From Zygnema cylindricum (taxonomy: Eukaryota > Streptophyta > Zygnematophyceae > Zygnematales > Zygnemataceae), in the NCBI GenBank assembly GCA_037447655.1, contig JBBHKE010001687.1, positions 259,901 through 323,900 of the forward strand: a DNA stretch of 64,000 bases. The letters run 5' to 3'. Numbering within the stretch: the stretch's first letter is position 1; each line of letters opens with the position of its first letter. The position numbers were made by a program, and so were the translations under genes. The notes under the pieces are model-generated. The model did not search any database, was not told the origin of the DNA, and saw only the letters and a program-made list of their open reading frames with translations. Positions 1 through 64,000 of this stretch are shown here, in pieces.

Positions 1-1430
1 TTAATAACTCGATAACAAAATAGGATAGCCAAAATGATTGTATTTTTATGTCTACAATAATGATTCGAATCATTTAATAAAGCTAACTATTGCGATAATG
101 CACCATTATTTCACTATATGTTAATATCCTACCTTGCCGGAAAAAATAAACAAACAATTTTATGACTGTAACAATTTGATATCTCGCTACGATAACAATC
201 ATATACCCACCAAGTTATTTCAACATGTATTATACATATGTATTGGATAATTTTTTTGTTTTCTAACATCATAACACTTCTTGCATCTCTATTTATTTTG
301 GTGAAATAAAAAGTAGTATTTTTTTGCTCAAAATGGTTCCACAACATGTCATTCAGACCACTCTTAGTATAGCATTTGGCTTCAACATTTTTTGTAGAGA
401 TACGTGGTTATTTTTCGATTTAAAAAACATTAAATGGCAAGATTAAACATCGAAAATGCTAACACTTAGCCTCGAAAATGAGCGATAAACTGGCGGTTTG
501 TCACATACGATGGCTCGATAATGAGATTTGATAACCATTGTCATGTTACCATATAATGTCAATATTATGATAAAAAAGATTATAAATACATTGTTGAAAG
601 TGAAGTTTTATTGCACTACATGCATCCCAAACTTTTATGTATCAACATAACCATACTTAAATAATGCTCATGAAAATAATGTGTGATATACGTAAAGATT
701 AGGTGTTGCGTAACGATAACCTCTACGAGACCACTATTTATTACGAATATAATTTATCATGCACTAGTATAGTAAATATGTTAAGTTGTCAAAGTTCACT
801 AAAGTGCACTATTTCGGAAAAAGTCCTCTCAAGTAGACTCTCCACGGAGGTAGTTGTTCCTACTGTTTCGTCCGTTTTTGCAAAAACTTGGCCAAGTGAA
901 ATCTTCCTAGTTTAAGGACCTCTATGCTAGGTAATTAGCAGAACGCTGATCGGGCGAATCCCACGACTTTGTTTTCTTTGTGTCCATAGTGAGGACAAAA
1001 AACTCCACCAAAGTGTATTATTTGGGCTTTAGCTTAAAAGAATGTTTCTCCATCGCCGTTTATTACGTTGTGGCTTCCAAAATATTGTTGCATATGTTTC
1101 AAACCATTTTTTAAATTTTATATGGCAAAGGCTTGAACACCTCTGTCTGAAAGGTATACGCAAAATTGTTTAACTTTGTTTGAAATTTTATCTCAACTTT
1201 AGCGAATTATTCGATGACTACTATTTATTCGATTTTTTTTCCATCAAGGCATATTTAGAAGGCGTTTTAGTGATTTACGAGGAAACATAAATAGATGTTA
1301 TTCAAAAACACTTTATTTTATGGTTTGATGTAGTGAAAAGGGTCAACATACAACGAAGGCGTTTGCGAATGGTTTGAAATTTAGTTATGATTCAATTTTT
1401 TTTTTGACTATCCTTTATTGCCTTGTGGCT
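1..1430. other. AT-rich stretch without a recognisable gene
   Basis: No convincing coding sequence on either strand; the short open frames have no domain signature. Roughly 440-670 resembles a dispersed repeat (R1) also present near 27.3, 44.5 and 45.0 kb. From about 1400 rightwards the sequence is the decayed 3' end of the gypsy element. Integrase for that element would be expected here on minus, but I cannot recognise it. Confidence 0.5.
440..670. repeat. Diverged copy of dispersed repeat R1
   Basis: This stretch shares the order of short blocks seen at 27470-27640 and 44540-44680: 'atgctaacacttagcct', then 'gataaccattgtcatg', then 'ttttattgcactacatgcat', then 'caacataaccata'. Similarity is patchy and by eye only, so this is the oldest-looking member. 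No terminal repeats or coding capacity were found, so the repeat class is unknown. Confidence 0.45.
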
Positions 1431-1479
1431 CACAATGGATCGTTGCCCACGTTTGAAAAGCACCTAAAATGGTTGAAAA

Positions 1480-1935
1480 AAGTTGAACGAATAAGCGGAA
1501 ACAAAGGGCAAGCTTCCCTGAAAGCTTATCGTTGGTCATCAACCAATGAAGGGGTTGATGGTCAGTTAGGAACGTGAATGGCTTGCCGTAAATATAATGT
1601 CGAAAATGGACAATACCCCATACCGCTGCGAGACATTCACCCTCGTAACTACTGTAATTCGATTCAGCTTGGTTATTGCTCCAGCTGGCTTATGCCACTA
1701 CGTATTCCTCTCCATTCAGCTCTCTTTGCGTTAAAATGGCTGCAATGCCAGGCTTCCCGAAGGTGGTTTGTAGGCAAAAGGGAAACTTGTGGTTATGAGG
1801 TCGAAGAATGGGAGCGCTGGAAAGGGCGGTTTTCAGTTTTTGAAACGCTTCTAATTGGGCGGGTCCCCTAACAAAAGGCACTTTCTTCTTGAGGAGGTCA
1901 TTGAGGGGAGAAGCAATTGTACTAAAATTTGGTAC
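1480..1935 (-). pseudogene. Ty3/gypsy RNase H remnant
   Basis: Following RT in the same orientation, 'SAPILRPHNHKFPFCLQTTF' and 'GIAAILTQ' correspond to the start of gypsy RNase H (the usual D-A-S is degraded to Q-T-T). After the stop at 1690, another frame gives 'ECLAAVWGIVHFRHYIYGK' and 'FTFLTDHQPLHWLM' (about 1650-1540), the E and D-H-x-A/P-L signatures of this domain. Similarity fades near 1490, so the tail is lost. It would degrade the RNA strand of the hybrid; this copy is inactive. Confidence 0.8.
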
Positions 1936-1939
1936 AAAT

Positions 1940-2748
1940 CGTCGGGAATAATTGGCTAGTCTAAGAAAGGCCCTCAAACTGGTGAGACCGGTAGGTGCCG
2001 GCAGCTTGGTAATTGCCTCTACTTTTGCTTCGAGAGGAGTGATGCCCTCGGCCGAGATAAAATGACCAAGGTAAGGCACTCCCTCGGTTCCAAAGGTACA
2101 TTTGGCCGGGTGACATTTCAGGCCGACTTTCTTTAATTCCGAGAGGACCCATTCGATGTGGCGGGCATGTTCCTCTACCGTTGCGGAAGCAATTATCAAG
2201 TTGTCTATATAACATCTCGCAAATTTGCATCCCCCAAGTACCGAATCCATGACATTTTGGAACACATGGCGTTTTTGAGTCCAAAAGGCATTACTGCCCA
2301 CTCCCATCTATCATCACTACCCTAAAAAGCCGTTTTATGGCGATCCTTTTCCTTAATCTCGATTTGATTAAACCCTTGACGTAAGTCAAGAATACTAAAA
2401 AATTTGGCTCCACCCACATGATCAAATATTTCCTCCGCGAGAGGCATGGGGTGTCGATCTTGTACTGTCCGAGCATTTAGCTCTCGGTACTCTCCACACA
2501 TCCTACACTCCGTAAAGTTCCCCTCCAAATATTTATTTCGGGGCATGACGGTGGTAGCGACGAAAGTAGAGTCCAACCGATAGATAAGTCCGACTTCTTC
2601 CAATTCAACACATCGTTTATCCACCATTTCTCATTTTGTTTCCGACAGGCGGTGGTCCGCTTGAAGATAGGCCGATCGTCTTCCTCATCAATCGACATTC
2701 TATATGTGGAATGACGTCCTATATCATTCATCGAGAAAGCAAAAGTGT
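1940..2748 (-). pseudogene. Ty3/gypsy reverse transcriptase (frameshifted)
   Basis: The N-terminal part reads 'MNDIGRHSTYRMSIDEEDD' (about 2731-2675), then 'EEVGLIYRLDSTF', and the palm motif 'FSILDLRQGFNQIEIKEKD' at about 2400-2345, which supplies the first catalytic Asp. After a frameshift near 2310 the frame continues with 'VFQNVMDSVL' and 'RCYIDNLIIAS', where the expected Y-x-D-D is Y-I-D-N, so the last catalytic Asp is lost. 'LKCHPAKCTFG', 'YLGHFIS' and 'NYSRRFVPNFS' follow, all classic Ty3/gypsy thumb and connection motifs. RT copies the element RNA into DNA in the particle. The stop positions and the altered catalytic box show it is dead. Confidence 0.9.
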
Positions 2749-3594
2749 CTATGTGACAAAAACCGTGTCACTAAGCAATTCAGGTTCCGAAGGGGTCAAA
2801 CTGGTACCGAATTTCCACTTCCGGTCCTCCAGGCTTTTAATGGTTAAAGCTTCCATGGCTTGAGCAAACGCCAATTGTTCATTGGCAATGAGATATTTGC
2901 CTAACTCGTACGATATTAGGGCTTGCTGAAGGCAATTCACCCAGTGGTGCCAGCTACGAGTCGGAAATGTAACTATCCAATGCGGTGCAGAACCGAGAAA
3001 CGGTAGAACTATGGATTGAACGGCAATATAGGCCGAAATTCCCCAAGACATATGACTGGGGTTGAGGAAATCATGGATAGAGATGTCTTTAACCGATTGT
3101 ACGTGGGAAGGGAAAAGAAAAAACTGAAATGGATTTCCTTTGAGACTATGAGAGGTGCGAGAGGAAGCATGACGTGAAGGTGCAGCCGTATTCCCCCCCC
3201 CAACTAGTTGCAAGGGGTGATTCTGTGCGTAGCGACCAGCTGGAAGGCCGAGACCTAAGACAAATGATAAAGATTGTGGGTCCATGACCCTACCCAACAA
3301 AGTAAAACGCTGTCTATCTGAAAGGCCGGGGGCTGCAGTAGTGCCTGGTATAAAATTCATAAGATGCTCCCGTTCTGTGGCAGTAGGCTCCACTAACTCT
3401 GTGGCAGTAGGCTCCACTAACTCTCCAGTGATATTATTTCGCAACATTCCTGGACGGTTATGAGAGTATGCATGTGAATTAGGATAAGACACTAAAGTAG
3501 GAAGTACCTTGAGTGGTTGACAGAGTACATTAATATTGTAAGTCGGAGGGTGGTCTATTTGGACACATGACTGGACTTGGTGAAAGGGAAGCAA
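2749..3594 (-). pseudogene. Open frame joining the methyltransferase C-terminus to the RT region
   Basis: A 281-codon frame is open without stops. Its first third is the end of the methyltransferase (motifs IX-X, see that entry). The remainder, about 3240-2749, is a hydrophobic/aromatic stretch ('HDFLNPSHMSWGISAY', 'WHHWVNCLQQALISYEL') ending with 'ALTIKSLEDRKWKFG'. It has no motif I recognise and probably links methyltransferase to RT or is a degenerate connection domain. Because one frame spans both parts, the methyltransferase was evidently expressed as part of the polyprotein rather than lying beside the element by chance. Confidence 0.6.
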
Positions 3595-4224
3595 AGCGAT
3601 CTTAATGTCTGTAGTGGGAGGTCTTACTAAAAATTAGCCTCACGAAGACGACCAACATCGATGAGGTAAGTCCATTTGGAACGAATGTGATGTGCAAGGG
3701 ACCCATGCCGAGCGGCATCGATAATTAGAGGGGGTCCAATTAGGTGTTTATGCGCTTATAGTCTGCCAAAACTGTAGGTCGTGGATCATTATAAGCGGCG
3801 ACATTCTCTAAAATGTATGCGACTAGCCTGGCCATGGTTTGAAGAAGATGAAAGACCCTCAAAAGCTCAAAAAACAATTTTGTTCGGGGATTAGGACCTT
3901 TGCCGGCCCAAGACATGCCTTGACATTCCCACCCCCCGAAAACAAGGTCTATCGGTCGGACATTTCGTAGATGATGGTTACAAAGGATGCGTATGTCTTG
4001 TGGGAGAGCTGGGTGCATGTGTAGAAATGCTAACTTGGGAAACAATTGTGGATATTGCGATCGAAAAGATTACATTGGTGTAACTGTGCCTTTTTAGCTA
4101 CTGCATCTATTTCTACCGCATAGTAGTGACGAATGAGGAGACCATTCTGTAAACATGCTAATTTTGAATTTCCAATCCCAAGGAATAGGCCTAAAAAAAC
4201 GACCCCGTCTGTATGAGGATTCAA
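3240..4224 (-). pseudogene. C5 cytosine DNA methyltransferase domain (DNMT3-like layout)
   Basis: Canonical C5-methyltransferase motifs appear in order on minus. Motif I, the SAM-binding loop, is 'VVFLGLFLGIGNSK' (about 4200-4155), followed by 'AVEIDAVAKKA'. Motif IV with the catalytic Cys is 'DLVFGGWECQGMS' (about 3955-3910); the usual Pro before Cys is replaced by Glu. 'NPRTKLFFEL' then resembles the GT/RLFFE segment of DNMT3-type enzymes. Motif VI 'YILENVAAY' is at about 3810-3780. A motif VIII-like 'ARHGSLAHHIRSKWTYL' is at about 3715-3665. Motifs IX-X end with 'EREHLMNFIPG' and 'SDRQRFTLLGRVMD' (about 3360-3270). Frameshifts near 4055 and 3740 and double stops near 3628 break it. The target-recognition region between VIII and IX is short. 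A 24-base unit is duplicated in tandem at about 3374-3425, giving the repeated ELVEPTAT. Confidence 0.85.
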
Positions 4225-4239
4225 GTGTACTGACTTTCA

Positions 4240-5239
4240 ATTGATAGGAAGGAAACTCGAAGGATCGGTTGCAACGGAAGGTACAGGAGAGATAGGTGTT
4301 GATGGTATAGATAATCTGGACTTATAAATATTTTCAAATGTGTGAGAATTGACAAGAAAACCGGGCTCCTCAAAGAGCTCGGGTAAGGGAGAAATATCTG
4401 GTATGATTTTTTCGGCCGAAAGGGAGTGGAAAATTTCCTCCCCAACGGAGTTCCCCAAAAATGCGGGGAGAGCCGTAGCCGCGTGAGCTATAATGGGCAA
4501 AGGTCGGCGGACTGAAATGAGAGGGAGGCAGATTTTGCACTCCGGAAAGTGTGTCGGTCGATAAGAGAATGTTTGGTCGTGCATGTCCACGCCACCACCA
4601 ATTCGGAATATACCGTCTTGACCTACCAAACACACATAGACGTTACATTTAGTGAGAAATGCTCTGACGATAATTTCAACGGACTCATTTTTCGGTTCCT
4701 TTCTGAAACCGAAAGATGAGCGGGTCTTTTGTGATTCCGAGGACCTGCTCCATGGTCTCGGCCGAAGTAAGAAGGCGGGTAGCTGTCGCCTGAAGCTTGT
4801 CTGCTGTCAGACCAAGCTTGAGCGCAAATCCAGTTCCGAGGATCATGGGTTTTGCCTCGGTGTCCATGAAAGGAAGAGTGGGGTGAACACCATTCACTGA
4901 GAATGATCTCCAAGAGCTATCAAGGAAACTGATATGGGGATCGAGATTACGACGCTCTTCCATAGTAACCGGTTGAACCGATGAGAGACTGCGGTTTAAC
5001 TGCAGAGCCCTCAAAGCGGCTGCTGCTGCGACCTCATCAACGAGGGGAAGGGCTTTCGGTACATCCTCCATCATCCCTGAAAGAATACTTAATCGCTCCT
5101 TCACCTGATGAGCCTCGTGAATAGTGCCATTGAATATGGTCAGTGCCTCCGCCGCGATGGTAGAGGCCGTTTCTAGAAGAGGAGGCCGAGGCTCTTTTGC
5201 AAATGAGAGTGGGACACACAAATTTTGTATTTTGCCCAC
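4240..5239 (-). pseudogene. Retropepsin-like protease segment of the gypsy element
   Basis: An Ala/Leu-rich helical stretch (5210-4990) is followed at about 4880-4850 by 'DTEAKPMILG', which matches the D-T-G-A active-site region of retroviral-type aspartic proteases in position and context, with Glu replacing the expected Gly. It is followed by a typical 'FALKLGLTADKL'. The frame stops near 4685. A second readable frame (4635-4237) contains a Gly-rich 'GIFRIGGGVD' and probably holds the distal half of the protease plus a linker to the methyltransferase. The Asp is present, but the substitution and stops make activity very unlikely. Protease identity is inferred from motif plus position between gag and RT. 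Confidence 0.6.
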
Positions 5240-6240
5240 TCAGTTATGGTCTGCTGAGCCCTTATCAAATGTAGCTAACCGTTGATGGACGGTGGAATCT
5301 CGATGGGTTCGTCCAGCCAACCACGGCATGTGGACAACGGTCCTAGCAATCCCAGTAAATTGGGGTTTCATTTCCGCCATGAAAGCTGCAAATTGCTCTT
5401 TCATCATGGCCGCCATTGTGGCTTCAAACTCGGCCTTCTCTCTCTCTACGAGAGATCTTAGGAGGAGCTTCCTCTTTGTCGGTCTCCTTAGGCAGAGTGA
5501 CTGGTTGCGCAGAACGGCCGAAATTTTGCCATTATTTATCTTATTTTGATAACTGAAATTGGGGTCCTTGATGTGGAACCGATAGACATAATGTCCCTTT
5601 TGGTGGCAATGAGTGCAAGCGACCGCCTTGTCAGGACACATGCGGGCATCGTGCTCGGTTTTCCACATCGGAAACACATTCGATTTCGGGGACTAACGGG
5701 TGGAGTTCCCATGGCTGGCGTCATCTGGGGCCTATTGGGAGGCCATGGGTTTCTAAGTGGAGGAGGAGATGGATTAGCCGGTTCCCTGTGAGGAGGTTTG
5801 GACCGCTCATGGATGTCCCACCCCGATTTCTGCATCTCATACTCTACCTCATATTGAGCCGCTTGCTCAAAGGTGAATTTCAGTCCATTCATCTGGCTGA
5901 GGTGGTTTTGGATAAACCTGGTTTTTGATAAACCTAGTTTTGGATAAACCTGTTTGATGGACCTGGAAACTCTTCCACAAATTTCTTGACAGCCTCGGAC
6001 TTGAGGTCCGGTAATGCCTCTCGCAGAGTTTCTATCGAGCTTGCAAGGCAGGAGCAGTTTCACCTGGCCTACGCTCGAAGTTTATCAACTCTTTCATGTG
6101 ATCCGGATTTTGCATTCGGTACTTTTCTTTGAAGCCATGTCGTAAAAGGGAGGATGTGCTGGTTGTGCCAAAGTTGGGCTGGCAAGGAACCTACGGGTGT
6201 GAAGAGTTGGAAAGGTTTCCTCCGGAAAGTCTTATTCAGT
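5240..6240 (-). pseudogene. gag of the methyltransferase gypsy element (frameshifted)
   Basis: The capsid-like part (about 6240-5880) contains 'KEKYRMQNPDHMKEL' followed by a run typical of retrotransposon gag, with a frameshift near 6060 and another near 5940, where a short tandem duplication ('tttggataaacctggtttttgat') disrupts the frame. A Pro-rich linker (about 5800-5720) leads to a zinc knuckle beginning CFRCGK, broken by a frameshift near 5650, and then a second CTHCHQKGHY cluster. A Glu/Met-rich helical stretch follows at about 5460-5340. The last readable frame stops at 5240. Gag would package the element RNA in virus-like particles. No single start codon can be trusted. Confidence 0.7.
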
Positions 6241-7254
6241 CCCCTCTAGGTATGACCTAGATGAAACCGAGGACAATGATGACGTGGATGTCAGACCAGA
6301 CCGCACTGACAACGATCAACGATTCGCAACCGGATCGGATGTGGTCAACGATTTGGGAAAATCCGAAAGATGTAACTGCGAATGATGATAAAATGTACCA
6401 CCTCGGGTGGACCCGGATTGATAAGGAAGGTTATCCCAATCCGTGTGCAAAAGACAAAGGGGAAAATCCTGACTACAATAGTGAAATGTTCTAAACGGCC
6501 TGACCGAGATGCAACACGTGTCACACCAATCCACACTCGTACAATCAGCTCACGCAGCCACTATCAAGATCATGTGGTCAGATCTATCAAAAAGTCTGAA
6601 AAAACCTCTACCCTGCGAACAAGGGGCAAGGCCGAAGAGCCAGATCTATAAACAAGCAGGCAGCTATCCAAGCACCTTTCGGTGCAGATCTAAAGCAACA
6701 CAATGAGAAAAAGGCTTATGTAGGGCCATCCATGGCCAGATCTAGAAAGCAATTCCACACCAGATAGTCACTAGAAAACTTCAAGGCCACTCAGGGCCAA
6801 ATAGCATGCAGGGAAAACATAAAAAATGCTAATGCTGAATCACAAAGGTTCTAATCAAAACTGATCCACACTGGTCCCCGAAACGAGTGTCCAAACTATA
6901 ACTGAATGCTCTTGCACTCGCAAGGCATCGACTACCTACAAACACTTTTAATACTGTGGTGAGTAGTAAAAGTGAACCGGACTATGCAAAGCTCGCGAAT
7001 GTGATCCGCTCCGAAATTCGCTCCGAGCAACGTCTCCAAAAGTGACCCTCTGCGAGACTCTCGGTAACGTGAAGATGTACACCGTGGAATGTCAGACGAC
7101 AAGTTGAAGGACAAAAGAAGGTGCCGGTAGAAGAAAAATAACAAATAAGGAACACAAATACGATATATAGGAAAAGTGCGTTAGAATAAAGTCAGTGGCT
7201 TCTCAAACTCCAGATATACAGCCAAACCTGTGACCACAATAATCTAAAGCCAGC

Positions 7255-7445
7255 AGCAAACCCTAATTCCACTTGAAAAACCCTAATTCCAACACCAAAC
7301 CCTAATTCCCGACAGCCAAAACTCAAAATTTGCAGCTAAGGAATAGAAGGATACCGACCTAAGGACTAAAATCAAAAGGAATAAGCCTTAAATTTGCTGC
7401 AACCCTAATTCTCCAGCCAAAACCCTAAATCTGCATCTAAATCCT
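7255..7445 (+). repeat. Cluster of AACCCTAA telobox-like motifs
   Basis: AACCCTAA occurs repeatedly (for example near 7258, 7280, 7302, 7402, 7423) in an irregularly spaced array, often as AAACCCTAATTCC. This is the plant-type telomere unit CCCTAAA in degenerate form. The spacing is not tandem, so it is more like a promoter telobox cluster or diverged leader repeat than true telomere DNA. Confidence 0.5.
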
Positions 7446-8569
7446 AATTTTGAAGATTTTCTCTAAATGTGCTGCCGAATTTATGTTTTACACTACAGCC
7501 AAGAAATAGTGTGGCAGCAGAATAAGAGACAAAGATTGAAAGAAAGAAATAGCGGAAAACTAAAAATATAATGTTTTTTATTTATATAAAATAAATTTTA
7601 TATTTTTAGGAGAATTTAGTTTTTTTTTTTAGTTTTACAGAAAATAATACTAAGCCTCGAGGTAGCCACTAGGCTCTCGGGTCTTCAACATACTCTTTAC
7701 AAGTGTTATATCATAATGAAAGCAACAAAGCAAAATAAACACTTCCAACCAAACCAAGAAATTCGGATTCGGTAAAAAGGGGCACTTTTACAAGACAACC
7801 GAAATGCCACACAATCAAATACACTGAAACAAACCGTCCAGCAATCCGGAGAACAACACAGCCCAATACAAGGTGCCACGCCTCAAGCCTCCACTCGACC
7901 AATCGCCAAAAAGACAAATTTGGAGTGAAACCTTTCGGACTTGGCCGAATCCGTGTGGATTAAAAACGAGGCAGAACACAATGAGAGAAAAACCTGTTTG
8001 CTAACTAGCATCTATTACTAGCTAACAAGAAGAAAATTAAATACTGGGCAATCGGTGGCAAGGAGGAAGCAAGAAAACAGCTCCACTGCCATGAGAAAAT
8101 TATTGTCCGAAAACTAAATTCTCTAAGTCTAAGAATTAGCCTAAGTAAGACTAAGCTAAGCCTAGCGCGAAACTAGCCTATGTCTAGTCTTCTTTACATG
8201 AATGAAACTACTTAAGATGTTGGCCATTAGGCAGCCAACATCGTTTGCGATACGTCTAACAAAATCCACAATCCAAGGGTAAAAACCCTTCCTATCTAAG
8301 GGTGTGCGTGAACCTACGTGGGTTCACGACTTAAATGCGCACCAATGAGAAAGCGCCAGCAAAACGCCCATCGTACATATCATTTGTACGTCGCCAAAGT
8401 CCACTTGAAGTGAAAAAGTACCAACGAAATCGAAGGTACAGGTGAAACCGAAAGTTCATAGGAAACGCCAGGTACAAATGAAATCCACAATCGTACTCCA
8501 AAATCGCCTACCTACGAAATGAAACGAAACAAAAGTACACACAAAATTATTACATATTCAATCAGACGT

Positions 8570-8750
8570 GTACGTGAATCGCGTACATGTCACAAATAAG
8601 TGAACCAGCGTGAAATTGCAAGTGCGAATGAAACTCATAAATGCGTGCCAAAATATCGTGTGTGCGAGAATGATATCATGCGCTGGTGCACAATATCGTG
8701 TGTGCGTGCGAAATATCGTGCGCATATGCAAAACATCGTGCCCGCGTGCA
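8570..8750 (+). repeat. Degenerate short tandem units (ATATCGTGTGTGCG type)
   Basis: The motif 'atatcgtg' followed by T/C/G-G-rich 6-10 bases recurs at about 8652, 8692, 8710 and 8730 with flanking 'gtgcg'. The units are imperfect and about 20-40 bases apart. They begin right where the adjacent copia element loses its reverse transcriptase, so this may be filler at the truncation breakpoint. Confidence 0.4.
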
Positions 8751-8789
8751 GCCGATACCATGGGGCATGACATTTGAGGCCAATTTTTC

Positions 8790-9877
8790 TCATTTGTTTG
8801 CATGTTCATGGATGTATGCTCGGCTCCCAAACACTTTCAGCTGAGAAATGGCTGGTCTGAATCCATGCCATTTCTCAAACGGAGTTGCATTCCCTAATGC
8901 AGATGTTGGACATCTATTGCGCAGGTACACTCCTGTGCATATTGCCTCCCCCCAAAATTTGGAGCTTGTTTGATGAGTGGCCATCATGCTGAGCGTCATT
9001 TTGTTAAGTGTGCGATTCATTCGTTCGGCGACACCATTCTGCTGAGGTGTGCCTAGAGCTGCTAGTTGATGTTCGATTCCTTCAGAGGTAAGGAAACTCT
9101 TAAACTCGGAGGATAGGTACTCCCCTCCATTATCGCTTCTCAAACCGATTATGGAATTTCCATGTTTCTTTCAGCCATAGCTTTGTATTGCTTGAAGCAT
9201 TTGAATACCTCACTTTTTTGCTTGAGTAGGTAGATGTGGGTCATCCTTGAGTAGTCGTCAATGGAAGGAACAACAAATCTCTTTCCACTGCAGGATTTGA
9301 CCTTGGTTGGTCCCCACACGTTTGAGTGAACAAGTTCAAGTGGCTGAGTAGCTCGTCTTCTTCCGTCTTGGGGAAAAGGGAGACGGTGCGATTTTCCCGA
9401 TTTGCAGCCACGACATGGATAATGTGAGTCAGTCACACTGTTGAGTCTTAGTTCATGAACAAGCTGTCCTTTGACTAGTTTTCTCATACCATTTGTATGC
9501 AAATGTCCCAGTGTGCGATGCCACAGCATTTGATTGTAGCTAGGCGTTTTGGAATCTTGTTCTGTCTTTATTGGCATTTCAGACTTCTCGACTAACATTT
9601 CCGGTTCCTCTCCATGTGGAGATTGTACATTAGGTGGATTCTCTCTACTTGATTTTGGGAGAACTGCGCTTGCGACAAGTGCGAGACCTCTGGGTTTTGG
9701 ATTGCACTTCAAAAAATAGGTTCTGTCTACCATTCGTTCACCTTCTGCAATTGTGACACCACCTTGCATGAGTTTGATTTTTCCATGCTTCTGCCAAACT
9801 GGAGTAATACCATTGTCCTCAGCTTGAGGAATAGAGTATAGATTTATTTTGAAGGAGGGAACATAGAGCACGTTCAT
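8790..9877 (-). pseudogene. copia integrase with pre-integrase domain, family A copy 1
   Basis: The 242-codon part (9877-9149) contains 'MLWHRTLGHLHTNGMRK' and 'CRGCKSGKSHRLPFP', forming the H-H-C-C zinc domain, then 'LVHSNVWGP' where the first catalytic Asp is replaced by Asn, and 'FVVPSIDDYSRMTHIYLL'. After a frameshift at about 9146 the second part (9143-8790) starts 'MRSDNGGEYLSSEF' with the second catalytic Asp and 'GTPQQNGVAERMNRTL' with the catalytic Glu, then 'FWGEAICTGVYLRNRCP' and 'LKVFGSRAYIHEH'. Truncated before the GIFVGY-type tail. Integrase inserts the cDNA; a D-to-N change plus frameshift make it inactive. Confidence 0.92.
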
Positions 9878-9889
9878 AATGGTTCGTGA

Positions 9890-10093
9890 TTAGATTCGGC
9901 CATCAACTAACGCCTCTATTTCGATGTCTCTTTTTCTTGTGGCATGTGCGCTGTGGTTGTCTCCCATGAAGATCTGCGATGGAGCGATTTCACGAAAGTT
10001 GGAAAACCACTCTAGCCTGAAACACATGAGCTCAGATGCACCAGTGTCCACCATCCAGTGGTCATTGTTGTTCGCGATGGAGGACGCCATCAC
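9890..10093 (-). pseudogene. copia aspartic protease, family A copy 1
   Basis: Short open segment with 'HWMVDTGASELMCF', the D-T-G-A catalytic signature of copia proteases, followed by 'FSNFREIAPSQIFMGDNHSA' as in other family members. The active-site triad is intact. It stops at 9890 after 'EALVDGRI', where a frameshift moves into the 'NVLYVPSFKINLYS' segment of the next entry, the normal C-terminal half of the copia protease. It would cleave the polyprotein. Confidence 0.88.
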
Positions 10094-10152
10094 TGCTTGT
10101 GAGGTGACGATCTCCTTCCCCTTTCCCTTCCCCTTTTTAAATTTTGTCTCGT

Positions 10153-10950
10153 CTATTTCCCATGTAATTTGTCATAGGAGTATTTTCGGCTGAGCGAGAT
10201 GAAATGACTCGCCTTATCGCTATTAAAACATTTTCTGTATGTTTTTCTGTCCCAATTCTGATCTCTCTTCTCTTTGTTTCTATGCTTGCTAGAAGCGTTT
10301 GCAGTGCTTTTGGCAAAAGAATCACGGCTCGTCATGATTTTGGTGTTGAACTCGTCTTTGAGGAGCGCCTCAACAACCTTATTCCACTTCCATGAGTTTA
10401 CATCCTTTTGATCCAGCCAGGTGAGAATCGGTTTGTACTCCACTGGGAGGGAGGACATGAGAAGAGTAATTTTTGTGTCGTTAGGAAGGGTGAAACCGAC
10501 GGGGTCGGCTTCGACCAGCAGATTAGCATAATAGGAGGTATAAGCCTCCATCAACATTTCGTCTTGATAGATGGTTGTCATTATCGTCTTTCCCAACTTG
10601 ATGCGTGCTGTCATCCTTGAAAGCTTGTGAGTGGTTTCTAAGGATAACCATATCTCGGCTGATGTCTTGTGTCTCGTTACATTTCTCAGTTGGTTGTCTA
10701 CTAATTCCTTTATCAGAATGTTCTTGCCACGGATTTCTCTCACATCACAATCGCTGATTTTCTTTTTCTTTGCATTTGTTGGGTTTGCAGCATCTACAGC
10801 AGTTGGACGTGTCTCAATTCTTAGGACGATTGCAAGACAAATTCTCTCCTCTAGAGCGGCCTCCGCCCTACTCTTCCATAATTGATAGCTGGCGCCCTCG
10901 AACTAGTCTAGTGAGCCAGGTGGGCCCGTAACCTGATACGCGGGGTCGGC
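10153..10950 (-). pseudogene. copia gag, family A copy 1
   Basis: The N-terminus is readable at about 10945-10860 ('FEGASYQLWKSRAEAALEE') with an in-frame stop, then passes into a 196-codon open frame starting 'MREIRGKNILIKELVDNQ' at 10743. Conserved copia gag features include 'TSAEIWLSLETTHKLS', 'LGKTIMTTIYQDEMLMEAY' and 'LPVEYKPILTWL'. The zinc knuckle at about 10230 is degraded to 'CFNSDKASHFISLSRKY' (first Cys only). Gag assembles particles; this copy has lost RNA-binding cysteines. The adjoining protease begins about 60 bases downstream in another frame. Confidence 0.85.
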
Positions 10951-11233
10951 CCTTGCGAGCGACAAGGATAAATCTGAGCGACACAGACTTCCGACTCCGG
11001 AGCAGAATTACACAAGGCTCAGATAAATCAAGTGACCAGGCAGTTTGATCAGAATTTAGAGTGGGTAGAGATAGGACAAACACAGAGTAGCTTCAGACAG
11101 TTTTGTTACTTCCCATTATAAGAATAAAAGTACAATTGATGCAAGACAAATTCTGTACGGCGCCATCACTATTTTAAGCAGGGTGGACATCTTGTCTGTC
11201 TACTCACTTCTCATATTAGCTTCTGCTTTTCGG
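10951..11233. other. Leader/flank upstream of the family A copia copy
   Basis: No gene. By position this would be the 5' untranslated leader or LTR of the minus-strand copia element, but I cannot find the LTR boundary or primer-binding site. Confidence 0.35.
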
Positions 11234-11453
11234 TACACCGTCTATCGCTATTAGTGTTAACAATTTTTTCGCCTTTAAATATATTTTTTCTCCGTGCACA
11301 CTTGTCCAATTTAGACATGGTGACCGCCAATCGGAAGGTGAGAATCTTAGCTTTCAATTGCAACTATCAAATCCATAATTCGACCAGCGTGTATGGAGAA
11401 AATATGTTTTTAGTGACAAAAAAACATTAACACTAATAGCGATTCACGGTGTA
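11234..11453. mobile_element. Small TIR element (MITE), 220 bases
   Basis: Ends are inverted repeats of about 28 bases: the left starts TACACCGTCTATCGCTATTA and the right, reverse-complemented, TACACCGTGAATCGCTATTA, both running on into GTGTTAA. GCTTTT occurs just outside both ends (left separated by CGG), a possible target duplication. No coding capacity. Superfamily cannot be assigned from the ends alone. Confidence 0.65.
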
Positions 11454-11602
11454 GCTTTTGTTTTTGAGTCCTTAAAGCTAGTGTTGGGTATCAGGTAAAA
11501 TCATATCGCGATAATTTAAATTTTCGATATATCGAATATCGATTGGTCACAGGCCTCGATATGGTACGGAAAATCGTACCAAAAAGGTACAAAAAAGACG
11601 TA

Positions 11603-11661
11603 CCCCCCTCCCCCCCCACACTGAGGAGCGCCACGAGGAGAGGGGGGGGGGTGGGGGGAGG
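11603..11661. repeat. Facing C-run and G-run, hairpin-capable
   Basis: A C-tract interrupted once by T (11603-11617) is followed 24 bases later by a G-tract interrupted once by T (11642-11658). They are complementary and can form a GC stem. Preceded by ATCGAT-rich sequence (about 11495-11565) and 'tacggaaaatcgtacc'. No function recognised. Confidence 0.6.
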
Positions 11662-11689
11662 TTTGATTTTTTTTGACCTAGCGTCCACT

Positions 11690-11905
11690 TACTTGCGGCA
11701 AGAGCAAGACATCTAGGCTTCAGACTTCACTTCAAACAGAAAGTTATGTCTACCATTCGTTGTCCTTATGCAATTGTGACTCTATCGCGCATGAGTTTAA
11801 TCTTTCCGTTTTTTTGCGAGACTGGTGTGATGCCACTTTCCTCAACTTGAGGAATAGAATAGAGGTTTCTTTTGAAAGACCAAACATAAAAGAAGTTTTT
11901 CATGG
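11690..11905 (-). pseudogene. Fragment of family A copia (protease end to pre-integrase)
   Basis: The sequence parallels 9695-9880 of copy 1 base by base with many substitutions ('tctaccattcgtt', 'gcaattgtgac', 'cttgaggaatagaatagaggttt'). On minus it corresponds to the NLYS...AEGERMVDRTY segment. The fragment is isolated, out of frame and about 215 bases long. It may be debris from a second insertion or a duplicated piece of copy 1. Confidence 0.75.
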
Positions 11906-12000
11906 GTTTCGGTATTTAGCTCGATTTGGAAATTCATTGGTTTAACTATTTAGCCCGATTTCGAAATTCACGAGTTTCGGTATTAAGCCTAATTTTGAAG
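11900..12000 (+). repeat. Three imperfect tandem units (GGTTTCGGTATTTAG type)
   Basis: The unit 'gtttcggtatttagctcgatttggaaattcat' repeats about three times with changes and one shortened copy between 11903 and 11998 ('gtttaactatttagcccgatttcgaaattcac', 'gtttcggtattaagcctaattttgaag'). A similar 'ggtacttaaccaaatttcggg' appears again near 12312. Non-coding. Confidence 0.55.
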
Positions 12001-13540
12001 ACTTCCACTTTCCCATTTTGTTTATTTAGGGAATGGCCCCGACCTAGGACGTGGGTATTGAGGCGACCTGAATGCACCACTTTTGCATGAAAAAAGCCTT
12101 TGAACATCACAAAAACCCTTTTCACACCCCACTAATAACGACATCCACCATTCCATTTCGTTTGTTAGGGGCATGTCCCCCCACTTGCGACGGGGTTGAG
12201 GATCCCATCAGTGCAAATGATTCACTCTCCCTACTGATTACATGGCACGTACACGGGTGTCGGTACTTCGTCAAATTTCAGGTTCTTGGGAACCCTGCGT
12301 GCACAACCTTGGGTACTTAACCAAATTTCGGGTGCATCCTTCTAATGAGAAGGGGGAAACCTTTACTCTTATTTCTTCCTTAAAGAAGACGTTGAAACCT
12401 AATCAAATACTTATTGAGAGCAAGAATAAGACAATCGTGTGGACTTTTTCAAGACGACCTCAAATTCTCACTTTCACTTGAAGTATGCCGTCTTTAGCTC
12501 TTCCAATACCATGACTTTGGATTTAATTTTTTCTTATTTAATATGATCCTTGTCGCAAAAACCAAAGATTTCTCCTCCGCAAAGGTGTGGTATCGGGGAA
12601 GTGGTATAAAGGGGAAGGGGTAAGAGAGAGAGGGGGGATTGTTCCGAAATCTTTAAAACAAAAAATTGAATCTCAGGAGATTGTAGTTGCAAGGCTACTC
12701 TACTACTTACAATACCTCGATCCGTTTTAAGTTGTAAGCAAAGGATTTATCTCCCCAAACATTGGGAATTGGTTAAACAACGTCGCGACATATGCTCTCG
12801 GAGACGTACGAGGCAGCTCTATGTTTAGGTGGGTAGTTTCCCAGGGAGGTAAAAAGAGTCGCTTCTAGCATGGATTCTTCCTTACAAGCGTCAGACATAA
12901 TCTTACATATGGTAGCTTTGCACCACCAACTTTTCATTCAAGCATAATTAACAATTAGGTGAATCAGTTGTTCCTCTTGTATTAAGTTGAATTAATATTT
13001 CGACACCGGTTCATCAGTAGTGTAAAACTAACCTGCCTCATGACAGTCAAATTCAACGCATGTTCCCTATTGGTGGGTGAACAATCCAACACTTGGGGAA
13101 TTTTTCTTCACAATGATAAGAAATGCCAAATTTCAATGGCCTCCCTCTGGCTCCTTTGTGTGTGGACATTTGTGTGAGAGGCGACAACCAGATCACAATG
13201 CCAACTACTCCGAGGTCGTAGGGATTTGAGAAAGGTAGAGCGAGTGTGGAGGTGCAACCTTTATAACATAATAAACGACCTCAAATAGGCGAAAACGTTT
13301 TCTTCACTTCGGGCAAACGCTTACCAAGCTTGGGGCAAACGCTTTCCATTCACTTTTTCTTCTCTTCTCATTTCCTCCCACACGTTATAAAAATGGGTCT
13401 AATCGCAGCGGACCGCAAATTGACATGACTAAAAAAATACCAACACTTTTGTTGACTTTGCGCCTCAATAAGTGATAATTGGATATTTCTAACTTTTAAA
13501 AGGCGCCCTCTGGGCCCATAACTTGTAGTTCAAATTTAAC
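12001..13540. other. No recognised gene
   Basis: 1.5 kb with scattered short open frames lacking domain motifs. Mixed composition. I see nothing I can name except weak resemblance, on minus towards 13540, to decayed copia reverse transcriptase downstream of the block described next. Confidence 0.4.
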
Positions 13541-13559
13541 CATTTTAAGCTATTAAAAG

Positions 13560-13649
13560 TTTTTTTAAAAATATGCACATCCGACTCAATAAAAGATATC
13601 AGTCTATTTCAATATGTACAAAAAATTTCGCAATTTTGCAGGCCCATAT
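13560..13649 (-). pseudogene. copia reverse transcriptase, part split off by a solo LTR
   Basis: On minus, immediately left of the LTR, the frame reads 'KLRNFLYILK', matching the copia K-L-x-x-x-L-Y-G-L-K motif with Gly to Ile. It is the direct continuation of the RT fragment that ends at 16351 on the other side of the LTR: removing 13650-16350 plus one copy of the CATAT duplication joins the two at the correct place in the copia RT. Further left the similarity fades. Confidence 0.6.
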
Positions 13650-14019
13650 TGTTAGGATGGCAATATGAGATTTAAATGTCACTCTGGGTTGGTTTTCAGT
13701 GTAGGTGGGTTTTGTTGCGTGTCACGTTGCACATTTAATTTTGTTGCGTTTCTTTGTTACTTTTAAATTCGTTTATATTTTTTCTGAGTGTGAACGGTTT
13801 GTTTCATTCCGTTTGTGTTTTCGTATAGGGCTTTTAGTACTTTAGGTTTGCGCGTAGTGCATCTAGCAGCTTTGTTTCGTGTAGATTACGTTGTACTTAA
13901 AGCATTGTACTTTAAGATATTTCGTTTCGATATGTTTCAATTTGCGTCGTACGATAATTTGCGTCCAAGTACATGTGACGCTTCTAGAATTTGATTTCTA
14001 AATTTAATATGGTGACTAA

Positions 14020-14731
14020 GGGTAATATTCCATTAGGCGGTCCTAGTTTTTGTACGGAAAATTCTACTGACAGCGTTTACTGGAAGTCCGCTCCATTGTG
14101 TCGGGCCAGTAAAAATCCTTTCGAAATTATGATAGGTGGCACGTAGTTAGTGTTCACATTTTGAAAATCTAAAAATATTTTTCAAACGGAAAATCTAAAC
14201 GATAATATACCAGCAGAGTTGGTTAATGATTTGTACGAAAAGTTTGCGGCCAAATTTTAACTTTGAAAATGGAAATCAAAATTTCGAAACAGAATGGCAA
14301 AAAGACGTAGCATACTTTGAAGGTCGCTTGATGTGAGAATTAGCGTGCGATGATACTTTTGGTTGAAGTGTATTCAACGTGGCAGGCGGCACATGGCTTG
14401 TACGACGTGCACACGTGTGATCGCTTGTTCAAAGTAGATATGTTTTTTCTTTTTCACGTGTACCAATGGTAATCATCCAGTGGGCCCCAACACTCCTCGC
14501 GAGGAGAGTTGTGGCCCACTGGATGATGTGCGCGATTGCTTCGCGTATCTCAAAAAATGAAACATCCAACGGTCAAGAATTATGCCTACATCATTGGAGC
14601 TTCCCGACAGCTTTCCATAACGATATTTCGTCTGACAAAAAAAAGATTATGGTACGGCTTTGTACGACACTGTACGAAAACGTACGGCGTCCAGTAACGA
14701 TCCCCACTTTTCGTCTAATGGAATGTTACCC
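14020..14731. mobile_element. TIR element 1 (712 bases) with internal long palindrome
   Basis: Terminal inverted repeats: GGGTAATATTCCATTAG at left, GGGTAACATTCCATTAG at right when reverse-complemented (one mismatch in 17). Left flank TAA, right flank TGA. G-rich 5' ends starting GGG with 3-base T-N-A flanks resemble PIF/Harbinger-type elements; this is inference. No transposase frame, so non-autonomous. It lies back to back with TIR element 2, separated by only TGA, and together they interrupt the solo LTR, whose sequence resumes after TAA at 16107. Confidence 0.75.
14472..14527. repeat. 56-base near-perfect palindrome inside TIR element 1
   Basis: Arms of 28 bases with only two mismatches and no loop: begins ATCATCCAGTGGGCC, centre CTCCTCGCGAGGAG, ends GGCCCACTGGATGAT. 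Such a sequence could form a cruciform or, as RNA, a stable hairpin. A second, similar palindrome lies in TIR element 2. Confidence 0.9.
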
Positions 14732-14734
14732 TGA

Positions 14735-16106
14735 GGGTATGTTTACATCAGACGAAAAGTGAGATTTAAAACATAATTTTGTATTGCAGCGATACCAGCT
14801 ATATTTTTTGAGTCAAAAACAACATTACAAAAATAACGGTGCGGCCCCATGTGGCTAAGTTCCGGTTTTTTTCTGTCGTTTTCTTTTCAAACCTAGCGCC
14901 GTACTGCTTAAGCTGCGACTGTACGAAGAAATCACAAATTTGTATAGTACAATTTGCGTCATTTTCTAACTTGGATGTACGAAAATTTGTCGTCTTGCGT
15001 TTTTTCGACCCACTGTCACGTCATCGTCAAACTTATCATAAAACACATCGTCAATGTGTTTTAAGCTAAGTAAAACCCGTTTACACCAATAGGAAAATAG
15101 TTTTTCATGTGTGAAAATTTTTCAAAATTTTTTGACGAAAAAAAAAGTACAGTGTTGTTTGGTTTTGCCTGGTGGTACCTTGTACGGTTTTTTTTTGCAG
15201 GGGTCTCCGTGCGAAGGTGAAAATCTGCGAAGTCATGGCGGCCGGACAGGCGAGGTTTACTCAAAGGCATTTCGTACAGCCACGGCTGCAAGGCTGTACG
15301 TCGACGATGTCACGCAAAGACATGCGACATACCAAATCGTTTCAAAAATTACGATGTGTCTTGCGACGCTTCAAAAAGTTTCGAAAAAATACGGTGCGGC
15401 AAAGACAAATTGTATAATGTGACAGCCGTCATGGGTATTGTTGACTTATACAGTCGTCACAAACTTAAGTAACAATCTCAAGAGAATGCATAGAGACACT
15501 TGAAATCCGGGTCCGCCGGATCCGCGCTAATATTCAAAGTAAGTACGCTAAGTTACAACTATATGGGGTCGTACCCTAAGATTACGATTCTCCAAGTATC
15601 CGGGAGAAGACGTCGACCGTCTGATTACATTTTGGTCTTCATCTGCGAAGTAAAAAATCGCTCTATACGCCTCTGTATTGGAGAACCCATCTCGCGGAGG
15701 TGGGTTCACCAATACAGAACCAGTCAATTCGCTACACCTAGACGATAGACACGTGCGTCGATGAAAAATGAAAATTTTCACACGCCCCCAAAGTCAAGTG
15801 CCTTCGGACAAGGTGACCGTAAAATCTTCGCCGAAAAGAAATACGGTTTTTTCAGAGTGAAGGAGATCTCTGAGGTACATTGACGCGGTACACTTGTGAA
15901 GTACATGTACATAATAAGTAAGTAAGGATTTACATACGAAAATGGTCGGTTTCCAAATCTTTGACGATTTTAGAGATTTGATTGTCGAATCAGAGCACGT
16001 ATGTAAAAAATTATTTACAGACGATACGTAATGTAACCGAAGCCTCTGTAATACATAACTTTTAGTGTCCGTACTATTACAGAGTTCTCCTGATGTAACC
16101 ATACCC
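14735..16106. mobile_element. TIR element 2 (1372 bases)
   Basis: Ends GGGTATGTTTACATCAG and, reverse-complemented, GGGTATGGTTACATCAG (one mismatch in 17). Flanks TGA (left) and TAA (right). Its left subterminal bases ACGAAAAGTG also occur at the right end of TIR element 1, so the two are related. Several short frames exist (for example 15172-15417) but show no transposase signature. Non-autonomous, probably the same superfamily as element 1. Confidence 0.75.
15673..15717. repeat. 45-base palindrome inside TIR element 2
   Basis: Arms of 22 bases around C15695 with two mismatches: CTGTATTGG...GAACCCA...CTC pairs with GAG...TGGGTTC...CCAATACAG. The centre CTCGCGGAG resembles the centre of the palindrome in element 1. 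Confidence 0.88.
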
Positions 16107-16355
16107 TAAGTTAAAATGCCAGCTAGGGAGGGAATTACTTACAACTAAGAAGATATCAATGTAGAACTAATGTATGAGAATTTATGTGAGTTTTCCCCTT
16201 CTGAATTATGTTATGTCTCTAACTAATGTTCATGAGAAATCAATGTGTGTATTGTGAGTTGGTTGATATTTGATTTGAGATTAAATTCGCTTCCGCATTG
16301 TATAATTTGCTATTTTTTCCGTGCATTCCGATTGTGTTTCGATCCTTTCACATAT

Positions 16356-17100
16356 TTTTCTTCTTCCCAAAAAGCTCTTTTGGACACCTTCATATACACT
16401 TCCTCATTCAAATCTTCACTTAAGCTGGCACTTTCCACGTGCATTTGATGAATATGTTTGTTACCAGGTGCAGAAATAGCTTTGATCTTTCTTAATGAAT
16501 CAAAATTTACTGCACGTGCATATTTTTCCGTGTAATCAAATCCGTCAATCTGTTGAAAGCCCTTACGCTCTAACCTGGCATTATTTTTCACAATTTCTCT
16601 CGAAGTACCAGCATTTTTTTTAAAACCAGCTTTACGCAATGGCCTTTTTCCCTTCAGGTGAGCTTACCTCCCCAAATGTACGATTGTCAACTATTGATTA
16701 AAGGTTTTTTTTCCATGTTGGTGGCCATTTCGCATGATTTACAAGCTTTCGCGTAGGATTGTGAATTGTTTGGCCAGCTAAAGGCGACGAAGTACTAATT
16801 GTGCTTTAATGTTCTTCTTCTACATTTGGAAATTCGTCCTGTTGACTAGAACAATTTTAGCATTTATTGGACTTGCTCCTCATCTACACTCCATTCATAG
16901 AGATCAGAATTGTTGACAATGATAAATTTCCCTATTCAAATTCGCTCCTTTCTCCACTTCTCATTGTCCATTCCTCCATTCAGATCTCTATCGCTTCGAT
17001 ACGGATTCGGATCTCCAAAACAGTGAGATTTCCCCTTGCGGTTTGATTCGGAAATCTTTTGATTTACAGGGCAAAAAAGTCCGTCAGCTAATTTTTGAAG
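16356..17100 (-). pseudogene. copia linker and reverse transcriptase N-terminal part
   Basis: On minus the clear part (16639-16356) contains 'NARLERKGFQQIDGFDYTEK', 'FDSLRKIKAISAPGN', 'HIHQMHVESASL' (the usual Q-M-D-V, here Asp to His) and 'LNEEVYMKVSKRAFW'. These are the ordered copia RT motifs K-A-R-L-V-x-K-G-F, S-L-R, Q-M-D-V, E-E-V-Y-M. Upstream (about 17000-16660) degraded sequence resembles the acidic IN-RT linker. The catalytic Asp is lost and stops are frequent. The 3' part was displaced to 13649 and below by the solo LTR. Confidence 0.88.
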
Positions 17101-17759
17101 GCGGTCTTCAACCATGGCATTCTTCTCTTTTTTCCCTCTTCTTTTATAACAAATGGATGGGGTGGGAGTGACGCCTCAAAGGCCGCCCCTCTAAAAATAA
17201 AGGCACTGCCACTAGGTTCCGGATTCGGTGAAAAATGACTGTTCTGGCAGATCCAGATCAGGTGGAGGAGTAAAAAAAGGAAATGGAGTCCATACGGGTT
17301 TCTTAATCTTTTCTCCCATGGAAACCAAGCTAACCCACCTTTCATTACTCAACGAAACACACAAGGCTTCGATGCAACTTGATGGGTCGATAGACATACA
17401 ACTACAACGCAAAAGCAAGTGGAAGCAATAATAAAGAACAAACATAAGAGAGAGTACTCCATAGAAGAAAATATATTCCACGGAAGTATGTTTTACAGAA
17501 AATATTAACTTTCGGCTCTCTCTCCACTCCTTTTAAAAACACAAAACACTGCTCTACCAACAGGACTCCTACACGCAAAAAGCTAGCGCCTACCCCACGT
17601 CTCCAACAACGGAAACAAAAAGTAATACAAGTATAATCAAAATAGCAATGACCGAAAAATAGACCGAAACGTCACAAGACCAGAAACTGAAACACAAATT
17701 AAACCGGAATCGAACAAGACCGCCACCTAATAAAATTGCTAGATCGCAGGATGCCTGAT
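17101..17759. other. Intergenic, no gene recognised
   Basis: No convincing coding sequence. It separates the old copia RT from the 3' end of LRR gene copy 1. Its right end (from about 17700) would contain the 3' untranslated part of the LRR transcript; homology with copy 2 begins near 17790, inside the last exon. Confidence 0.4.
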
Positions 17760-20700
17760 TCAACAATTGAACCTTTCATAGCAAAATTCGTCGCACTCCT
17801 CAACCGTTCGTTGGGTCTGCACGGTTTCGCACACTTTCGTTGTGTTTTGGGAAAATATACAGTTCTTTGAAATGTTCGTGCAGAACGGTTTTCCTTTACG
17901 GGTGACTTTGATCGGGCCCGAAAAATAGTTGTCCATGATGACTACTCCCAAAGTGGACGAGAAATCCGCATCGATGACTAAGGATCCCGTGAAATAGTTA
18001 TTAAATATAAATCTGGAAAACAGATTGGAAAAATTGAGCAACTTTAGACTGTTAATAAAATTAGTGTGGGTTTCATTGACAAATTTAATATAAAATAAAT
18101 CATTAGGGGGGAAAGTAACTCACACACTTGTCTTAACAATAAATATGGAGATGCGCATGACATTCAAGCTTTTAAGGACGAAAATCCGCCATTCACGCTA
18201 ATATTTGTGTTAGTTATGTTGCCAAGCTTAACACTCTGAAATATTAGGGCAATTTTTGTGGAGACGACATGTAAGTCAATCTAGCGTTAAGCTCCACCTG
18301 TCACAATAATCAGTGTATAACTAATGCAATCAATCGATTCGGAATGTTGGGTCAATTCTCACGGATTATATAAATGTATCATTCCATCTTTCATTTCCAA
18401 AAATCACAATAATTATTGTGGACAGGTGAAATAACGCTTAGGACAAAATGAGTAAACAAAAAACGACCTTTGGGGTACAATTTTCGTATGATTCTTTCCA
18501 GGTTCGTTGTTTAACAAATGACTTTGCCATCTAACACCAGTTTGGTATTACTGACACGGTTATTCGGGACTTTAGGGTTTATAAGGGCTTGCGAAGAGTC
18601 GTTTTAGATTTTTCAGAGGTTGTTCATCATTTTGATCTTGAAAACAAAAAGTAAACAACATAAGATCATACGACGAAATTTTTGAGCATGAATTCAAAAC
18701 TCACAATTGCTGTAAAGATTTCAGGTTTTTGATTGAGGTCGGAATCCGATCCTCAAAGCTGTTGTACTGCAACCTCCTGCAAATATACCATGAAATGTTT
18801 TCCTTAAAAACTCATATTTGCATTATGTTTACAAATATAAATATTGTCATAAGATGTTATTGAACACAAGCACTAAAATTTTTACATCGTATTTGAAAGA
18901 CATAGAAGAATATTTTTGTATGTTTATCCAACAACAGGGTAAGAACCTGCCGACAACAAATCACAACATTTAAATCGCAAAGAAGATGAATTTAGCCAGA
19001 AAAATGAAAGACAGAAAAGGTCTTACAAAGATGTGAGTTTGGTGAGTTCTCCGATGGAATTTGGAATGGTTCCATTGAATTTATTGTATGCCAAAGACCT
19101 GGAAATAATAATAAAACTAATGTTAAGTGATGATACTCATAAAAGCCCCATGTTTTAAATAGAAAGAAATTAAATAGACAGATAAATGAAAAAACAAGAG
19201 AGAGACAGAGAGAACAAAACAAGCGAACGAAATGCTTAAATTTCACGTGTGTACTTTGAAAGAAATGAAGTAGTGCAGATTTTTTTATTTCTCTTTTTTC
19301 CATATTCGTTTACTATTTTTTGCCGTCCTATCGTTTCTAATCCTTCTTGAATGAGAATAAGTTAGAAATTCATGGGTGCCCCGAAATTCAAAACCATTCA
19401 AGTTAATGAATAAATAAATACAAAATCTAGTTTCGATTAGCATAAGTTTGTGGACAAGATTATATTTACAAATAATATGCATATACTTATGCATGCAAAA
19501 AAAAAAAACTGATAGAATATTCATAAGCAAACCTGGTATACATTGTCGTTATCTAAAGGGACTAATGAAATCGTTGCTATTCTAATTCCACAATCCTTGA
19601 TTCTACTAAAAATGTGCATTAAACTCACAGTTGTTTCAAACGGTGCAATTTTCCGATGCCGATTGGAATCGGACCTCCAAGGGAACCTTCTTGTTCCGAA
19701 ACATCTCTGAAATTTTACAGATGAAATCGAATTACAACTTAGATATTTACGATAAATTTCGATAGTAGATGCGTTAAATTACAAATCATGCGGAGGAGAT
19801 TTTCAATGTTCTATTGGTTTTCGTTTCAGCTTTTCGTGTGAAACGGATTTTGTTTGAGAAAAATTAAAGGTTCAATTGTCTCAATAACGATTCGCGGCCC
19901 ATCCTTTATCATATTCTGTGTTGAAAAACATTACCGATGTAGTCTTCCTGATTGTTTTCCAAACTTAAAGCAAAAAATTACGAAAACAGATAGACTAAAA
20001 AAATCGCACTAATGGGAATTTCCAGACAACTGAAAAACTGATTTTTTGTTCTATTTTTTCATTTTCTCAATTAATCATTTTGCTTTTGCAAATCACACTA
20101 CTCTTCAGTCAAACATTTCTAACACAACTGAATCTATTAAGAAAATTAAAAATATATCAAACCCGTAAAAAGAAAATCTCTTACAAGATTTCGAGGTATT
20201 GTAAGTTGACAATAGTGTCGGGAAGAACTCCGTGAAGACGGTTGAGCGGAATAACCCTTTGTTTTTAATAAGAAAAAAAAGGAAAAAATGGTAACATTTA
20301 ATAAACAAAAGAAGAAAAATGAATTCAAGGATTCTTTGCTTTTACAAATTTGAGAAGAAACTTAAAAAAAAAACATTTTAAAATATTTTTCAATGAAGTT
20401 TGAACGTGTACGACGCATGAAAGCCGCCATATGGCAAAAAAACAAAACTGAAAATACTAATTTTAAGTATATGTAGTGAAAAGGGGAAAATCTTCATTAA
20501 AATTTGACATACCTGAGAAAAAGCACAAACAAATCTATAAATTGCGTCGTAGCAATGTCAAATTACATTGCTCAAATTGCATAAATACCCAAACTATTGA
20601 CATCATTGATTTAAATACTGGCAAAATAAAGATAAAACTGAGAAAGAATTTCACATACAAGGTTTTCAAAAAAGTAATATTTCCAATTGCTTCCGAAATT

Positions 20701-21447
20701 GTTCCCGGAAGATCCTGCAAGATTAACGTTCTACAAAAAAGAAAAGAAAAATAAAAAACCGAGGGTGATAAAACACTTTTATTGGGTGAAATTATTCATA
20801 GATAAATTTCAAGAAAAATTCTTTTGATTTCGAATCAAGCAATCACGATAGTCATATAATTTTTTTTTCTAGCCTAAAATGTTTCTACACAAATGCAACC
20901 AAAATTTTGACATTTCGGAAAATTCCCATGCATAGTGTTCCAAGGTTAATCGAAGAAAAAATCAATTAAAAAAACATAGAACTCATCAAGTCTCAATTAT
21001 CGACCGGTAAAAGGTCCTAATTTTAAAAAATTCCATTTCAAATTCTAATACCATTTTCTACTTTAATTCGCACCCAACTTTCCATAAGATATTAACGAAG
21101 CCAAAAGGTCGGCGAACGGGAAAAAAAAAATAAAATTAAAAATGAAAACGAATTCTCACATGTTTACTACTCGTCCTTTGGAATTACAAGAAACTCCGAA
21201 CCATTTTGAACAATTCCCATTTGATAAATACCAAGATTTCAACAAATTGGGTTTGGAGACCGGAATTCCAAATCCCTCCTTCACCTTAATTAGAGCCACT
21301 CCTGCACTCGAAGAAAAAAGAGAAAGGAGAGGGGAAAGGGGAGTGAGGGAGAGGGGAGATGAAGGACATTAGAGTGAGAGCCGAAGAGGGTGAGAAGAGG
21401 TAAGAGATTGAGGGAGAGGACTAAATGGGGGAGAATGTGTGTGAGAA

Positions 21448-21504
<57 letters not shown>

Positions 21505-22343
21505 AAGAGGATCATAACTGGCTGTGACAAATGTCACGGTCAAATATTGATGGGAAGCATGTTTTCCAGCAAAAAGGGTAAAAAAAATAAAAGGAAAAAG
21601 ACTTATCAAATTGCTTGTGACAAATGTCAGTCCCAATTCTCTATTCCGACAGAAATGCAGAAAAAGACAAAATCAACAAAGGTCCATAAATCTCAAAATT
21701 AGGCCATAAAGAAATTGGGTCATCCCACAACAATGTTGCGACAATTTCACATATCTAGTATATCTTTCGCTTTTTTCCAGAAAATCCTCTATGGTTGCCA
21801 GTTTAGTCTCATGTAGGTGCGATATTATTTTTTATTAAAATAAAAACGTCAGCTTTTCCAATATGAAAAGAGCAAAATAAAAGTTCCAATAAAGCTTCCT
21901 CTATGCAGATAGATGTCAAGTTGGGAAAGACATTTCTTGCACAATGAAAAAATAAAAAAAAATAATGACAGTAATAATACATTGTAAATTATGAATTTCA
22001 TAAAGAGAGTAGATGAATACTGGCGGATAGTATAAGTGGGTGGAAAGAAGGGGAGGGGAGGGAGGGAGAGGGATGGAAGACTCACTATCTGAAAAAGACA
22101 TTTTGGCTCCTTCTGCTGCCAGTGTTCCCAGAAAAAGAAAAAAGAGGAACAGAACGGAGGAGGAGCTGCACCGAGGGCAAAACGAAGAACGGAAAATTTG
22201 AAAACTGAACAATTGCTCACAGATCGCAACAATGAAAAATTCAAAATGTTTAGAACTAAAATCCCAAAAAAATTAAAGTAAACATTGAACAAAAAGGCTT
22301 ACCTTGACAGTCCTCCATTTTGGGAAGTTTTTTGTAGGGCCAT
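17760..22343 (-). CDS. Secreted leucine-rich-repeat protein, copy 1 (9 exons, 293 aa predicted)
   Basis: Exons on minus: 22343-22303, 22165-22086, 21301-21160, 20730-20659, 20256-20185, 19706-19629, 19098-19027, 18776-18705, 18012-17760. All introns are GT...AG and phases agree (total 882 bases). Exon 1 starts 'MALQKTSQNGGLS'; exon 2 encodes a hydrophobic signal peptide core 'VLFLFFLFLGTLAAEGA'. Exon 3 is the LRR N-cap with 'NCSKWFGVSC'. Exons 4-8 are each one LRR (72, 72, 78, 72, 72 bases), for example 'NKFNGTIPNSIGELTKLTSL'. Exon 9 holds one or two further LRRs and a C-terminal tail with six Cys. No transmembrane segment or kinase is seen, so it is probably extracellular. Resembles the ectodomain of plant LRR receptor-like proteins; ligand unknown. 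Exon 9 ends 12 codons earlier than in copy 2. Confidence 0.85.
21455..21500. repeat. (GA)n microsatellite in intron 2 of LRR copy 1
   Basis: About 20 uninterrupted GA dinucleotides within a longer GA-rich tract (about 21310-21500). It lies in the intron between exons 2 and 3. The matching place in copy 2 (38890-39080) is GA-rich but has only short GA runs, so the array length is variable. Confidence 0.85.
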
Positions 22344-22349
22344 CACCAC

Positions 22350-22505
22350 TCTTTCTCCTTCTCTCTCGTCCTCACTCGATCGCTCTGGACCTCTTGCTCT
22401 AGGTCTCGCTCTCTCTCTCTCGCTATCTCTCTCTCGCTCTCTCTCTTTCTCTCTCGCTTTCTCTGTCTGGCCTCCTTGTTCTCCCTCTCTCGCTTTCTCT
22501 GAGTT
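22350..22505. repeat. CT-rich (GA on minus) tract upstream of LRR copy 1
   Basis: Tract dominated by CTCTCTCG-type units. It lies between the LRR start codon (minus) and the shared TATA region, so it would be the GA-rich 5' untranslated leader of the LRR transcript and the upstream promoter of the divergent plus gene. The equivalent tract in copy 2 is longer (39860-40120). Long Ser/Leu or Arg/Glu open frames here are repeat artefacts. Confidence 0.75.
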
Positions 22506-22566
22506 TGTGCGAGGGAGTGTAGACTGAGTGCGGAATGGTTTGCGAATGGAATCGGCTCCGTATGAA

Positions 22567-22574
22567 TATATAAG
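22567..22574 (+). promoter_or_regulatory. TATA box (TATATAAG) of the divergent plus-strand gene, copy 1
   Basis: TATATAAG followed by a GC-rich stretch. It lies 102 bases before the ATG at 22676, giving a leader of about 80 bases. It is conserved exactly in copy 2 (40182-40189). The minus-strand LRR start is about 225 bases on the other side, so this interval acts as a bidirectional promoter (inference). Confidence 0.6.
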
Positions 22575-22675
22575 CGCGACCGGCATCGCGTCCGTACATC
22601 ATCGTACAAATCACGCCAGTGCTCCTGTACTGTTATGCGGTCCGTACCATTTCTTCTGAATTTGCTGTTTCGTCC

Positions 22676-22930
22676 ATGATTCTCAGTTTTCGAAGTTTTC
22701 AACGTTTTCAAAGTCTGTTGGTTTTCGTCGTCGCCGCTTGGCTTGTAGTGCGGGCGACGAGCATGGCGTGAGGCGTCACGTCACGCCAGCGACAGGAAAC
22801 ACCTGCCCCGCTCAGGTCGCATCTGTCGCGCCGCCGTACTGCCGTGCGAAACGACACGCCGAGTAGTGCGACTATTTTTAGTAAAGACACTAAGGCCGAG
22901 TTTCCATGTTCTAAGGTTTCTGTTTCATAA
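22676..22930 (+). pseudogene. Small predicted secreted protein, copy 1 (broken)
   Basis: ATG at 22676 opens a 30-codon signal-peptide-like exon ('FQSLLVFVVAAWLVV') that reaches a GTGAGG donor at 22768; an AG acceptor at 22815 would restore the frame used in copy 2. The second exon then meets TAA at 22928, and further downstream a 5-base deletion relative to copy 2 (near 22980) also shifts the frame. It is therefore shorter (about 68 codons) or dead. The 48-base intron is unusually short, so the splice is uncertain; without it the frame stops after 31 codons. Function unknown. Confidence 0.4.
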
Positions 22931-23264
22931 TAGAGCGGATTAATGGATTTTTGCGCGGCTCTTTCGATGGTACGGAAACTTCTGTACCGGCGATGTCGGC
23001 GATGCCAGCGTGGCAATTCAAAAAGAAATGTGACGCAGTCCGACGGCTAGTTGAAAAGTACGCCGTACGACTCGTCAGTTGACTTGTCTAGATCCAAACG
23101 TTTCACTTGAATTCGTGCGAACCGAGTAAAAATTAAACTCTACGTCCCAAAATGCATGCTGTATCGTCTGCCTTGACGGTTGCCGTACAGCGTCACGTGA
23201 CCACGTCCACAGATCGTAAGTTCGGAAATATGGATACGATTGCGATTAGCGGTGTGGTCGGCCA

Positions 23265-23435
23265 GTTGCAGACACGTGCCGACAACATATGTGCTTTCGA
23301 TGTATTTTATGCCGGTTAGAAAGTATATTCTGAAATTGCTTGAAAGGCAGCCACGTGGAAGCTTAAGCACACACGTATGGCTCACGTGGTTGCCGGAATC
23401 TCTAATTCTTTTAGGAAGACGACAACAATGGGGAC
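23265..23435 (+). repeat. CACGTG-bearing repeat (G repeat), copy 1
   Basis: About 170 bases with 'cagccacgtggaagctt' and 'ggctcacgtggttgcc', two CACGTG boxes facing each other about 26 bases apart, then 'aggaagacgacaacaatgggg'. Also found at 40895-41065, 44440-44530 (partial) and 44850-45020. Part of the duplicated module here, but the 44-45 kb copies are outside it, so it is an independent dispersed repeat. Confidence 0.7.
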
Positions 23436-23554
23436 TTCGAATGTTTTACGGCGGCGACTTTCTATGAGCAGTTGCGAAAACAGGCGGCAATTCTACGCAA
23501 AGAAATGAAATCGTTACTTTAGATTGTGACGGATGTAAATGTGGGTGTAATTTG

Positions 23555-23623
23555 TTTGTAGACGTCTACAAACTCGCGACAATTGATGACGTTTAAAAAA
23601 TAGCGATGGTTGTAGACGTCTAC
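23555..23623. repeat. Two GTAGACGTCTAC palindromes
   Basis: TTTGTAGACGTCTACAAA (23555-23572) is a perfect 18-base palindrome; the 12-base core GTAGACGTCTAC recurs at 23612-23623. Both are followed by a similar 'c.aactcgcgaca'/'ctacttgtgaca' sequence, so this is an imperfect 54-base tandem duplication. ACGT cores are typical bZIP-type targets, but no gene start lies nearby. Confidence 0.7.
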
Positions 23624-23639
23624 CTACTTGTGACATTAT

Positions 23640-24285
23640 TGATGCTTAGGTTTTGTGACATTTTGTCGTCACGCTCAAAATATGAAATTGTCGACGTCAT
23701 AAATGTTGTTTTTAGTGCGACTTTGGGCCATCATTCCGATTCAACACTATACCGAATTCGACTACGCGCGAAATCGAATTGTACCAACTTTGACGCGCCA
23801 CATTTAGGGTACACTATTTTGTGTGGGTTTGTGTGTCAACGCCTCTACACGTGCATTATTGTAGCCGCATTATTGTAGGTTTTCAGATTAGACACATGGC
23901 ATTTAGTCATTGGACTGTCACTTAGATTCTTTGCTTGCTCTTAAGCTTAAGTAGTTCGTTTCTTGCAAACGTAGAATTATCATTCACAAAGGGGGGAAAA
24001 GACAAGGCTTTATTGATAAGGACAAATTCGTCTAGATTTACGTTATTGTTTTTACTCCTACTTTCATAATGGATTTTTAAACGCCTTTCCTACTTTGTTT
24101 TACATGTGAATGCTTATTCATCTCTCTCTCTCCTATCTTGTCTAATTATCTGCACTTCGTGACGAATCTGAGTTTGGACTTTGAGTTTCCTCTGCTAGTT
24201 TGGACGTCCGTGGTCCCAAGATTTCTCTTGGTTGCTCGAAATTGCCGACTTTGGATTTCGGGTTACGGTCTCCCATTCTAATCTC
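23640..24285. other. No recognised gene; leader of the next copia element
   Basis: No coding sequence recognised. By position 23890-24285 would be the LTR/leader of the plus-strand copia copy 2, but no LTR boundary or primer-binding site was found. Confidence 0.35.
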
Positions 24286-24289
24286 CATA

Positions 24290-25120
24290 AGTATAAAGGA
24301 ACGAATTACCAACACTAGAGATGTCGGGCTGAAGCAGCCCTTGAGGAGAGAGGTTGTTTGGGTATCGTTACCCGAACAGAGCTGCGTCCTGTTCCTACAC
24401 ACCAAAAGACATCAAATTTGATGAGAAGAAATCAATGGTTGAATGGGATACGAAAGAGATCAGAGCAAAGAACACTTTGATGAGAGGTTTAGTCGATAAT
24501 TAGCTTTGCAACTTTACTCGTTGCAAATCTTATGCCGAAATTTGGGAGTCACTCGCGAGGACTCACCAACCTTCAGGAATGATGGCACGAATCAAGTTGT
24601 GCAAATTACTCATAACCACTATCTACCAAGACGGCACATCGATGGAGGCTTACACCTCAGACTACGGTAATCTTTAAGCAGAAGTTAACGCTGTCGATTC
24701 CATTTTTCCTATGGACACAAAGATCACACTGCTCGTGTTGTCTTTGCCCGTTGAGCACAAACTTAAACTCACATGACTCGATCGATCAGACCCCCGACAT
24801 GGAAGTGGATCGAGGTTGTCGAGTCTCCTTTGAATAACGAGTTCAGCACTCAGATATTGTCCAACGGTAAGTTCAACAAAGAGAGCTAGGTGTTTGCACA
24901 TGGAAAAGGGAGATTTCCCCACAAAATGAAAGACAAACTAAAAAGTCAAAATCGAGAGAAAAAAGAAATAAAATGTGTTTCTAGTGCGACAAGCGTGGAC
25001 ACTTAATCTCTGTTTCTCGAACATACACCTATGACAAGCAGCACGACAAGGTTGACGAATCGAAGCTAAAGACGAGGAAAGGAAAAAGGAAGGAGATCGT
25101 TCAGTCGCAAGCCATGATAG
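24290..25120 (+). pseudogene. copia gag, family A copy 2
   Basis: Readable segments: 'RCRAEAALEERGCLGIVTRT' (about 24318), 'TKEIRAKNTLMRGLVDN' (about 24450), 'EIWESLARTHQPSGMMARIK' and 'TTIYQDGTSMEAYTSDYGNL' (about 24620-24675), 'LPVEHKLKLT'. The zinc knuckle near 24980 is 'CDKRGHLISVSRTY', lacking two of its Cys. 'KLKTRKGKRKEIVQ' follows as in copies 3 and 4. At least four stops or frameshifts. Confidence 0.8.
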
Positions 25121-25150
25121 AGTCCACCCTCTCGATAGATAACAATGTAG

Positions 25151-25498
25151 ATGGTTGACAGCGGGGGTTTTGAACACATATGCTATCGCCAAGAGTGGTT
25201 CTCTAATTATAAGGAGGCTCCTCCCTCCCGCATATACATGGGAGACAATTATACGCCACTTTGCAGAAGAAAAAGAGACATTGAGATCGAGGCGTTAATA
25301 TATGGAAGATTGGTCTCCCACACAATCAAGAATGTGCTATATGTTCCCTGCTTTAAGCGTAACCTTTACTCTTTTCCCCAAGCTAAAGATAGCATAATCA
25401 TCCCAATCAAGCAGAAAGAAGGAAACATAAAGCACGTGAGAAACGAACTTACCATCGCAGAAGGGAAGAGAATGGCAAATCGCACATATCGGCTGTAG
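25151..25498 (+). pseudogene. copia aspartic protease, family A copy 2
   Basis: A 115-codon open frame starting 'MVDSGGFEHICYRQEWFSNY' corresponds to D-T/S-G-A-x-x-H with Ala to Gly. 'IYMGDNYTPLC', 'RDIEIEALIYGR', 'NVLYVPCFKRNLYSFPQAKD' and 'IAEGKRMANRTY' follow, matching copies 1, 3 and 4. The Asp is kept. Longest intact protease of the family in the window because the frame crosses the point where copy 1 is frameshifted. Confidence 0.85.
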
Positions 25499-25659
25499 TG
25501 CAACCCGAAGCCTCGATCCATAGTTCTCGCATCCCAACTTGTTCTTTCGTAACGCAAAGAAAACCTCAAAAAAAAAGAGGAGATAAAAGAGAGTGCTGCC
25601 AAAAAAGAAGCCACTAACAACAAAGTGAAGGTAAACAAACTTACGCAAACACCATACAA

Positions 25660-26460
25660 CCAACTTCTTTGGCACATGCGACTAGGCCATCTCCATATTG
25701 AAAGAATGAAGAAACTAATCGCAAGCAGCCTGGATTATATAATAGACCTTACCTCTATCAAATATGCAAGAGAACCATGTTAAGGCTGCGAGATGGGGAA
25801 GTCCCATTACCATCTATCTCCACATCCGCAGGAATGGGAGATACGCGCCCGGAATGGGAGAAGACACTTTATCGCCTTTGTTGAGGACTTCTCTCAGTGA
25901 CTCACATGTACCTACTCCGACAAAAAAAGGGAGGTGTTTGAGAAATTAAAAGCTTTCAAATAAATTGTTGAGAAAAAGCACGATTCAAAAATCAAGTGCT
26001 TAAGGATGGAAACCAGAGGAATATTTATATGAATATTTCTCTATTGAGATTAAAAATTTCCTCACCTTTGAAATGATCTAACACCTGTTGACAACATCTG
26101 GAACCCCGCAAAAGAACGGTGTGGGAGTGCGCATGAACCGAAAGCTTTTGGAAATGTCACAAAGTTTGATGGTGACGCACACATTCAACTCTGACTTTTG
26201 GGGAGAAGCAGTCTGCACATCAACATATCTCAAAAACCAATGCCCAACAAGGGTTTTAGAGAACTTAACCTCGTTCAAGAAAAGGCTTTGCAAACGTTCT
26301 AATCTATCACATCTCACAGTCTTTGGTAGCAGAGCTTACGCTTTCAACCACAAAAATTGAGGAGGGGCGCTAACACCTAAAACAATAAAAGGGATTTTTG
26401 TCGGCTATAATGAATAGTGCAAATCCTATCAAATAGCAAAAACAAAGACAAAAGCGATCA
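25660..26460 (+). pseudogene. copia integrase, family A copy 2
   Basis: 'LLWHMRLGHLHIERMKKLIA' (about 25668-25725) is the start of the HHCC domain. The middle is heavily damaged (about 25750-26080), so the first two catalytic Asp are not readable. 26088-26360 is open: 'TSGTPQKNGVGVRMNRKL' carries G-V-R in place of the catalytic G-V-A-E-R, so the catalytic Glu is lost, then 'SDFWGEAVCTSTYLKNQCP' and 'LTVFGSRAYAFNHKN'. Inactive. Confidence 0.85.
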
Positions 26461-27300
26461 CCATTCATAAAAATTGTAAAGTTCGGAAAATTGCGGCAAA
26501 CCGTAGATAATGGGAGCCACTGAAATGGAATTGATATCTCACCCTCAATGTGGTCTTTAAGTGATGAAGAAATCGAGCGAGATACAAAGGTAGTAGAGGA
26601 TGGCGAATCAAAAAGTGAGGGAGAAAAGTCACCATCTCCAAGAAAGATCCTTGGGCTACTTGCAATTGAGAACAAACAGTTTGTAAGGAAGCACCTGCAA
26701 AGCAATAATAGGGATAAAGTAAGAGGCCCTTTCACAACCTTTGCTTTTTCAAAATGGCGTTCGTTGATCGAAACCCATCCACATCCCCTGTACAGAAAAA
26801 AGTGCAGGGAAAAATATGAGGCACAGGTTGGAAACGTGCAATGGATTTTTTGTTTGGTATTCCGCACAGAAAATTGTCAAAAAAATTGACACGTGTGAGA
26901 GCATCTTCCTATCGGCTCATATCATAAAACTTTATTTCGAATCACCTCCTAAGGCGGTTTTATATAAAGTTTGAAGAGGAGTTGGAAAGACTGGGAAGTG
27001 GTTCGAAACACGCTAAACGACAAACTGCATTACATATAAAACTTCAAGGTAACTCACTTTGTACAGTGGTAATTTCATTTTTTGGTATAGTTGCGAGTTT
27101 TCTCGTTAACGGCTAAGTTATGGAGGAAAACGAGAGAAAATAACTATAAGTTTAGCACTAGGGAAAGTGCCCTAAGAATTGCACTAATAGTTTTAAGTGT
27201 GCGCTACATTTAAATAAGCACGTTACACATTTATTCCTGTAGCGCCATAAACTATACGGTTGAAAAAGTAGTTCACCACTTTCGTTGATGTTGTTATTTG
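26461..27300. other. No recognised gene
   Basis: A 113-codon plus-strand frame (26548-26889) begins 'MWSLSDEEIERDTKVVEDGE', with an acidic start like the copia linker after integrase; it may be the decayed IN-RT linker of copy 2. No RT motifs follow. The rest is AT-rich without features. Confidence 0.35.
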
Positions 27301-27810
27301 TTTAGAAGATTCGTTGCAGGTGGATCGAAAATAAGTGACGGTTGTCCAAAAATCCCGTGGTGATTCCTTCCTCCATAACCTAAGAACGTTAGCAACTATT
27401 TATGTGATTTTAATATTTTTTGGAGATTCTCTTATACTTACGTTTTATTAAAAGAAGGTATGTGTCCAACATGCTATTAATTTGCCTAAATAACATGCGC
27501 AAAACTAATATTTTGTGATAACCATTCTCATAGCGCCACGACATGTTAACATTATCACGAAATGAATCATATGCTTCTCTATACCAAAAATGTTTATTGC
27601 ATTGTATGCAACCCAAGTTGTGCGGCTTAACACGACCATATTTTTTACAAAGGGCAAAAACTTAGTAGATTTTTGCATAAAACAGATAGATATTTTGTGA
27701 CAATAACCTCATATCAATAATATGAGCTGTACTACAATGTACCACATAACATTAATATGATGCAACAATCGTCCCCTCAACTACCTTTTAAACTTGTTGA
27801 AATGCGTATA
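27300..27810. repeat. Dispersed repeat R1, most complete copy
   Basis: Contains two blocks. The first is 'tcgttgcaggtggatcgaaaataagtgacgg' to 'ccaacatgct' (27310-27490), matched at 45025-45195. The second is 'gataaccattctcatagcgcc' to 'aaacttgttgaaatgc' (27518-27805), matched at 44540-44835 and 51350-51420. Blocks share word order and most bases. No terminal repeats or frames. Class unknown; could be a non-autonomous Helitron-like or LTR-derived repeat. Confidence 0.75.
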
Positions 27811-28954
27811 GAGTTAGTGAGCCTAGTGATATGACATCGGGGAACAATTACCAGTTCAATTTTACCGTGTGATTGCGCTTGTTTGTTGCTCGTCATTAAT
27901 GCCATTATGTAGCACTTCATCAATGTTTTCTCAGTTGGGCTTAGTTATCCAATTTTTTCATGCGTTTAATCAATGCTACTTTTGTTGCCCTCGCATATTT
28001 TTGTTGGGTTTTGCACCGTTTTGGTACAGCATGCAAAAGCGTTCGAATTGATAGTATCTAAAAATCCGTAATTCGTTAGAATTATCCACATTGAATAAAG
28101 ACGAAAAGTGGTTGACGCGTCTGTGAAAGATCGATATATAAAACAAATGTAGAAAAGATATAAAATGTGGAAGGATTAAAGAGAATAATGCAGACAAGAG
28201 TGTCCAACAAAAGCCCAAAGCTCTCACGTGAACCAACAAGTACATTTCAGCGGACCTAACATATTAGTACTACAAGCGACTCAATTAAAACAACATAAAG
28301 TACGCGATAGTAAGCGTTATTTTGCTCGAAAAACTAAACCAGAAAATACTAGAACTAAAACATCACTAAAATAAAACATAAAAGCCATGCAACTAACAAT
28401 TACATTAAGGCGCTCCACGTGATCGAGACACTGTTTCACAATTAATATAACAACCTTCCCGAAAATAACACAGAGGAATTTACAGTATTGAAGGAATTTG
28501 GAGTATAGGAGGAAAATCTCTATCATTTGGATAAGTGATACAATTTGTTTTTTGTCCTCTCAATGTGCGTGGGGCTGCGTATTAACCACTTTGTATTACA
28601 TAACAGAGACATAGAAGTCCTCAAAAAGACTACTTTGTTGGCGTCGTGGATTAGCCATTTTGTACAACAAAAGAGAGACCTAGAATTCGTCAATACAAAC
28701 TACATCCGTGGGTAGTGGCGCGTCAACAGGCTTTGGTATAAAGCCAAATTTTGGAGGCCTCACGATGACGCAAACCTAGTATGATTCTTTGAGAAAAATG
28801 AGATAAAGGTGGTCGAATTTTATGCCTCCTATCTTAGAATTAGCGTCGAAACAGTCATGTCACGTAACGTCCAACATGAGGCCAGTGGTTAAGTACTATA
28901 ACGCTCGCTCACAATGAATGAGATTAATGTTGTTTTGGAAGCCTTTTCCTTCTC
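27811..28954. other. No recognised gene
   Basis: 1.1 kb with only short frames lacking domain motifs on both strands. Contains the tandem duplication listed at 28565-28710. Confidence 0.4.
28565..28710 (+). repeat. Imperfect tandem duplication, about 73-base unit
   Basis: 'gcgtattaaccactttgtattacataacagagacatagaa' is followed by a diverged second unit 'gtggattagccattttgtacaacaaaagagagacctagaa'. Two units only. Non-coding. Confidence 0.55.
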
Positions 28955-30144
28955 ACATTAACTTGATCTTTCCTCCTTTCTACCATACTGGTATGGTACC
29001 ACTATCCTCGGCTTAAGGGATGGAGTAGAGGTTCCTCTTGAAATCTAGAACATAAAAAACATTTTTGATTGTGCAGAATGTTTTCTATCTATCCACTAAT
29101 GCCTCTATCTCAATGTCTCATGTTCTTGTTGCGAGGGTGGAGTGATTGTCTCCCACGAAAATTTGAGATTGGTTGTTTGCTTGGAGTTTGTGAACCATTC
29201 ACGCATGTAACCCATGTTTTTGAAGCGCTTGTGTCGATCATATAGTCGTTGGAGCCGACTTCGAGGGATGATGCCATCATCCCCTGTCAGCTCACTATCT
29301 CTTTTCCTTTCCCCTTCCCCCTTTTCAGCTTAGACTGATCCACCTTTCCATTTTGTTTGTCTTGAACGTATTTTCTGCATACTAAGATGAAGTGACCTGC
29401 TTTATCACAATAAAAACACTTTTTGTCATCCTTTTTATCGCGGTTATGGCCGCCTCTCCTCTCTCTCCTCTCTCGGTTGTTGACAAACGCAAATGCAGAG
29501 CTTTCGCAGTTCATATCGCGATTCTTCATGATTATTTTGTTAAATTCATCTTTCAGGATTGCCTTAACAACTTCGTTCCACTTTCGTGTGGAGACTTCTT
29601 TTTGATCCAGCCAACTAAGTATGGGTTTTTACTCGATTGGCAAAAAAAACATGAGGGTAATTCTGGTGTTTGTGGGGAGTGTGAAAAACGCGGCGTCGAC
29701 TTCGGCCAAGAGGTTGGCATAGTGGGAGGTGTAAGCCTCCACACATGTGCCATCTTGACAGACGGTCGTCATGAGTGTCTTTCCAAGTTTGATTCTCGTA
29801 GTCATACCTGAAAGTTTGTGTGTCGCCTCTAAGGATTCCCAAATCTCTGCAGAAGTTTTGAGTCTCGTCATATTTTTCATTTGATTGTTTGCCAGCCCAC
29901 GAATCAAGCAATTTTTGGCTTGGATCTCCTTCATGTTCTAATCTTTCATTGCCTTTGTCTCAGTTGCTTTCACACTGTTTGCATCTGCAGGAACAGGACG
30001 CGTTTTTGCTCGAGTAACGATTCCCAAGCAATTCCTCTCCTCAAAGGCCGCCTTGGCCCGACACCTCCACAACTGATTATTTGAACCTTCAAACATATCA
30101 AGGGCGCCTAGCGGGCCCATGACCTGTTGATCTTGATCAGACAT
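28955..30144 (-). pseudogene. Ty1/copia family A copy 3: gag and protease only
   Basis: Gag starts at 30144 'MSDQDQQVMGPLGALDMFEG' and is open to 29938, then 'MKEIQAKNCLIRGLANNQ' (29934) continues to 29629 after an in-frame stop. Further left: zinc knuckle 'CFYCDKAGHFILVCRKY' (about 29420-29370), the best C-x2-C-x4-H-x4-C of the family, and 'KLKRGKGKGKEIVS' (stop at 29287). The protease region (29280-28955) is frameshifted; 'YMIDTSASK' has Gly to Ser at the active site. Integrase and RT are absent. Family membership is clear from near-identity with copy 4. Confidence 0.88.
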
Positions 30145-30499
30145 TCCGAGTAACTAGGAGGACCCTTAGGACCACGTACACCTAATCAGATTACATGATT
30201 CGCAGAAGCGACGAACTTGATTAATCACAAAGGTAGAAAGGACAAAAGTTTAGATTGGGAGAGTAATGGCATTCACATCTAGCAAGGCATAGATTAAATA
30301 GCTGTTCACAAAGTAGATTCCATTATAGCTGAAAGGAATACAATTGTAAAGGAAATACAATGTCTAGTAATAAACTGTTTTTGAATACTAAGGCTGCCAA
30401 GTCTAATTTGTCCGTGAATGATAATTTATGTCTTCTTGCTCTACTCTATATATTCTAAAGCAATCAAAGAGAAACTAAGTTGTGGTCGAATGACCAGAT

Positions 30500-30595
30500 G
30501 CCACTTATACAAGCCTACAAACAATAATGCATCATGGGAACGTCTTCACGTCTGTCCAAGCCTACAAACAATAAAGCATTATGGGAACGTCTGCA
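30500..30595 (+). repeat. Tandem duplication of a ~47-base unit
   Basis: 'acaagcctacaaacaataatgcatcatgggaacgtcttcacgtctgtcc' is followed directly by 'aagcctacaaacaataaagcattatgggaacgtctgcacg'. Both units are also present in the second duplication copy (33617-33705), so the tandem event predates the segmental duplication. Confidence 0.8.
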
Positions 30596-30598
30596 CGT

Positions 30599-31293
30599 TG
30601 TTAGGTACAATTGTTGAATCTAGCTTTAAGTAATGCTTGTTCGTTTTTAGTTTGGATTAGATTTGGTCTCGCGTCACTTCGCGTACTTAATTTGGTTTCA
30701 TTTAGAACTGCGTGCGTCGGTTCGCAGATTCGGTTTTGTTTCGAATAGTTTGATGTATTATTTCGTCCGTGTACTTTTCACGTGTACACGATTAGATTTG
30801 ATTTGTTTTGTTTCGTTTAGGTTCTAGTACCGTACGTCGAGAAGTTTCGTTTCGCGCGACCTACATCTAGTATGTTCGTTTCGCGTCAGTTAAGTTAGTC
30901 GTACAGAACTTTGTCAGATTAGTTTCTAGTAGATTCACTTTGCGTTGTACCATATTTACGTCTAAGTACATTTAAACACTTCTAGAAATAGTGTTCTAGA
31001 TTATTTCCGTGGCTAAGTTAAATAGCCATCGTGTGAGTGTGGTAGAATCAATTTTAGAAAGTATAACAATTAGGAATCAAGTTAAGAGTCAATTAAGGAG
31101 GAATGAATTAAGGGAAGTGTAATGTTTAAGGATTGAGTTAATATGAGTTTATTTTATTGAGTGTTGAATTTGCCTCTATCTTGGACTATGAGATTTCATT
31201 GTATTATAATGTTTGAGTTGATTTCAGTTTCGCTTCCGCATTGAGATATTTGAGTGATTGTGAGTGCATTCCGATTGAATTTTATTCCTAACA
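30599..31293 (+). mobile_element. Solo LTR, 695 bases
   Basis: Begins TGTTAGG and ends CCTAACA (7-base inverted ends), flanked by CACGT (30594-30598) and CTCGT (31294-31298), a 5-base target duplication with one mismatch. The empty site is visible in the sister segment near 33700 ('tctgcaggtctgtctaaca'). Same family as the interrupted solo LTR at 13650-16350. Contains no coding sequence. The parent element is not in this window. Confidence 0.92.
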
Positions 31294-31772
31294 CTCGTCT
31301 GTCCAACACTTGATTTAATGTTCGTGCTGTCTGTCCAACACTTGATTTAATGTTGCTGTAAAATCGCTGATGATGCTGTGACTATACTATTTCGTAGTAC
31401 CAATGAAATCCAACTGATCGCTACACGAAATAATCGCTCGGAATCGCACTAAAAACAATATTATATACACTCATCATGTCCAATTTTGTGAAAAGTATTT
31501 TTGCTTTTTGAGCATTTTTATGCATATTTGATTGAGATAAAAAAATTGTCTTCTAGAAACTACTTATATGCTATTTTCATACATTTATGACGGTCGGCGT
31601 TTTCTATAATGTTATGGGTCACAAAAATAAAAATAAAAATGGACAGGGGCAAAAAAAAGCCAAGAAATATCGAGAAGAAAGTGGGTGTTGTAGAAACAAT
31701 TGGCCAACTGTAAATGATAACCACCACTAAGGTGTCTCTTTTCACTTGTTGCCAATTCGTTTGTGGCTAGAC

Positions 31773-32187
31773 AATGGCCGGGAACGGCGTCATAATGTAC
31801 ACGAATGAATGCATACATAATATTGAATTCAATTACAACATAAACCAATACCAGTGCAGTCAATTGACACCACAAATCCAGAGGTGTAAGCATAGCTGCG
31901 AGCATTATGCAACAGAACAAAACACTTATTCAATGTTGAACACAATCTTGCAGACAAATCATATTAGACTCAATAAAGCACAGTAAAATGACAGGTATTT
32001 GAGAGCAAACTGATGATAAAAACACAAAGAGTATTGTTAACATAATAAAATCATATATCTTAGGTTGTAGTTGAATGCTTAACAAGGTAGAGGTGTTATT
32101 CAAATTATACAAGAAATGCCAAATACTTGGTAATATCCACGTAAAACTTACTGATACAACATAGATTAATGACAAAACACTAGGAAC
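31773..32187. other. Spacer between the two duplication copies
   Basis: 415 bases, AT-rich, no gene and no similarity to the flanking duplicated blocks that I can see. Confidence 0.5.
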
Positions 32188-33255
32188 AATCTATCTATCC
32201 ACTAATGCCTCTATCTGAATTGTCTCATGTTCTTGTTGCGAAGGTGGAGTGATTGTCTCCCACGAAAATTTGAGATGGGTTATTTGCTTGAAGTTTGTGA
32301 ACCATTCACGCCTATAAACCATGTGTTTTGAAGCGCTTGTATCGATCATCTAGTCGTTGGAGGCGACTTCAAGGGATGATGCCATCATCCCTTGTCAGCT
32401 CACTATCTCCTTTCCTTTCCCCTTCCCCCTTTTCAGCTTAGACTCATCCACCTTTCCATTTTGTTTGTCTTGAACGTATTTCCTGCAAACTAAGATGAAG
32501 TGACTTGCTTTGTCACAATAGAAACACTTTTTGTCATCCTTTTTATCGCTGTTATGGCCGCCTGAATTCTCTCTCCTCTCTCGGTTGTTGACAAACGCAA
32601 ATGCGGAGCTTTCGCAGTTCATATCGCGATTCGTCTTGATTTTTTTGTTAAATTCATCCTTCAGGAGTGCCTCGACAACTTTGTTCCACTTTCGTGTGGA
32701 GACTTTATTCTGATCCTACCAACTAAGTATGGGTTTATACTCGATTGGGAGAAAAAGCATGAGGGTAATTTTGGTGTTTGTAGGGAGTGTGAAACCGACG
32801 GCGTCGGCTTCGGCTAAGAGGTTGGCATAGTGGGAGGTGTAAGCCTCCACAAATGTGCCATCTTGGTAGACGGTCTTCATGAGTGTCTTTCCAAGTTCGA
32901 TTCTCGCTGTCATACCTGAGAGTTTGTGTGTCCCCTCTACGGATTCCCAAATCTCTACAAAAGTTTTGAGTCTCATCACATTTTTCACTTGATTGTTTGT
33001 CAGCCCACGAATCAAGCAATTTTTGGCTTAGATCTCCTTCATGTTCTAATCTTTCATTGCCTTTGTCTCAGTTGCTTTCACACTGTTTGCATCTGCAGGA
33101 ATTGACGCGTTTTTGCTCGAGTAACGATTCCCAAGCAGTTCTTCTCCTAAAAGACCGCCTTGGCCCGACACCTCCACAACTGATAATTGGAACCTTCGAA
33201 CATATCAAGGGCACCTAGCGGGCCCATGACCTGTTGATCTTGATCATACATTCCG
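32188..33255 (-). pseudogene. Ty1/copia family A copy 4: gag and protease only
   Basis: Duplicate of copy 3. Gag N-terminal region (33230-33060), then 'MIRGLTNNQVKNVMRLKTF' open from 33015 to 32716 with 'GMTARIELGKTLMKTVYQDG' and 'LLAEADAVGFTLPTNTKI'; it stops at 32716 after 'PILSW'. Zinc knuckle 'CFYCDKASHFILVCRKY' at 32530-32480, with Gly to Ser but Cys and His intact. The protease is unreadable. Shared damage with copy 3 shows that both were already broken when duplicated. Confidence 0.88.
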
Positions 33256-34151
33256 AGTAACTAGATGGACTCCTAGGACCACGTACACCAAATCAGATTA
33301 CACGATTCGTAGAAGGGACGAACTTGATAAAACACAAAGGTAGAAAGGACAAAAGTTTAGATTGGGAGAGTAATAGCATTCACATGTAGCAAGGCATAGA
33401 GTATATAGCCGTTCAGAAAGTAGATTCCATTATAGCAGAAAGGAATACAATTGTAAAGGAAAACAATGTCTAGTAATAAACTGTTTTTGAATACTAAGGC
33501 TGCCAAGTCTTATTTGTCCGTGAATTATAATTTATGTCTTATTGCTCTACTCTATATATTCTAAAGCAATCAAAGAGAAACTAAGTGGTGGTCGAATGAC
33601 CAGATGCCACGGTTACAAGCCTACAAACAATAATGCATCATGGGAAAGTCTCCATGTATGTCCAAACCTACAAACAATAATGCATTATGGGAACGTCTGC
33701 AGGTCTGTCTAACACTTGATTTAATGTTCCTGATGTAAAATCGCTGATGATGCTATGACGATACTATTTCGTAGTACCAATGAAATCGAACTGATCGCTA
33801 CACGAAATAATCGCCCGGAATTGCTCTAAAAACAATATTATATACACTCATCATGTCCAATTTTGTGAAAAGTATTTTTGCTTTTTGAACATTTTTATGC
33901 ATATTTGATTGAGATAAAAAAATTGTCTTCTAGAAACTACTTATATGCTATTTTCACACATTTATGACGGTCGGCGCTTTCTATAATGTTATGGGTCACA
34001 AAAAAAAAAAAAAAAATGGAGTGGGGCAAAAAAAAGCCAAAAAATATCGAGAAGAAGGTGGGTGTTGTAGAAACAATTGGCCAACTGTAAATGATAACCA
34101 CCACTAAGGTGTCTCTTTTCACTTGTTGCCAATTCGTTTGTGGCTAGACAA
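32188..34151. repeat. Segmental duplication, copy without the LTR
   Basis: Partner of 29087-31772. Lacks the solo LTR and shows the pre-insertion site. An A-rich run near 34000-34015 is longer than in the partner. Sequence diverges after 'tgtggctagacaat' at 34151. Confidence 0.9.
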
Positions 34152-35253
34152 TTTTTTTCTATTCCATGTTAAAACCTTTTTGGATCAAATTTTAATTGCA
34201 AAGTTACAACGGTCAGAATATTAAAGCAAATAAGGTCAACAAAAGAACAAGGAGAAATACCGAGGAGTTGGGATTCACCATCAAAGATAGTATATGTCCG
34301 AAATGAAGACAGAACTACACGTCTACATGTGTGGTAAAAATAAATTGCACGTCGTGCTATACTCCACATTTTTCCCTTTACGTCTCATTTTTAAAAAGTA
34401 CACAGAAAAGTAGTCTCAAAATATCAACCACAAATTCTCCAGAAAATAAATTATAAAAAAGTCCGCCAAATAACTGGGTGTGTTTGAATATACCCCTCAT
34501 AAGAAAAAAGTAAAAATTACCAATGGGAAAACTGTAGCAAAAAATTAAACGACAAGCTTTAATCAAGGTTTCAAAAGCAAAAGAAGAAAAAATCCAAAAA
34601 GTTATGATAATTATCCCACACTATTTTTGTATAGCTGCACAAAAGTTCCATTACCTCGCCATTCCCTCCAAGAAATATCGGCCGTTCATTTTGTTACGAT
34701 GCAAATAGTTTTGCGTTTAAATCCTCAAGCTGCAATAAATGCCAAAACGTGTAGAATTATATCAGTATTGAAAGATTAAACTTAAAGATGCTTCAAAACT
34801 TGGCGAATAGAAAATGTTTAAAAAGGAATGCAAGTCAAATTATCGCGCTTCAGCGAGAATGAAAGCATGCTTTTGAAAGAAAGAACAGAAACATATATTT
34901 TTATGTTTAGTTACGGTTTCATCGTGATCCTATGCCTTTTGTATATCACTTTTTTGTTAAGCGGCACTGGTGAGGTAAAAGCAGTTGACCTCCATTTTTG
35001 AATTCATTTACCGCCTAAATTGTGCCATATCTCTTTGCCCATATTAAATCCTGTAGGTTATGGAATTTTTATTGGAGCATATTGAAGCCTTCAATGGAAT
35101 CCTCTCCTTGCATTTCTTTTTATTCATAGTGCTTTCTTTGCAATAGCTTCGGCTACTTTTTTCGTAGCTTCTAATCCTTTTGCCTCGTTCTCGACCACAA
35201 CCTCCTAAAACTAAATACTGTGGATGGGGGACTCACGGCGGTAGCCGTTGCGT
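34152..35253. other. Intergenic AT-rich, no gene recognised
   Basis: About 1.1 kb with no coding signature. The right end (35100-35253) would be the 3' untranslated region of the LRR copy 2 transcript. Confidence 0.4.
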
Positions 35254-38200
35254 TTAGCCGTCGCGTTTCCACGCCAGCTTGTAATTTTTGTCGCAGGTGC
35301 CGTACTTTTTGCAAAATTTGTTGCACTCGTCGACTGTTCGTTGGGGCTGAATGGTGCCGCACACTTTGGTTGTATTTTGGGAAAACAAACAGTTTTTTAC
35401 AAGGTTCGTGCAGAACGGTTTTCCTTTACGGGTCACTTTGATCGGGCCCGTAAAATAGTTGTCCATGATGACTACTCCCAAAGTGGAGGAGAAATCCGCA
35501 TCGATGACTAGGGATCCCGTGAAATAGTTATTGAAGATAAATCTGGAAAATAGATTGGAAATGATTGAGCTAGGTTAGATTGTTATTGAAATTAGTGTGG
35601 ATTGCATTGACAAATTTAACACAAAATCAGTCATTGAGGGAGAAATTAACTCACACATTCTAACTTTTAAGAACGGAACTCCACCATTAACGAACATTTT
35701 TGTGTGAGTTATGTTGTCAAGCTTAACACAAGTAGAATCGTTTGATTTGAAATATTGGGACAATTATTATGGAGAGGGCACGCAAGTCATTTTGGCATTT
35801 AGATCCACCGTTCATGATTAACAGTGTAAAACTAATGCAATCAGTTGATTCAGAATGCTGGAACAATTCTCACAGATTATATAGATATGTCATTGTGGCT
35901 TTTGTCTCCAATAATCACAATAACTAATGTGGACATATAAAATAATCGTTAGAACAGAATGAGCAAACAGAATTGACCTTCCTTGGACAATTTTTGCATG
36001 ATTCTGTTCAGCTACGTTTTCTAAGAAACCACTGCCATCGAACAATTGGGTGGTCTGACTGACAAGGTTATTCGAGGCTTTTAGGACTTACAAGGGCTTT
36101 TAGCGAGTCGTTTAATGTTTTTCAGAAGTTTTGGATCATTCTGATCTTGAAAAAAAAATAAAAGGAACACAATATCATCCTACGAAATTTTGGGCATGAA
36201 TTTAAAACTCACAATTGTTGTAAGAGTTTCAAATTTTTGATCGAGGTCGGAATGCGTCCCTCGAACTTGTTGTACTGCAACCTCCTGCAAACTCCAACGA
36301 ATCCGTAGACTTCCTTAAAAATTCATATGTGCATTATGTATGTATACATACCATGAAGATGTTATTTTCTTGAATATCGTACGTGGAATTTGCCCATATA
36401 TGCCATGAATTTATTATTTCCTGTTACATCTGTGCATTTTGTGCATATGTATACTATATATGTTCATGAGATGTTAATGAACATAAGCGCCAAAGTTTTG
36501 ACATCATACTTGAACACGAAACAAAACCATACGTTTAAATATGTTAACACCAAACGACAAAAAAACATAAGATCTAAAATGTAAATAACACAAATTCAGC
36601 CAAAAAAATGTAAAGACAAACAAAGTCTTACAAATATGTAAGTTTGGTGAGTTCTCCGATGGAATATGGAATGGTTCCATTGAATTTATTGTAAGCCAAA
36701 GACCTGGAAATGATAAAAAAATTAGTTTTAAGTCATAATACTAATAAAATCCTCAAATACAAAGGAACTAGACAGATAAGCAAAAAAATGAGAGGGAGAG
36801 AGATACAAAGAAATAAGTGAATGAAAATCTTCGATTTCACGTGTGTTCTTCGAAGGCAAAGAAGTGAGGTAAGTATCTATGCTTATTTCCCTTTTTTTGT
36901 ACTCGTTTATTATTTTTTTTTCCCTATAGTTTCATATCCTTCCTGAATCAGAATTAATTACAAATCAAAAGACGCCTAAAAATTCATAATTATTCGATTA
37001 AATGAGTAAGAAAAAAATATATAAGGTTAATTGCAATACATGTTTGGAAAACATTACATATTCATGCATAAATAATATGCATACATTTATGCTCACAAAA
37101 TAAAAAAACCTTATGAATATCCATAAAAACAATTGGTATACACTGTCATTATCTAAACGGATTAATGATATGGTTCCTACTGTCATTACCACAATTATTG
37201 ATTCTATTAAAAATGTGCATTCAACTCACAGTTGTTTCAAATGGCGCAATTTTCCGATGCCGATCGGAATCGGACCTCCAAGGGAACCTTCCTGTTCCGA
37301 AACATCCCTGAAAGTTTATAGATAAAATCGGATTATAACGATGTGTAAGAGTATAAAAAACATGCAGGAGATTTTCATTGTTCCAGCTTTACGTGTGGAA
37401 TGGATTTTGTTTGAGAAAAAATAAAATGTTCAAATGTTGTAATGGCGATTCTCCGACCATCCTTTATCTCATTTTGTGGTGGTAGACATTTTCGATGTAG
37501 TCTTTCTTAAATTGTTTTCTAAAATTAAAGCAGAAACTATAACAAACCAATCACAGTTATGGGAATTTTGAGACAAGAAGAGAGTTGAAAATGACCTGTT
37601 TCTAGTTTCTTTTTTCAATTTTTTTCAATTGATCGTTTTTCTTTTGTCAATCACGCTAACCTCTAGTGATACATTGATAAATAATTGATTCTTTAAAAAA
37701 ATAAAAAATAAAAAACCTGGAAAGAAAAATCTTACAAAATTTCGAGGTATTGTAAGTTAACAATAGTGGCGGGGAGGACTCCATGAAGACGGTTGAGAGG
37801 AACAACCCTTTGTTTTTATTCAGAAAGGAAAAAAAAACAATAACAATTAATAAACAAAAGGAGAAAATACAATTCTAGGATTTTTTGCTTTTACGAGTTC
37901 GAGAAGCATAAATTAAAGAAAATGTTCAAAAATATTTTCCGTTGACGCTTGAACGTGCATTGTGTATGAAAGTAGCCATATGGCGAAAAACAAAAAAAAA
38001 AAACACTAATTTTAACTTTATGTAGTGAAAAAGGGAAAATCTTCATTAAAATTTGACACATCTTAGAAAAAGCACGAACGTCTTTATAAACTGCGTAATA
38101 AGAATGCCGAATTACATTTCCCAAATTGAATACATACACAAAATGTTGACTTCATTGCTTTAAATATCCACAAAATAAAAAGAAAATTGAGAAAGAAATT

Positions 38201-39849
38201 GACTTACAAGGTTTTCAAAAAAGTGATATTTCCAATTGCTCCCGAAATTGTTCCTGGAAGATCCTGCAAGATTAACGTTCTACCCAAAAAAAACGAAAAA
38301 AAAAGAATCAAGACCCAATGGACAATCCAAACTTTCATTTGGGGAAATTAGTGAAGAATAAATATCAGAAAAAAAAAACGTTTTCATTTCAAATCAAGCA
38401 ATCACGATAGCCTTAAAACCTTTATTCCTTTCCTAAAAACTTTATACACAAATGAAACCAAAACTGTGACATCTCGCAAAAGTCTTATGCATAGTGTTTG
38501 ACGGTCAATCGGAGAAAAAATAAAAAACTGGAAAAAAAAACATAAAGATCATTTATTTCCAATTGTCGACCAATAAAAGTTGCTCCCAATTTAAAAAAAC
38601 TCCACTTTAAATTCAAATTCCAATTTCCAGTATCAGTCGCACCTCCTCTCCATCATTTCATAATTTATCTACTAAACCAAGAGGTCAACGAATAAAATAA
38701 AATAAAAAAATATCGAAAAATCGAAAACGATTTCTTACATGTTCACTACTCGACCTTTGGAATTACAGGAAACTCCAAACCATTTGGAACAATCCGCATT
38801 TGATAAATACCAAGATTTCAACAAATTGGGTTTGGAGACCGGAATCCCAAATCCCTCCTTCACCTTGATAAGAGCCACTCCTGTACTCACAAAAAAAGAG
38901 AGAGGAGAGGGGAAAGGGGAGAGGGTGGAAGGTAAGCGAGAGGAAAGATGAAGGATATGAGAGGGAAGCCAAGAGAGAGTGAGGAGTAAGAGATCGAGAG
39001 AGAGGACCAATCGGAGCGAGAATGTGTGAGAGTAAGAGAGAGCAGATAATGAGAGAGAGGGAGAAAGAGAGAGAGAGATCATTACTGGTGGTGAAAAATG
39101 TCCCTGTCAAATATGGGAGGGAAGCATGTTTTTGAGCGAAATAGGTAAAATAAAAGAAAGAAATCAACGGAAGTCCACAAAAACTAAAGATTAGGCCATT
39201 CAAGTTGAAAAGAAAAAAATTGGGTCATCCCACACGACAACTTTCACGACAATTCAAGCTTTGTTAGCATTTCTTTCTCTTTTGTCCAAAAAAATCCTTT
39301 TTGGTTGCCAGTTTAGTCTCATGTAGGTGTTGTATTATATTTTTTGAAAGAAAAACGTCAGCTTTCCCTATTCGAAAATACCAAAATAAAAGTACCAATT
39401 AAACTCTCTATGAAATAGATGTCAAGTTGGGAAAAATATTACTTGCACAATGAAAACAAAAAACATTAAACATAACATTAACAATACATTGTAAATTAAT
39501 CAAGACCATAAAAAGAGTTGATGAATACTGGTGGATAGAAGAAAAAGTTGGTGGAAAGAAGACAAAGGGGAGGGGAGGGAGGGAGAGGGATGGAGGACTC
39601 ACTATCTGAAAAAGACATTTGGGCACCTTCTGCTGCCAGTGTTCCCAGAAAAAGACAAAAGAGGAACAGAACGGAGGAGGAGCTGCACGGAGGGGAAAAT
39701 GAAGAACAGAAAATTTGAAAACTGAACAATTGCTCACAGATCGCAACAATGAAAAATTCAAAATGTTTAGAACTAAAATCCCAAATAACATTGAACGAAA
39801 AGGCTTACCTTGACAGACCTCCATTTTGGGAAGTTATTTGTACGGCCAT
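35254..39849 (-). CDS. Secreted leucine-rich-repeat protein, copy 2 (9 exons, 305 aa predicted)
   Basis: Exons on minus: 39849-39809, 39682-39603, 38880-38739, 38279-38208, 37807-37736, 37307-37230, 36703-36632, 36284-36213, 35542-35254; all GT...AG, phases consistent, 918 bases with no internal stop. Start 'MAVQITSQNGGLS', signal core 'VLFLFCLFLGTLAAEGA', N-cap 'DCSKWFGVSC', then one LRR per exon (e.g. 'LSLAYNKFNGTIPYSIGEL', 'LRLQYNKFEGRIPTSIKNL'). Exon 9 continues with 'FNNYFTGSL' and 'MDNYFTGPI' repeats and a C-tail of six Cys (F-C, N-C, V-C, E-C, F-C, T-C) plus a basic end. I chose the ATG at 39849 because it alone gives phase agreement with the signal-peptide exon. No membrane anchor or kinase. 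Likely extracellular recognition or inhibitor protein; partner unknown. Confidence 0.87.
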
Positions 39850-39859
39850 CTCCACTCTT

Positions 39860-40120
39860 TCTCCTTCTCTCTCGTCTTCACTCGATCGCTCTGGCTCTCT
39901 TGCTCTAGCTCTCGCTCTCTCTCTCTCTCTTGCTTTCACTATCTCGTTATCTCTCTCTCGCCTCCTCGTTCTCCCTCTCTCCCTCTCTCTTGCTTTCACT
40001 CTCTCGTTATCTCTCTCGCCTCCTCTTTCTCCCTCTCTCCCTCTCTCCTTTCACTCTCTCGTTATCTCTCTCTCGCCTCCTCTCTCTCCCTCTCTCCCTC
40101 TCTCTCGCTTTCTCTGAGCT
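39860..40120. repeat. CT-rich tract upstream of LRR copy 2
   Basis: CTCTCTCTCG / CTCCCTCTC units, with three longer repeats of 'cgttatctctctcgcctcctc' between about 39950 and 40090, absent from copy 1. It would be the GA-rich 5' leader of the LRR transcript on minus. Confidence 0.75.
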
Positions 40121-40181
40121 TGTGCGAGGGAGTGTAGACTGAGTGCGGAATGGTTTGCGAATGGAATCGGCTCCGCATGAA

Positions 40182-40189
40182 TATATAAG
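40182..40189 (+). promoter_or_regulatory. TATA box (TATATAAG) of the divergent plus-strand gene, copy 2
   Basis: Same TATATAAG and flanks as in copy 1; 102 bases before the ATG at 40291. About 60 bases upstream the sequence becomes CT-rich. Shared bidirectional promoter region with the minus LRR gene (start at 39849) is inferred. Confidence 0.6.
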
Positions 40190-40290
40190 CGCGACCAGCA
40201 TCGCGTCCGTACATCATCGTACAAATCACGCCAGTGCTCCTGTACTGTTATGCGGTCCGTACCATTTCTTCTGAATTTGCTGTTTCGTCC

Positions 40291-40704
40291 ATGATTCTCA
40301 GTTTTCGAAGTTTTCAACGTTTTCAAAGTCTGTTGGTTTTCGTCGTCGCCGCTTGGCTTGTAGTGCGGGCGACGAGCATGGCGTGAGGCGTCACGTCACG
40401 CCAGCGACAGGAAACACCTGCCCCGCGCAGGTCGCATCTGTCGCGCCGCCGTATTGCCGTACGAAAATGCGCGCCCAGTATCGCCACAGTTTATAGTGAA
40501 GACACTAGGGCCGAGTTTCCATGTTCTAATCATTCTCTTGGGATAAAAAGGGTGGATAGAAAGATTTTTATTCGTCTCTCTCGATGGTACGGAAACTTCA
40601 CTTCTGTACCGGCGAAGTCGGCGATGCCAGCGTGGCAATTCAAAAAGAAATGTGACGCAGTCCGACGGCGAGTTGAAAAGTACGCCGTACGACTCGTCAG
40701 TTGA
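40291..40704 (+). CDS. Small predicted secreted basic protein, copy 2 (2 exons, 121 aa)
   Basis: Exon 1 40291-40382: ATG then a signal peptide with hydrophobic core 'LLVFVVAAWLVV'. Donor GTGAGG at 40383, acceptor CGCAG at 40430. Exon 2 40431-40704 is open to TGA. The mature part would be about 90 residues, rich in Arg/Lys, with three Cys ('RKCAPS', 'EFPCSN', 'KKCDAV'). I do not recognise a family. Support: TATA box at the right distance, signal peptide, phase-correct splice, open second exon. Against: the intron is only 48 bases, and copy 1 is disrupted by a stop and a 5-base deletion. If not spliced the product stops after 31 codons. The 5' parts of the two copies are nearly identical, while codons after 'AEFPCS' differ sharply for about 50 bases. 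Confidence 0.45.
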
Positions 40705-40894
40705 CTTATCTAGATCCAAACGTTTCACTTGAATTCGTGCGAACCGAATAAAAATTAAACTCTACGTGCCAAAATGCATACTTTATCGTCTGCCTTGACG
40801 GTTGCCGTACAGCGTCACGTGACCACGTCGACAGATCGTAGTTCGGAAATATGGATACGATTGCGATTAGCGGTGTGGTCGGCCAGTTGCAGAC

Positions 40895-41065
40895 ACGTGC
40901 CGACAACACGTGCGACAACATATGTGCTTTCGATGTATTTTATGCCCGTTAGAAAGTATATTTTGAAAAAGCTTGAAAGGCAGCCACGTGGAAGCTTCAG
41001 CACATACGTATGGCTCACGTGGTTGCCGGAATCTCTAATTCTTTTAGGAAGACGACAACAATTGG
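40895..41065 (+). repeat. CACGTG-bearing G repeat, copy 2
   Basis: Same as 23265-23435 with a 12-base extra 'acacgtgcgaca' duplication. It includes part of a 108-codon plus-strand frame (40774-41100) that I do not accept as a gene. Confidence 0.65.
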
Positions 41066-41288
41066 GACTTCAAATGTTTTACGGCGGCGACTTTCTATGA
41101 GCACTTGCGAAAACAGGCGACATATATTTAGGGAATTGATCATACACTATTTTGGTTGCGCGCAGTCGCTTACGTCACATTGTCAAAGACTGTACATTTT
41201 AAGTACAGATTGGTACAAGTTAAGTACCGTTGAATTTAAATTTGACGGTCAATCAGTTGAACAGCTTTGACTTTCAAAATATTGTAAC

Positions 41289-41951
41289 TGTTGGAACATT
41301 GGGAGAATCGGCGGGTTTGGTCGATACAGTATTATTTTTGTTCGCATTGTATTATAGTTACGGTTCGCTTGGTTTTGGTTCGAAGTGACCTTTCAGTTCA
41401 CGTTTGGCTGATTTTTGTTACATTTGATTGATTACGTTTCAGTTCTATTTGCGGCATTATAGTTTCATCGGTGTCGTTTGGTCCTGTACGGTAGTGTAAT
41501 GTTTTAGTGCGGCTACTTTGTGTTAAGTGCTAGTTCCCTGTAAACCGTGAAGTTCCAGTTCTTCGTGTCTTGATTAGGCGTGGCGTGAAATGTTCCGCGC
41601 GCCAATGTGTTTTGTACGGCGCACGTTCACATGTGGACAACGACGTGTATTAGACAGATTCTTTGTGGGTTAGAATCTGGGCTTTTGTGGCAGTAAGTTG
41701 TCGGTGCCTTGGAAGGTATTTTAGGAACGACTTGAGGCAGTCTTACATTATCAGTGGCAATGATCAGAGTTAGTAATCTGAGTGAGTGAGTGAGGAAATA
41801 TGTTGTAAGTGAGAAAAGCTTCAGTGAAATATATTTATGTTTTGCTGAATTTCCGTGTAATCTATAAAATTGTGAATTGTATATTTTTATTTGCTTCCGC
41901 TGTGATCCGTGAGTGTATTTGTGTGTGTCAGATCGATCCTAATTTATAACA
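41289..41951 (+). repeat. 5' LTR of the gag-only element
   Basis: Starts TGTTGGAACATTGGG and ends ...ATTTATAACA. 663 bases. Carries 'gagtgagtgagtg' and a 'cttccgc' block near the 3' end, as also seen in the unrelated-looking TGTTAGG solo LTRs. Confidence 0.95.
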
Positions 41952-41953
41952 AG

Positions 41954-41965
41954 TGGTATCGGAGC
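41954..41965 (+). promoter_or_regulatory. Primer-binding site TGGTATCGGAGC
   Basis: Two bases after the 5' LTR. One base different from TGGTATCAGAGC, the initiator-tRNA-Met site used by many plant LTR elements. The same 12 bases occur in the chromovirus at 55995-56006. Confidence 0.85.
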
Positions 41966-42023
41966 AGGTTGTACTATTGAGTCAGAAGCCTAGTATCTCT
42001 TGATTGTGACCAGGGTCGCAGTT

Positions 42024-43301
42024 ATGGGCGGAAAGAAAAAGAAGTCTGCACCTGTGTTTTCTCCTGCACCGTCATTTGCTCCCACTCCGGAGCAAACTGA
42101 CACACCTGAGCCGAGTGAGAGAGGGTTTAGTGGAGTGCAGTTCGAGGAAAATAAGGATGTGAGAGTGTCCTTGTCTGAGGAGCAACTCGGAGTTCTTTTC
42201 GACGGCCTTGTTCGTACCTTTGATGAGCGGCTCTCAGCTGCTCGTCAAAAGGGCAAGATGCAAGTTCTTGATAATCCGGAACCAGATGATGGTGGTAGTG
42301 ATTCAGGAGGAGAAGCTGAAAAGAGGAGAAAAGAGAAATTGCTTAAGGGGAAGGCGAAAAGTGAGAAGGAAGAAAAGGTGGATGTCGGGGGTGAGGAGGC
42401 GAAGTTTCGCATGGCCGGCAAAGTCGTTCTATTCAATGGATCGAATTACGCAGTGTGGAAGAAGTATATCAAAGGAGAGTTAATGTTAAAAAATTTGTGG
42501 CCAATAGTTAATGGAGATGAGAGAGAACCGAAAGATTTTGAAGGAAAACAGTTATGGAAGACAAAAGACATCTACGCAACGAATGGATTGATGCAAAGTT
42601 GCCATGCATCAGTTTTGGATCACTTCCTTGCTTATGGAAGTGCTCATGAATGTTGGGTGGGAATCAAAAATCATTTTGAGAAAGGGGTAGAAGATAAGGG
42701 GCAATTTGTTTTCGAAGAGTTCATACAATTTAAATTTAGAGAGAAGGAGTCAATTGATGATACCGTTAAACGATTCAATATTATGGTAGAGCAATTAACT
42801 AGTCTTGGTCGAATGCTCGCGGAGGATCATAAACTACAAATATTCTTGAAGGGGCTTCCAAATTACCTCCGTACACCAAAAGAAATTATTCAGTCAAAGA
42901 GGAGAGCAACATACGAATTTGCTGTCAGTTATTTAAAAAGAGTGGACAAAACGTGGGAAAGAACGAGTAGAGGAGAAAATCTGTCCGATAGAAGTGGTAT
43001 ACCCGCCACTCTCAATAGTGCCACAAATGAGAATCCAACTTTGAATGCGATTAATGGTAGAGGAGGCGGTAGACCACCAAAAGGTAGAGGTGGCAGTGGA
43101 AGAGGGGGCAGAGGAGGAGCACAATTTCCTAGAGATTACGACGGCCATAATTGCGGTGATTACGACGAACAAATTGATCAGGATGTGGTATGTTTTAAAT
43201 GTCAGAGATCCGGACATTTCGCAGCAGAATGTCCAGACCGACAAAGACAGTGCTTTATCTATAATCGGTGGGGACACGTCAGAGCTCAATGTTTCGACTG
43301 A
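42024..43301 (+). CDS. copia-type gag polyprotein, 425 aa, intact
   Basis: First in-frame ATG is at 42024 ('MGGKKKKSAP'). N-terminal 120 residues are Pro/Ser then Lys/Glu-rich. The gag core starts 'KVVLFNGSNYAVWKKYIKGE' and contains 'FVFEEFIQFKFREKESIDD', 'VKRFNIMVEQLTSLGRML' and 'IFLKGLPNYL'. An Arg/Gly-rich stretch precedes a canonical zinc knuckle 'CFKCQRSGHFAAEC' and a second, degenerate one 'CFIYNRWGHVRAQC' (second Cys is Tyr). It would form particles and package RNA. Closely related to the gag at 60.5-61.25 kb (shared F/Y-E-E-x-I-x-F, E-S-I-D-D-x-V-K-R-F-N). Remarkably it has no stop in an otherwise broken landscape, suggesting selection for gag or recent activity. Confidence 0.93.
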   Translation: MGGKKKKSAPVFSPAPSFAPTPEQTDTPEPSERGFSGVQFEENKDVRVSLSEEQLGVLFDGLVRTFDERLSAARQKGKMQVLDNPEPDDGGSDSGGEAEKRRKEKLLKGKAKSEKEEKVDVGGEEAKFRMAGKVVLFNGSNYAVWKKYIKGELMLKNLWPIVNGDEREPKDFEGKQLWKTKDIYATNGLMQSCHASVLDHFLAYGSAHECWVGIKNHFEKGVEDKGQFVFEEFIQFKFREKESIDDTVKRFNIMVEQLTSLGRMLAEDHKLQIFLKGLPNYLRTPKEIIQSKRRATYEFAVSYLKRVDKTWERTSRGENLSDRSGIPATLNSATNENPTLNAINGRGGGRPPKGRGGSGRGGRGGAQFPRDYDGHNCGDYDEQIDQDVVCFKCQRSGHFAAECPDRQRQCFIYNRWGHVRAQCFD

Positions 43302-43748
43302 GGCGGAGACTATTCACAACAAGGAGGACGTGGCCGCCGTGGTCGTGGACTTGGCAGCGGTACAGGACGTGGAGGAAGACATGTTTATTTTGCAGGTCTA
43401 GAAGAGGAAGAAGAAAATGTTCGGATTTTCTAAATCTAACGTCTGTCTTGGCAAGCGACAGTTTGGGAGGGGGCTTGCTGGTTAATGTTGGAACGATTTA
43501 ATTTCCCAAAAAAAAAAACAAAAAAAAAAACCGAGGAAGATTGATGGAGAAGGGCGTCTGTGAAAAGGAGTGAAGAGGACGAAATTGAAATGAAAAAATT
43601 TGACAATTCAGTGCGGTACGATTTATCTGTACGAAAAAAGAAGCGGTTTACTTTTGACGAACAAAATTATTTTGTGCGACGTTACGTTTGAGAGGGGGCG
43701 ATCTTCATCGGTGGTGTGCAATCCCGCTTCTCCCAATAAGAGGGGGAT
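43302..43748 (+). other. Gag-only element, downstream interior to PPT
   Basis: A second readable frame continues Arg/Gly-rich gag-like sequence for about 100 bases past the stop ('GGDTSELNVSTEAETIHNK'), suggesting a lost frame. A poly-A-like stretch at 43508-43531 and then no coding signal. Ends with the purine run 'aataagagggggatt' (PPT) at about 43734-43748. Confidence 0.6.
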
Positions 43749-44410
43749 TGTTGGAATATTGGGAGAATCGGCGGGTTTGGTCGATACAATATTATTTTTG
43801 TTCGCATTGTATTATAGTTACGGTTCGCTTGGTTTTGGTTCAAAGTTACGTTTCAGTTTACGTTTGGCTGATTTTTGTTACATTTGATTGATTACGTTTC
43901 AGTTTTATTTGCGGCATTATAGTTTCATCGGTTTCGTTTGGTCCTGTACGGTAGTGTAATGTTATAGTGCGGCTACTTTGTGTTAAGTGCTAGTTCGCTG
44001 TAAAACGTGAAGTTCCAGTTCTTCGTGTCTTGATAGGCGTGGAGTGAAATGTTATGCGCGCCAATGTGTTTTGTACAGCGCACGTTCACATCTGGACAGC
44101 GACGTATATTGGACAAATTCTTAGTGGGCTAGAATATGGGCTTTTGTGACAGTAAGTTGTCGATGCCTTGGAAGGTATTTTAGGAACGACTTGAGGCAGT
44201 CTTACATTATCAGTGGCAGTGATCAGAGTTAGTAATCTGAGTGAGTGAGTGAGGAAATATGTTGTAAGTGAGAAAAGCTTCAGTGAAATATATTTATGTT
44301 TTGCTGAATTTCTGTGTAATCTATAAAATTGTGAATTGTATATTTTTATTTGCTTCCGCTGTGATCCGTGAGTGTATTTGTGTGTGTCAGATCGATCCTT
44401 ATTTATAACA
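43749..44410 (+). repeat. 3' LTR of the gag-only element
   Basis: 662 bases, starts TGTTGGAATATTGGG, ends ATTTATAACA. Followed by the second GTAAC. Confidence 0.95.
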
Positions 44411-44415
44411 GTAAC

Positions 44416-45215
44416 AACCTGTTAAAATTTTGCAACTTGCAAGGCAACCACGTGGAAGCTTAAGATCACACGTATGGCCCACGTGGTTGTCGGAATCTTA
44501 AATTCTTTTGGGAAGACGACAAAAGTTGGTAAAAGCACATATTTTTTGATAACCATTCTCATGGCGTGAAGTAACGCCAACATTGTCATGAAAATGAATC
44601 ATATGCATCGCTATACAAAAACTTTTATTGCATTGTATGCATAAGTTGTTCGGCTTAACACAACCATATTTTTAACAAAGGGTAAGAAACCAATATCATT
44701 TTGCGCAAAACGGATAGATATTTTGTGAAAAAAACCGGATATGAAAAATAAGAATTGTACCACAATATACCAAGTAAAATTAATATGGCGCAATAATCGT
44801 CTCGTCAACTTCCCTTTAACCTCGTTGAAATGCCCCAAAAAGTAAGTGTTGCAAACACGTGTGACAAAATACCTGCATTCGAGACATTTTTATGCCTGTG
44901 AGAAATCATATGTTGAAGGAGCTTTAAAAGGCGCCACGTGGAAGCTTAAGCACACACGTATGGCTCACGTGGTTGCCGGAATCTCTATTTTTTTTAGGAA
45001 GACGACAACAATGGGGACTTTAGCTGACATGAAAATTCGTTGCCGGTGGATCAAAAATAAATGACGGTCATCCAAAATCTTGTCGTGATTTCTTCAACTA
45101 GGACCTGATGACATTAGCAACTAATGGTGTGATTTTAGCATTTTTTGGAGATATTTTTATATAGACGTTCTAATATGAGAAGGTATGCATCCAACATGCT
45201 AACAATGAGCCTAAG
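44416..45215. repeat. Mosaic of G repeat and R1 repeat fragments
   Basis: 44440-44530: partial G repeat with the facing pair CAACCACGTGG / CCACGTGGTTG. 44540-44835: second block of R1. 44850-45020: full G repeat. 45025-45215: first block of R1, cut at 'gagcctaa' by the copia element and resuming at 51314. No gene. In both places a G repeat lies directly next to an R1 block, so the two may be parts of one larger repeat. Confidence 0.7.
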
Positions 45216-45299
45216 TTGTTGATCTACAACCACCGTTGCAAGATGAGGACTAGCAGTAGTAGTGGAAGTAGACATGGAAAAGAGCAGAAGCTATTAAGC

Positions 45300-46239
45300 A
45301 CCTACTCAACAACCAACTTTTAGTTTACACAAAATATGACTCAAAGGCCAATATGCCTCAAATTTCTCATTGTGATACACAACAGAGTAAAATGCTAATT
45401 CTTAATATCGCATCCTAAATGACTTTGTAAACCATAAGAAATGACTCCTGAAGTTTCCCAAAAACTGCCCTTAAAATGTCATAATCCCAAACCTGGGTGC
45501 TACAAAATTGGCTAAGTCCTAAACTATATACTAACAGTATCTACTGGTCACACTATTCGGGTAACCGTACTACAAGACTATCCTGACTTACGACAAAGTA
45601 TCCAGCTTGTAATTTACTGTACCTTCTGTACCTTTAAAACCTAATTATTGTTTTCAAATACCTAATTAATGAAACACTAATTTTTATTACACTAAACTAC
45701 AAAACAATGTCTTCCAAATATTCTCTGATAGCGAACCGTACATAAATCGTTCGAAGAGCTTAGTCAGCGATAGTCGTTAAAGTACAACAAATTGTGGTAG
45801 TAGTAGTACGAAGCACCTAAGTGCTGTTGTTTTTAGAAAGCTTTAGTCCTCTTTATGCCTCAGCTGTGAGAGAGAGAGCTGTTCAGGACTTAAGCTATTT
45901 TTGGTTGAGTTCGGTTCAGTACTTATCGAAATTAGTGTGACAGTGAAGTTGGGAGTTCACGGTTCATTCACACTTGGGACACGTGTCGTCACTTGGGAGA
46001 ATGCGTGAATATGTCCTCCGTGGACGTACGGAGATTCGGCAGGACCACTGGACTGTAAAACTTGCATCATCTCCTATCGTCGACGCGTGTCCCAACAAGT
46101 ACATACCCTTCTACTATCTATCTGTTATTGTCACACTATTGAAGGTAAATATTAAAACTATCATAGAACAAAAATATTATAAGTACTTAGTCTCCTCTCA
46201 CAACTCTACCTATTGAAATAAAGATTTCAAATTACAACA
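45300..46239 (-). repeat. 3' LTR of family B copia (left end approximate)
   Basis: Minus-strand start TGTTGTAATTTGAAAT at 46239 directly follows the PPT. Similar to 50450-51313 over most of its length. The 3' end of the LTR cannot be fixed because the following leader and gag start are duplicated as well. Contains 'atcctatcgtcgacgcgtgtcc', conserved in both copies, and promoter-like AT-rich blocks. Confidence 0.75.
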
Positions 46240-46301
46240 CTCCCCTAAATCTTTAGACTCAGTTACTCACTTAGTTCAATAGCCTCTCTGCAAAACTGCA
46301 A

Positions 46302-46883
46302 CTAAGGAGCAAGAAGGGCTTTAGTTAACATGTCAGCCACAATCTCCTCATCCGATAAATAAGACAATTTAATCACTTTTGCAAGCACCTTTTCTTTGAC
46401 AAATTGAAGTCTAACATCCATGTGTTTGCTTTTAAAATGATGATTTGGGTTAGAGGCAATGACAATGGCTGCTTGGTTGTCACAGTAGATAGACAGAGGA
46501 CTTGTTTGCATATACCCAAATTCTTGTAATAATGACTTAACCCATAAGAGCTCCTTGAGGGCAAAAGCTGCTGCCATGTATTCCGACTCCATTGTGGATT
46601 GAGCTGTAATCTTTTGTAGTTTGCTACTCCAGCAAAAAGTTCCATCTCCAATCTTAAGAACAAAACCGGTTGTATATTTCCGGCTTGGCACGTCTCCATA
46701 GCTAGCGTCGCTCCACATCTGTATTTTCACATCTCCTCCTCCGAGTACAAGCTTAAGATTTTGAGCTTCTACAAGATATCTAAACACCCTTTTTGCTGCT
46801 TCCAAGTTTGCCTTTTCAGGATTCCGCAGACTTCTACTCAAGTCCCCCACAGCTGCTGCGATATCAAGTCTAGTACAATTCAT
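46302..46883 (-). pseudogene. copia RNase H, family B (single open frame, 193 codons)
   Basis: Open from 46883 to 46302 without a stop. 'MNCTRLDIAAAVGDLSRSL' and 'AAKRVFRYLVEAQNLKLVL' belong to the RT-RH connection. 'QMWSDASYGD' supplies the first RNase H Asp, 'STMESEYMAA' the Glu, 'IYCDNQAAI' the next Asp and 'HHFKSKHMDVRLQFVKEKV' the C-terminal block. All catalytic residues visible. Ends 'VADMLTKALLAP', the usual copia end. Intact as a domain but upstream frames are broken, so it is marked pseudogene. Confidence 0.93.
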
Positions 46884-46965
46884 AAAATATACAAGACTTC
46901 CAACTACCTGTCTATATGTCTTGAAGCCATAAACTTCTCCCCTGCCTATAGACTCTCACACACCA

Positions 46966-47760
46966 TTATGCTTGAATCTGAATCCCTTCCTTCCAATTTC
47001 TGCTTAATTCCATGTGTGTTATAGATCCCTTTACATAATTTATTTCAAATATTTCCAGCATGTTACCTATTGCTTCTTTCTGAGTCAACATAATTTGCCT
47101 TTTTTTTATGTCTCTTTCTACCTGTGTTCTTAAGATGTACTTGGCCTCAACAAGGTCCTTCATCTCGAACATGGACCTTAATGCCGCTTTTATGTGGTTT
47201 ATTTTATCCATGGGCTTGCTTATTAATTATAAGTCATCCACATATACAACAATGTATATTATCCCATCCTCCCCTTGTAAGACATATACACAATGATCTG
47301 AGGTAATTTTCTTAAGTCCAAGCCTAGTTTAAAACTCATCTAACTTCAAATTCCATTAAAGCGGGGCTTGTTTTAGCCCATACAAAGATTTCAAAAAAAT
47401 TCACACTAATTCTTCCTTTCCCTTTTCAACATAGATTTCAAGTTGTTTCATATAAATTGTTTCTTCTAACTCTCCATGCAAGAAGGCCGTTTTTACATCC
47501 ATTTGATGTATTTCCATATTCTCTATAGCAGCTAGACTTAGCAAAATTATGACAGTGGGAAATCTGACAACTGGAGAGAAGGTTTCTTCAAAGTCAATAC
47601 CTTTTTTTTTATTGTACCGTTTGGTCACTAGTCTGGCCATATACCTTTCAATGGTGTTGTCCGGGTTCAGCTTCACCTTGAATACCCATTTGCTCCCAAT
47701 GGCTTTTTTGCCTAGAGGAAGATCCACCAGCTCCCAAATCTATGCCTCCATAATAGACTT
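46966..47760 (-). pseudogene. copia reverse transcriptase, family B
   Basis: 47727-47401 is open: 'KKAIGSKWVFKVKLNPDN', 'ARLVTKRYNKKKGIDFEETF' and 'IHQMDVKTAFLHGELEETIY', the first catalytic Asp in Q-M-D-V. A frameshift follows. The catalytic Y-V-D-D is encoded at 47233-47244 (minus) but is followed at once by a stop codon. 'MFEMKDLVEAKYILRTQVER' and 'IMLTQKEAIGNMLEIFEI' follow. Dead through at least two frameshifts and the stop. Confidence 0.92.
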
Positions 47761-48422
47761 CATTTAATCGTTTGCCGCCTCAATCCACTGATTTCTCTCA
47801 GGTGATTTGAAGGCCTCCTAGATTGTTAGAGGCTCCTTTGTAGCTGCAAAAAAAGCAAAGTGAGAGCTTGCTTGCAGATGGCTGCTAGATCTCTTTCCCC
47901 CTAGAAATTTTGAGGTTGAAATTGTCGGCAACCTCTAATTTTTCTGTTTTGTTTGAACCGTAACTTGAGCTGGTACTGAGTGTATAACACTTCCTTCCGC
48001 TTGAGTTGTAGCTTGTGGTGAAACATTTTGTGAAGGCACTAGAGGAATTGAAGGAAGAGGTGTCCCACTTGGCGGTGGAAAGTAGACTCGCTGCCTTCTA
48101 TGGTGAAAAATGACATTTATTGTTTTTTCCTTAGTCGGTTAATCCGACACTTTAAAAAGGTAAACCGAATCATGTTCATCTTTAATCTGGATATTCCTAG
48201 AGATCTTCATTTTTTGTTTCTCAAATATAAAAACTCTATATCCTTTCGCATTATCATCATACCCCATGAAAATCCCAGGTAGACCTTTAGCCTCCATTTT
48301 CTATCTACTCTGTGAAGTATCTAAACTAAAACATTTGCTGCCAAAGATCTTAAAGTGACTAACATCACGTTTTTCTCCTGTCTAAAGCTCATAAGGTGTA
48401 GTGCTAATAGATCTTAAAGCAA
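47761..48422 (-). pseudogene. copia integrase C-terminal tail and IN-RT linker, family B
   Basis: Poorly conserved. Fragments such as 'GIFMGYDDNAKGYRVF'-like sequence near 48270-48230 and a Pro/Ser-rich linker near 48060-47950 fit the position. Several stops. Confidence 0.55.
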
Positions 48423-49086
48423 TTATATTTTTAATATAAACAGCACAACTAAGTGCTTCAGCCCAAAATTTGCAAGCATGGACCGAGCACTCATTTTCAC
48501 TGTCCTATTTAATCTCTCGGAAATACCATTCCGTTCCGGTGTATATGGAACTGTAAGATTATGACTGATATCTTCTTGAAGGAGAAATTCCTCGAAATCC
48601 TTTGATGTGTATTCTCCCCCTTTGTCTGATCTCAACGCCAATATTGAAACTCGATGAAGCTTTTCCGCCAACGCTTTTTAGTTTTTGAAGTGAGTAAACA
48701 CTTAACTTTTATGTTGCATGAAGTAAACTTTGGTGTACCTCGAGTAGTCATCTCTAAATGTGACCATATAGTGGACGCCTCCAGCCGAAGCCACTTATGA
48801 ATGACTGAGAACATCAGAATGTATTAGCTGTAGAATGTTTTCCAATCTGTGGTCTGTTTTTTTGTGGAAATGGCTATTTGTGGATCTTGCCAAGTGAACA
48901 AACATCACATGATTTAATAGGATCAGAGGTGAGAGAGAATCCATAAACTTTTCCCGAATTCACCATTTTCTTTAGAATATTATAATTCATGTGTCCTAAT
49001 CTTTTATGCCACAACTCATTATCAGATTGGACACTGGAATAGAGAACATCATTTTCTTTATATTCAACCATGTTTATCCGGTACAT
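48423..49086 (-). pseudogene. copia integrase, family B
   Basis: 49086-48874: 'ELWHKRLGHMNYNILKKMV' and 'SCDVCSLGKIHK' give the HHCC zinc domain, then a stop. The region with the first catalytic Asp (about 48870-48680) is frameshifted. 48671-48423: 'LRSDKGGEYTSKDFEEFL' has the second Asp and 'YTPERNGISERLNRTV' the catalytic Glu, then 'ARSMLANFGLKH'. Inactive through frameshifts. Confidence 0.9.
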
Positions 49087-49140
49087 TTTGCTAGCATCTC
49101 TAGTTCTTGTTACTGTAACTTTTCCTTTCGTGCTAAAAAC

Positions 49141-49452
49141 CTATCTACCTTGTTTCAGAATGACTTCTAAGCCTTTGCTTTCCACTAAGGATGTAGAGAA
49201 AATATTCTTTTTAAAGCTTAGAACATACAAAACATTGTGAAGAGTTCTCACTACCAAATTTCCCCGAACATCTACCATTAGAGATACATCACCGTGAGCT
49301 GAGGTTTGAACACTCATCCCACAGGCATAGTATTTACTCTTTGGAGGCGTTTCATGCACATTTGTAAAAGTCTCATTGTTCCAGCACATGTGGGTCGATG
49401 GTCCCGTGTCCATGATCCATCCTGCATCCTTAGGAGCATTCATTGCTGCCAC
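49141..49452 (-). pseudogene. copia aspartic protease, family B
   Basis: Open 103 codons: 'GWIMDTGPSTHMCWNNETF' has D-T-G with Ala to Pro, followed by 'VHETPPKSKYYACGMSVQTS' and 'NVLYVLSFKKNIFSTSL'. Would process the polyprotein. Next frame downstream begins about 50 bases later. Confidence 0.9.
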
Positions 49453-49596
49453 AATAGCAATTAACTCTGCTTCCTCTTGCTCATTGAAGCTCAGAGACTC
49501 GTCTGCATCAGTTGTATAAGCTGAAAAAAGAGCATTTCCACAAGTAAGATTTCCAAAAAAACCTTTAGGATATTGGCTTTGCTGCCCACCCGGCCT

Positions 49597-50439
49597 CTAT
49601 AAACATGTCTTATTAGCCTTTTTCAGCTTAGGACGATACCTGTATCCATGACCCTTCTCACAACAATAGAAAGAAGTAGTGGAAGATTGTCTATTTGGCC
49701 TCTGATTAAACTGATTAAACTGATTATGATTCCGGTTAAACTGATGTCTATTATGATTAAACTGAGCTCTTTTGTCAAAGTTTGTTGCAAAAGCTTCATC
49801 CTTTCCTTCTCCTTCAAGGAGTTTAGTATGAGACTCTTCCTCCAATATAAGATTGTATGCTGGATTGAAAAGACCAACTAGCTTTATCATGATTCTTTAA
49901 CTAAGTAGACACACCTTTCAGGCAAATAGGAAGTCCTCTAATAAGCAAAGTTGCGTGCTGAAACTCAGGAAATGACCCCTCAACAGAAAAGTGTGCATCA
50001 ATAAGTGCACGAAAGTTGTCACAATACTCGACCATAGTTCCCCCCAAGTATTTGTACCCCCGAATTTTTCTAGCCACCAAGAGCTCCTCTTGGATATTCG
50101 CTTTCTCAAAAGCGGATTTCAGTGATGCCCAAATCTCCTTCGCCTTCTTCATTTTCAGGCGAGACAAAACCAGATTTTTGAAATACAAATAATTAGATTT
50201 TTCCTTGCCATTGAATTCTTTTTTGCCCAACTTCGATCTGTTTCATCAAGGGAGCCATCTAAGAACCCCAATAAGTTAGCAGTTTCAAACGAAGATTCAA
50301 CCATCGCCGACAAATACGCATACTTTTGGCCATTGAAGATAGGAATTCTTGATGAAAGGCCCAAAATCTGTTTTTCTACAAGCACCGTTGCAAGAGGAGG
50401 ACCAGCAGTAGTAGTGGAAGTAGACATGGAAAACAGCAA
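49597..50439 (-). pseudogene. copia gag, family B
   Basis: Start ATG near 50426 ('MSTSTTTAGPPLATVLVEKQ'), then 'RIPIFNGQKYAYLSAMVESS' and 'ANLLGFLDGSLDETD'. Frameshift at about 50230, 'AKEIWASLKSAFEKANIQEE', 'LLVARKIRGYKYLGGTMVEY', stop at 49901, then a frame with an unusual Asn/Gln/Phe-rich segment ('NHNQFNQFNQRPNRQ', about 49735-49690) and a degraded zinc knuckle 'FYCCEKGHGYRYRP'. The N/Q-rich stretch comes from short ATTATG/GATTAAACT tandem repeats. Confidence 0.88.
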
Positions 50440-50449
50440 AAGCTATCAA

Positions 50450-51313
50450 GCACCTACTCAACTGCCAACTTTCAGCTTACACAAAATATGACTCAAAGGC
50501 CAATATGCCTCAAACTTCTCAGAATGATATACAACAGAGTAAACTTCTAATTCCCAAAATTGCATCCCAAATAAATTAGTAAACCATAAGATAAATGTCA
50601 TAATCCCAAAACATGATGCTACAAAATTGGCTAAGTCCTAAACAATATACTCACAGTATCTACAGATCACACTCATTCGGGTAACCGTACTACAAAACTA
50701 TCCTAACTTACGACAAACTGTACTTTTCCGTACCTTGTGTACCCCCAAAACCTAATTATTATTTTCAAACACCTAATTAATGAAACACTAATTTTTATTA
50801 CATTAAACTACAAAACAATGTTTTCCAAATATTCTCAGACAGCGAACCGTACATAAAACAAGGTGCTTAGTCAGCGATAGTCGCTAAAGTACACCACATT
50901 GTGGTAGTGTAGTACGAAGCACCTGAGTGCTTCGTCACTTGTGGTCCCACGTGAATCACGCTTGTTGTCCCAGGTGAATCGTGTCTGTTGGCGCAAATGT
51001 AATCAACGATTATAACGTCGAACCGTATATGTATTTCCGAAATAATCGGTTCAGATTCTGTTTGTTTGATTTGGTGAATCTAATCGTTTCTTGCGTGACG
51101 CGTGTATCGGAATGTCGGCGCCACTCTGTAAAATCTGCATCATCTCCTATCGTCGACGCATGTCCTTGAAAGTACAGTACACTTCTACTGTCTATCTGTT
51201 ACTGTCACACTATTGAAGGTAAGTATTGACACTATCATAGACAAAAAATATTTTAAGTACTTAGTCTCCTCTCACAACTCTATCAACTAAAATAAATATT
51301 TCAAATTACAACA
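50450..51313 (-). repeat. 5' LTR and leader of family B copia (inner end approximate)
   Basis: Ends on plus with 'tttcaaattacaaca' at 51313, the mirror of the left LTR. Carries a unique insert-like segment 'acttgtggtcccacgtgaatcacgc' (about 50936-51120) that differs from the left LTR, so the two LTRs are not simple copies; the element may be chimeric or the LTRs old. Confidence 0.7.
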
Positions 51314-51420
51314 TAAATAACATGCGGAAAGCTGATTTATTTGGGTAACCATTCTCATGGCGCCACGAAATGTCAACATTATTATGAAAATGAATCACAC
51401 GCATGTTGAAAAGTACGACT
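51314..51420. repeat. R1 repeat, continuation after the copia insertion
   Basis: 'taaataacatgcgg' to 'gaaaatgaatcacacgcatg' matches 27488-27575. It continues the block cut at 45215. Confidence 0.75.
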
Positions 51421-52075
51421 CACGCAATACTAATTTATAGCGAGATGTACAATTTGAGGCGATATTGGATGGTAGTACCATCAACGATATATAAACTTTT
51501 GGCGATTTTTTTATCGAACTGATATTTGACCAATTATATATTGAAATCGAGAATACAATACCGATCAGTGACAAGACGTCACACGTGACAATTCCGACTA
51601 GGAAGTCATGTGACATAGAACAAAACGAAGCATTTTTATTGGACACACATATGGGGGACACTTAGACACATGCCATTCATCCATTCGACTGCAATCCACC
51701 ACTCCATTAAGCACATCACAATAGATGCATTCAGAAAAGGATAAATGGGCATGTTAGACAAGCATCTTTGTAAGGCTTAAAGAATCAAAGAATAGGGCAT
51801 TCAACGAACACATTAGATAAGAGAGTAATTAAGAACTCAGCTTTAGTCTCAGTTGAGATTAGGGATGACAAGTATCTAATCTTTGTTGTAATCTCTTTGG
51901 GGAATCACCTTAGCTTTCGCTAAGTGACCCTTTGACTAGCTTTTCTACTATACGCTGAATTTCAACTATCTTGTATATTCTAATGTCGATGTGATTGTAT
52001 CCCTTCTTTTCCTCTCTTAGTCTCCAATATATAATTGTGTGATCTATCTCATTTTCTATCTCGTGAGTGCCTGCG
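51421..52075. other. No recognised gene; possible LTR of the next element
   Basis: No coding sequence. 51860-52075 is T/C-rich with 'ctccaatatataattgtgtg' and sits immediately before a copia gag start, so it may be the LTR and leader of that element. No repeat partner found in the window. Confidence 0.35.
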
Positions 52076-52079
52076 CTTA

Positions 52080-53010
52080 GTTTAATATGTCTGTGGCTGC
52101 GGAGGATTCGGCCAATCGCTCAAATAGATGTCCAAAGTCAACAAGATATGGGCCCACAGTGGCCATTAGATATCTTCAAGGTATGGGACTATGAAGTGTG
52201 GAAAATGCGAGTATTTTTATTGCTCGAGGAGAGACGCCTCTCGGGAATCGTCACCCGAGAAGAGTTGCGGCCTTTTTTTTAATCAATGGGAGCATAGACA
52301 AAGGATAAGAATGATTCAAAGGAGGTTTGGGATCTACAAAAGATCTTAGCAAAGTGGTTAATCAAACTGCAATTCTAAGATCATCGAGCAAATCCTAGAG
52401 TGGCAAAAGTGGTGAGGTTAAAACACTCATGGAATATGTGGGGGGCATTGGCCTCAGGCTACAAACACGAGGACAAAAATGAGGGAACAACCATAGAAAG
52501 AGGGATAGAAAATTTAAAAACAATGAAAGTTATCAACAAAAAACCTCCAAACCATGACTAGATTATAGACCTTACTACCCCAATAGACTTAGCTTTTACG
52601 AGAGAACACTTCACACTATTTAGAAGCATCCAACCCTTACAAGTATTGATGGTAGATGGCAAGAGCTTATTAGCTCAAAGCATAGGCAACATCACCATAA
52701 ACATCTTAACAAAAGGGAAAAGATAGAGATAACCCTAAAAAACGTCCATTTTGTTCCAAACCCCCTCCATAACACATATTCATTAGTCAAGCCGAAACCA
52801 TTAGTATCTCCTCTAATTGGGGGAGAACGGGAAACTAGAGCTTACCATTAACGGCTCGCTCTTAGCGGAACGAGGGAGAAAAGGCGATCGACTACACCAC
52901 CAAAAGATCTCTAAGTCCACATACCCTCACAACACCAACAATGCTAGGTGTGCGACGTAGGTCGCAAATCATACAAACGGCAAAGAAAGAGAATATCAGA
53001 AACGACAAAG
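52080..53010 (+). pseudogene. Highly degraded copia gag and protease
   Basis: 52120-52282 matches the family A gag start ('QQDMGPQWPLDIFKVWDYEV', 'LLEERRLSGIVTREELRPFF'). At 52557-52720 'IIDLTTPIDLAFTREHFTLF' and 'LQVLMVDGKSLLAQSIGNIT' fit the protease D-S-G-A-T-x-H...V-A-D-G pattern with the active site ruined. 'GKLELTINGSLLAERGRKGD' near 52825-52890 fits the pre-integrase strand. Between them nothing is readable, suggesting an internal deletion. Confidence 0.6.
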
Positions 53011-55521
53011 CAACAGATGGCGAGGATAGATCAAATTGCATCAAGATTCTTGCACATTGAAAGTAATCAATATTACTAACAAAAAATGCAAGAAAATAAA
53101 AAACTCATCAAAGAGCAGAGAGAGCTTCAAGACAACAACAGAAAACACGTGGGAAGCAGTCGACAACAGGTGCAAGGAGAAACCGCTCCTACATGGAGCA
53201 GAAAAGCAAGACTTTAACTTTAAGGCTCACTAGTGTACAACTTTAAGACTAACTAGTGTACAAGTATAGGTGCAGTAGATTAACAAGGAAAAGCACGAGG
53301 CGACAAAGTTTTGAACAACTTTGACGTCGCAATGGGCATTTCTCCACGGATCCTCACTCATATTATGCACGTTGCAACAGGTCAAATGAGTCATAACAAC
53401 ACAAGCAACCACAGAGGATCAATAACCACAACAAGCCCAAAAGGAGAGATTATGACATCCACTCAGATACGACGTTACATAACTTAACAAAAATAGTTGT
53501 TAGGCTATTGATCCGAGAAGGATTGCCCTTAGCCACCTCAACAACAATCAAGGGCAACATAGTAGACTCTAAGAACGAAGGAACTCACTAGGGCAATTGA
53601 ATTTGGAGGGACAAGAATGTCGACACAGTAAAGAGGATTTTCCACATCAAAGCAAATGGAGGTGTTCACACATCACCAATCTGAAAATGGCAAGCAAACA
53701 GGTGGACATCTGAAATTGGTCGTCAAATGAGAGTTTTATTCCAAAATCAAAATTTGCAACGTAGGCAAAAGCAACATGGAAAAAATTTGCAACGCAAGCA
53801 GAAATGTGGTTACAAAAGAAAAAAAATATTTTAACACCCTTTTTATAGGGTGGGATAATCTCATGACTAGGAAGGAACTAAATAGAAAGAGCAATGGAGA
53901 CACACTCACAAATATGTATTACAGTGGGAGAAATGAAAGCAAGAACAAAAAGAGCATCTGGTGCTCACCAAAAGAGGCCGGCAAAAAAATGATCATCAAG
54001 AGATGCACAGCCGCATCCACATCCACATTTGACGATCGATGTTCTTAATTCCCAATGCAACCTTTGAAATTGATGTTCTCGAAAACTCCTCAAAGGTGGT
54101 GCACCTGGCAAAATAGAAAGGCAAGGTTTATGGAAACGATTTGAATAGGGATCACACTTCAGAAAAACAAAACCCATTTTTACAAGCTAGAACGCAATCA
54201 TTATGTAGCGGAAGCATTAGTGGGCCAACAATACGTGAAAGGAAAATCATGATAAATAGCTAGGCATCACAAATGCAAAATGGTGATGCATTAGAGACAG
54301 CATGAGTTGAGGTCATGCAAGTTGATAGAGAGCTCAGGCTGAAAGTGATATAACATAGTGGGAGAGTAAACAAAAAAGTTGAGGATGGTCAAAATGACTT
54401 ACTAGAGAAGAAACAAGCAAGTAGTAGCAAGAGTTTTACAAAAGTCAAAGACATCTCGTACATCTCCACACGTGTATCCACAAACATCCCAAATTTGGTA
54501 TCTACAACCTAGAATTCACGAAACCTGCAGAAAACTATAACACAGAACATGATTATCAATCATTTAGTTGCCAGTAAGCTAGCAGGAGACTCCCCAAATA
54601 CACATTAAAAACGTGAGGTGAGAGAAACAGACAGATGTAGAAGTGACAAAAATGAAAAGGATGCAGCTAGGAGACAACTTGGAAAATCAATCAGAAAAGG
54701 GGAAAACACCAATGTTTCGATATAGATGGAACAGGTGAACTTACCAAGGAGAGCGTTTCGGCAGAGAAGAAAGAGGTGAATTTACCAAAGAGACTAGTAA
54801 TACATTTAGAGGATGGAGATGGCATGAACGAGGCGAGAAAGACTCAAGGCTCCACATTTCAATAAAGGGAGGAGCAGATTGGGAATCAAGATGAACAAAA
54901 ATCGTCTATGGCAAAAAATTGTTAAAAAAAGTGGCATTGTGTGCATAATAGAGAGTCCTAACAAGAAATAAGAATTTATACGATGGTAAAAGATACGAGG
55001 GAGAACTTAGACACCTTTCCAACAGAATTCACCTAACAGAAATGTAGCTAAACTTATGCAAATGAGAGAAGCGAAGTCCATTACCCCGAAATCGAACAAT
55101 CAACTAACCACATCAACTGAGAGTGCACACAACTTCAAGATGTCAAAATCATCGGAAAAAGACGAGCAAAGGGAAGGCAATAGAATGAATTTAAGACATT
55201 TAAGGACGGATTGTTAACCCGTTTCACTGGAAAACATGCAACAAGGAACATGCTTGAGAACAAACACAAGGAACAAACTCAAGGGAACTTACCTTACACT
55301 TTTCAAAAAATCCGACCAATAAAGAAACCGTTCCAGAGCCGAAAGAGGAGGAGTGTCACGCAGACATGGTAGCGGAAAGAGTGAGTAGGAGCATTCACAA
55401 AGGTAAAAGTTTGTAGACATATTTTCGTGAGAAATGGAAGACATTGAGTGAAACAGGTGGAGGTGGCTCTATTCATGTAACAGGGTTACAGAGTTGGGTA
55501 CTTAGTAGCTAGCAACTAGGC
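53011..55521. other. No confident gene; possibly the rest of a degraded copia
   Basis: 2.5 kb, A-rich on plus, with many short Lys/Asn/Gln-rich frames and no recognisable integrase or RT motifs. By position and strand it may be the remains of integrase-RT of the 52.1 kb element. Includes a 23-base tandem pair at about 53214-53262. From 55501 it meets the chromovirus LTR. Confidence 0.35.
53214..53262 (+). repeat. Tandem pair, 23-base unit
   Basis: 'actttaaggctcactagtgtaca' followed directly by 'actttaagactaactagtgtaca' (two mismatches). Only two units. Confidence 0.85.
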
Positions 55522-55993
55522 TGTTATAGTTGCGTTGTCACAGCAGCGCAGCTGCGATTTCTAGACCAGCGCAACATAGCAGCGTAGCAACTTAGCGGCG
55601 TAGCTACTTAGTAGCGTAGCAACATAGCAGCGCAGCTGAGCAACGCAGCTTAGTACTATAGCAATGCCGCGGAATGTAGATAGAACAGTATTGTTCTAGA
55701 AGGATGTTTTAAGATTTGTCTCGGTTGACCGTGAAGGTCCACGTGTACAGTTGTACAATACTAGGTTGACTACCAGCTAGTTAGTTTAAATAGTGAAGTA
55801 GGCCTACTCAGCAAGACACTCTTTGAGTAGACCTTCGCAGCGAGCGCTGAATTGTGTAATCCTCTCCCGAGTAATAAAGCGCAACCTTGTCTGTCATTGC
55901 TGTGTGCTCCTACTGTTGCTACGGGAAGATCCTTGGAGCTTTCCGCTGTGTATTGTGGTGTATTGTGGTGCTTATATTTTTGTCCCTTTTACA
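55522..55993 (+). repeat. 5' LTR of the chromovirus, 472 bases
   Basis: Starts TGTTATAG and ends TTTTACA, followed by C and the PBS. The first 150 bases are dominated by AGCAGCGTAGCAACTTAGC-like repeats (about 55540-55660). Contains 'ttaaatagtg' as a TATA-like box (about 55788) and a 'tattgtggtg' direct repeat near 55950. Confidence 0.8.
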
Positions 55994-55994
55994 C

Positions 55995-56006
55995 TGGTAT
56001 CGGAGC
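55995..56006 (+). promoter_or_regulatory. Primer-binding site TGGTATCGGAGC
   Basis: One base after the LTR. Identical to the PBS of the gag-only copia element, with the same A-to-G change relative to the common plant site. Confidence 0.85.
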
Positions 56007-56057
56007 TATTCCCCGTGACTCGACAACATAGACGAACACGGCGTATCCACTACAGAA

Positions 56058-57590
56058 ATGTTAGCGCAAGTTCTCAGGGAGTTAGAAAGCGTTAGGTTAC
56101 AGAACGCGCAGCTGAGCAACACCGTCGCAGCTTTGGAATCTCGTCTTGGTGAGCGCCCTCATGGAGGCATGGAGAAGGTTGTGCCTCTCCTATTTGTTCA
56201 TGCATGCCTATTGGGAGGGATGGGGTCAGCAGTGGGCATTATCATTATTATGGGAAGCATTCGCATTGGTGGGTTCTTTGCAGGACGCCGAGACCGGCCA
56301 TTCCGCGCAGCGGGCCCTTCCCTTGTGTTTCTCGGGCACGCTCGACAAGTGGAAAAAATGGCGTTTAGAACTCGGTATGGCCATTTCTAGTTTCGGGTAA
56401 TGCCGTTCGGGTTGACCAATGCGTTGGCGACTTTTATGCATCTGATGAACTCCATCTTTCAGCAATATCTGTATGCGTTTGTAATCGTCTTTCTAGACGA
56501 CATCTTGGTGTATAGCCTGACGCTGGAGGATCACATAAAGCACCTACGAACGATCCTACAAGTCCTTCAGGAAAATAAGTTGTACGCAAAGAGGAATAAA
56601 TGTGACTACTTGAAGGAGAAAATTGATTTTCTGGGCCATGTGGTGAGCCGAGACGGAATCGCAGTGGATCCGAACAATATGAGGGCAGTGAAAGAGTGGC
56701 CGCAGCCGTTGAATATTACGCAATTACAGAGCTTTTTGGGATTATGATCCTACTATCAACGTTTTGTTGAAGGTTTTGCAAAAATCGTTGCACCACTCAC
56801 GCAACTACTCAAGAATGACGTGCCTTACGAGTGGAAATCGGCGCAAGGGGCAGCTTTTAACACGCTAAAGGAGCAGTTGGTTACCGCCCATGTGTTAGCT
56901 GTTCCCGACCCGGACTTACCTTGGACGATAATTACAGACGCCAGCGATACAGATATTGGAGCGATCCTTATGCAGGATCAAGGAAAAGGCCTATAACCCA
57001 TTGCCTACGACAGTCAAAAACTAAAGGCAGCGGAGCTTAACTCGGCCACCCATGAAAAGGAGACGATTGCAATCATCAATGCGCTGGAGGTTTGGAAATG
57101 TTACGTTTAGGGGAAGCGGATCACAGTTATCATGGATCACCACGCTCTACAGTACCTGCAAACACAGCCGAAGTTGTCAAAGAAACAAGTGCAATGGATG
57201 ACGTTTCTTCAGACCTTCGGGCCGAAACTTGTCATTGAGTATAAGCCAGGCAAGACGAACCCACCGGATGCGCTTTCGAGAAGACACGGAGTCGCTGCTC
57301 CAGTGGCAGAGCAACGATCGCAAACATTGCAGGATGTAGACGTAAACTCTGTGAAAAAGAACACCGCAGCGTCAGACGCAGCGCAAGGTCCGAAACTGAG
57401 CGCAGTTACTAGTACGGTGCAAGTGGACAAGCAGTGGCTAAGTAGGATCAAGGCCGCATACGACGAGGACAAGGCAATCAAGGAACTGGTAAAACAGAAG
57501 GTATTAGTTCGAACCGCCAATGGTATGTGGCGATACAGACCAAGTAAGACAACTAGACTTTATGTTCTGACAAATCATGACTAATGTCAT
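56058..57590 (+). pseudogene. Chromovirus gag start fused to RT and RNase H
   Basis: Gag N-terminus from ATG 56058 ('MLAQVLRELESVRLQNAQLS', coiled coil) runs to about 56350. RT sequence then starts abruptly at 'MAFRTRYGHF' within the same open frame, so a deletion removed gag C-terminus, protease and RT fingers. After a stop at 56397: 'MPFGLTNALATFMHLMN', 'VIVFLDDILVYS' with intact F-L-D-D near 56489, 'FLGHVVSRDGI' and a stop at 56745. RNase H: 'ITDASDTDIGAILMQDQGKG' (about 56930), 'THEKETIAIINALEVWKCYV', 'MDHHALQYL' and 'YKPGKTNPPDALSRR'. A linker follows to 57584. Three or more in-frame stops. Confidence 0.9.
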
Positions 57591-58457
57591 TCGAAACTTA
57601 AAATGAGTCATGACGAGCTGCTTATTGGGCATTTCGGACGGGATAAAATAACTACACGTGTTGCTGAGGCGTATTACTGGCCGAACATGACTCGCGATAT
57701 TGCGGAGTATGTCCGGACATGTGACTCCTTTAATAGGAACAAATCAGAATCGGGACAACGAGGTCTGCTACAACCCCTCCCCATACCATCTGTTCTTTGG
57801 GAGGCGATCTTGATGGATTTCATCTTAGCTCTCCTGCTGACTAAGGAGGGCTATGACTCAATCTTCGTTGTCGTCGATTATTTGACGAAAATGGCCTATT
57901 TCCTACCCACGTCAACCACAGCCACTGCGCGAGATGTCGCTAACTTATTCTTTTGGGAGATATTCCGCCATCACGGACTTCCGAAGAGGATCGTCAGCGA
58001 TCGTGATCAAAAATTTGTGAACCACTTTTGGCAAAAAATATTTGAGCTGTGTGGCACGCGGTTGGCTGTGTCCACAGCTTACCACCCTCAAACTAATGGT
58101 CAAACTGAAAGGGTGAATTGGACTTTTGAAGAGGCGTTGTGGGCTTATGTCTCGGTGCACCATACAGATTGGGTGAACCATCTAACAGCGATTGAGGTGG
58201 CGTACAACAGTGCGGTGCACTCGTCAACGAATGCTACGCCATTCTCCCTCAATGGACGACAGCCCACTCTTCCACAAAACCTATTGGTAGCGGACTGCCC
58301 TACGCCGGCAACTCTAGATTTTGCCAAAACGTTGCAAGGGAACTTGGAAAAGGCGGCGAAGGCGCTCCAGCTAGCAAAGGATCGTCAAAAGTGGCAGGCC
58401 GACACTCACAGGAATGAAGCATGTTCAACGTGGGTGTTAAGGTTCGCCTTAATATGA
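57591..58457 (+). pseudogene. Chromovirus integrase core
   Basis: Open 284 codons from 57603. 'HFGRDKITTRVAEAYYWPNM' and 'YVRTCDSFNRNKS' form the HHCC domain with the second Cys changed to Phe. The catalytic D-D-35-E is visible: 'LMDFILALL' (first Asp), 'IVSDRDQKFVNHFWQ' (second Asp) and 'YHPQTNGQTERVNWTFE' (Glu). 'YNSAVHSSTNATPFSLNGRQ' is the usual gypsy tail motif. The frame stops at 58457 after 'STWVLRFALI', where a frameshift leads to the C-terminal part. Confidence 0.93.
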
Positions 58458-58860
58458 CAAACCTCTCCTTACCGGGTGCCGTCTCTAAGAATTTAGCACC
58501 GAAGTTCACACGCCCATTCACAGTTCTGTCACGTGTGGGTGAGGTGGCTTATAAGTTGGATATCCCGAAGGAGTGGCATATCCACAATGTCTTCCATGTT
58601 TCCCTTCTTAAACCATTTCGCAACCCTGATTCGATGTTTCCTAATCGACGGCGGAATACTCCTTTACCACCCGTTCGGGGTACCTCGGACTAGTATGAGG
58701 TGGAAGAGATCCTTCAGTCGCGCCGCTCTCGAATTCCAACTCCAGCCAGTATCTGGTGTGTTGGAAGGGCTACGGAGCTGAAGACGGCTCTTGGGTGGAA
58801 GAGGAGGATCTGCATTCCCCTGAGTTACTGCGCCGGTTTCAGAAGAGTGAGGACACTCGG
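58421..58860 (+). pseudogene. Chromovirus integrase C-terminus with chromodomain
   Basis: 58421-58693: 'FNVGVKVRLNMTNLSLPG', 'KFTRPFTVLSRVGEVAYKLD' and 'VFHVSLLKPF', the GPY/F-type module. After a TAG at 58694: 'YEVEEILQSRRSR', then a frameshift, then 'VCWKGYGAEDGSWVEEEDL' and 'SPELLRRFQ' (58756-58850): the chromodomain with Y-x-V-E, W-K-G-Y and W-V-x-x-x-x-L. Chromodomains steer integration towards marked chromatin. Confidence 0.9.
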
Positions 58861-59336
58861 CTTCACCGGAGGGGCAATCGTAGCGGCCGCGGTAAAGGAG
58901 CGAATCGCAGTGTCGCAACCATCGCAATTATATTGGGGATGCGGCGAATAAACGCAGCGACGATGTTACCGCACCGCAGCGATATAGCGCGCATCCACCG
59001 CAGGGCAGCATGGTTACGGTGCCGTAAGAGGAATGCAGCGCCACCGCTGCGCTGACAGGAAAGTGCAACGGCGCAATTGTGTTTCACCACATTGGAGACA
59101 ACGAACCCTCGGTTTCGCCGCAGCAGCGCAGTTTTATAAATGTTGGACGCTACGATACCCTCGCACGCTGCGACGCTTCACAGGGTCCAAACGTGAAACC
59201 CTCAACCCTCTTTGATAAAGCCGCCATCCGCCCTTGCGACCAGCCTAGTCCATGCAGTTTAGAGAGTGCTTCACTCAGCACAGCTAGTTTACCTTCGCTT
59301 CTAAAATTATCTGAATTGTCCTACACGACAGCATCC
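58861..59336. other. GCAGCG-rich transition between two retroelements
   Basis: Contains repeated CGCAGCG/GCAGCGC words as in the chromovirus LTR start, but I cannot align them as an LTR. One frame (58756-59055) stays open beyond the chromodomain, Arg-rich, probably by chance in GC-rich sequence. From about 59217 onwards the sequence may be leader of the next copia. Confidence 0.4.
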
Positions 59337-60480
59337 ATGGCGTCATCATCCTCCCCACCACCAAAGAGGAGAAGACTGGTACGTGTGGGGCAGGGAGATG
59401 TGCCCCGTCCCGATAGACTGTTGGTGGCGACGCAGGCCATGGTAGAGGTCTGACCGGAGGAGGGAGGTAGTGGAAGAGTTGATGTTAGAAGAGACAGCTA
59501 ATAGCGAGGCACCAGCGAAATAAAAATTAAGTGGAGGAGAGGGGTCGTAAAATTTGCAAGACCCCGAGTATAACCAACTCCGAGTGGGAGACCTGGAGGA
59601 TGAAGAAGATCACGAGCTCTCGGACGTTGAGGAGCTTGAACGAGAGCCGACACCTCCACCAATAGAAGAGGGTGCCTCATATCTAGAGGTGATGAGGGAC
59701 CCTAACATGGAGAGCACCGCCGACGAGCAGTCCTCGGAGAGCTTTGAGAAGAAGGCAAAGGCTCAGTACCCCAACAGGGATGAGGTATTCGTCCTTCGAC
59801 GGGAGAAAGGAGAAACGAAAGGAGAAAGTCAAAAAGAAGAAGAAATCCCCGACTACTTTTTTCCACTTCCTATTCATACTCAACACCAAGATTCGCCTTC
59901 AGCTTCGCCAAACGCTTTTATTGGGATCCTTCAGAGTGGCCGGCGGTATAGCGTACAGGAAAACCTGGAGATTCCCTCAACATTTCCTCCATGTGTCGTC
60001 GCATCCAACCTGGATTTTTATGAGGACGAATGACTTAGGGAAAAACCATAAACGCTATGTGCATTTGAACCCTCATGCCTTATCCTTTGTGGAGGTGGTA
60101 GAGGACCACTATCGGTACAGGGTGGACGTTCCAGGGGTGCTCTGCCAATATCACCATGGGATGTCCATCTTCACGACATCATCTCTAGGGCGCAAGTCAC
60201 ACCCGAGGTACGTGCGCTCAAGCAAGTAGGGAAGAACGCTCTGCAGCGGGCCCGCGCTGCCAAGAAACAAGTTTCCTTCAAATTAAGGAAGGTACCCCGG
60301 TGAGAACTAGCAGATGAAGTGGCGAAGGAAGCACAATAAATCGAAGAACCCGAAGCTCCCCTGATCCCGACATCCGAAGTACCTCCACCGGCGGCCATTC
60401 CACCACAACCCAAAGCACCAGAGGTTGCGCCGGGGAAGGTAAGGACCAAATTTGGGAGCGGATCACTGGGAGAAGCCTAG
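59337..60480 (+). pseudogene. Coding-like region upstream of copia gag (frameshifted, unknown function)
   Basis: Four consecutive coding-like stretches. (1) 59337-59451 'MASSSSPPPKRRRLVRVGQG', Ser/Pro with a KRRR basic run. (2) 59554-60033, very acidic: 'EDEEDHELSDVEELEREPTP'. (3) about 60045-60170 in another frame: 'RYVHLNPHALSFVEVVEDHY'. (4) 60160-60475: 'LHDIISRAQVTPEVRALKQV', 'RARAAKKQVSFKLRKVP' and a Pro-rich 'TSEVPPPAAIPPQPKAPEV'. Composition is far from random but no family is recognised. It may be an extended gag N-terminus or an extra ORF of the copia element. Confidence 0.5.
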
Positions 60481-61253
60481 CAGCGACGGACCATCATATT
60501 GTGCTACTGGAGACTCGATGTGAGCACCTTCAAAATCAACTGGACACTCTACAACAAGATTTTGAGGAGTACCGTGAGGAGAAATACGCGAAACTTTATG
60601 AGGAAGAGGAGGAGAGCGACGATGATGATCTTAAGGTGTTTAATAAGACCATTGTCTTCACGGGTGCTAACTTTGCAATTTGGAAGAGATACATTCGAGG
60701 AGCATTCACACCGAAAAAACTTTGGGACATCGTCATCGGGGAAGAAACACGACCGGATCCTTCCGAGGATCCGGCCGGCGCAAAGAAGTGGGACAAGAAA
60801 GATATGGCGGCCTCCACCGCACTAATACAAAGTTGTGCTAGTTCTATGCATGAACATCTTCTAACTCATGATACGGCTTATGATTGTTGGACCGCTTTGC
60901 AAAATGCGTTTGAAAAAGGATTTGAGGCAAATGAAAACTATCTCTTTGAGGAGTATATTGGGTTTAGAATGAAAGAGAATGAGTCTATTGATGATGGAGT
61001 CAAAAGGTTTAATGTTATCATAGAACAACTTAACTCACTCAATAACTTCCCTACAGAAAAAGAGAGGTTGTTTGTTTTCATGGGGAGTCTTCCAAGCAAG
61101 TTTGCGGTAGCAAAAGAGGTCATCAAGGGGCGAGAGAAACCAACAATGGCATACGCTATCAATCACTTGAAGAGTACGGAAAAGGAGAAAGCAACACCGA
61201 AAGAGGAAAACAAAGGGTCATCCTACCAGAGTTATCAAGAGGAGGATGATTGA
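60440..61253 (+). pseudogene. copia gag (family C), N-terminal and core
   Basis: The frame is open from about 60435 ('KDQIWERITGRSLAATD') into a coiled coil 'CEHLQNQLDTLQQDFEEYRE', an acidic run, and the gag core 'KTIVFTGANFAIWKRYIRG', 'TAYDCWTALQNAFEKGFEAN', 'LFEEYIGFRMKENESIDD' and 'VKRFNVIIEQLNSL'. It ends at TGA 61251. No clear ATG was found for this frame, so the start may lie in the preceding region by frameshift. Closest relative in the window is the gag of the gag-only element at 42.0 kb. Confidence 0.85.
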
Positions 61254-61590
61254 GGAGCTTACAACTTTAGGGGATATAAGGGGAGAGGAGGTGGACATCG
61301 TGGACGAGGAGGCAGGTCACAGGGCCCAGGGAGAGGATCATATCAACGTGATACCTCTCAGATGACTTGTTACAATTGTAACTAGATTGGGCATGGCTCT
61401 TTTGAATGCACAGACAAAAGTAAACAGTGTAACTTTTGTCATAAATGCGGACACACCGGTCGCGGTTGTTATCAAAACAAGGGAAACAATCGCGGAGGGG
61501 GACAATTTAGAGGCGGAGGAAGTGGAGGAAGTGGAGGAAGTGGAAAAAGCTCATCAGGTAGAGGGGATTTTGTTGGGGATGGGCCAATGG
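61254..61590 (+). pseudogene. copia gag zinc-knuckle and Gly-rich tail (family C)
   Basis: After the TGA: Arg/Gly-rich 'GYKGRGGGHRGRGGRSQG', then 'CYNCN' interrupted by a stop and 'IGHGSFEC', the first knuckle, then 'CNFCHKCGHTGRGCY', the second, in the expected C-x2-C-x4-H-x4-C spacing. A Gly/Ser repeat follows ('GGGSGGSGGSGKSSSG'). Two stops. Confidence 0.8.
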
Positions 61591-61985
61591 GACAGGATCA
61601 AGAATTTTTCGTTTCACTTATCGAGGAATCACAGGAAAAGGAGGACATTCTATTTCACACACAAGGCAAGGAGAATAAGGGAAAATTTAGCAGTTGGATC
61701 ATAGATTCAGGTGCCACACATCACATGTGTTCAGATCTAGGATTATTCAGTGACATCAGAAAACTCACTATACCAAAATCCATCATAGTGGCTAATGGTT
61801 CAATGATGGTCATCGATATAGTGGGAACAGTACGGTTGGATCTACCGACACAAGATAGGGAAGGGAAAACTAGAGTCAATAGAGTACGCTTTAACAATGT
61901 GCTTTATAATCCGGGGGGGTGCATTAATCTCTTAAGTGTCCCACAGCTTCAAAAGAAAGGAGGAAGAGCCACATGCTTGGAATGA
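61587..61985 (+). pseudogene. copia aspartic protease (family C)
   Basis: Open 132 codons: 'SSWIIDSGATHHMCSDLGLF' has an intact D-S-G-A active site, then 'SIIVANGSMMVIDIVGTVRL' and 'VRFNNVLYNPGGCINLLSVP', the complete copia protease pattern. It ends at TGA 61983. Would release gag and pol products. Confidence 0.92.
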
Positions 61986-62058
61986 GGTAGAATCATTTTG
62001 AGTAGTAAAACAGGACCATTTGCAGAAGGCATTGTAACTGAAAAAAAATCAAAGTAGG

Positions 62059-62980
62059 TTGATTTGGAGAAAACCACAAAACAGGACGGCGGATGAAGAA
62101 GGTCATCTCCATTCGGTAGAGGTCAACAAGGAGGACCTCACGTTGTGGCACCATCGTATATGTCACACTTCAGAGAGTAATATTAAGGAGATGATTCGTC
62201 ATGGGGCGGTTCGAGGGCTAGATGTGGCAACAAGAGAGAAGGTCATTAAATGTGTTGGATGCACAAAAGGGAAACATAAAAGAAAGCCTCATCCGGTGAA
62301 AGATCTTCAATTCAAAGCGAATGCCCCTCTAGATCTAGTCCATGTAGATCTTTGTGGGGACACACATTTAAAAACCATTGGAAAAAATAAGTACATTATA
62401 ATGATAGTGGATGATTTCAGCAGAAAGACATGGGTATATCTTTTAAAAGCTAAGTTCAGACGCTCTTGAAACATTTAAAGACTTTGTGGTCATGGCTGTG
62501 AGGGAAAGTGGGAGGCTGGTAAAGGCGGTACGCTCAGACCGAGGAGGTGAATTTCTTGCTTTCACCGATTATTGTAAAGAGACTGGGATTAAGCAGCAAT
62601 TCACGGCTCCTTATTCCCCACAATCAATGGAATTGCAGAGAGGAAGAATTGGACATTGCAAGAGATGGTGCGAGCCATGCCCCATACGACGAAACTCACA
62701 CATCGTCTTTAGGGAGAAGTAATCAAGGCAGCTAACCATATTATCAATAGTAGAATAAACTCCGCTTTGGGCAACAAAACACTGGAGGAACTTTGGAGTG
62801 GACAAACACCTACGGTAAACACTTAAGGAATTGGGGATGTGAGGCTATGGGATACATAGAGGAAATAAATCGGGAGGGAAAGTTTGCTGCACGGTCATGG
62901 AAAGGATATTTTGTGGGATATAGTAAGAACTCAATGCAGTATAAGATTTACAACCTAGTTACTAGAAGGGCTAAATAGTC
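62059..62980 (+). pseudogene. copia integrase (family C)
   Basis: 62059-62469: 'LTLWHHRICHTSESNIKEM' and 'CVGCTKGKHKRKPHP' (HHCC), 'APLDLVHVDLCGD' with first Asp, 'YIIMIVDDFSRKTWVYLL'. Frameshift at 62465. 62486-62640: 'AVRSDRGGEFLAF' with second Asp, 'FTAPYSPQ'. Another frameshift near 62625, after which the Glu-containing G-x-A/V-E-R motif is lost or shifted ('RKNWTLQEMVRAMPH' readable). 'KHLRNWGCEAMGYI' and 'ARSWKGYFVGYSKNSMQYKI' close the domain at 62978. Confidence 0.9.
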
Positions 62981-63570
62981 TAGAAATGTGGAGTTTAATG
63001 AGAACTTGGAATGGATGGTGAAATGAGCTAATGAGTCCAAACAAGCTCAAGATTATGAGGAGGAAAGTCATTATGAGAAGTTCACTGGAGAGGAGGAGGT
63101 AGAGGACGAAGTTTTGTCAGAGGTAGGGACGAAGAAAAAGGTGCGATTTGTGGAGAAACCTTTAGAGAAAGTTTCGACACCTAAGCTTAGCGGCACCAAA
63201 TCACAAGGAGACAAGGTCACCACAGAATCACCCACAGGTATTGACAACGTGACATCAAAAGAGACACCCCTAGAGAAGGAGGATGATGACAAGATTGAGA
63301 ACAGTGATTGGGATAAAGAATATGTAGATGACGTACGGAGAAGTTAAAGATCCACTAAAGGGAAGGCACCGGAACGGATTTCACCTGGACAGTCATATAA
63401 AAAGAAAACCAGCTACCAGAGGGCAATTTCCGGAATTAGAGAAGAAAGGGCGGAATCTTTTCTCTTATGAAAGGCAATTACAGAAAATCGTCCAGCGAAT
63501 CCTCAATCATACCAAGAGGCTCGAGACTCGGACGAATGGGAGGAGAAGTGGAATCTGGCGTTTATCAAAG
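62981..63570 (+). pseudogene. copia IN-RT linker (family C)
   Basis: Acidic/Lys-rich low-complexity linker. 63114-63347 is open: 'VGTKKKVRFVEKPLEKVSTP' and 'ESPTGIDNVTSKETPLEKED'. Stops at 62977, 63025 and 63345. Then 'SYQEARDSDEWEEKW' (about 63500-63550), the usual start of copia RT (x-E-A-x-x-x-x-x-W-x-x-A/K). Confidence 0.75.
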
Positions 63571-64000
63571 AATTTTATTATGTAAAATCGAATGGGCGTT
63601 TTGAAGAGGTAGATTTACCGGTTGGTAAGAAGGCGATTGACTCAAAGTGGGTTTTTAAGACAAAGACGGGAGCTTTGGGAGAAATTCTTAAGTATAAGGG
63701 GCGGTTAGTATGCAAAGGCTTTCAGCAGAAGGAGGGTATTGATTATTCAGAGACTTTTACTCCTGTGGTTAAGTTTGATTTATTGCGAGCAATTATTGCA
63801 ATGGCGGCGGCGGAAGGAATGCATATCCAACAGATGGATGTAGAGACAACTTTCTTAAATGGAGAATTAGAAGAGGAGGTGTATATGAAAAATCCAGAAG
63901 GAGTTTCTGGAAAAGATGGAAAAGTATGGAGGTTGTGGAAGGCTTTGTATGGTTTGAAGCAGGCACCAAGAACATGGAACCATAAGCTTCACAAGGTCTT
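63560..64000 (+). CDS. copia reverse transcriptase (family C), N-terminal part, runs off the window
   Basis: Open in one frame from about 63560 to the window end: 'KKAIDSKWVFKTKTGALGEI', 'GRLVCKGFQQKEGIDYSETF', 'FDLLRAIIAMAAAEGMHI', 'QQMDVETTFLNGELEEEVYM' with the first catalytic Asp, and 'WKALYGLKQAPRTWNHKL'. The YVDD box would lie just beyond 64000. This is the best preserved RT in the window; the rest of the element and its 3' LTR are outside. It may supply activity for the gag-only element. Confidence 0.93.

Follow-up and report, generated by a model that had tools for sequence, protein, structure and literature searches.

A Gypsy retrotransposon family in Zygnema cylindricum with a predicted DNMT3-class methyltransferase and a PHD finger in Pol

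Introduction

That a retroelement should encode the mark by which it is itself silenced calls for explanation, and the question is raised by a stretch of Zygnema cylindricum DNA 64,000 nucleotides long (the window; contig JBBHKE010001687.1, positions 259,901 to 323,900 of the forward strand). The original prediction, made from the letters of the window alone, placed a DNMT3-like cytosine methyltransferase (MTase) between the protease and the reverse transcriptase (RT) of a Gypsy retrotransposon on the minus strand. It also pointed to a 2018 report on captured methyltransferases. This report exists, and an element of this kind appears in it for the charophyte Klebsormidium nitens, where KnitGypsy-Dnmt3 is a Dnmt3 captured into Gypsy elements and under purifying selection (Ka/Ks < 0.2; PMC5890265). 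In yeast, methylation by the K. nitens enzyme was not detected, a result that the authors call inconclusive (PMC5890265). In SymbioDIRS-Dnmt3 of dinoflagellates, as the same source describes it, Dnmt3 lies in Pol, in a frame shared with RT, and is CG-active in yeast. Another source states that some DNMT3 members are embedded in retrotransposons, and names LTR Copia and DIRS elements (PMC12344493).

Retroelement-borne Dnmt3 in Gypsy is an already published concept, and the Zygnema family is another case, differing in some parts. Because the 2018 report has Dnmt3 in a Gypsy Pol, the novelty of enzyme class and exact position is smaller than the prediction had hoped; the sections of the report used here give neither the position of the MTase inside Pol nor the copy number of the K. 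nitens element (PMC5890265).

A decayed element in the window

The minus strand of the window carries, from about 8772 to 1506, a decayed Gypsy LTR retrotransposon whose RNase H frame continues to 1408. In order, it comprises a 5' LTR remnant, a leader, gag with CCHC, protease, MTase, linker, RT and, last, the first part of RNase H:

8206..8772, minus strand: 5' LTR remnant (blastn, 76-83% to the 3' LTR end of a relative, L047)
6152..8206, minus strand: 5' leader and start of gag, decayed (blastn against L047, 72-79%)
5357..6151, minus strand: gag with CCHC remnant, in several frames (tblastn with the gag of the intact relative L031, 56-69%)
4336..5356, minus strand: aspartic protease region, in two frames (tblastn with the protease piece of L031, 57-58%)
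3109..4335, minus strand: predicted DNMT3-class C5-methyltransferase, broken, in three frames with stops (extent taken from L031)
3911..3937, minus strand: motif IV, ECQ for PCQ, with the catalytic Cys retained (from the sequence)
2660..3108, minus strand: conserved linker between MTase and RT, in two frames (tblastn, 60-77% to L031 and 52-59% to six loci)
1888..2630, minus strand: RT, in two frames (PF00078; 85-87% to L031)
1408..1887, minus strand: RNase H, truncated at its 3' end (PF17917/PF17919)

This order, with protease to 4336, then MTase and linker, RT at 2630-1888 and RNase H to 1408, bears out the predicted placing of the MTase. The domain is present where it had been put (3240-4224), with slightly wider limits (4335-3109) by comparison with L031, and the open frame reported at 3594-2749 is real but runs from 3633 to 2749, stop to stop.

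Among the copies compared, L047 is the nearest to the window copy by both MTase and RT. The alignment of the two has 72-85% nucleotide identity and ends at 1506, within RNase H, and about 450 bases of L047 have no counterpart in the gag region of the window. Gag, protease, MTase and RT of the window copy are interrupted by stops or shifts of frame. No integrase of the matching kind was found in the rest of the left end of the window or in the 9.4 kb of contig beyond it, and the PHD finger is likewise missing from the window copy. Its MTase has a short in-frame tandem duplication (3423-3376, minus strand; ELVEPTAT twice) that is absent from five aligned relatives of clade A, the clade of the window.

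An intact copy

The search for intact copies that the prediction proposed leads to L031 (C1344:85514-95911), in which the domain sits in the same place as in its relatives. Between 931-bp LTRs that are 100% identical, a single open frame of 2395 codons encodes gag, protease, MTase, RT, RNase H, integrase and a PHD finger. The zinc knuckle (CCHC gag) scores 20.5 bits, just below its cut-off, and the aspartic protease (Asp_protease_2) 20.1 bits (E 0.0011), also below. The integrase consists of H2C2 and rve (PF00665) and is of the DDE type. The protease-RT-RNase H-DDE integrase order and the direct LTRs identify L031 as a Gypsy element, as had been predicted. Inspection of the alignment ends of L031, the sole element examined in this respect, showed no target-site duplication.

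An 18-nt stretch covering the end of the 5' LTR of L031 and what follows it (C1344:86444-86461) has an exact reverse complement in the LTR interior, where 37 control positions gave 9 at most. The complement suggests self-priming, a trait of Tf1-type elements. None was found in the window, L047 or L046, the LTR being only partly covered in the latter two.

Class of the methyltransferase

The window piece that carries motifs IV and VI (109 residues, 4069-3740) matches PF00145 at 18.7 bits (E 0.0013), below the Pfam cut-off of 22, TIGR00675 (dcm) at 19.3 bits (E 7e-4), far below its cut-off of 100.65, and PHROG DNA methyltransferases at E 6e-8 and 3e-7. All 18 of its PDB matches at E <= 1 are C5-MTases, and 17 of these are DNMT3A or 3C (E 0.004-0.2). 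Searched singly, the three other pieces (motif I, motif VIII, C-terminal) matched no MTase of the PDB, and the first and last of them matched none in Pfam either (the motif VIII piece was searched in the PDB only). We accept these three as MTase on the sole basis that same-genome relatives match them: the four window pieces are 54-87% identical to the six closest same-genome loci, with a best E per piece of 5e-16 to 5e-64. The PF00145 check proposed with the prediction, below cut-off for the window piece, is clear for the MTase of the intact relative L031 (1.4e-12), which also matches DNMT3A (1.6e-10).

A profile of ten open copies and the window piece, searched against solved structures, scores 71 bits (6e-19) with DNMT3A, up to 34 bits with bacterial enzymes (best 1.2e-7), 30 bits with DNMT2 and 29 bits (4e-6) with DRM2, and finds no DNMT1/CMT entry at E <= 0.01. 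Judged by these profile scores and not by a reference DNMT tree, assignment of the retroelement MTase to the DNMT3 class rather than to DNMT1, DRM, DNMT2 or bacterial enzymes is supported, in agreement with the predicted class. The ten aligned open copies have, in order, motif I, the motif IV Cys, an ENV-type motif VI (ENV or ENI) and a C-terminal motif that is conserved among them.

A chance motif is ruled out by the PHROG matches, by the same-genome matches of the pieces and by relatives with the identical order. We also rejected a phage or bacterial origin: phage C5-MTases match the 109-residue piece (best E 6e-8, among 20 of 215 records; identity below 60% in all 215), but the profile of open copies favours DNMT3A. 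Scans of viral contigs found no relative. Protein database searches gave no match, within length limits that leave out long polyproteins and with one of the queries possibly missing the conserved core.

The family across the genome

The genome assembly comprises 352.8 Mb in 2689 contigs. A PF00145 profile search gives at least 123 scored matches in it, and searches with the MTase domain give at least 102 matches for clade A and at least 106 for clade B; the clade B list contains two loci split in two, and by eye the two lists share no place. Among the best 30 of the 123 PF00145 loci, 29 are retroelement MTases (6 of clade A, 23 of clade B). RT lies 403-505 bp downstream of the MTase in 23 of these 30, and six have no RT match within the 1.5-kb flank examined. 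The remaining locus, L007, matches neither clade's MTase query; its best structures are PDB 4fsx and two similar entries (99 bits; next DNMT1 entry 48.7 bits). We take 4fsx to be the maize chromomethylase ZMET2; L007 looks like an exon of a host chromomethylase-like gene, and its best matches suggest a host of the plant lineage.

Whether copies of the family lack the domain, a doubt raised with the prediction itself, was examined from the RT side, and the outcome leaves the prediction standing. Of the best 60 among the 150 RT matches listed, 33 have a listed MTase upstream, in the same orientation and no more than 4.5 kb away; the lists used for this count were the 102 clade A matches and 47 of the 123 PF00145 places picked by eye as clade A. 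The 10 most similar of the other 27, read directly, all have an MTase in place, which is only partial in L053, L057 and L060. In L055, L056 and L058 the N-terminal part of the MTase is 58-61% identical to L031 and the C-terminal part 77%, and this uneven divergence makes exchange or recombination between MTase subfamilies possible.

The architecture is abundant and its order is kept. Nine clade A stretches (L032-L036 and L045-L048) have the same domain order as L031 as far as each extends, with no gag match in L036 and no PHD match in L035 and L036. Five clade B stretches (L037, L038 and L041-L043) have the same order from the MTase onward, with identities of about 40% in the MTase and 51-53% in RT. 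Two other clade B loci have less: L040 has MTase and RT only, and L039 has an MTase with no RT match in 9.9 kb. The observed/expected CpG ratio is 0.80-0.95 in ten clade A loci, 0.79 in the window element and 0.62-0.63 in clade B L037, L038 and L041; GC is 0.43-0.50 in the ten clade A loci and 0.52-0.53 in the coding regions of those three clade B loci.

Catalytic motif and PHD finger

The Pro-Cys of motif IV is near invariant in C5-MTases. Clade B has this dipeptide and clade A has Glu-Cys: among distinct loci that match the search pattern, motif IV is PCQG in 22 of 22 from clade B and ECQG in 13 of 13 from clade A, the window copy included (47 rows, of which 12 repeat a locus with a second stretch). 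Glu for Pro could lower or abolish catalysis, and we therefore claim MTase activity less strongly for clade A. As far as seen, ECQ apparently runs throughout the window's clade; it looks different from the published case and goes unmentioned in the prediction.

A PHD finger stands at the extreme end of the L031 frame (PF00628; 40.9 bits, 2e-10, above cut-off) and scores 40.1 bits in L046, also of clade A. In clade B it scores 17.9 bits (L037) and 23.7 bits (L038), both below the cut-off of 24, with zinc-ligand positions that align. One zinc-ligand position is changed in L034, one of five aligned clade A copies. The nearest solved relatives are the fingers of PHF12, KDM5 (Lid), BAZ2B, WSTF and PHF21A, and several of the PHF12, KDM5, BAZ2 and PHF21A fingers read H3 unmethylated at K4.

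Selection, co-divergence and mutation traces

The MTase is under purifying selection in open copies. Its dN/dS is 0.13-0.37 in 12 close pairs, with 0.08-0.34 for RT in 8 close pairs, values that come from chosen copies with open MTase frames only and are biased towards selection. In 8 wider clade A pairs dS is saturated and MTase dN is 0.12-0.21; between such distant copies of clade A the MTase outpaces RT. MTase and RT co-diverge: their distances correlate with r 0.92 (29 rows, in which one locus occurs twice), and within clades with r 0.78 (A, 12 rows) and 0.73 (B, 17 rows), with 0 of 2000 permutations in all three cases.

Mutation traces in the window copy were scored where L047, L033 and L048 agree. 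There are 121 C>T/G>A changes, or 0.077 for each C/G site, and 66 T>C/A>G changes, or 0.039 for each A/T site. By context, C>T changes affect 32 of 322 CG, 29 of 291 CHG and 60 of 949 CHH sites; CG and CHG together (61/613) exceed CHH (Fisher p 0.011). L033 has an excess at CG (9/275, CHH 10/887, p 0.025), and L047 has no excess at CG (6/256) or CHG (5/227) over CHH (28/955). The pattern in the window copy fits methylation after insertion, by whatever enzyme.

Comparison with known elements

Compared through its published description and not its sequence, KnitGypsy-Dnmt3 resembles the Zygnema family in being an LTR Gypsy element of a green-lineage host, in its Dnmt3-class MTase within the Pol frame, in having distinct copies and in purifying selection (PMC5890265). 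Its repeats are DIRS-like according to the Fig. 4 legend of that report, whereas L031 has plain LTRs of 931 bp; since these are plain and identical, we do not place the Zygnema family within KnitGypsy-Dnmt3 itself. The term 'PHD' is absent from the main text of PMC5890265, figures aside, whereas a PHD finger is present here. SymbioDIRS-Dnmt3 and SymbioLINE-Dnmt are also retrotransposon-borne DNMTs (PMC5890265), but they belong to tyrosine-recombinase DIRS or LINE elements, and the Zygnema family has a DDE integrase (PF00665).

Host plant DNMT3, DRM and CMT share the C5-MTase domain, and DNMT3A is the nearest solved relative of the retroelement MTase; the Zygnema MTase differs in lying inside a retroelement Pol, and DRM2 scores far below DNMT3A. 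Chromoviruses (chromodomain Gypsy elements) carry a chromatin-reader domain at the integrase C-terminus. The Zygnema family resembles them in having a chromatin reader at the integrase end, but has a PHD finger for the chromodomain, and an MTase in addition. Plain LTRs, the PHD finger at the integrase end and the change from PCQ to ECQ in clade A look distinct in the Zygnema family.

Proposed function and alternatives

We read the window element as a decayed, 3'-truncated copy of a large Gypsy family whose Pol carries a predicted DNMT3-class MTase, long retained under selection, between protease and RT, as well as a PHD finger where the integrase ends, and which may use them for Pol-borne de novo methylation of cDNA or insertion and for PHD tethering. 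For this reading as a whole we would put the probability at about 0.45, somewhat short of even. Points that count against it are the Glu of motif IV in clade A, the yeast result with the K. nitens enzyme (inconclusive to its authors), the faster evolution of the MTase than of RT between distant clade A copies, the choice of open frames for dN/dS, the lack of a visible target-site duplication in L031, the one element looked at, and the reduced clade B loci L039 and L040. In the mechanism that we infer to be the most likely, Pol-borne methylation with PHD tethering, the MTase would be carried in the particle as part of Pol, beside RT, where the protease could free it, alone or fused to RT. It might then carry out de novo methylation of the fresh double-stranded cDNA or of the site where this inserts, whereby the new copy would enter nucleus and chromatin pre-marked as self or quiet, and the PHD finger may bind the H3 tail and tether the integrase complex. 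Function is here read from the domains by analogy. That the DNMT3-class writer and the PHD histone reader, joined from two ends of one Gypsy Pol, rebuild the ADD-MTase pair of animal DNMT3 and both select and mark the insertion site, with an unusual ECQ centre at work in the clade A writer, seems to us unlikely.

Several alternatives bear on what the MTase does. The clade A (ECQ) enzyme may no longer methylate and may be retained for binding nucleic acid or as a structural component of Pol, such as one that holds the RNA-cDNA complex. Glu beside the catalytic Cys in all 13 pattern-matching clade A loci, where all 22 of clade B have Pro, and the faster evolution of the MTase relative to RT point this way, but the aligned open copies retain the catalytic Cys, motif I, motif VI and the C-terminal motif, and the domain is under purifying selection, so that we consider this account doubtful. 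Self-silencing, in which the element marks its own insertions, does less harm to its host and both benefit, is somewhat less probable still. It agrees with the C>T excess at CG and CHG over CHH in the window copy, as in a methylated, silenced copy, but L047 lacks such an excess, any silenced element would be expected to show one, and the host chromomethylase-like enzyme (L007) could be the source.

We hold it quite improbable that the MTase protects cDNA from a host nuclease or deaminase and has no chromatin role. Such protection has been proposed for DIRS elements (PMC5890265) and agrees with the place of the MTase beside RT in Pol, but a PHD finger placed where the integrase ends suggests a link with chromatin. 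Next to no weight attaches to a host DNMT gene or pseudogene that adjoins, or was once inserted into, a single Gypsy copy: we found no point in its favour, and rejected it on copies across the genome that carry the MTase in register, the ten RT relatives read directly among them.

Two diverged clades with about 200 matches listed, a catalytic motif naturally split between them into PCQ and ECQ, and one or more very young copies occur together in one host. With both clades in one genome, methylation of insertions can be compared between the PCQ clade, the ECQ clade and MTase-free elements.

Other repeats in the window

Copia-like frames, judged by eye, adjoin the LTR remnant of the MTase-bearing element (about 8850-10902, minus strand). 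A second Gypsy-type element on the plus strand (56355-58457) has an RT 36% identical to that of L031, together with RNase H and integrase, and no MTase match nearby. Copia-type gag and Pol pieces lie at 41289-44410 and 60318-61985, both on the plus strand, and in the former a gag frame stands between 663-bp repeats that are 95.6% identical. Fragments of eukaryotic LSU rRNA (RF02543, 117 and 88 bits) occur in a TE-rich stretch at 12647-13129 on the minus strand.
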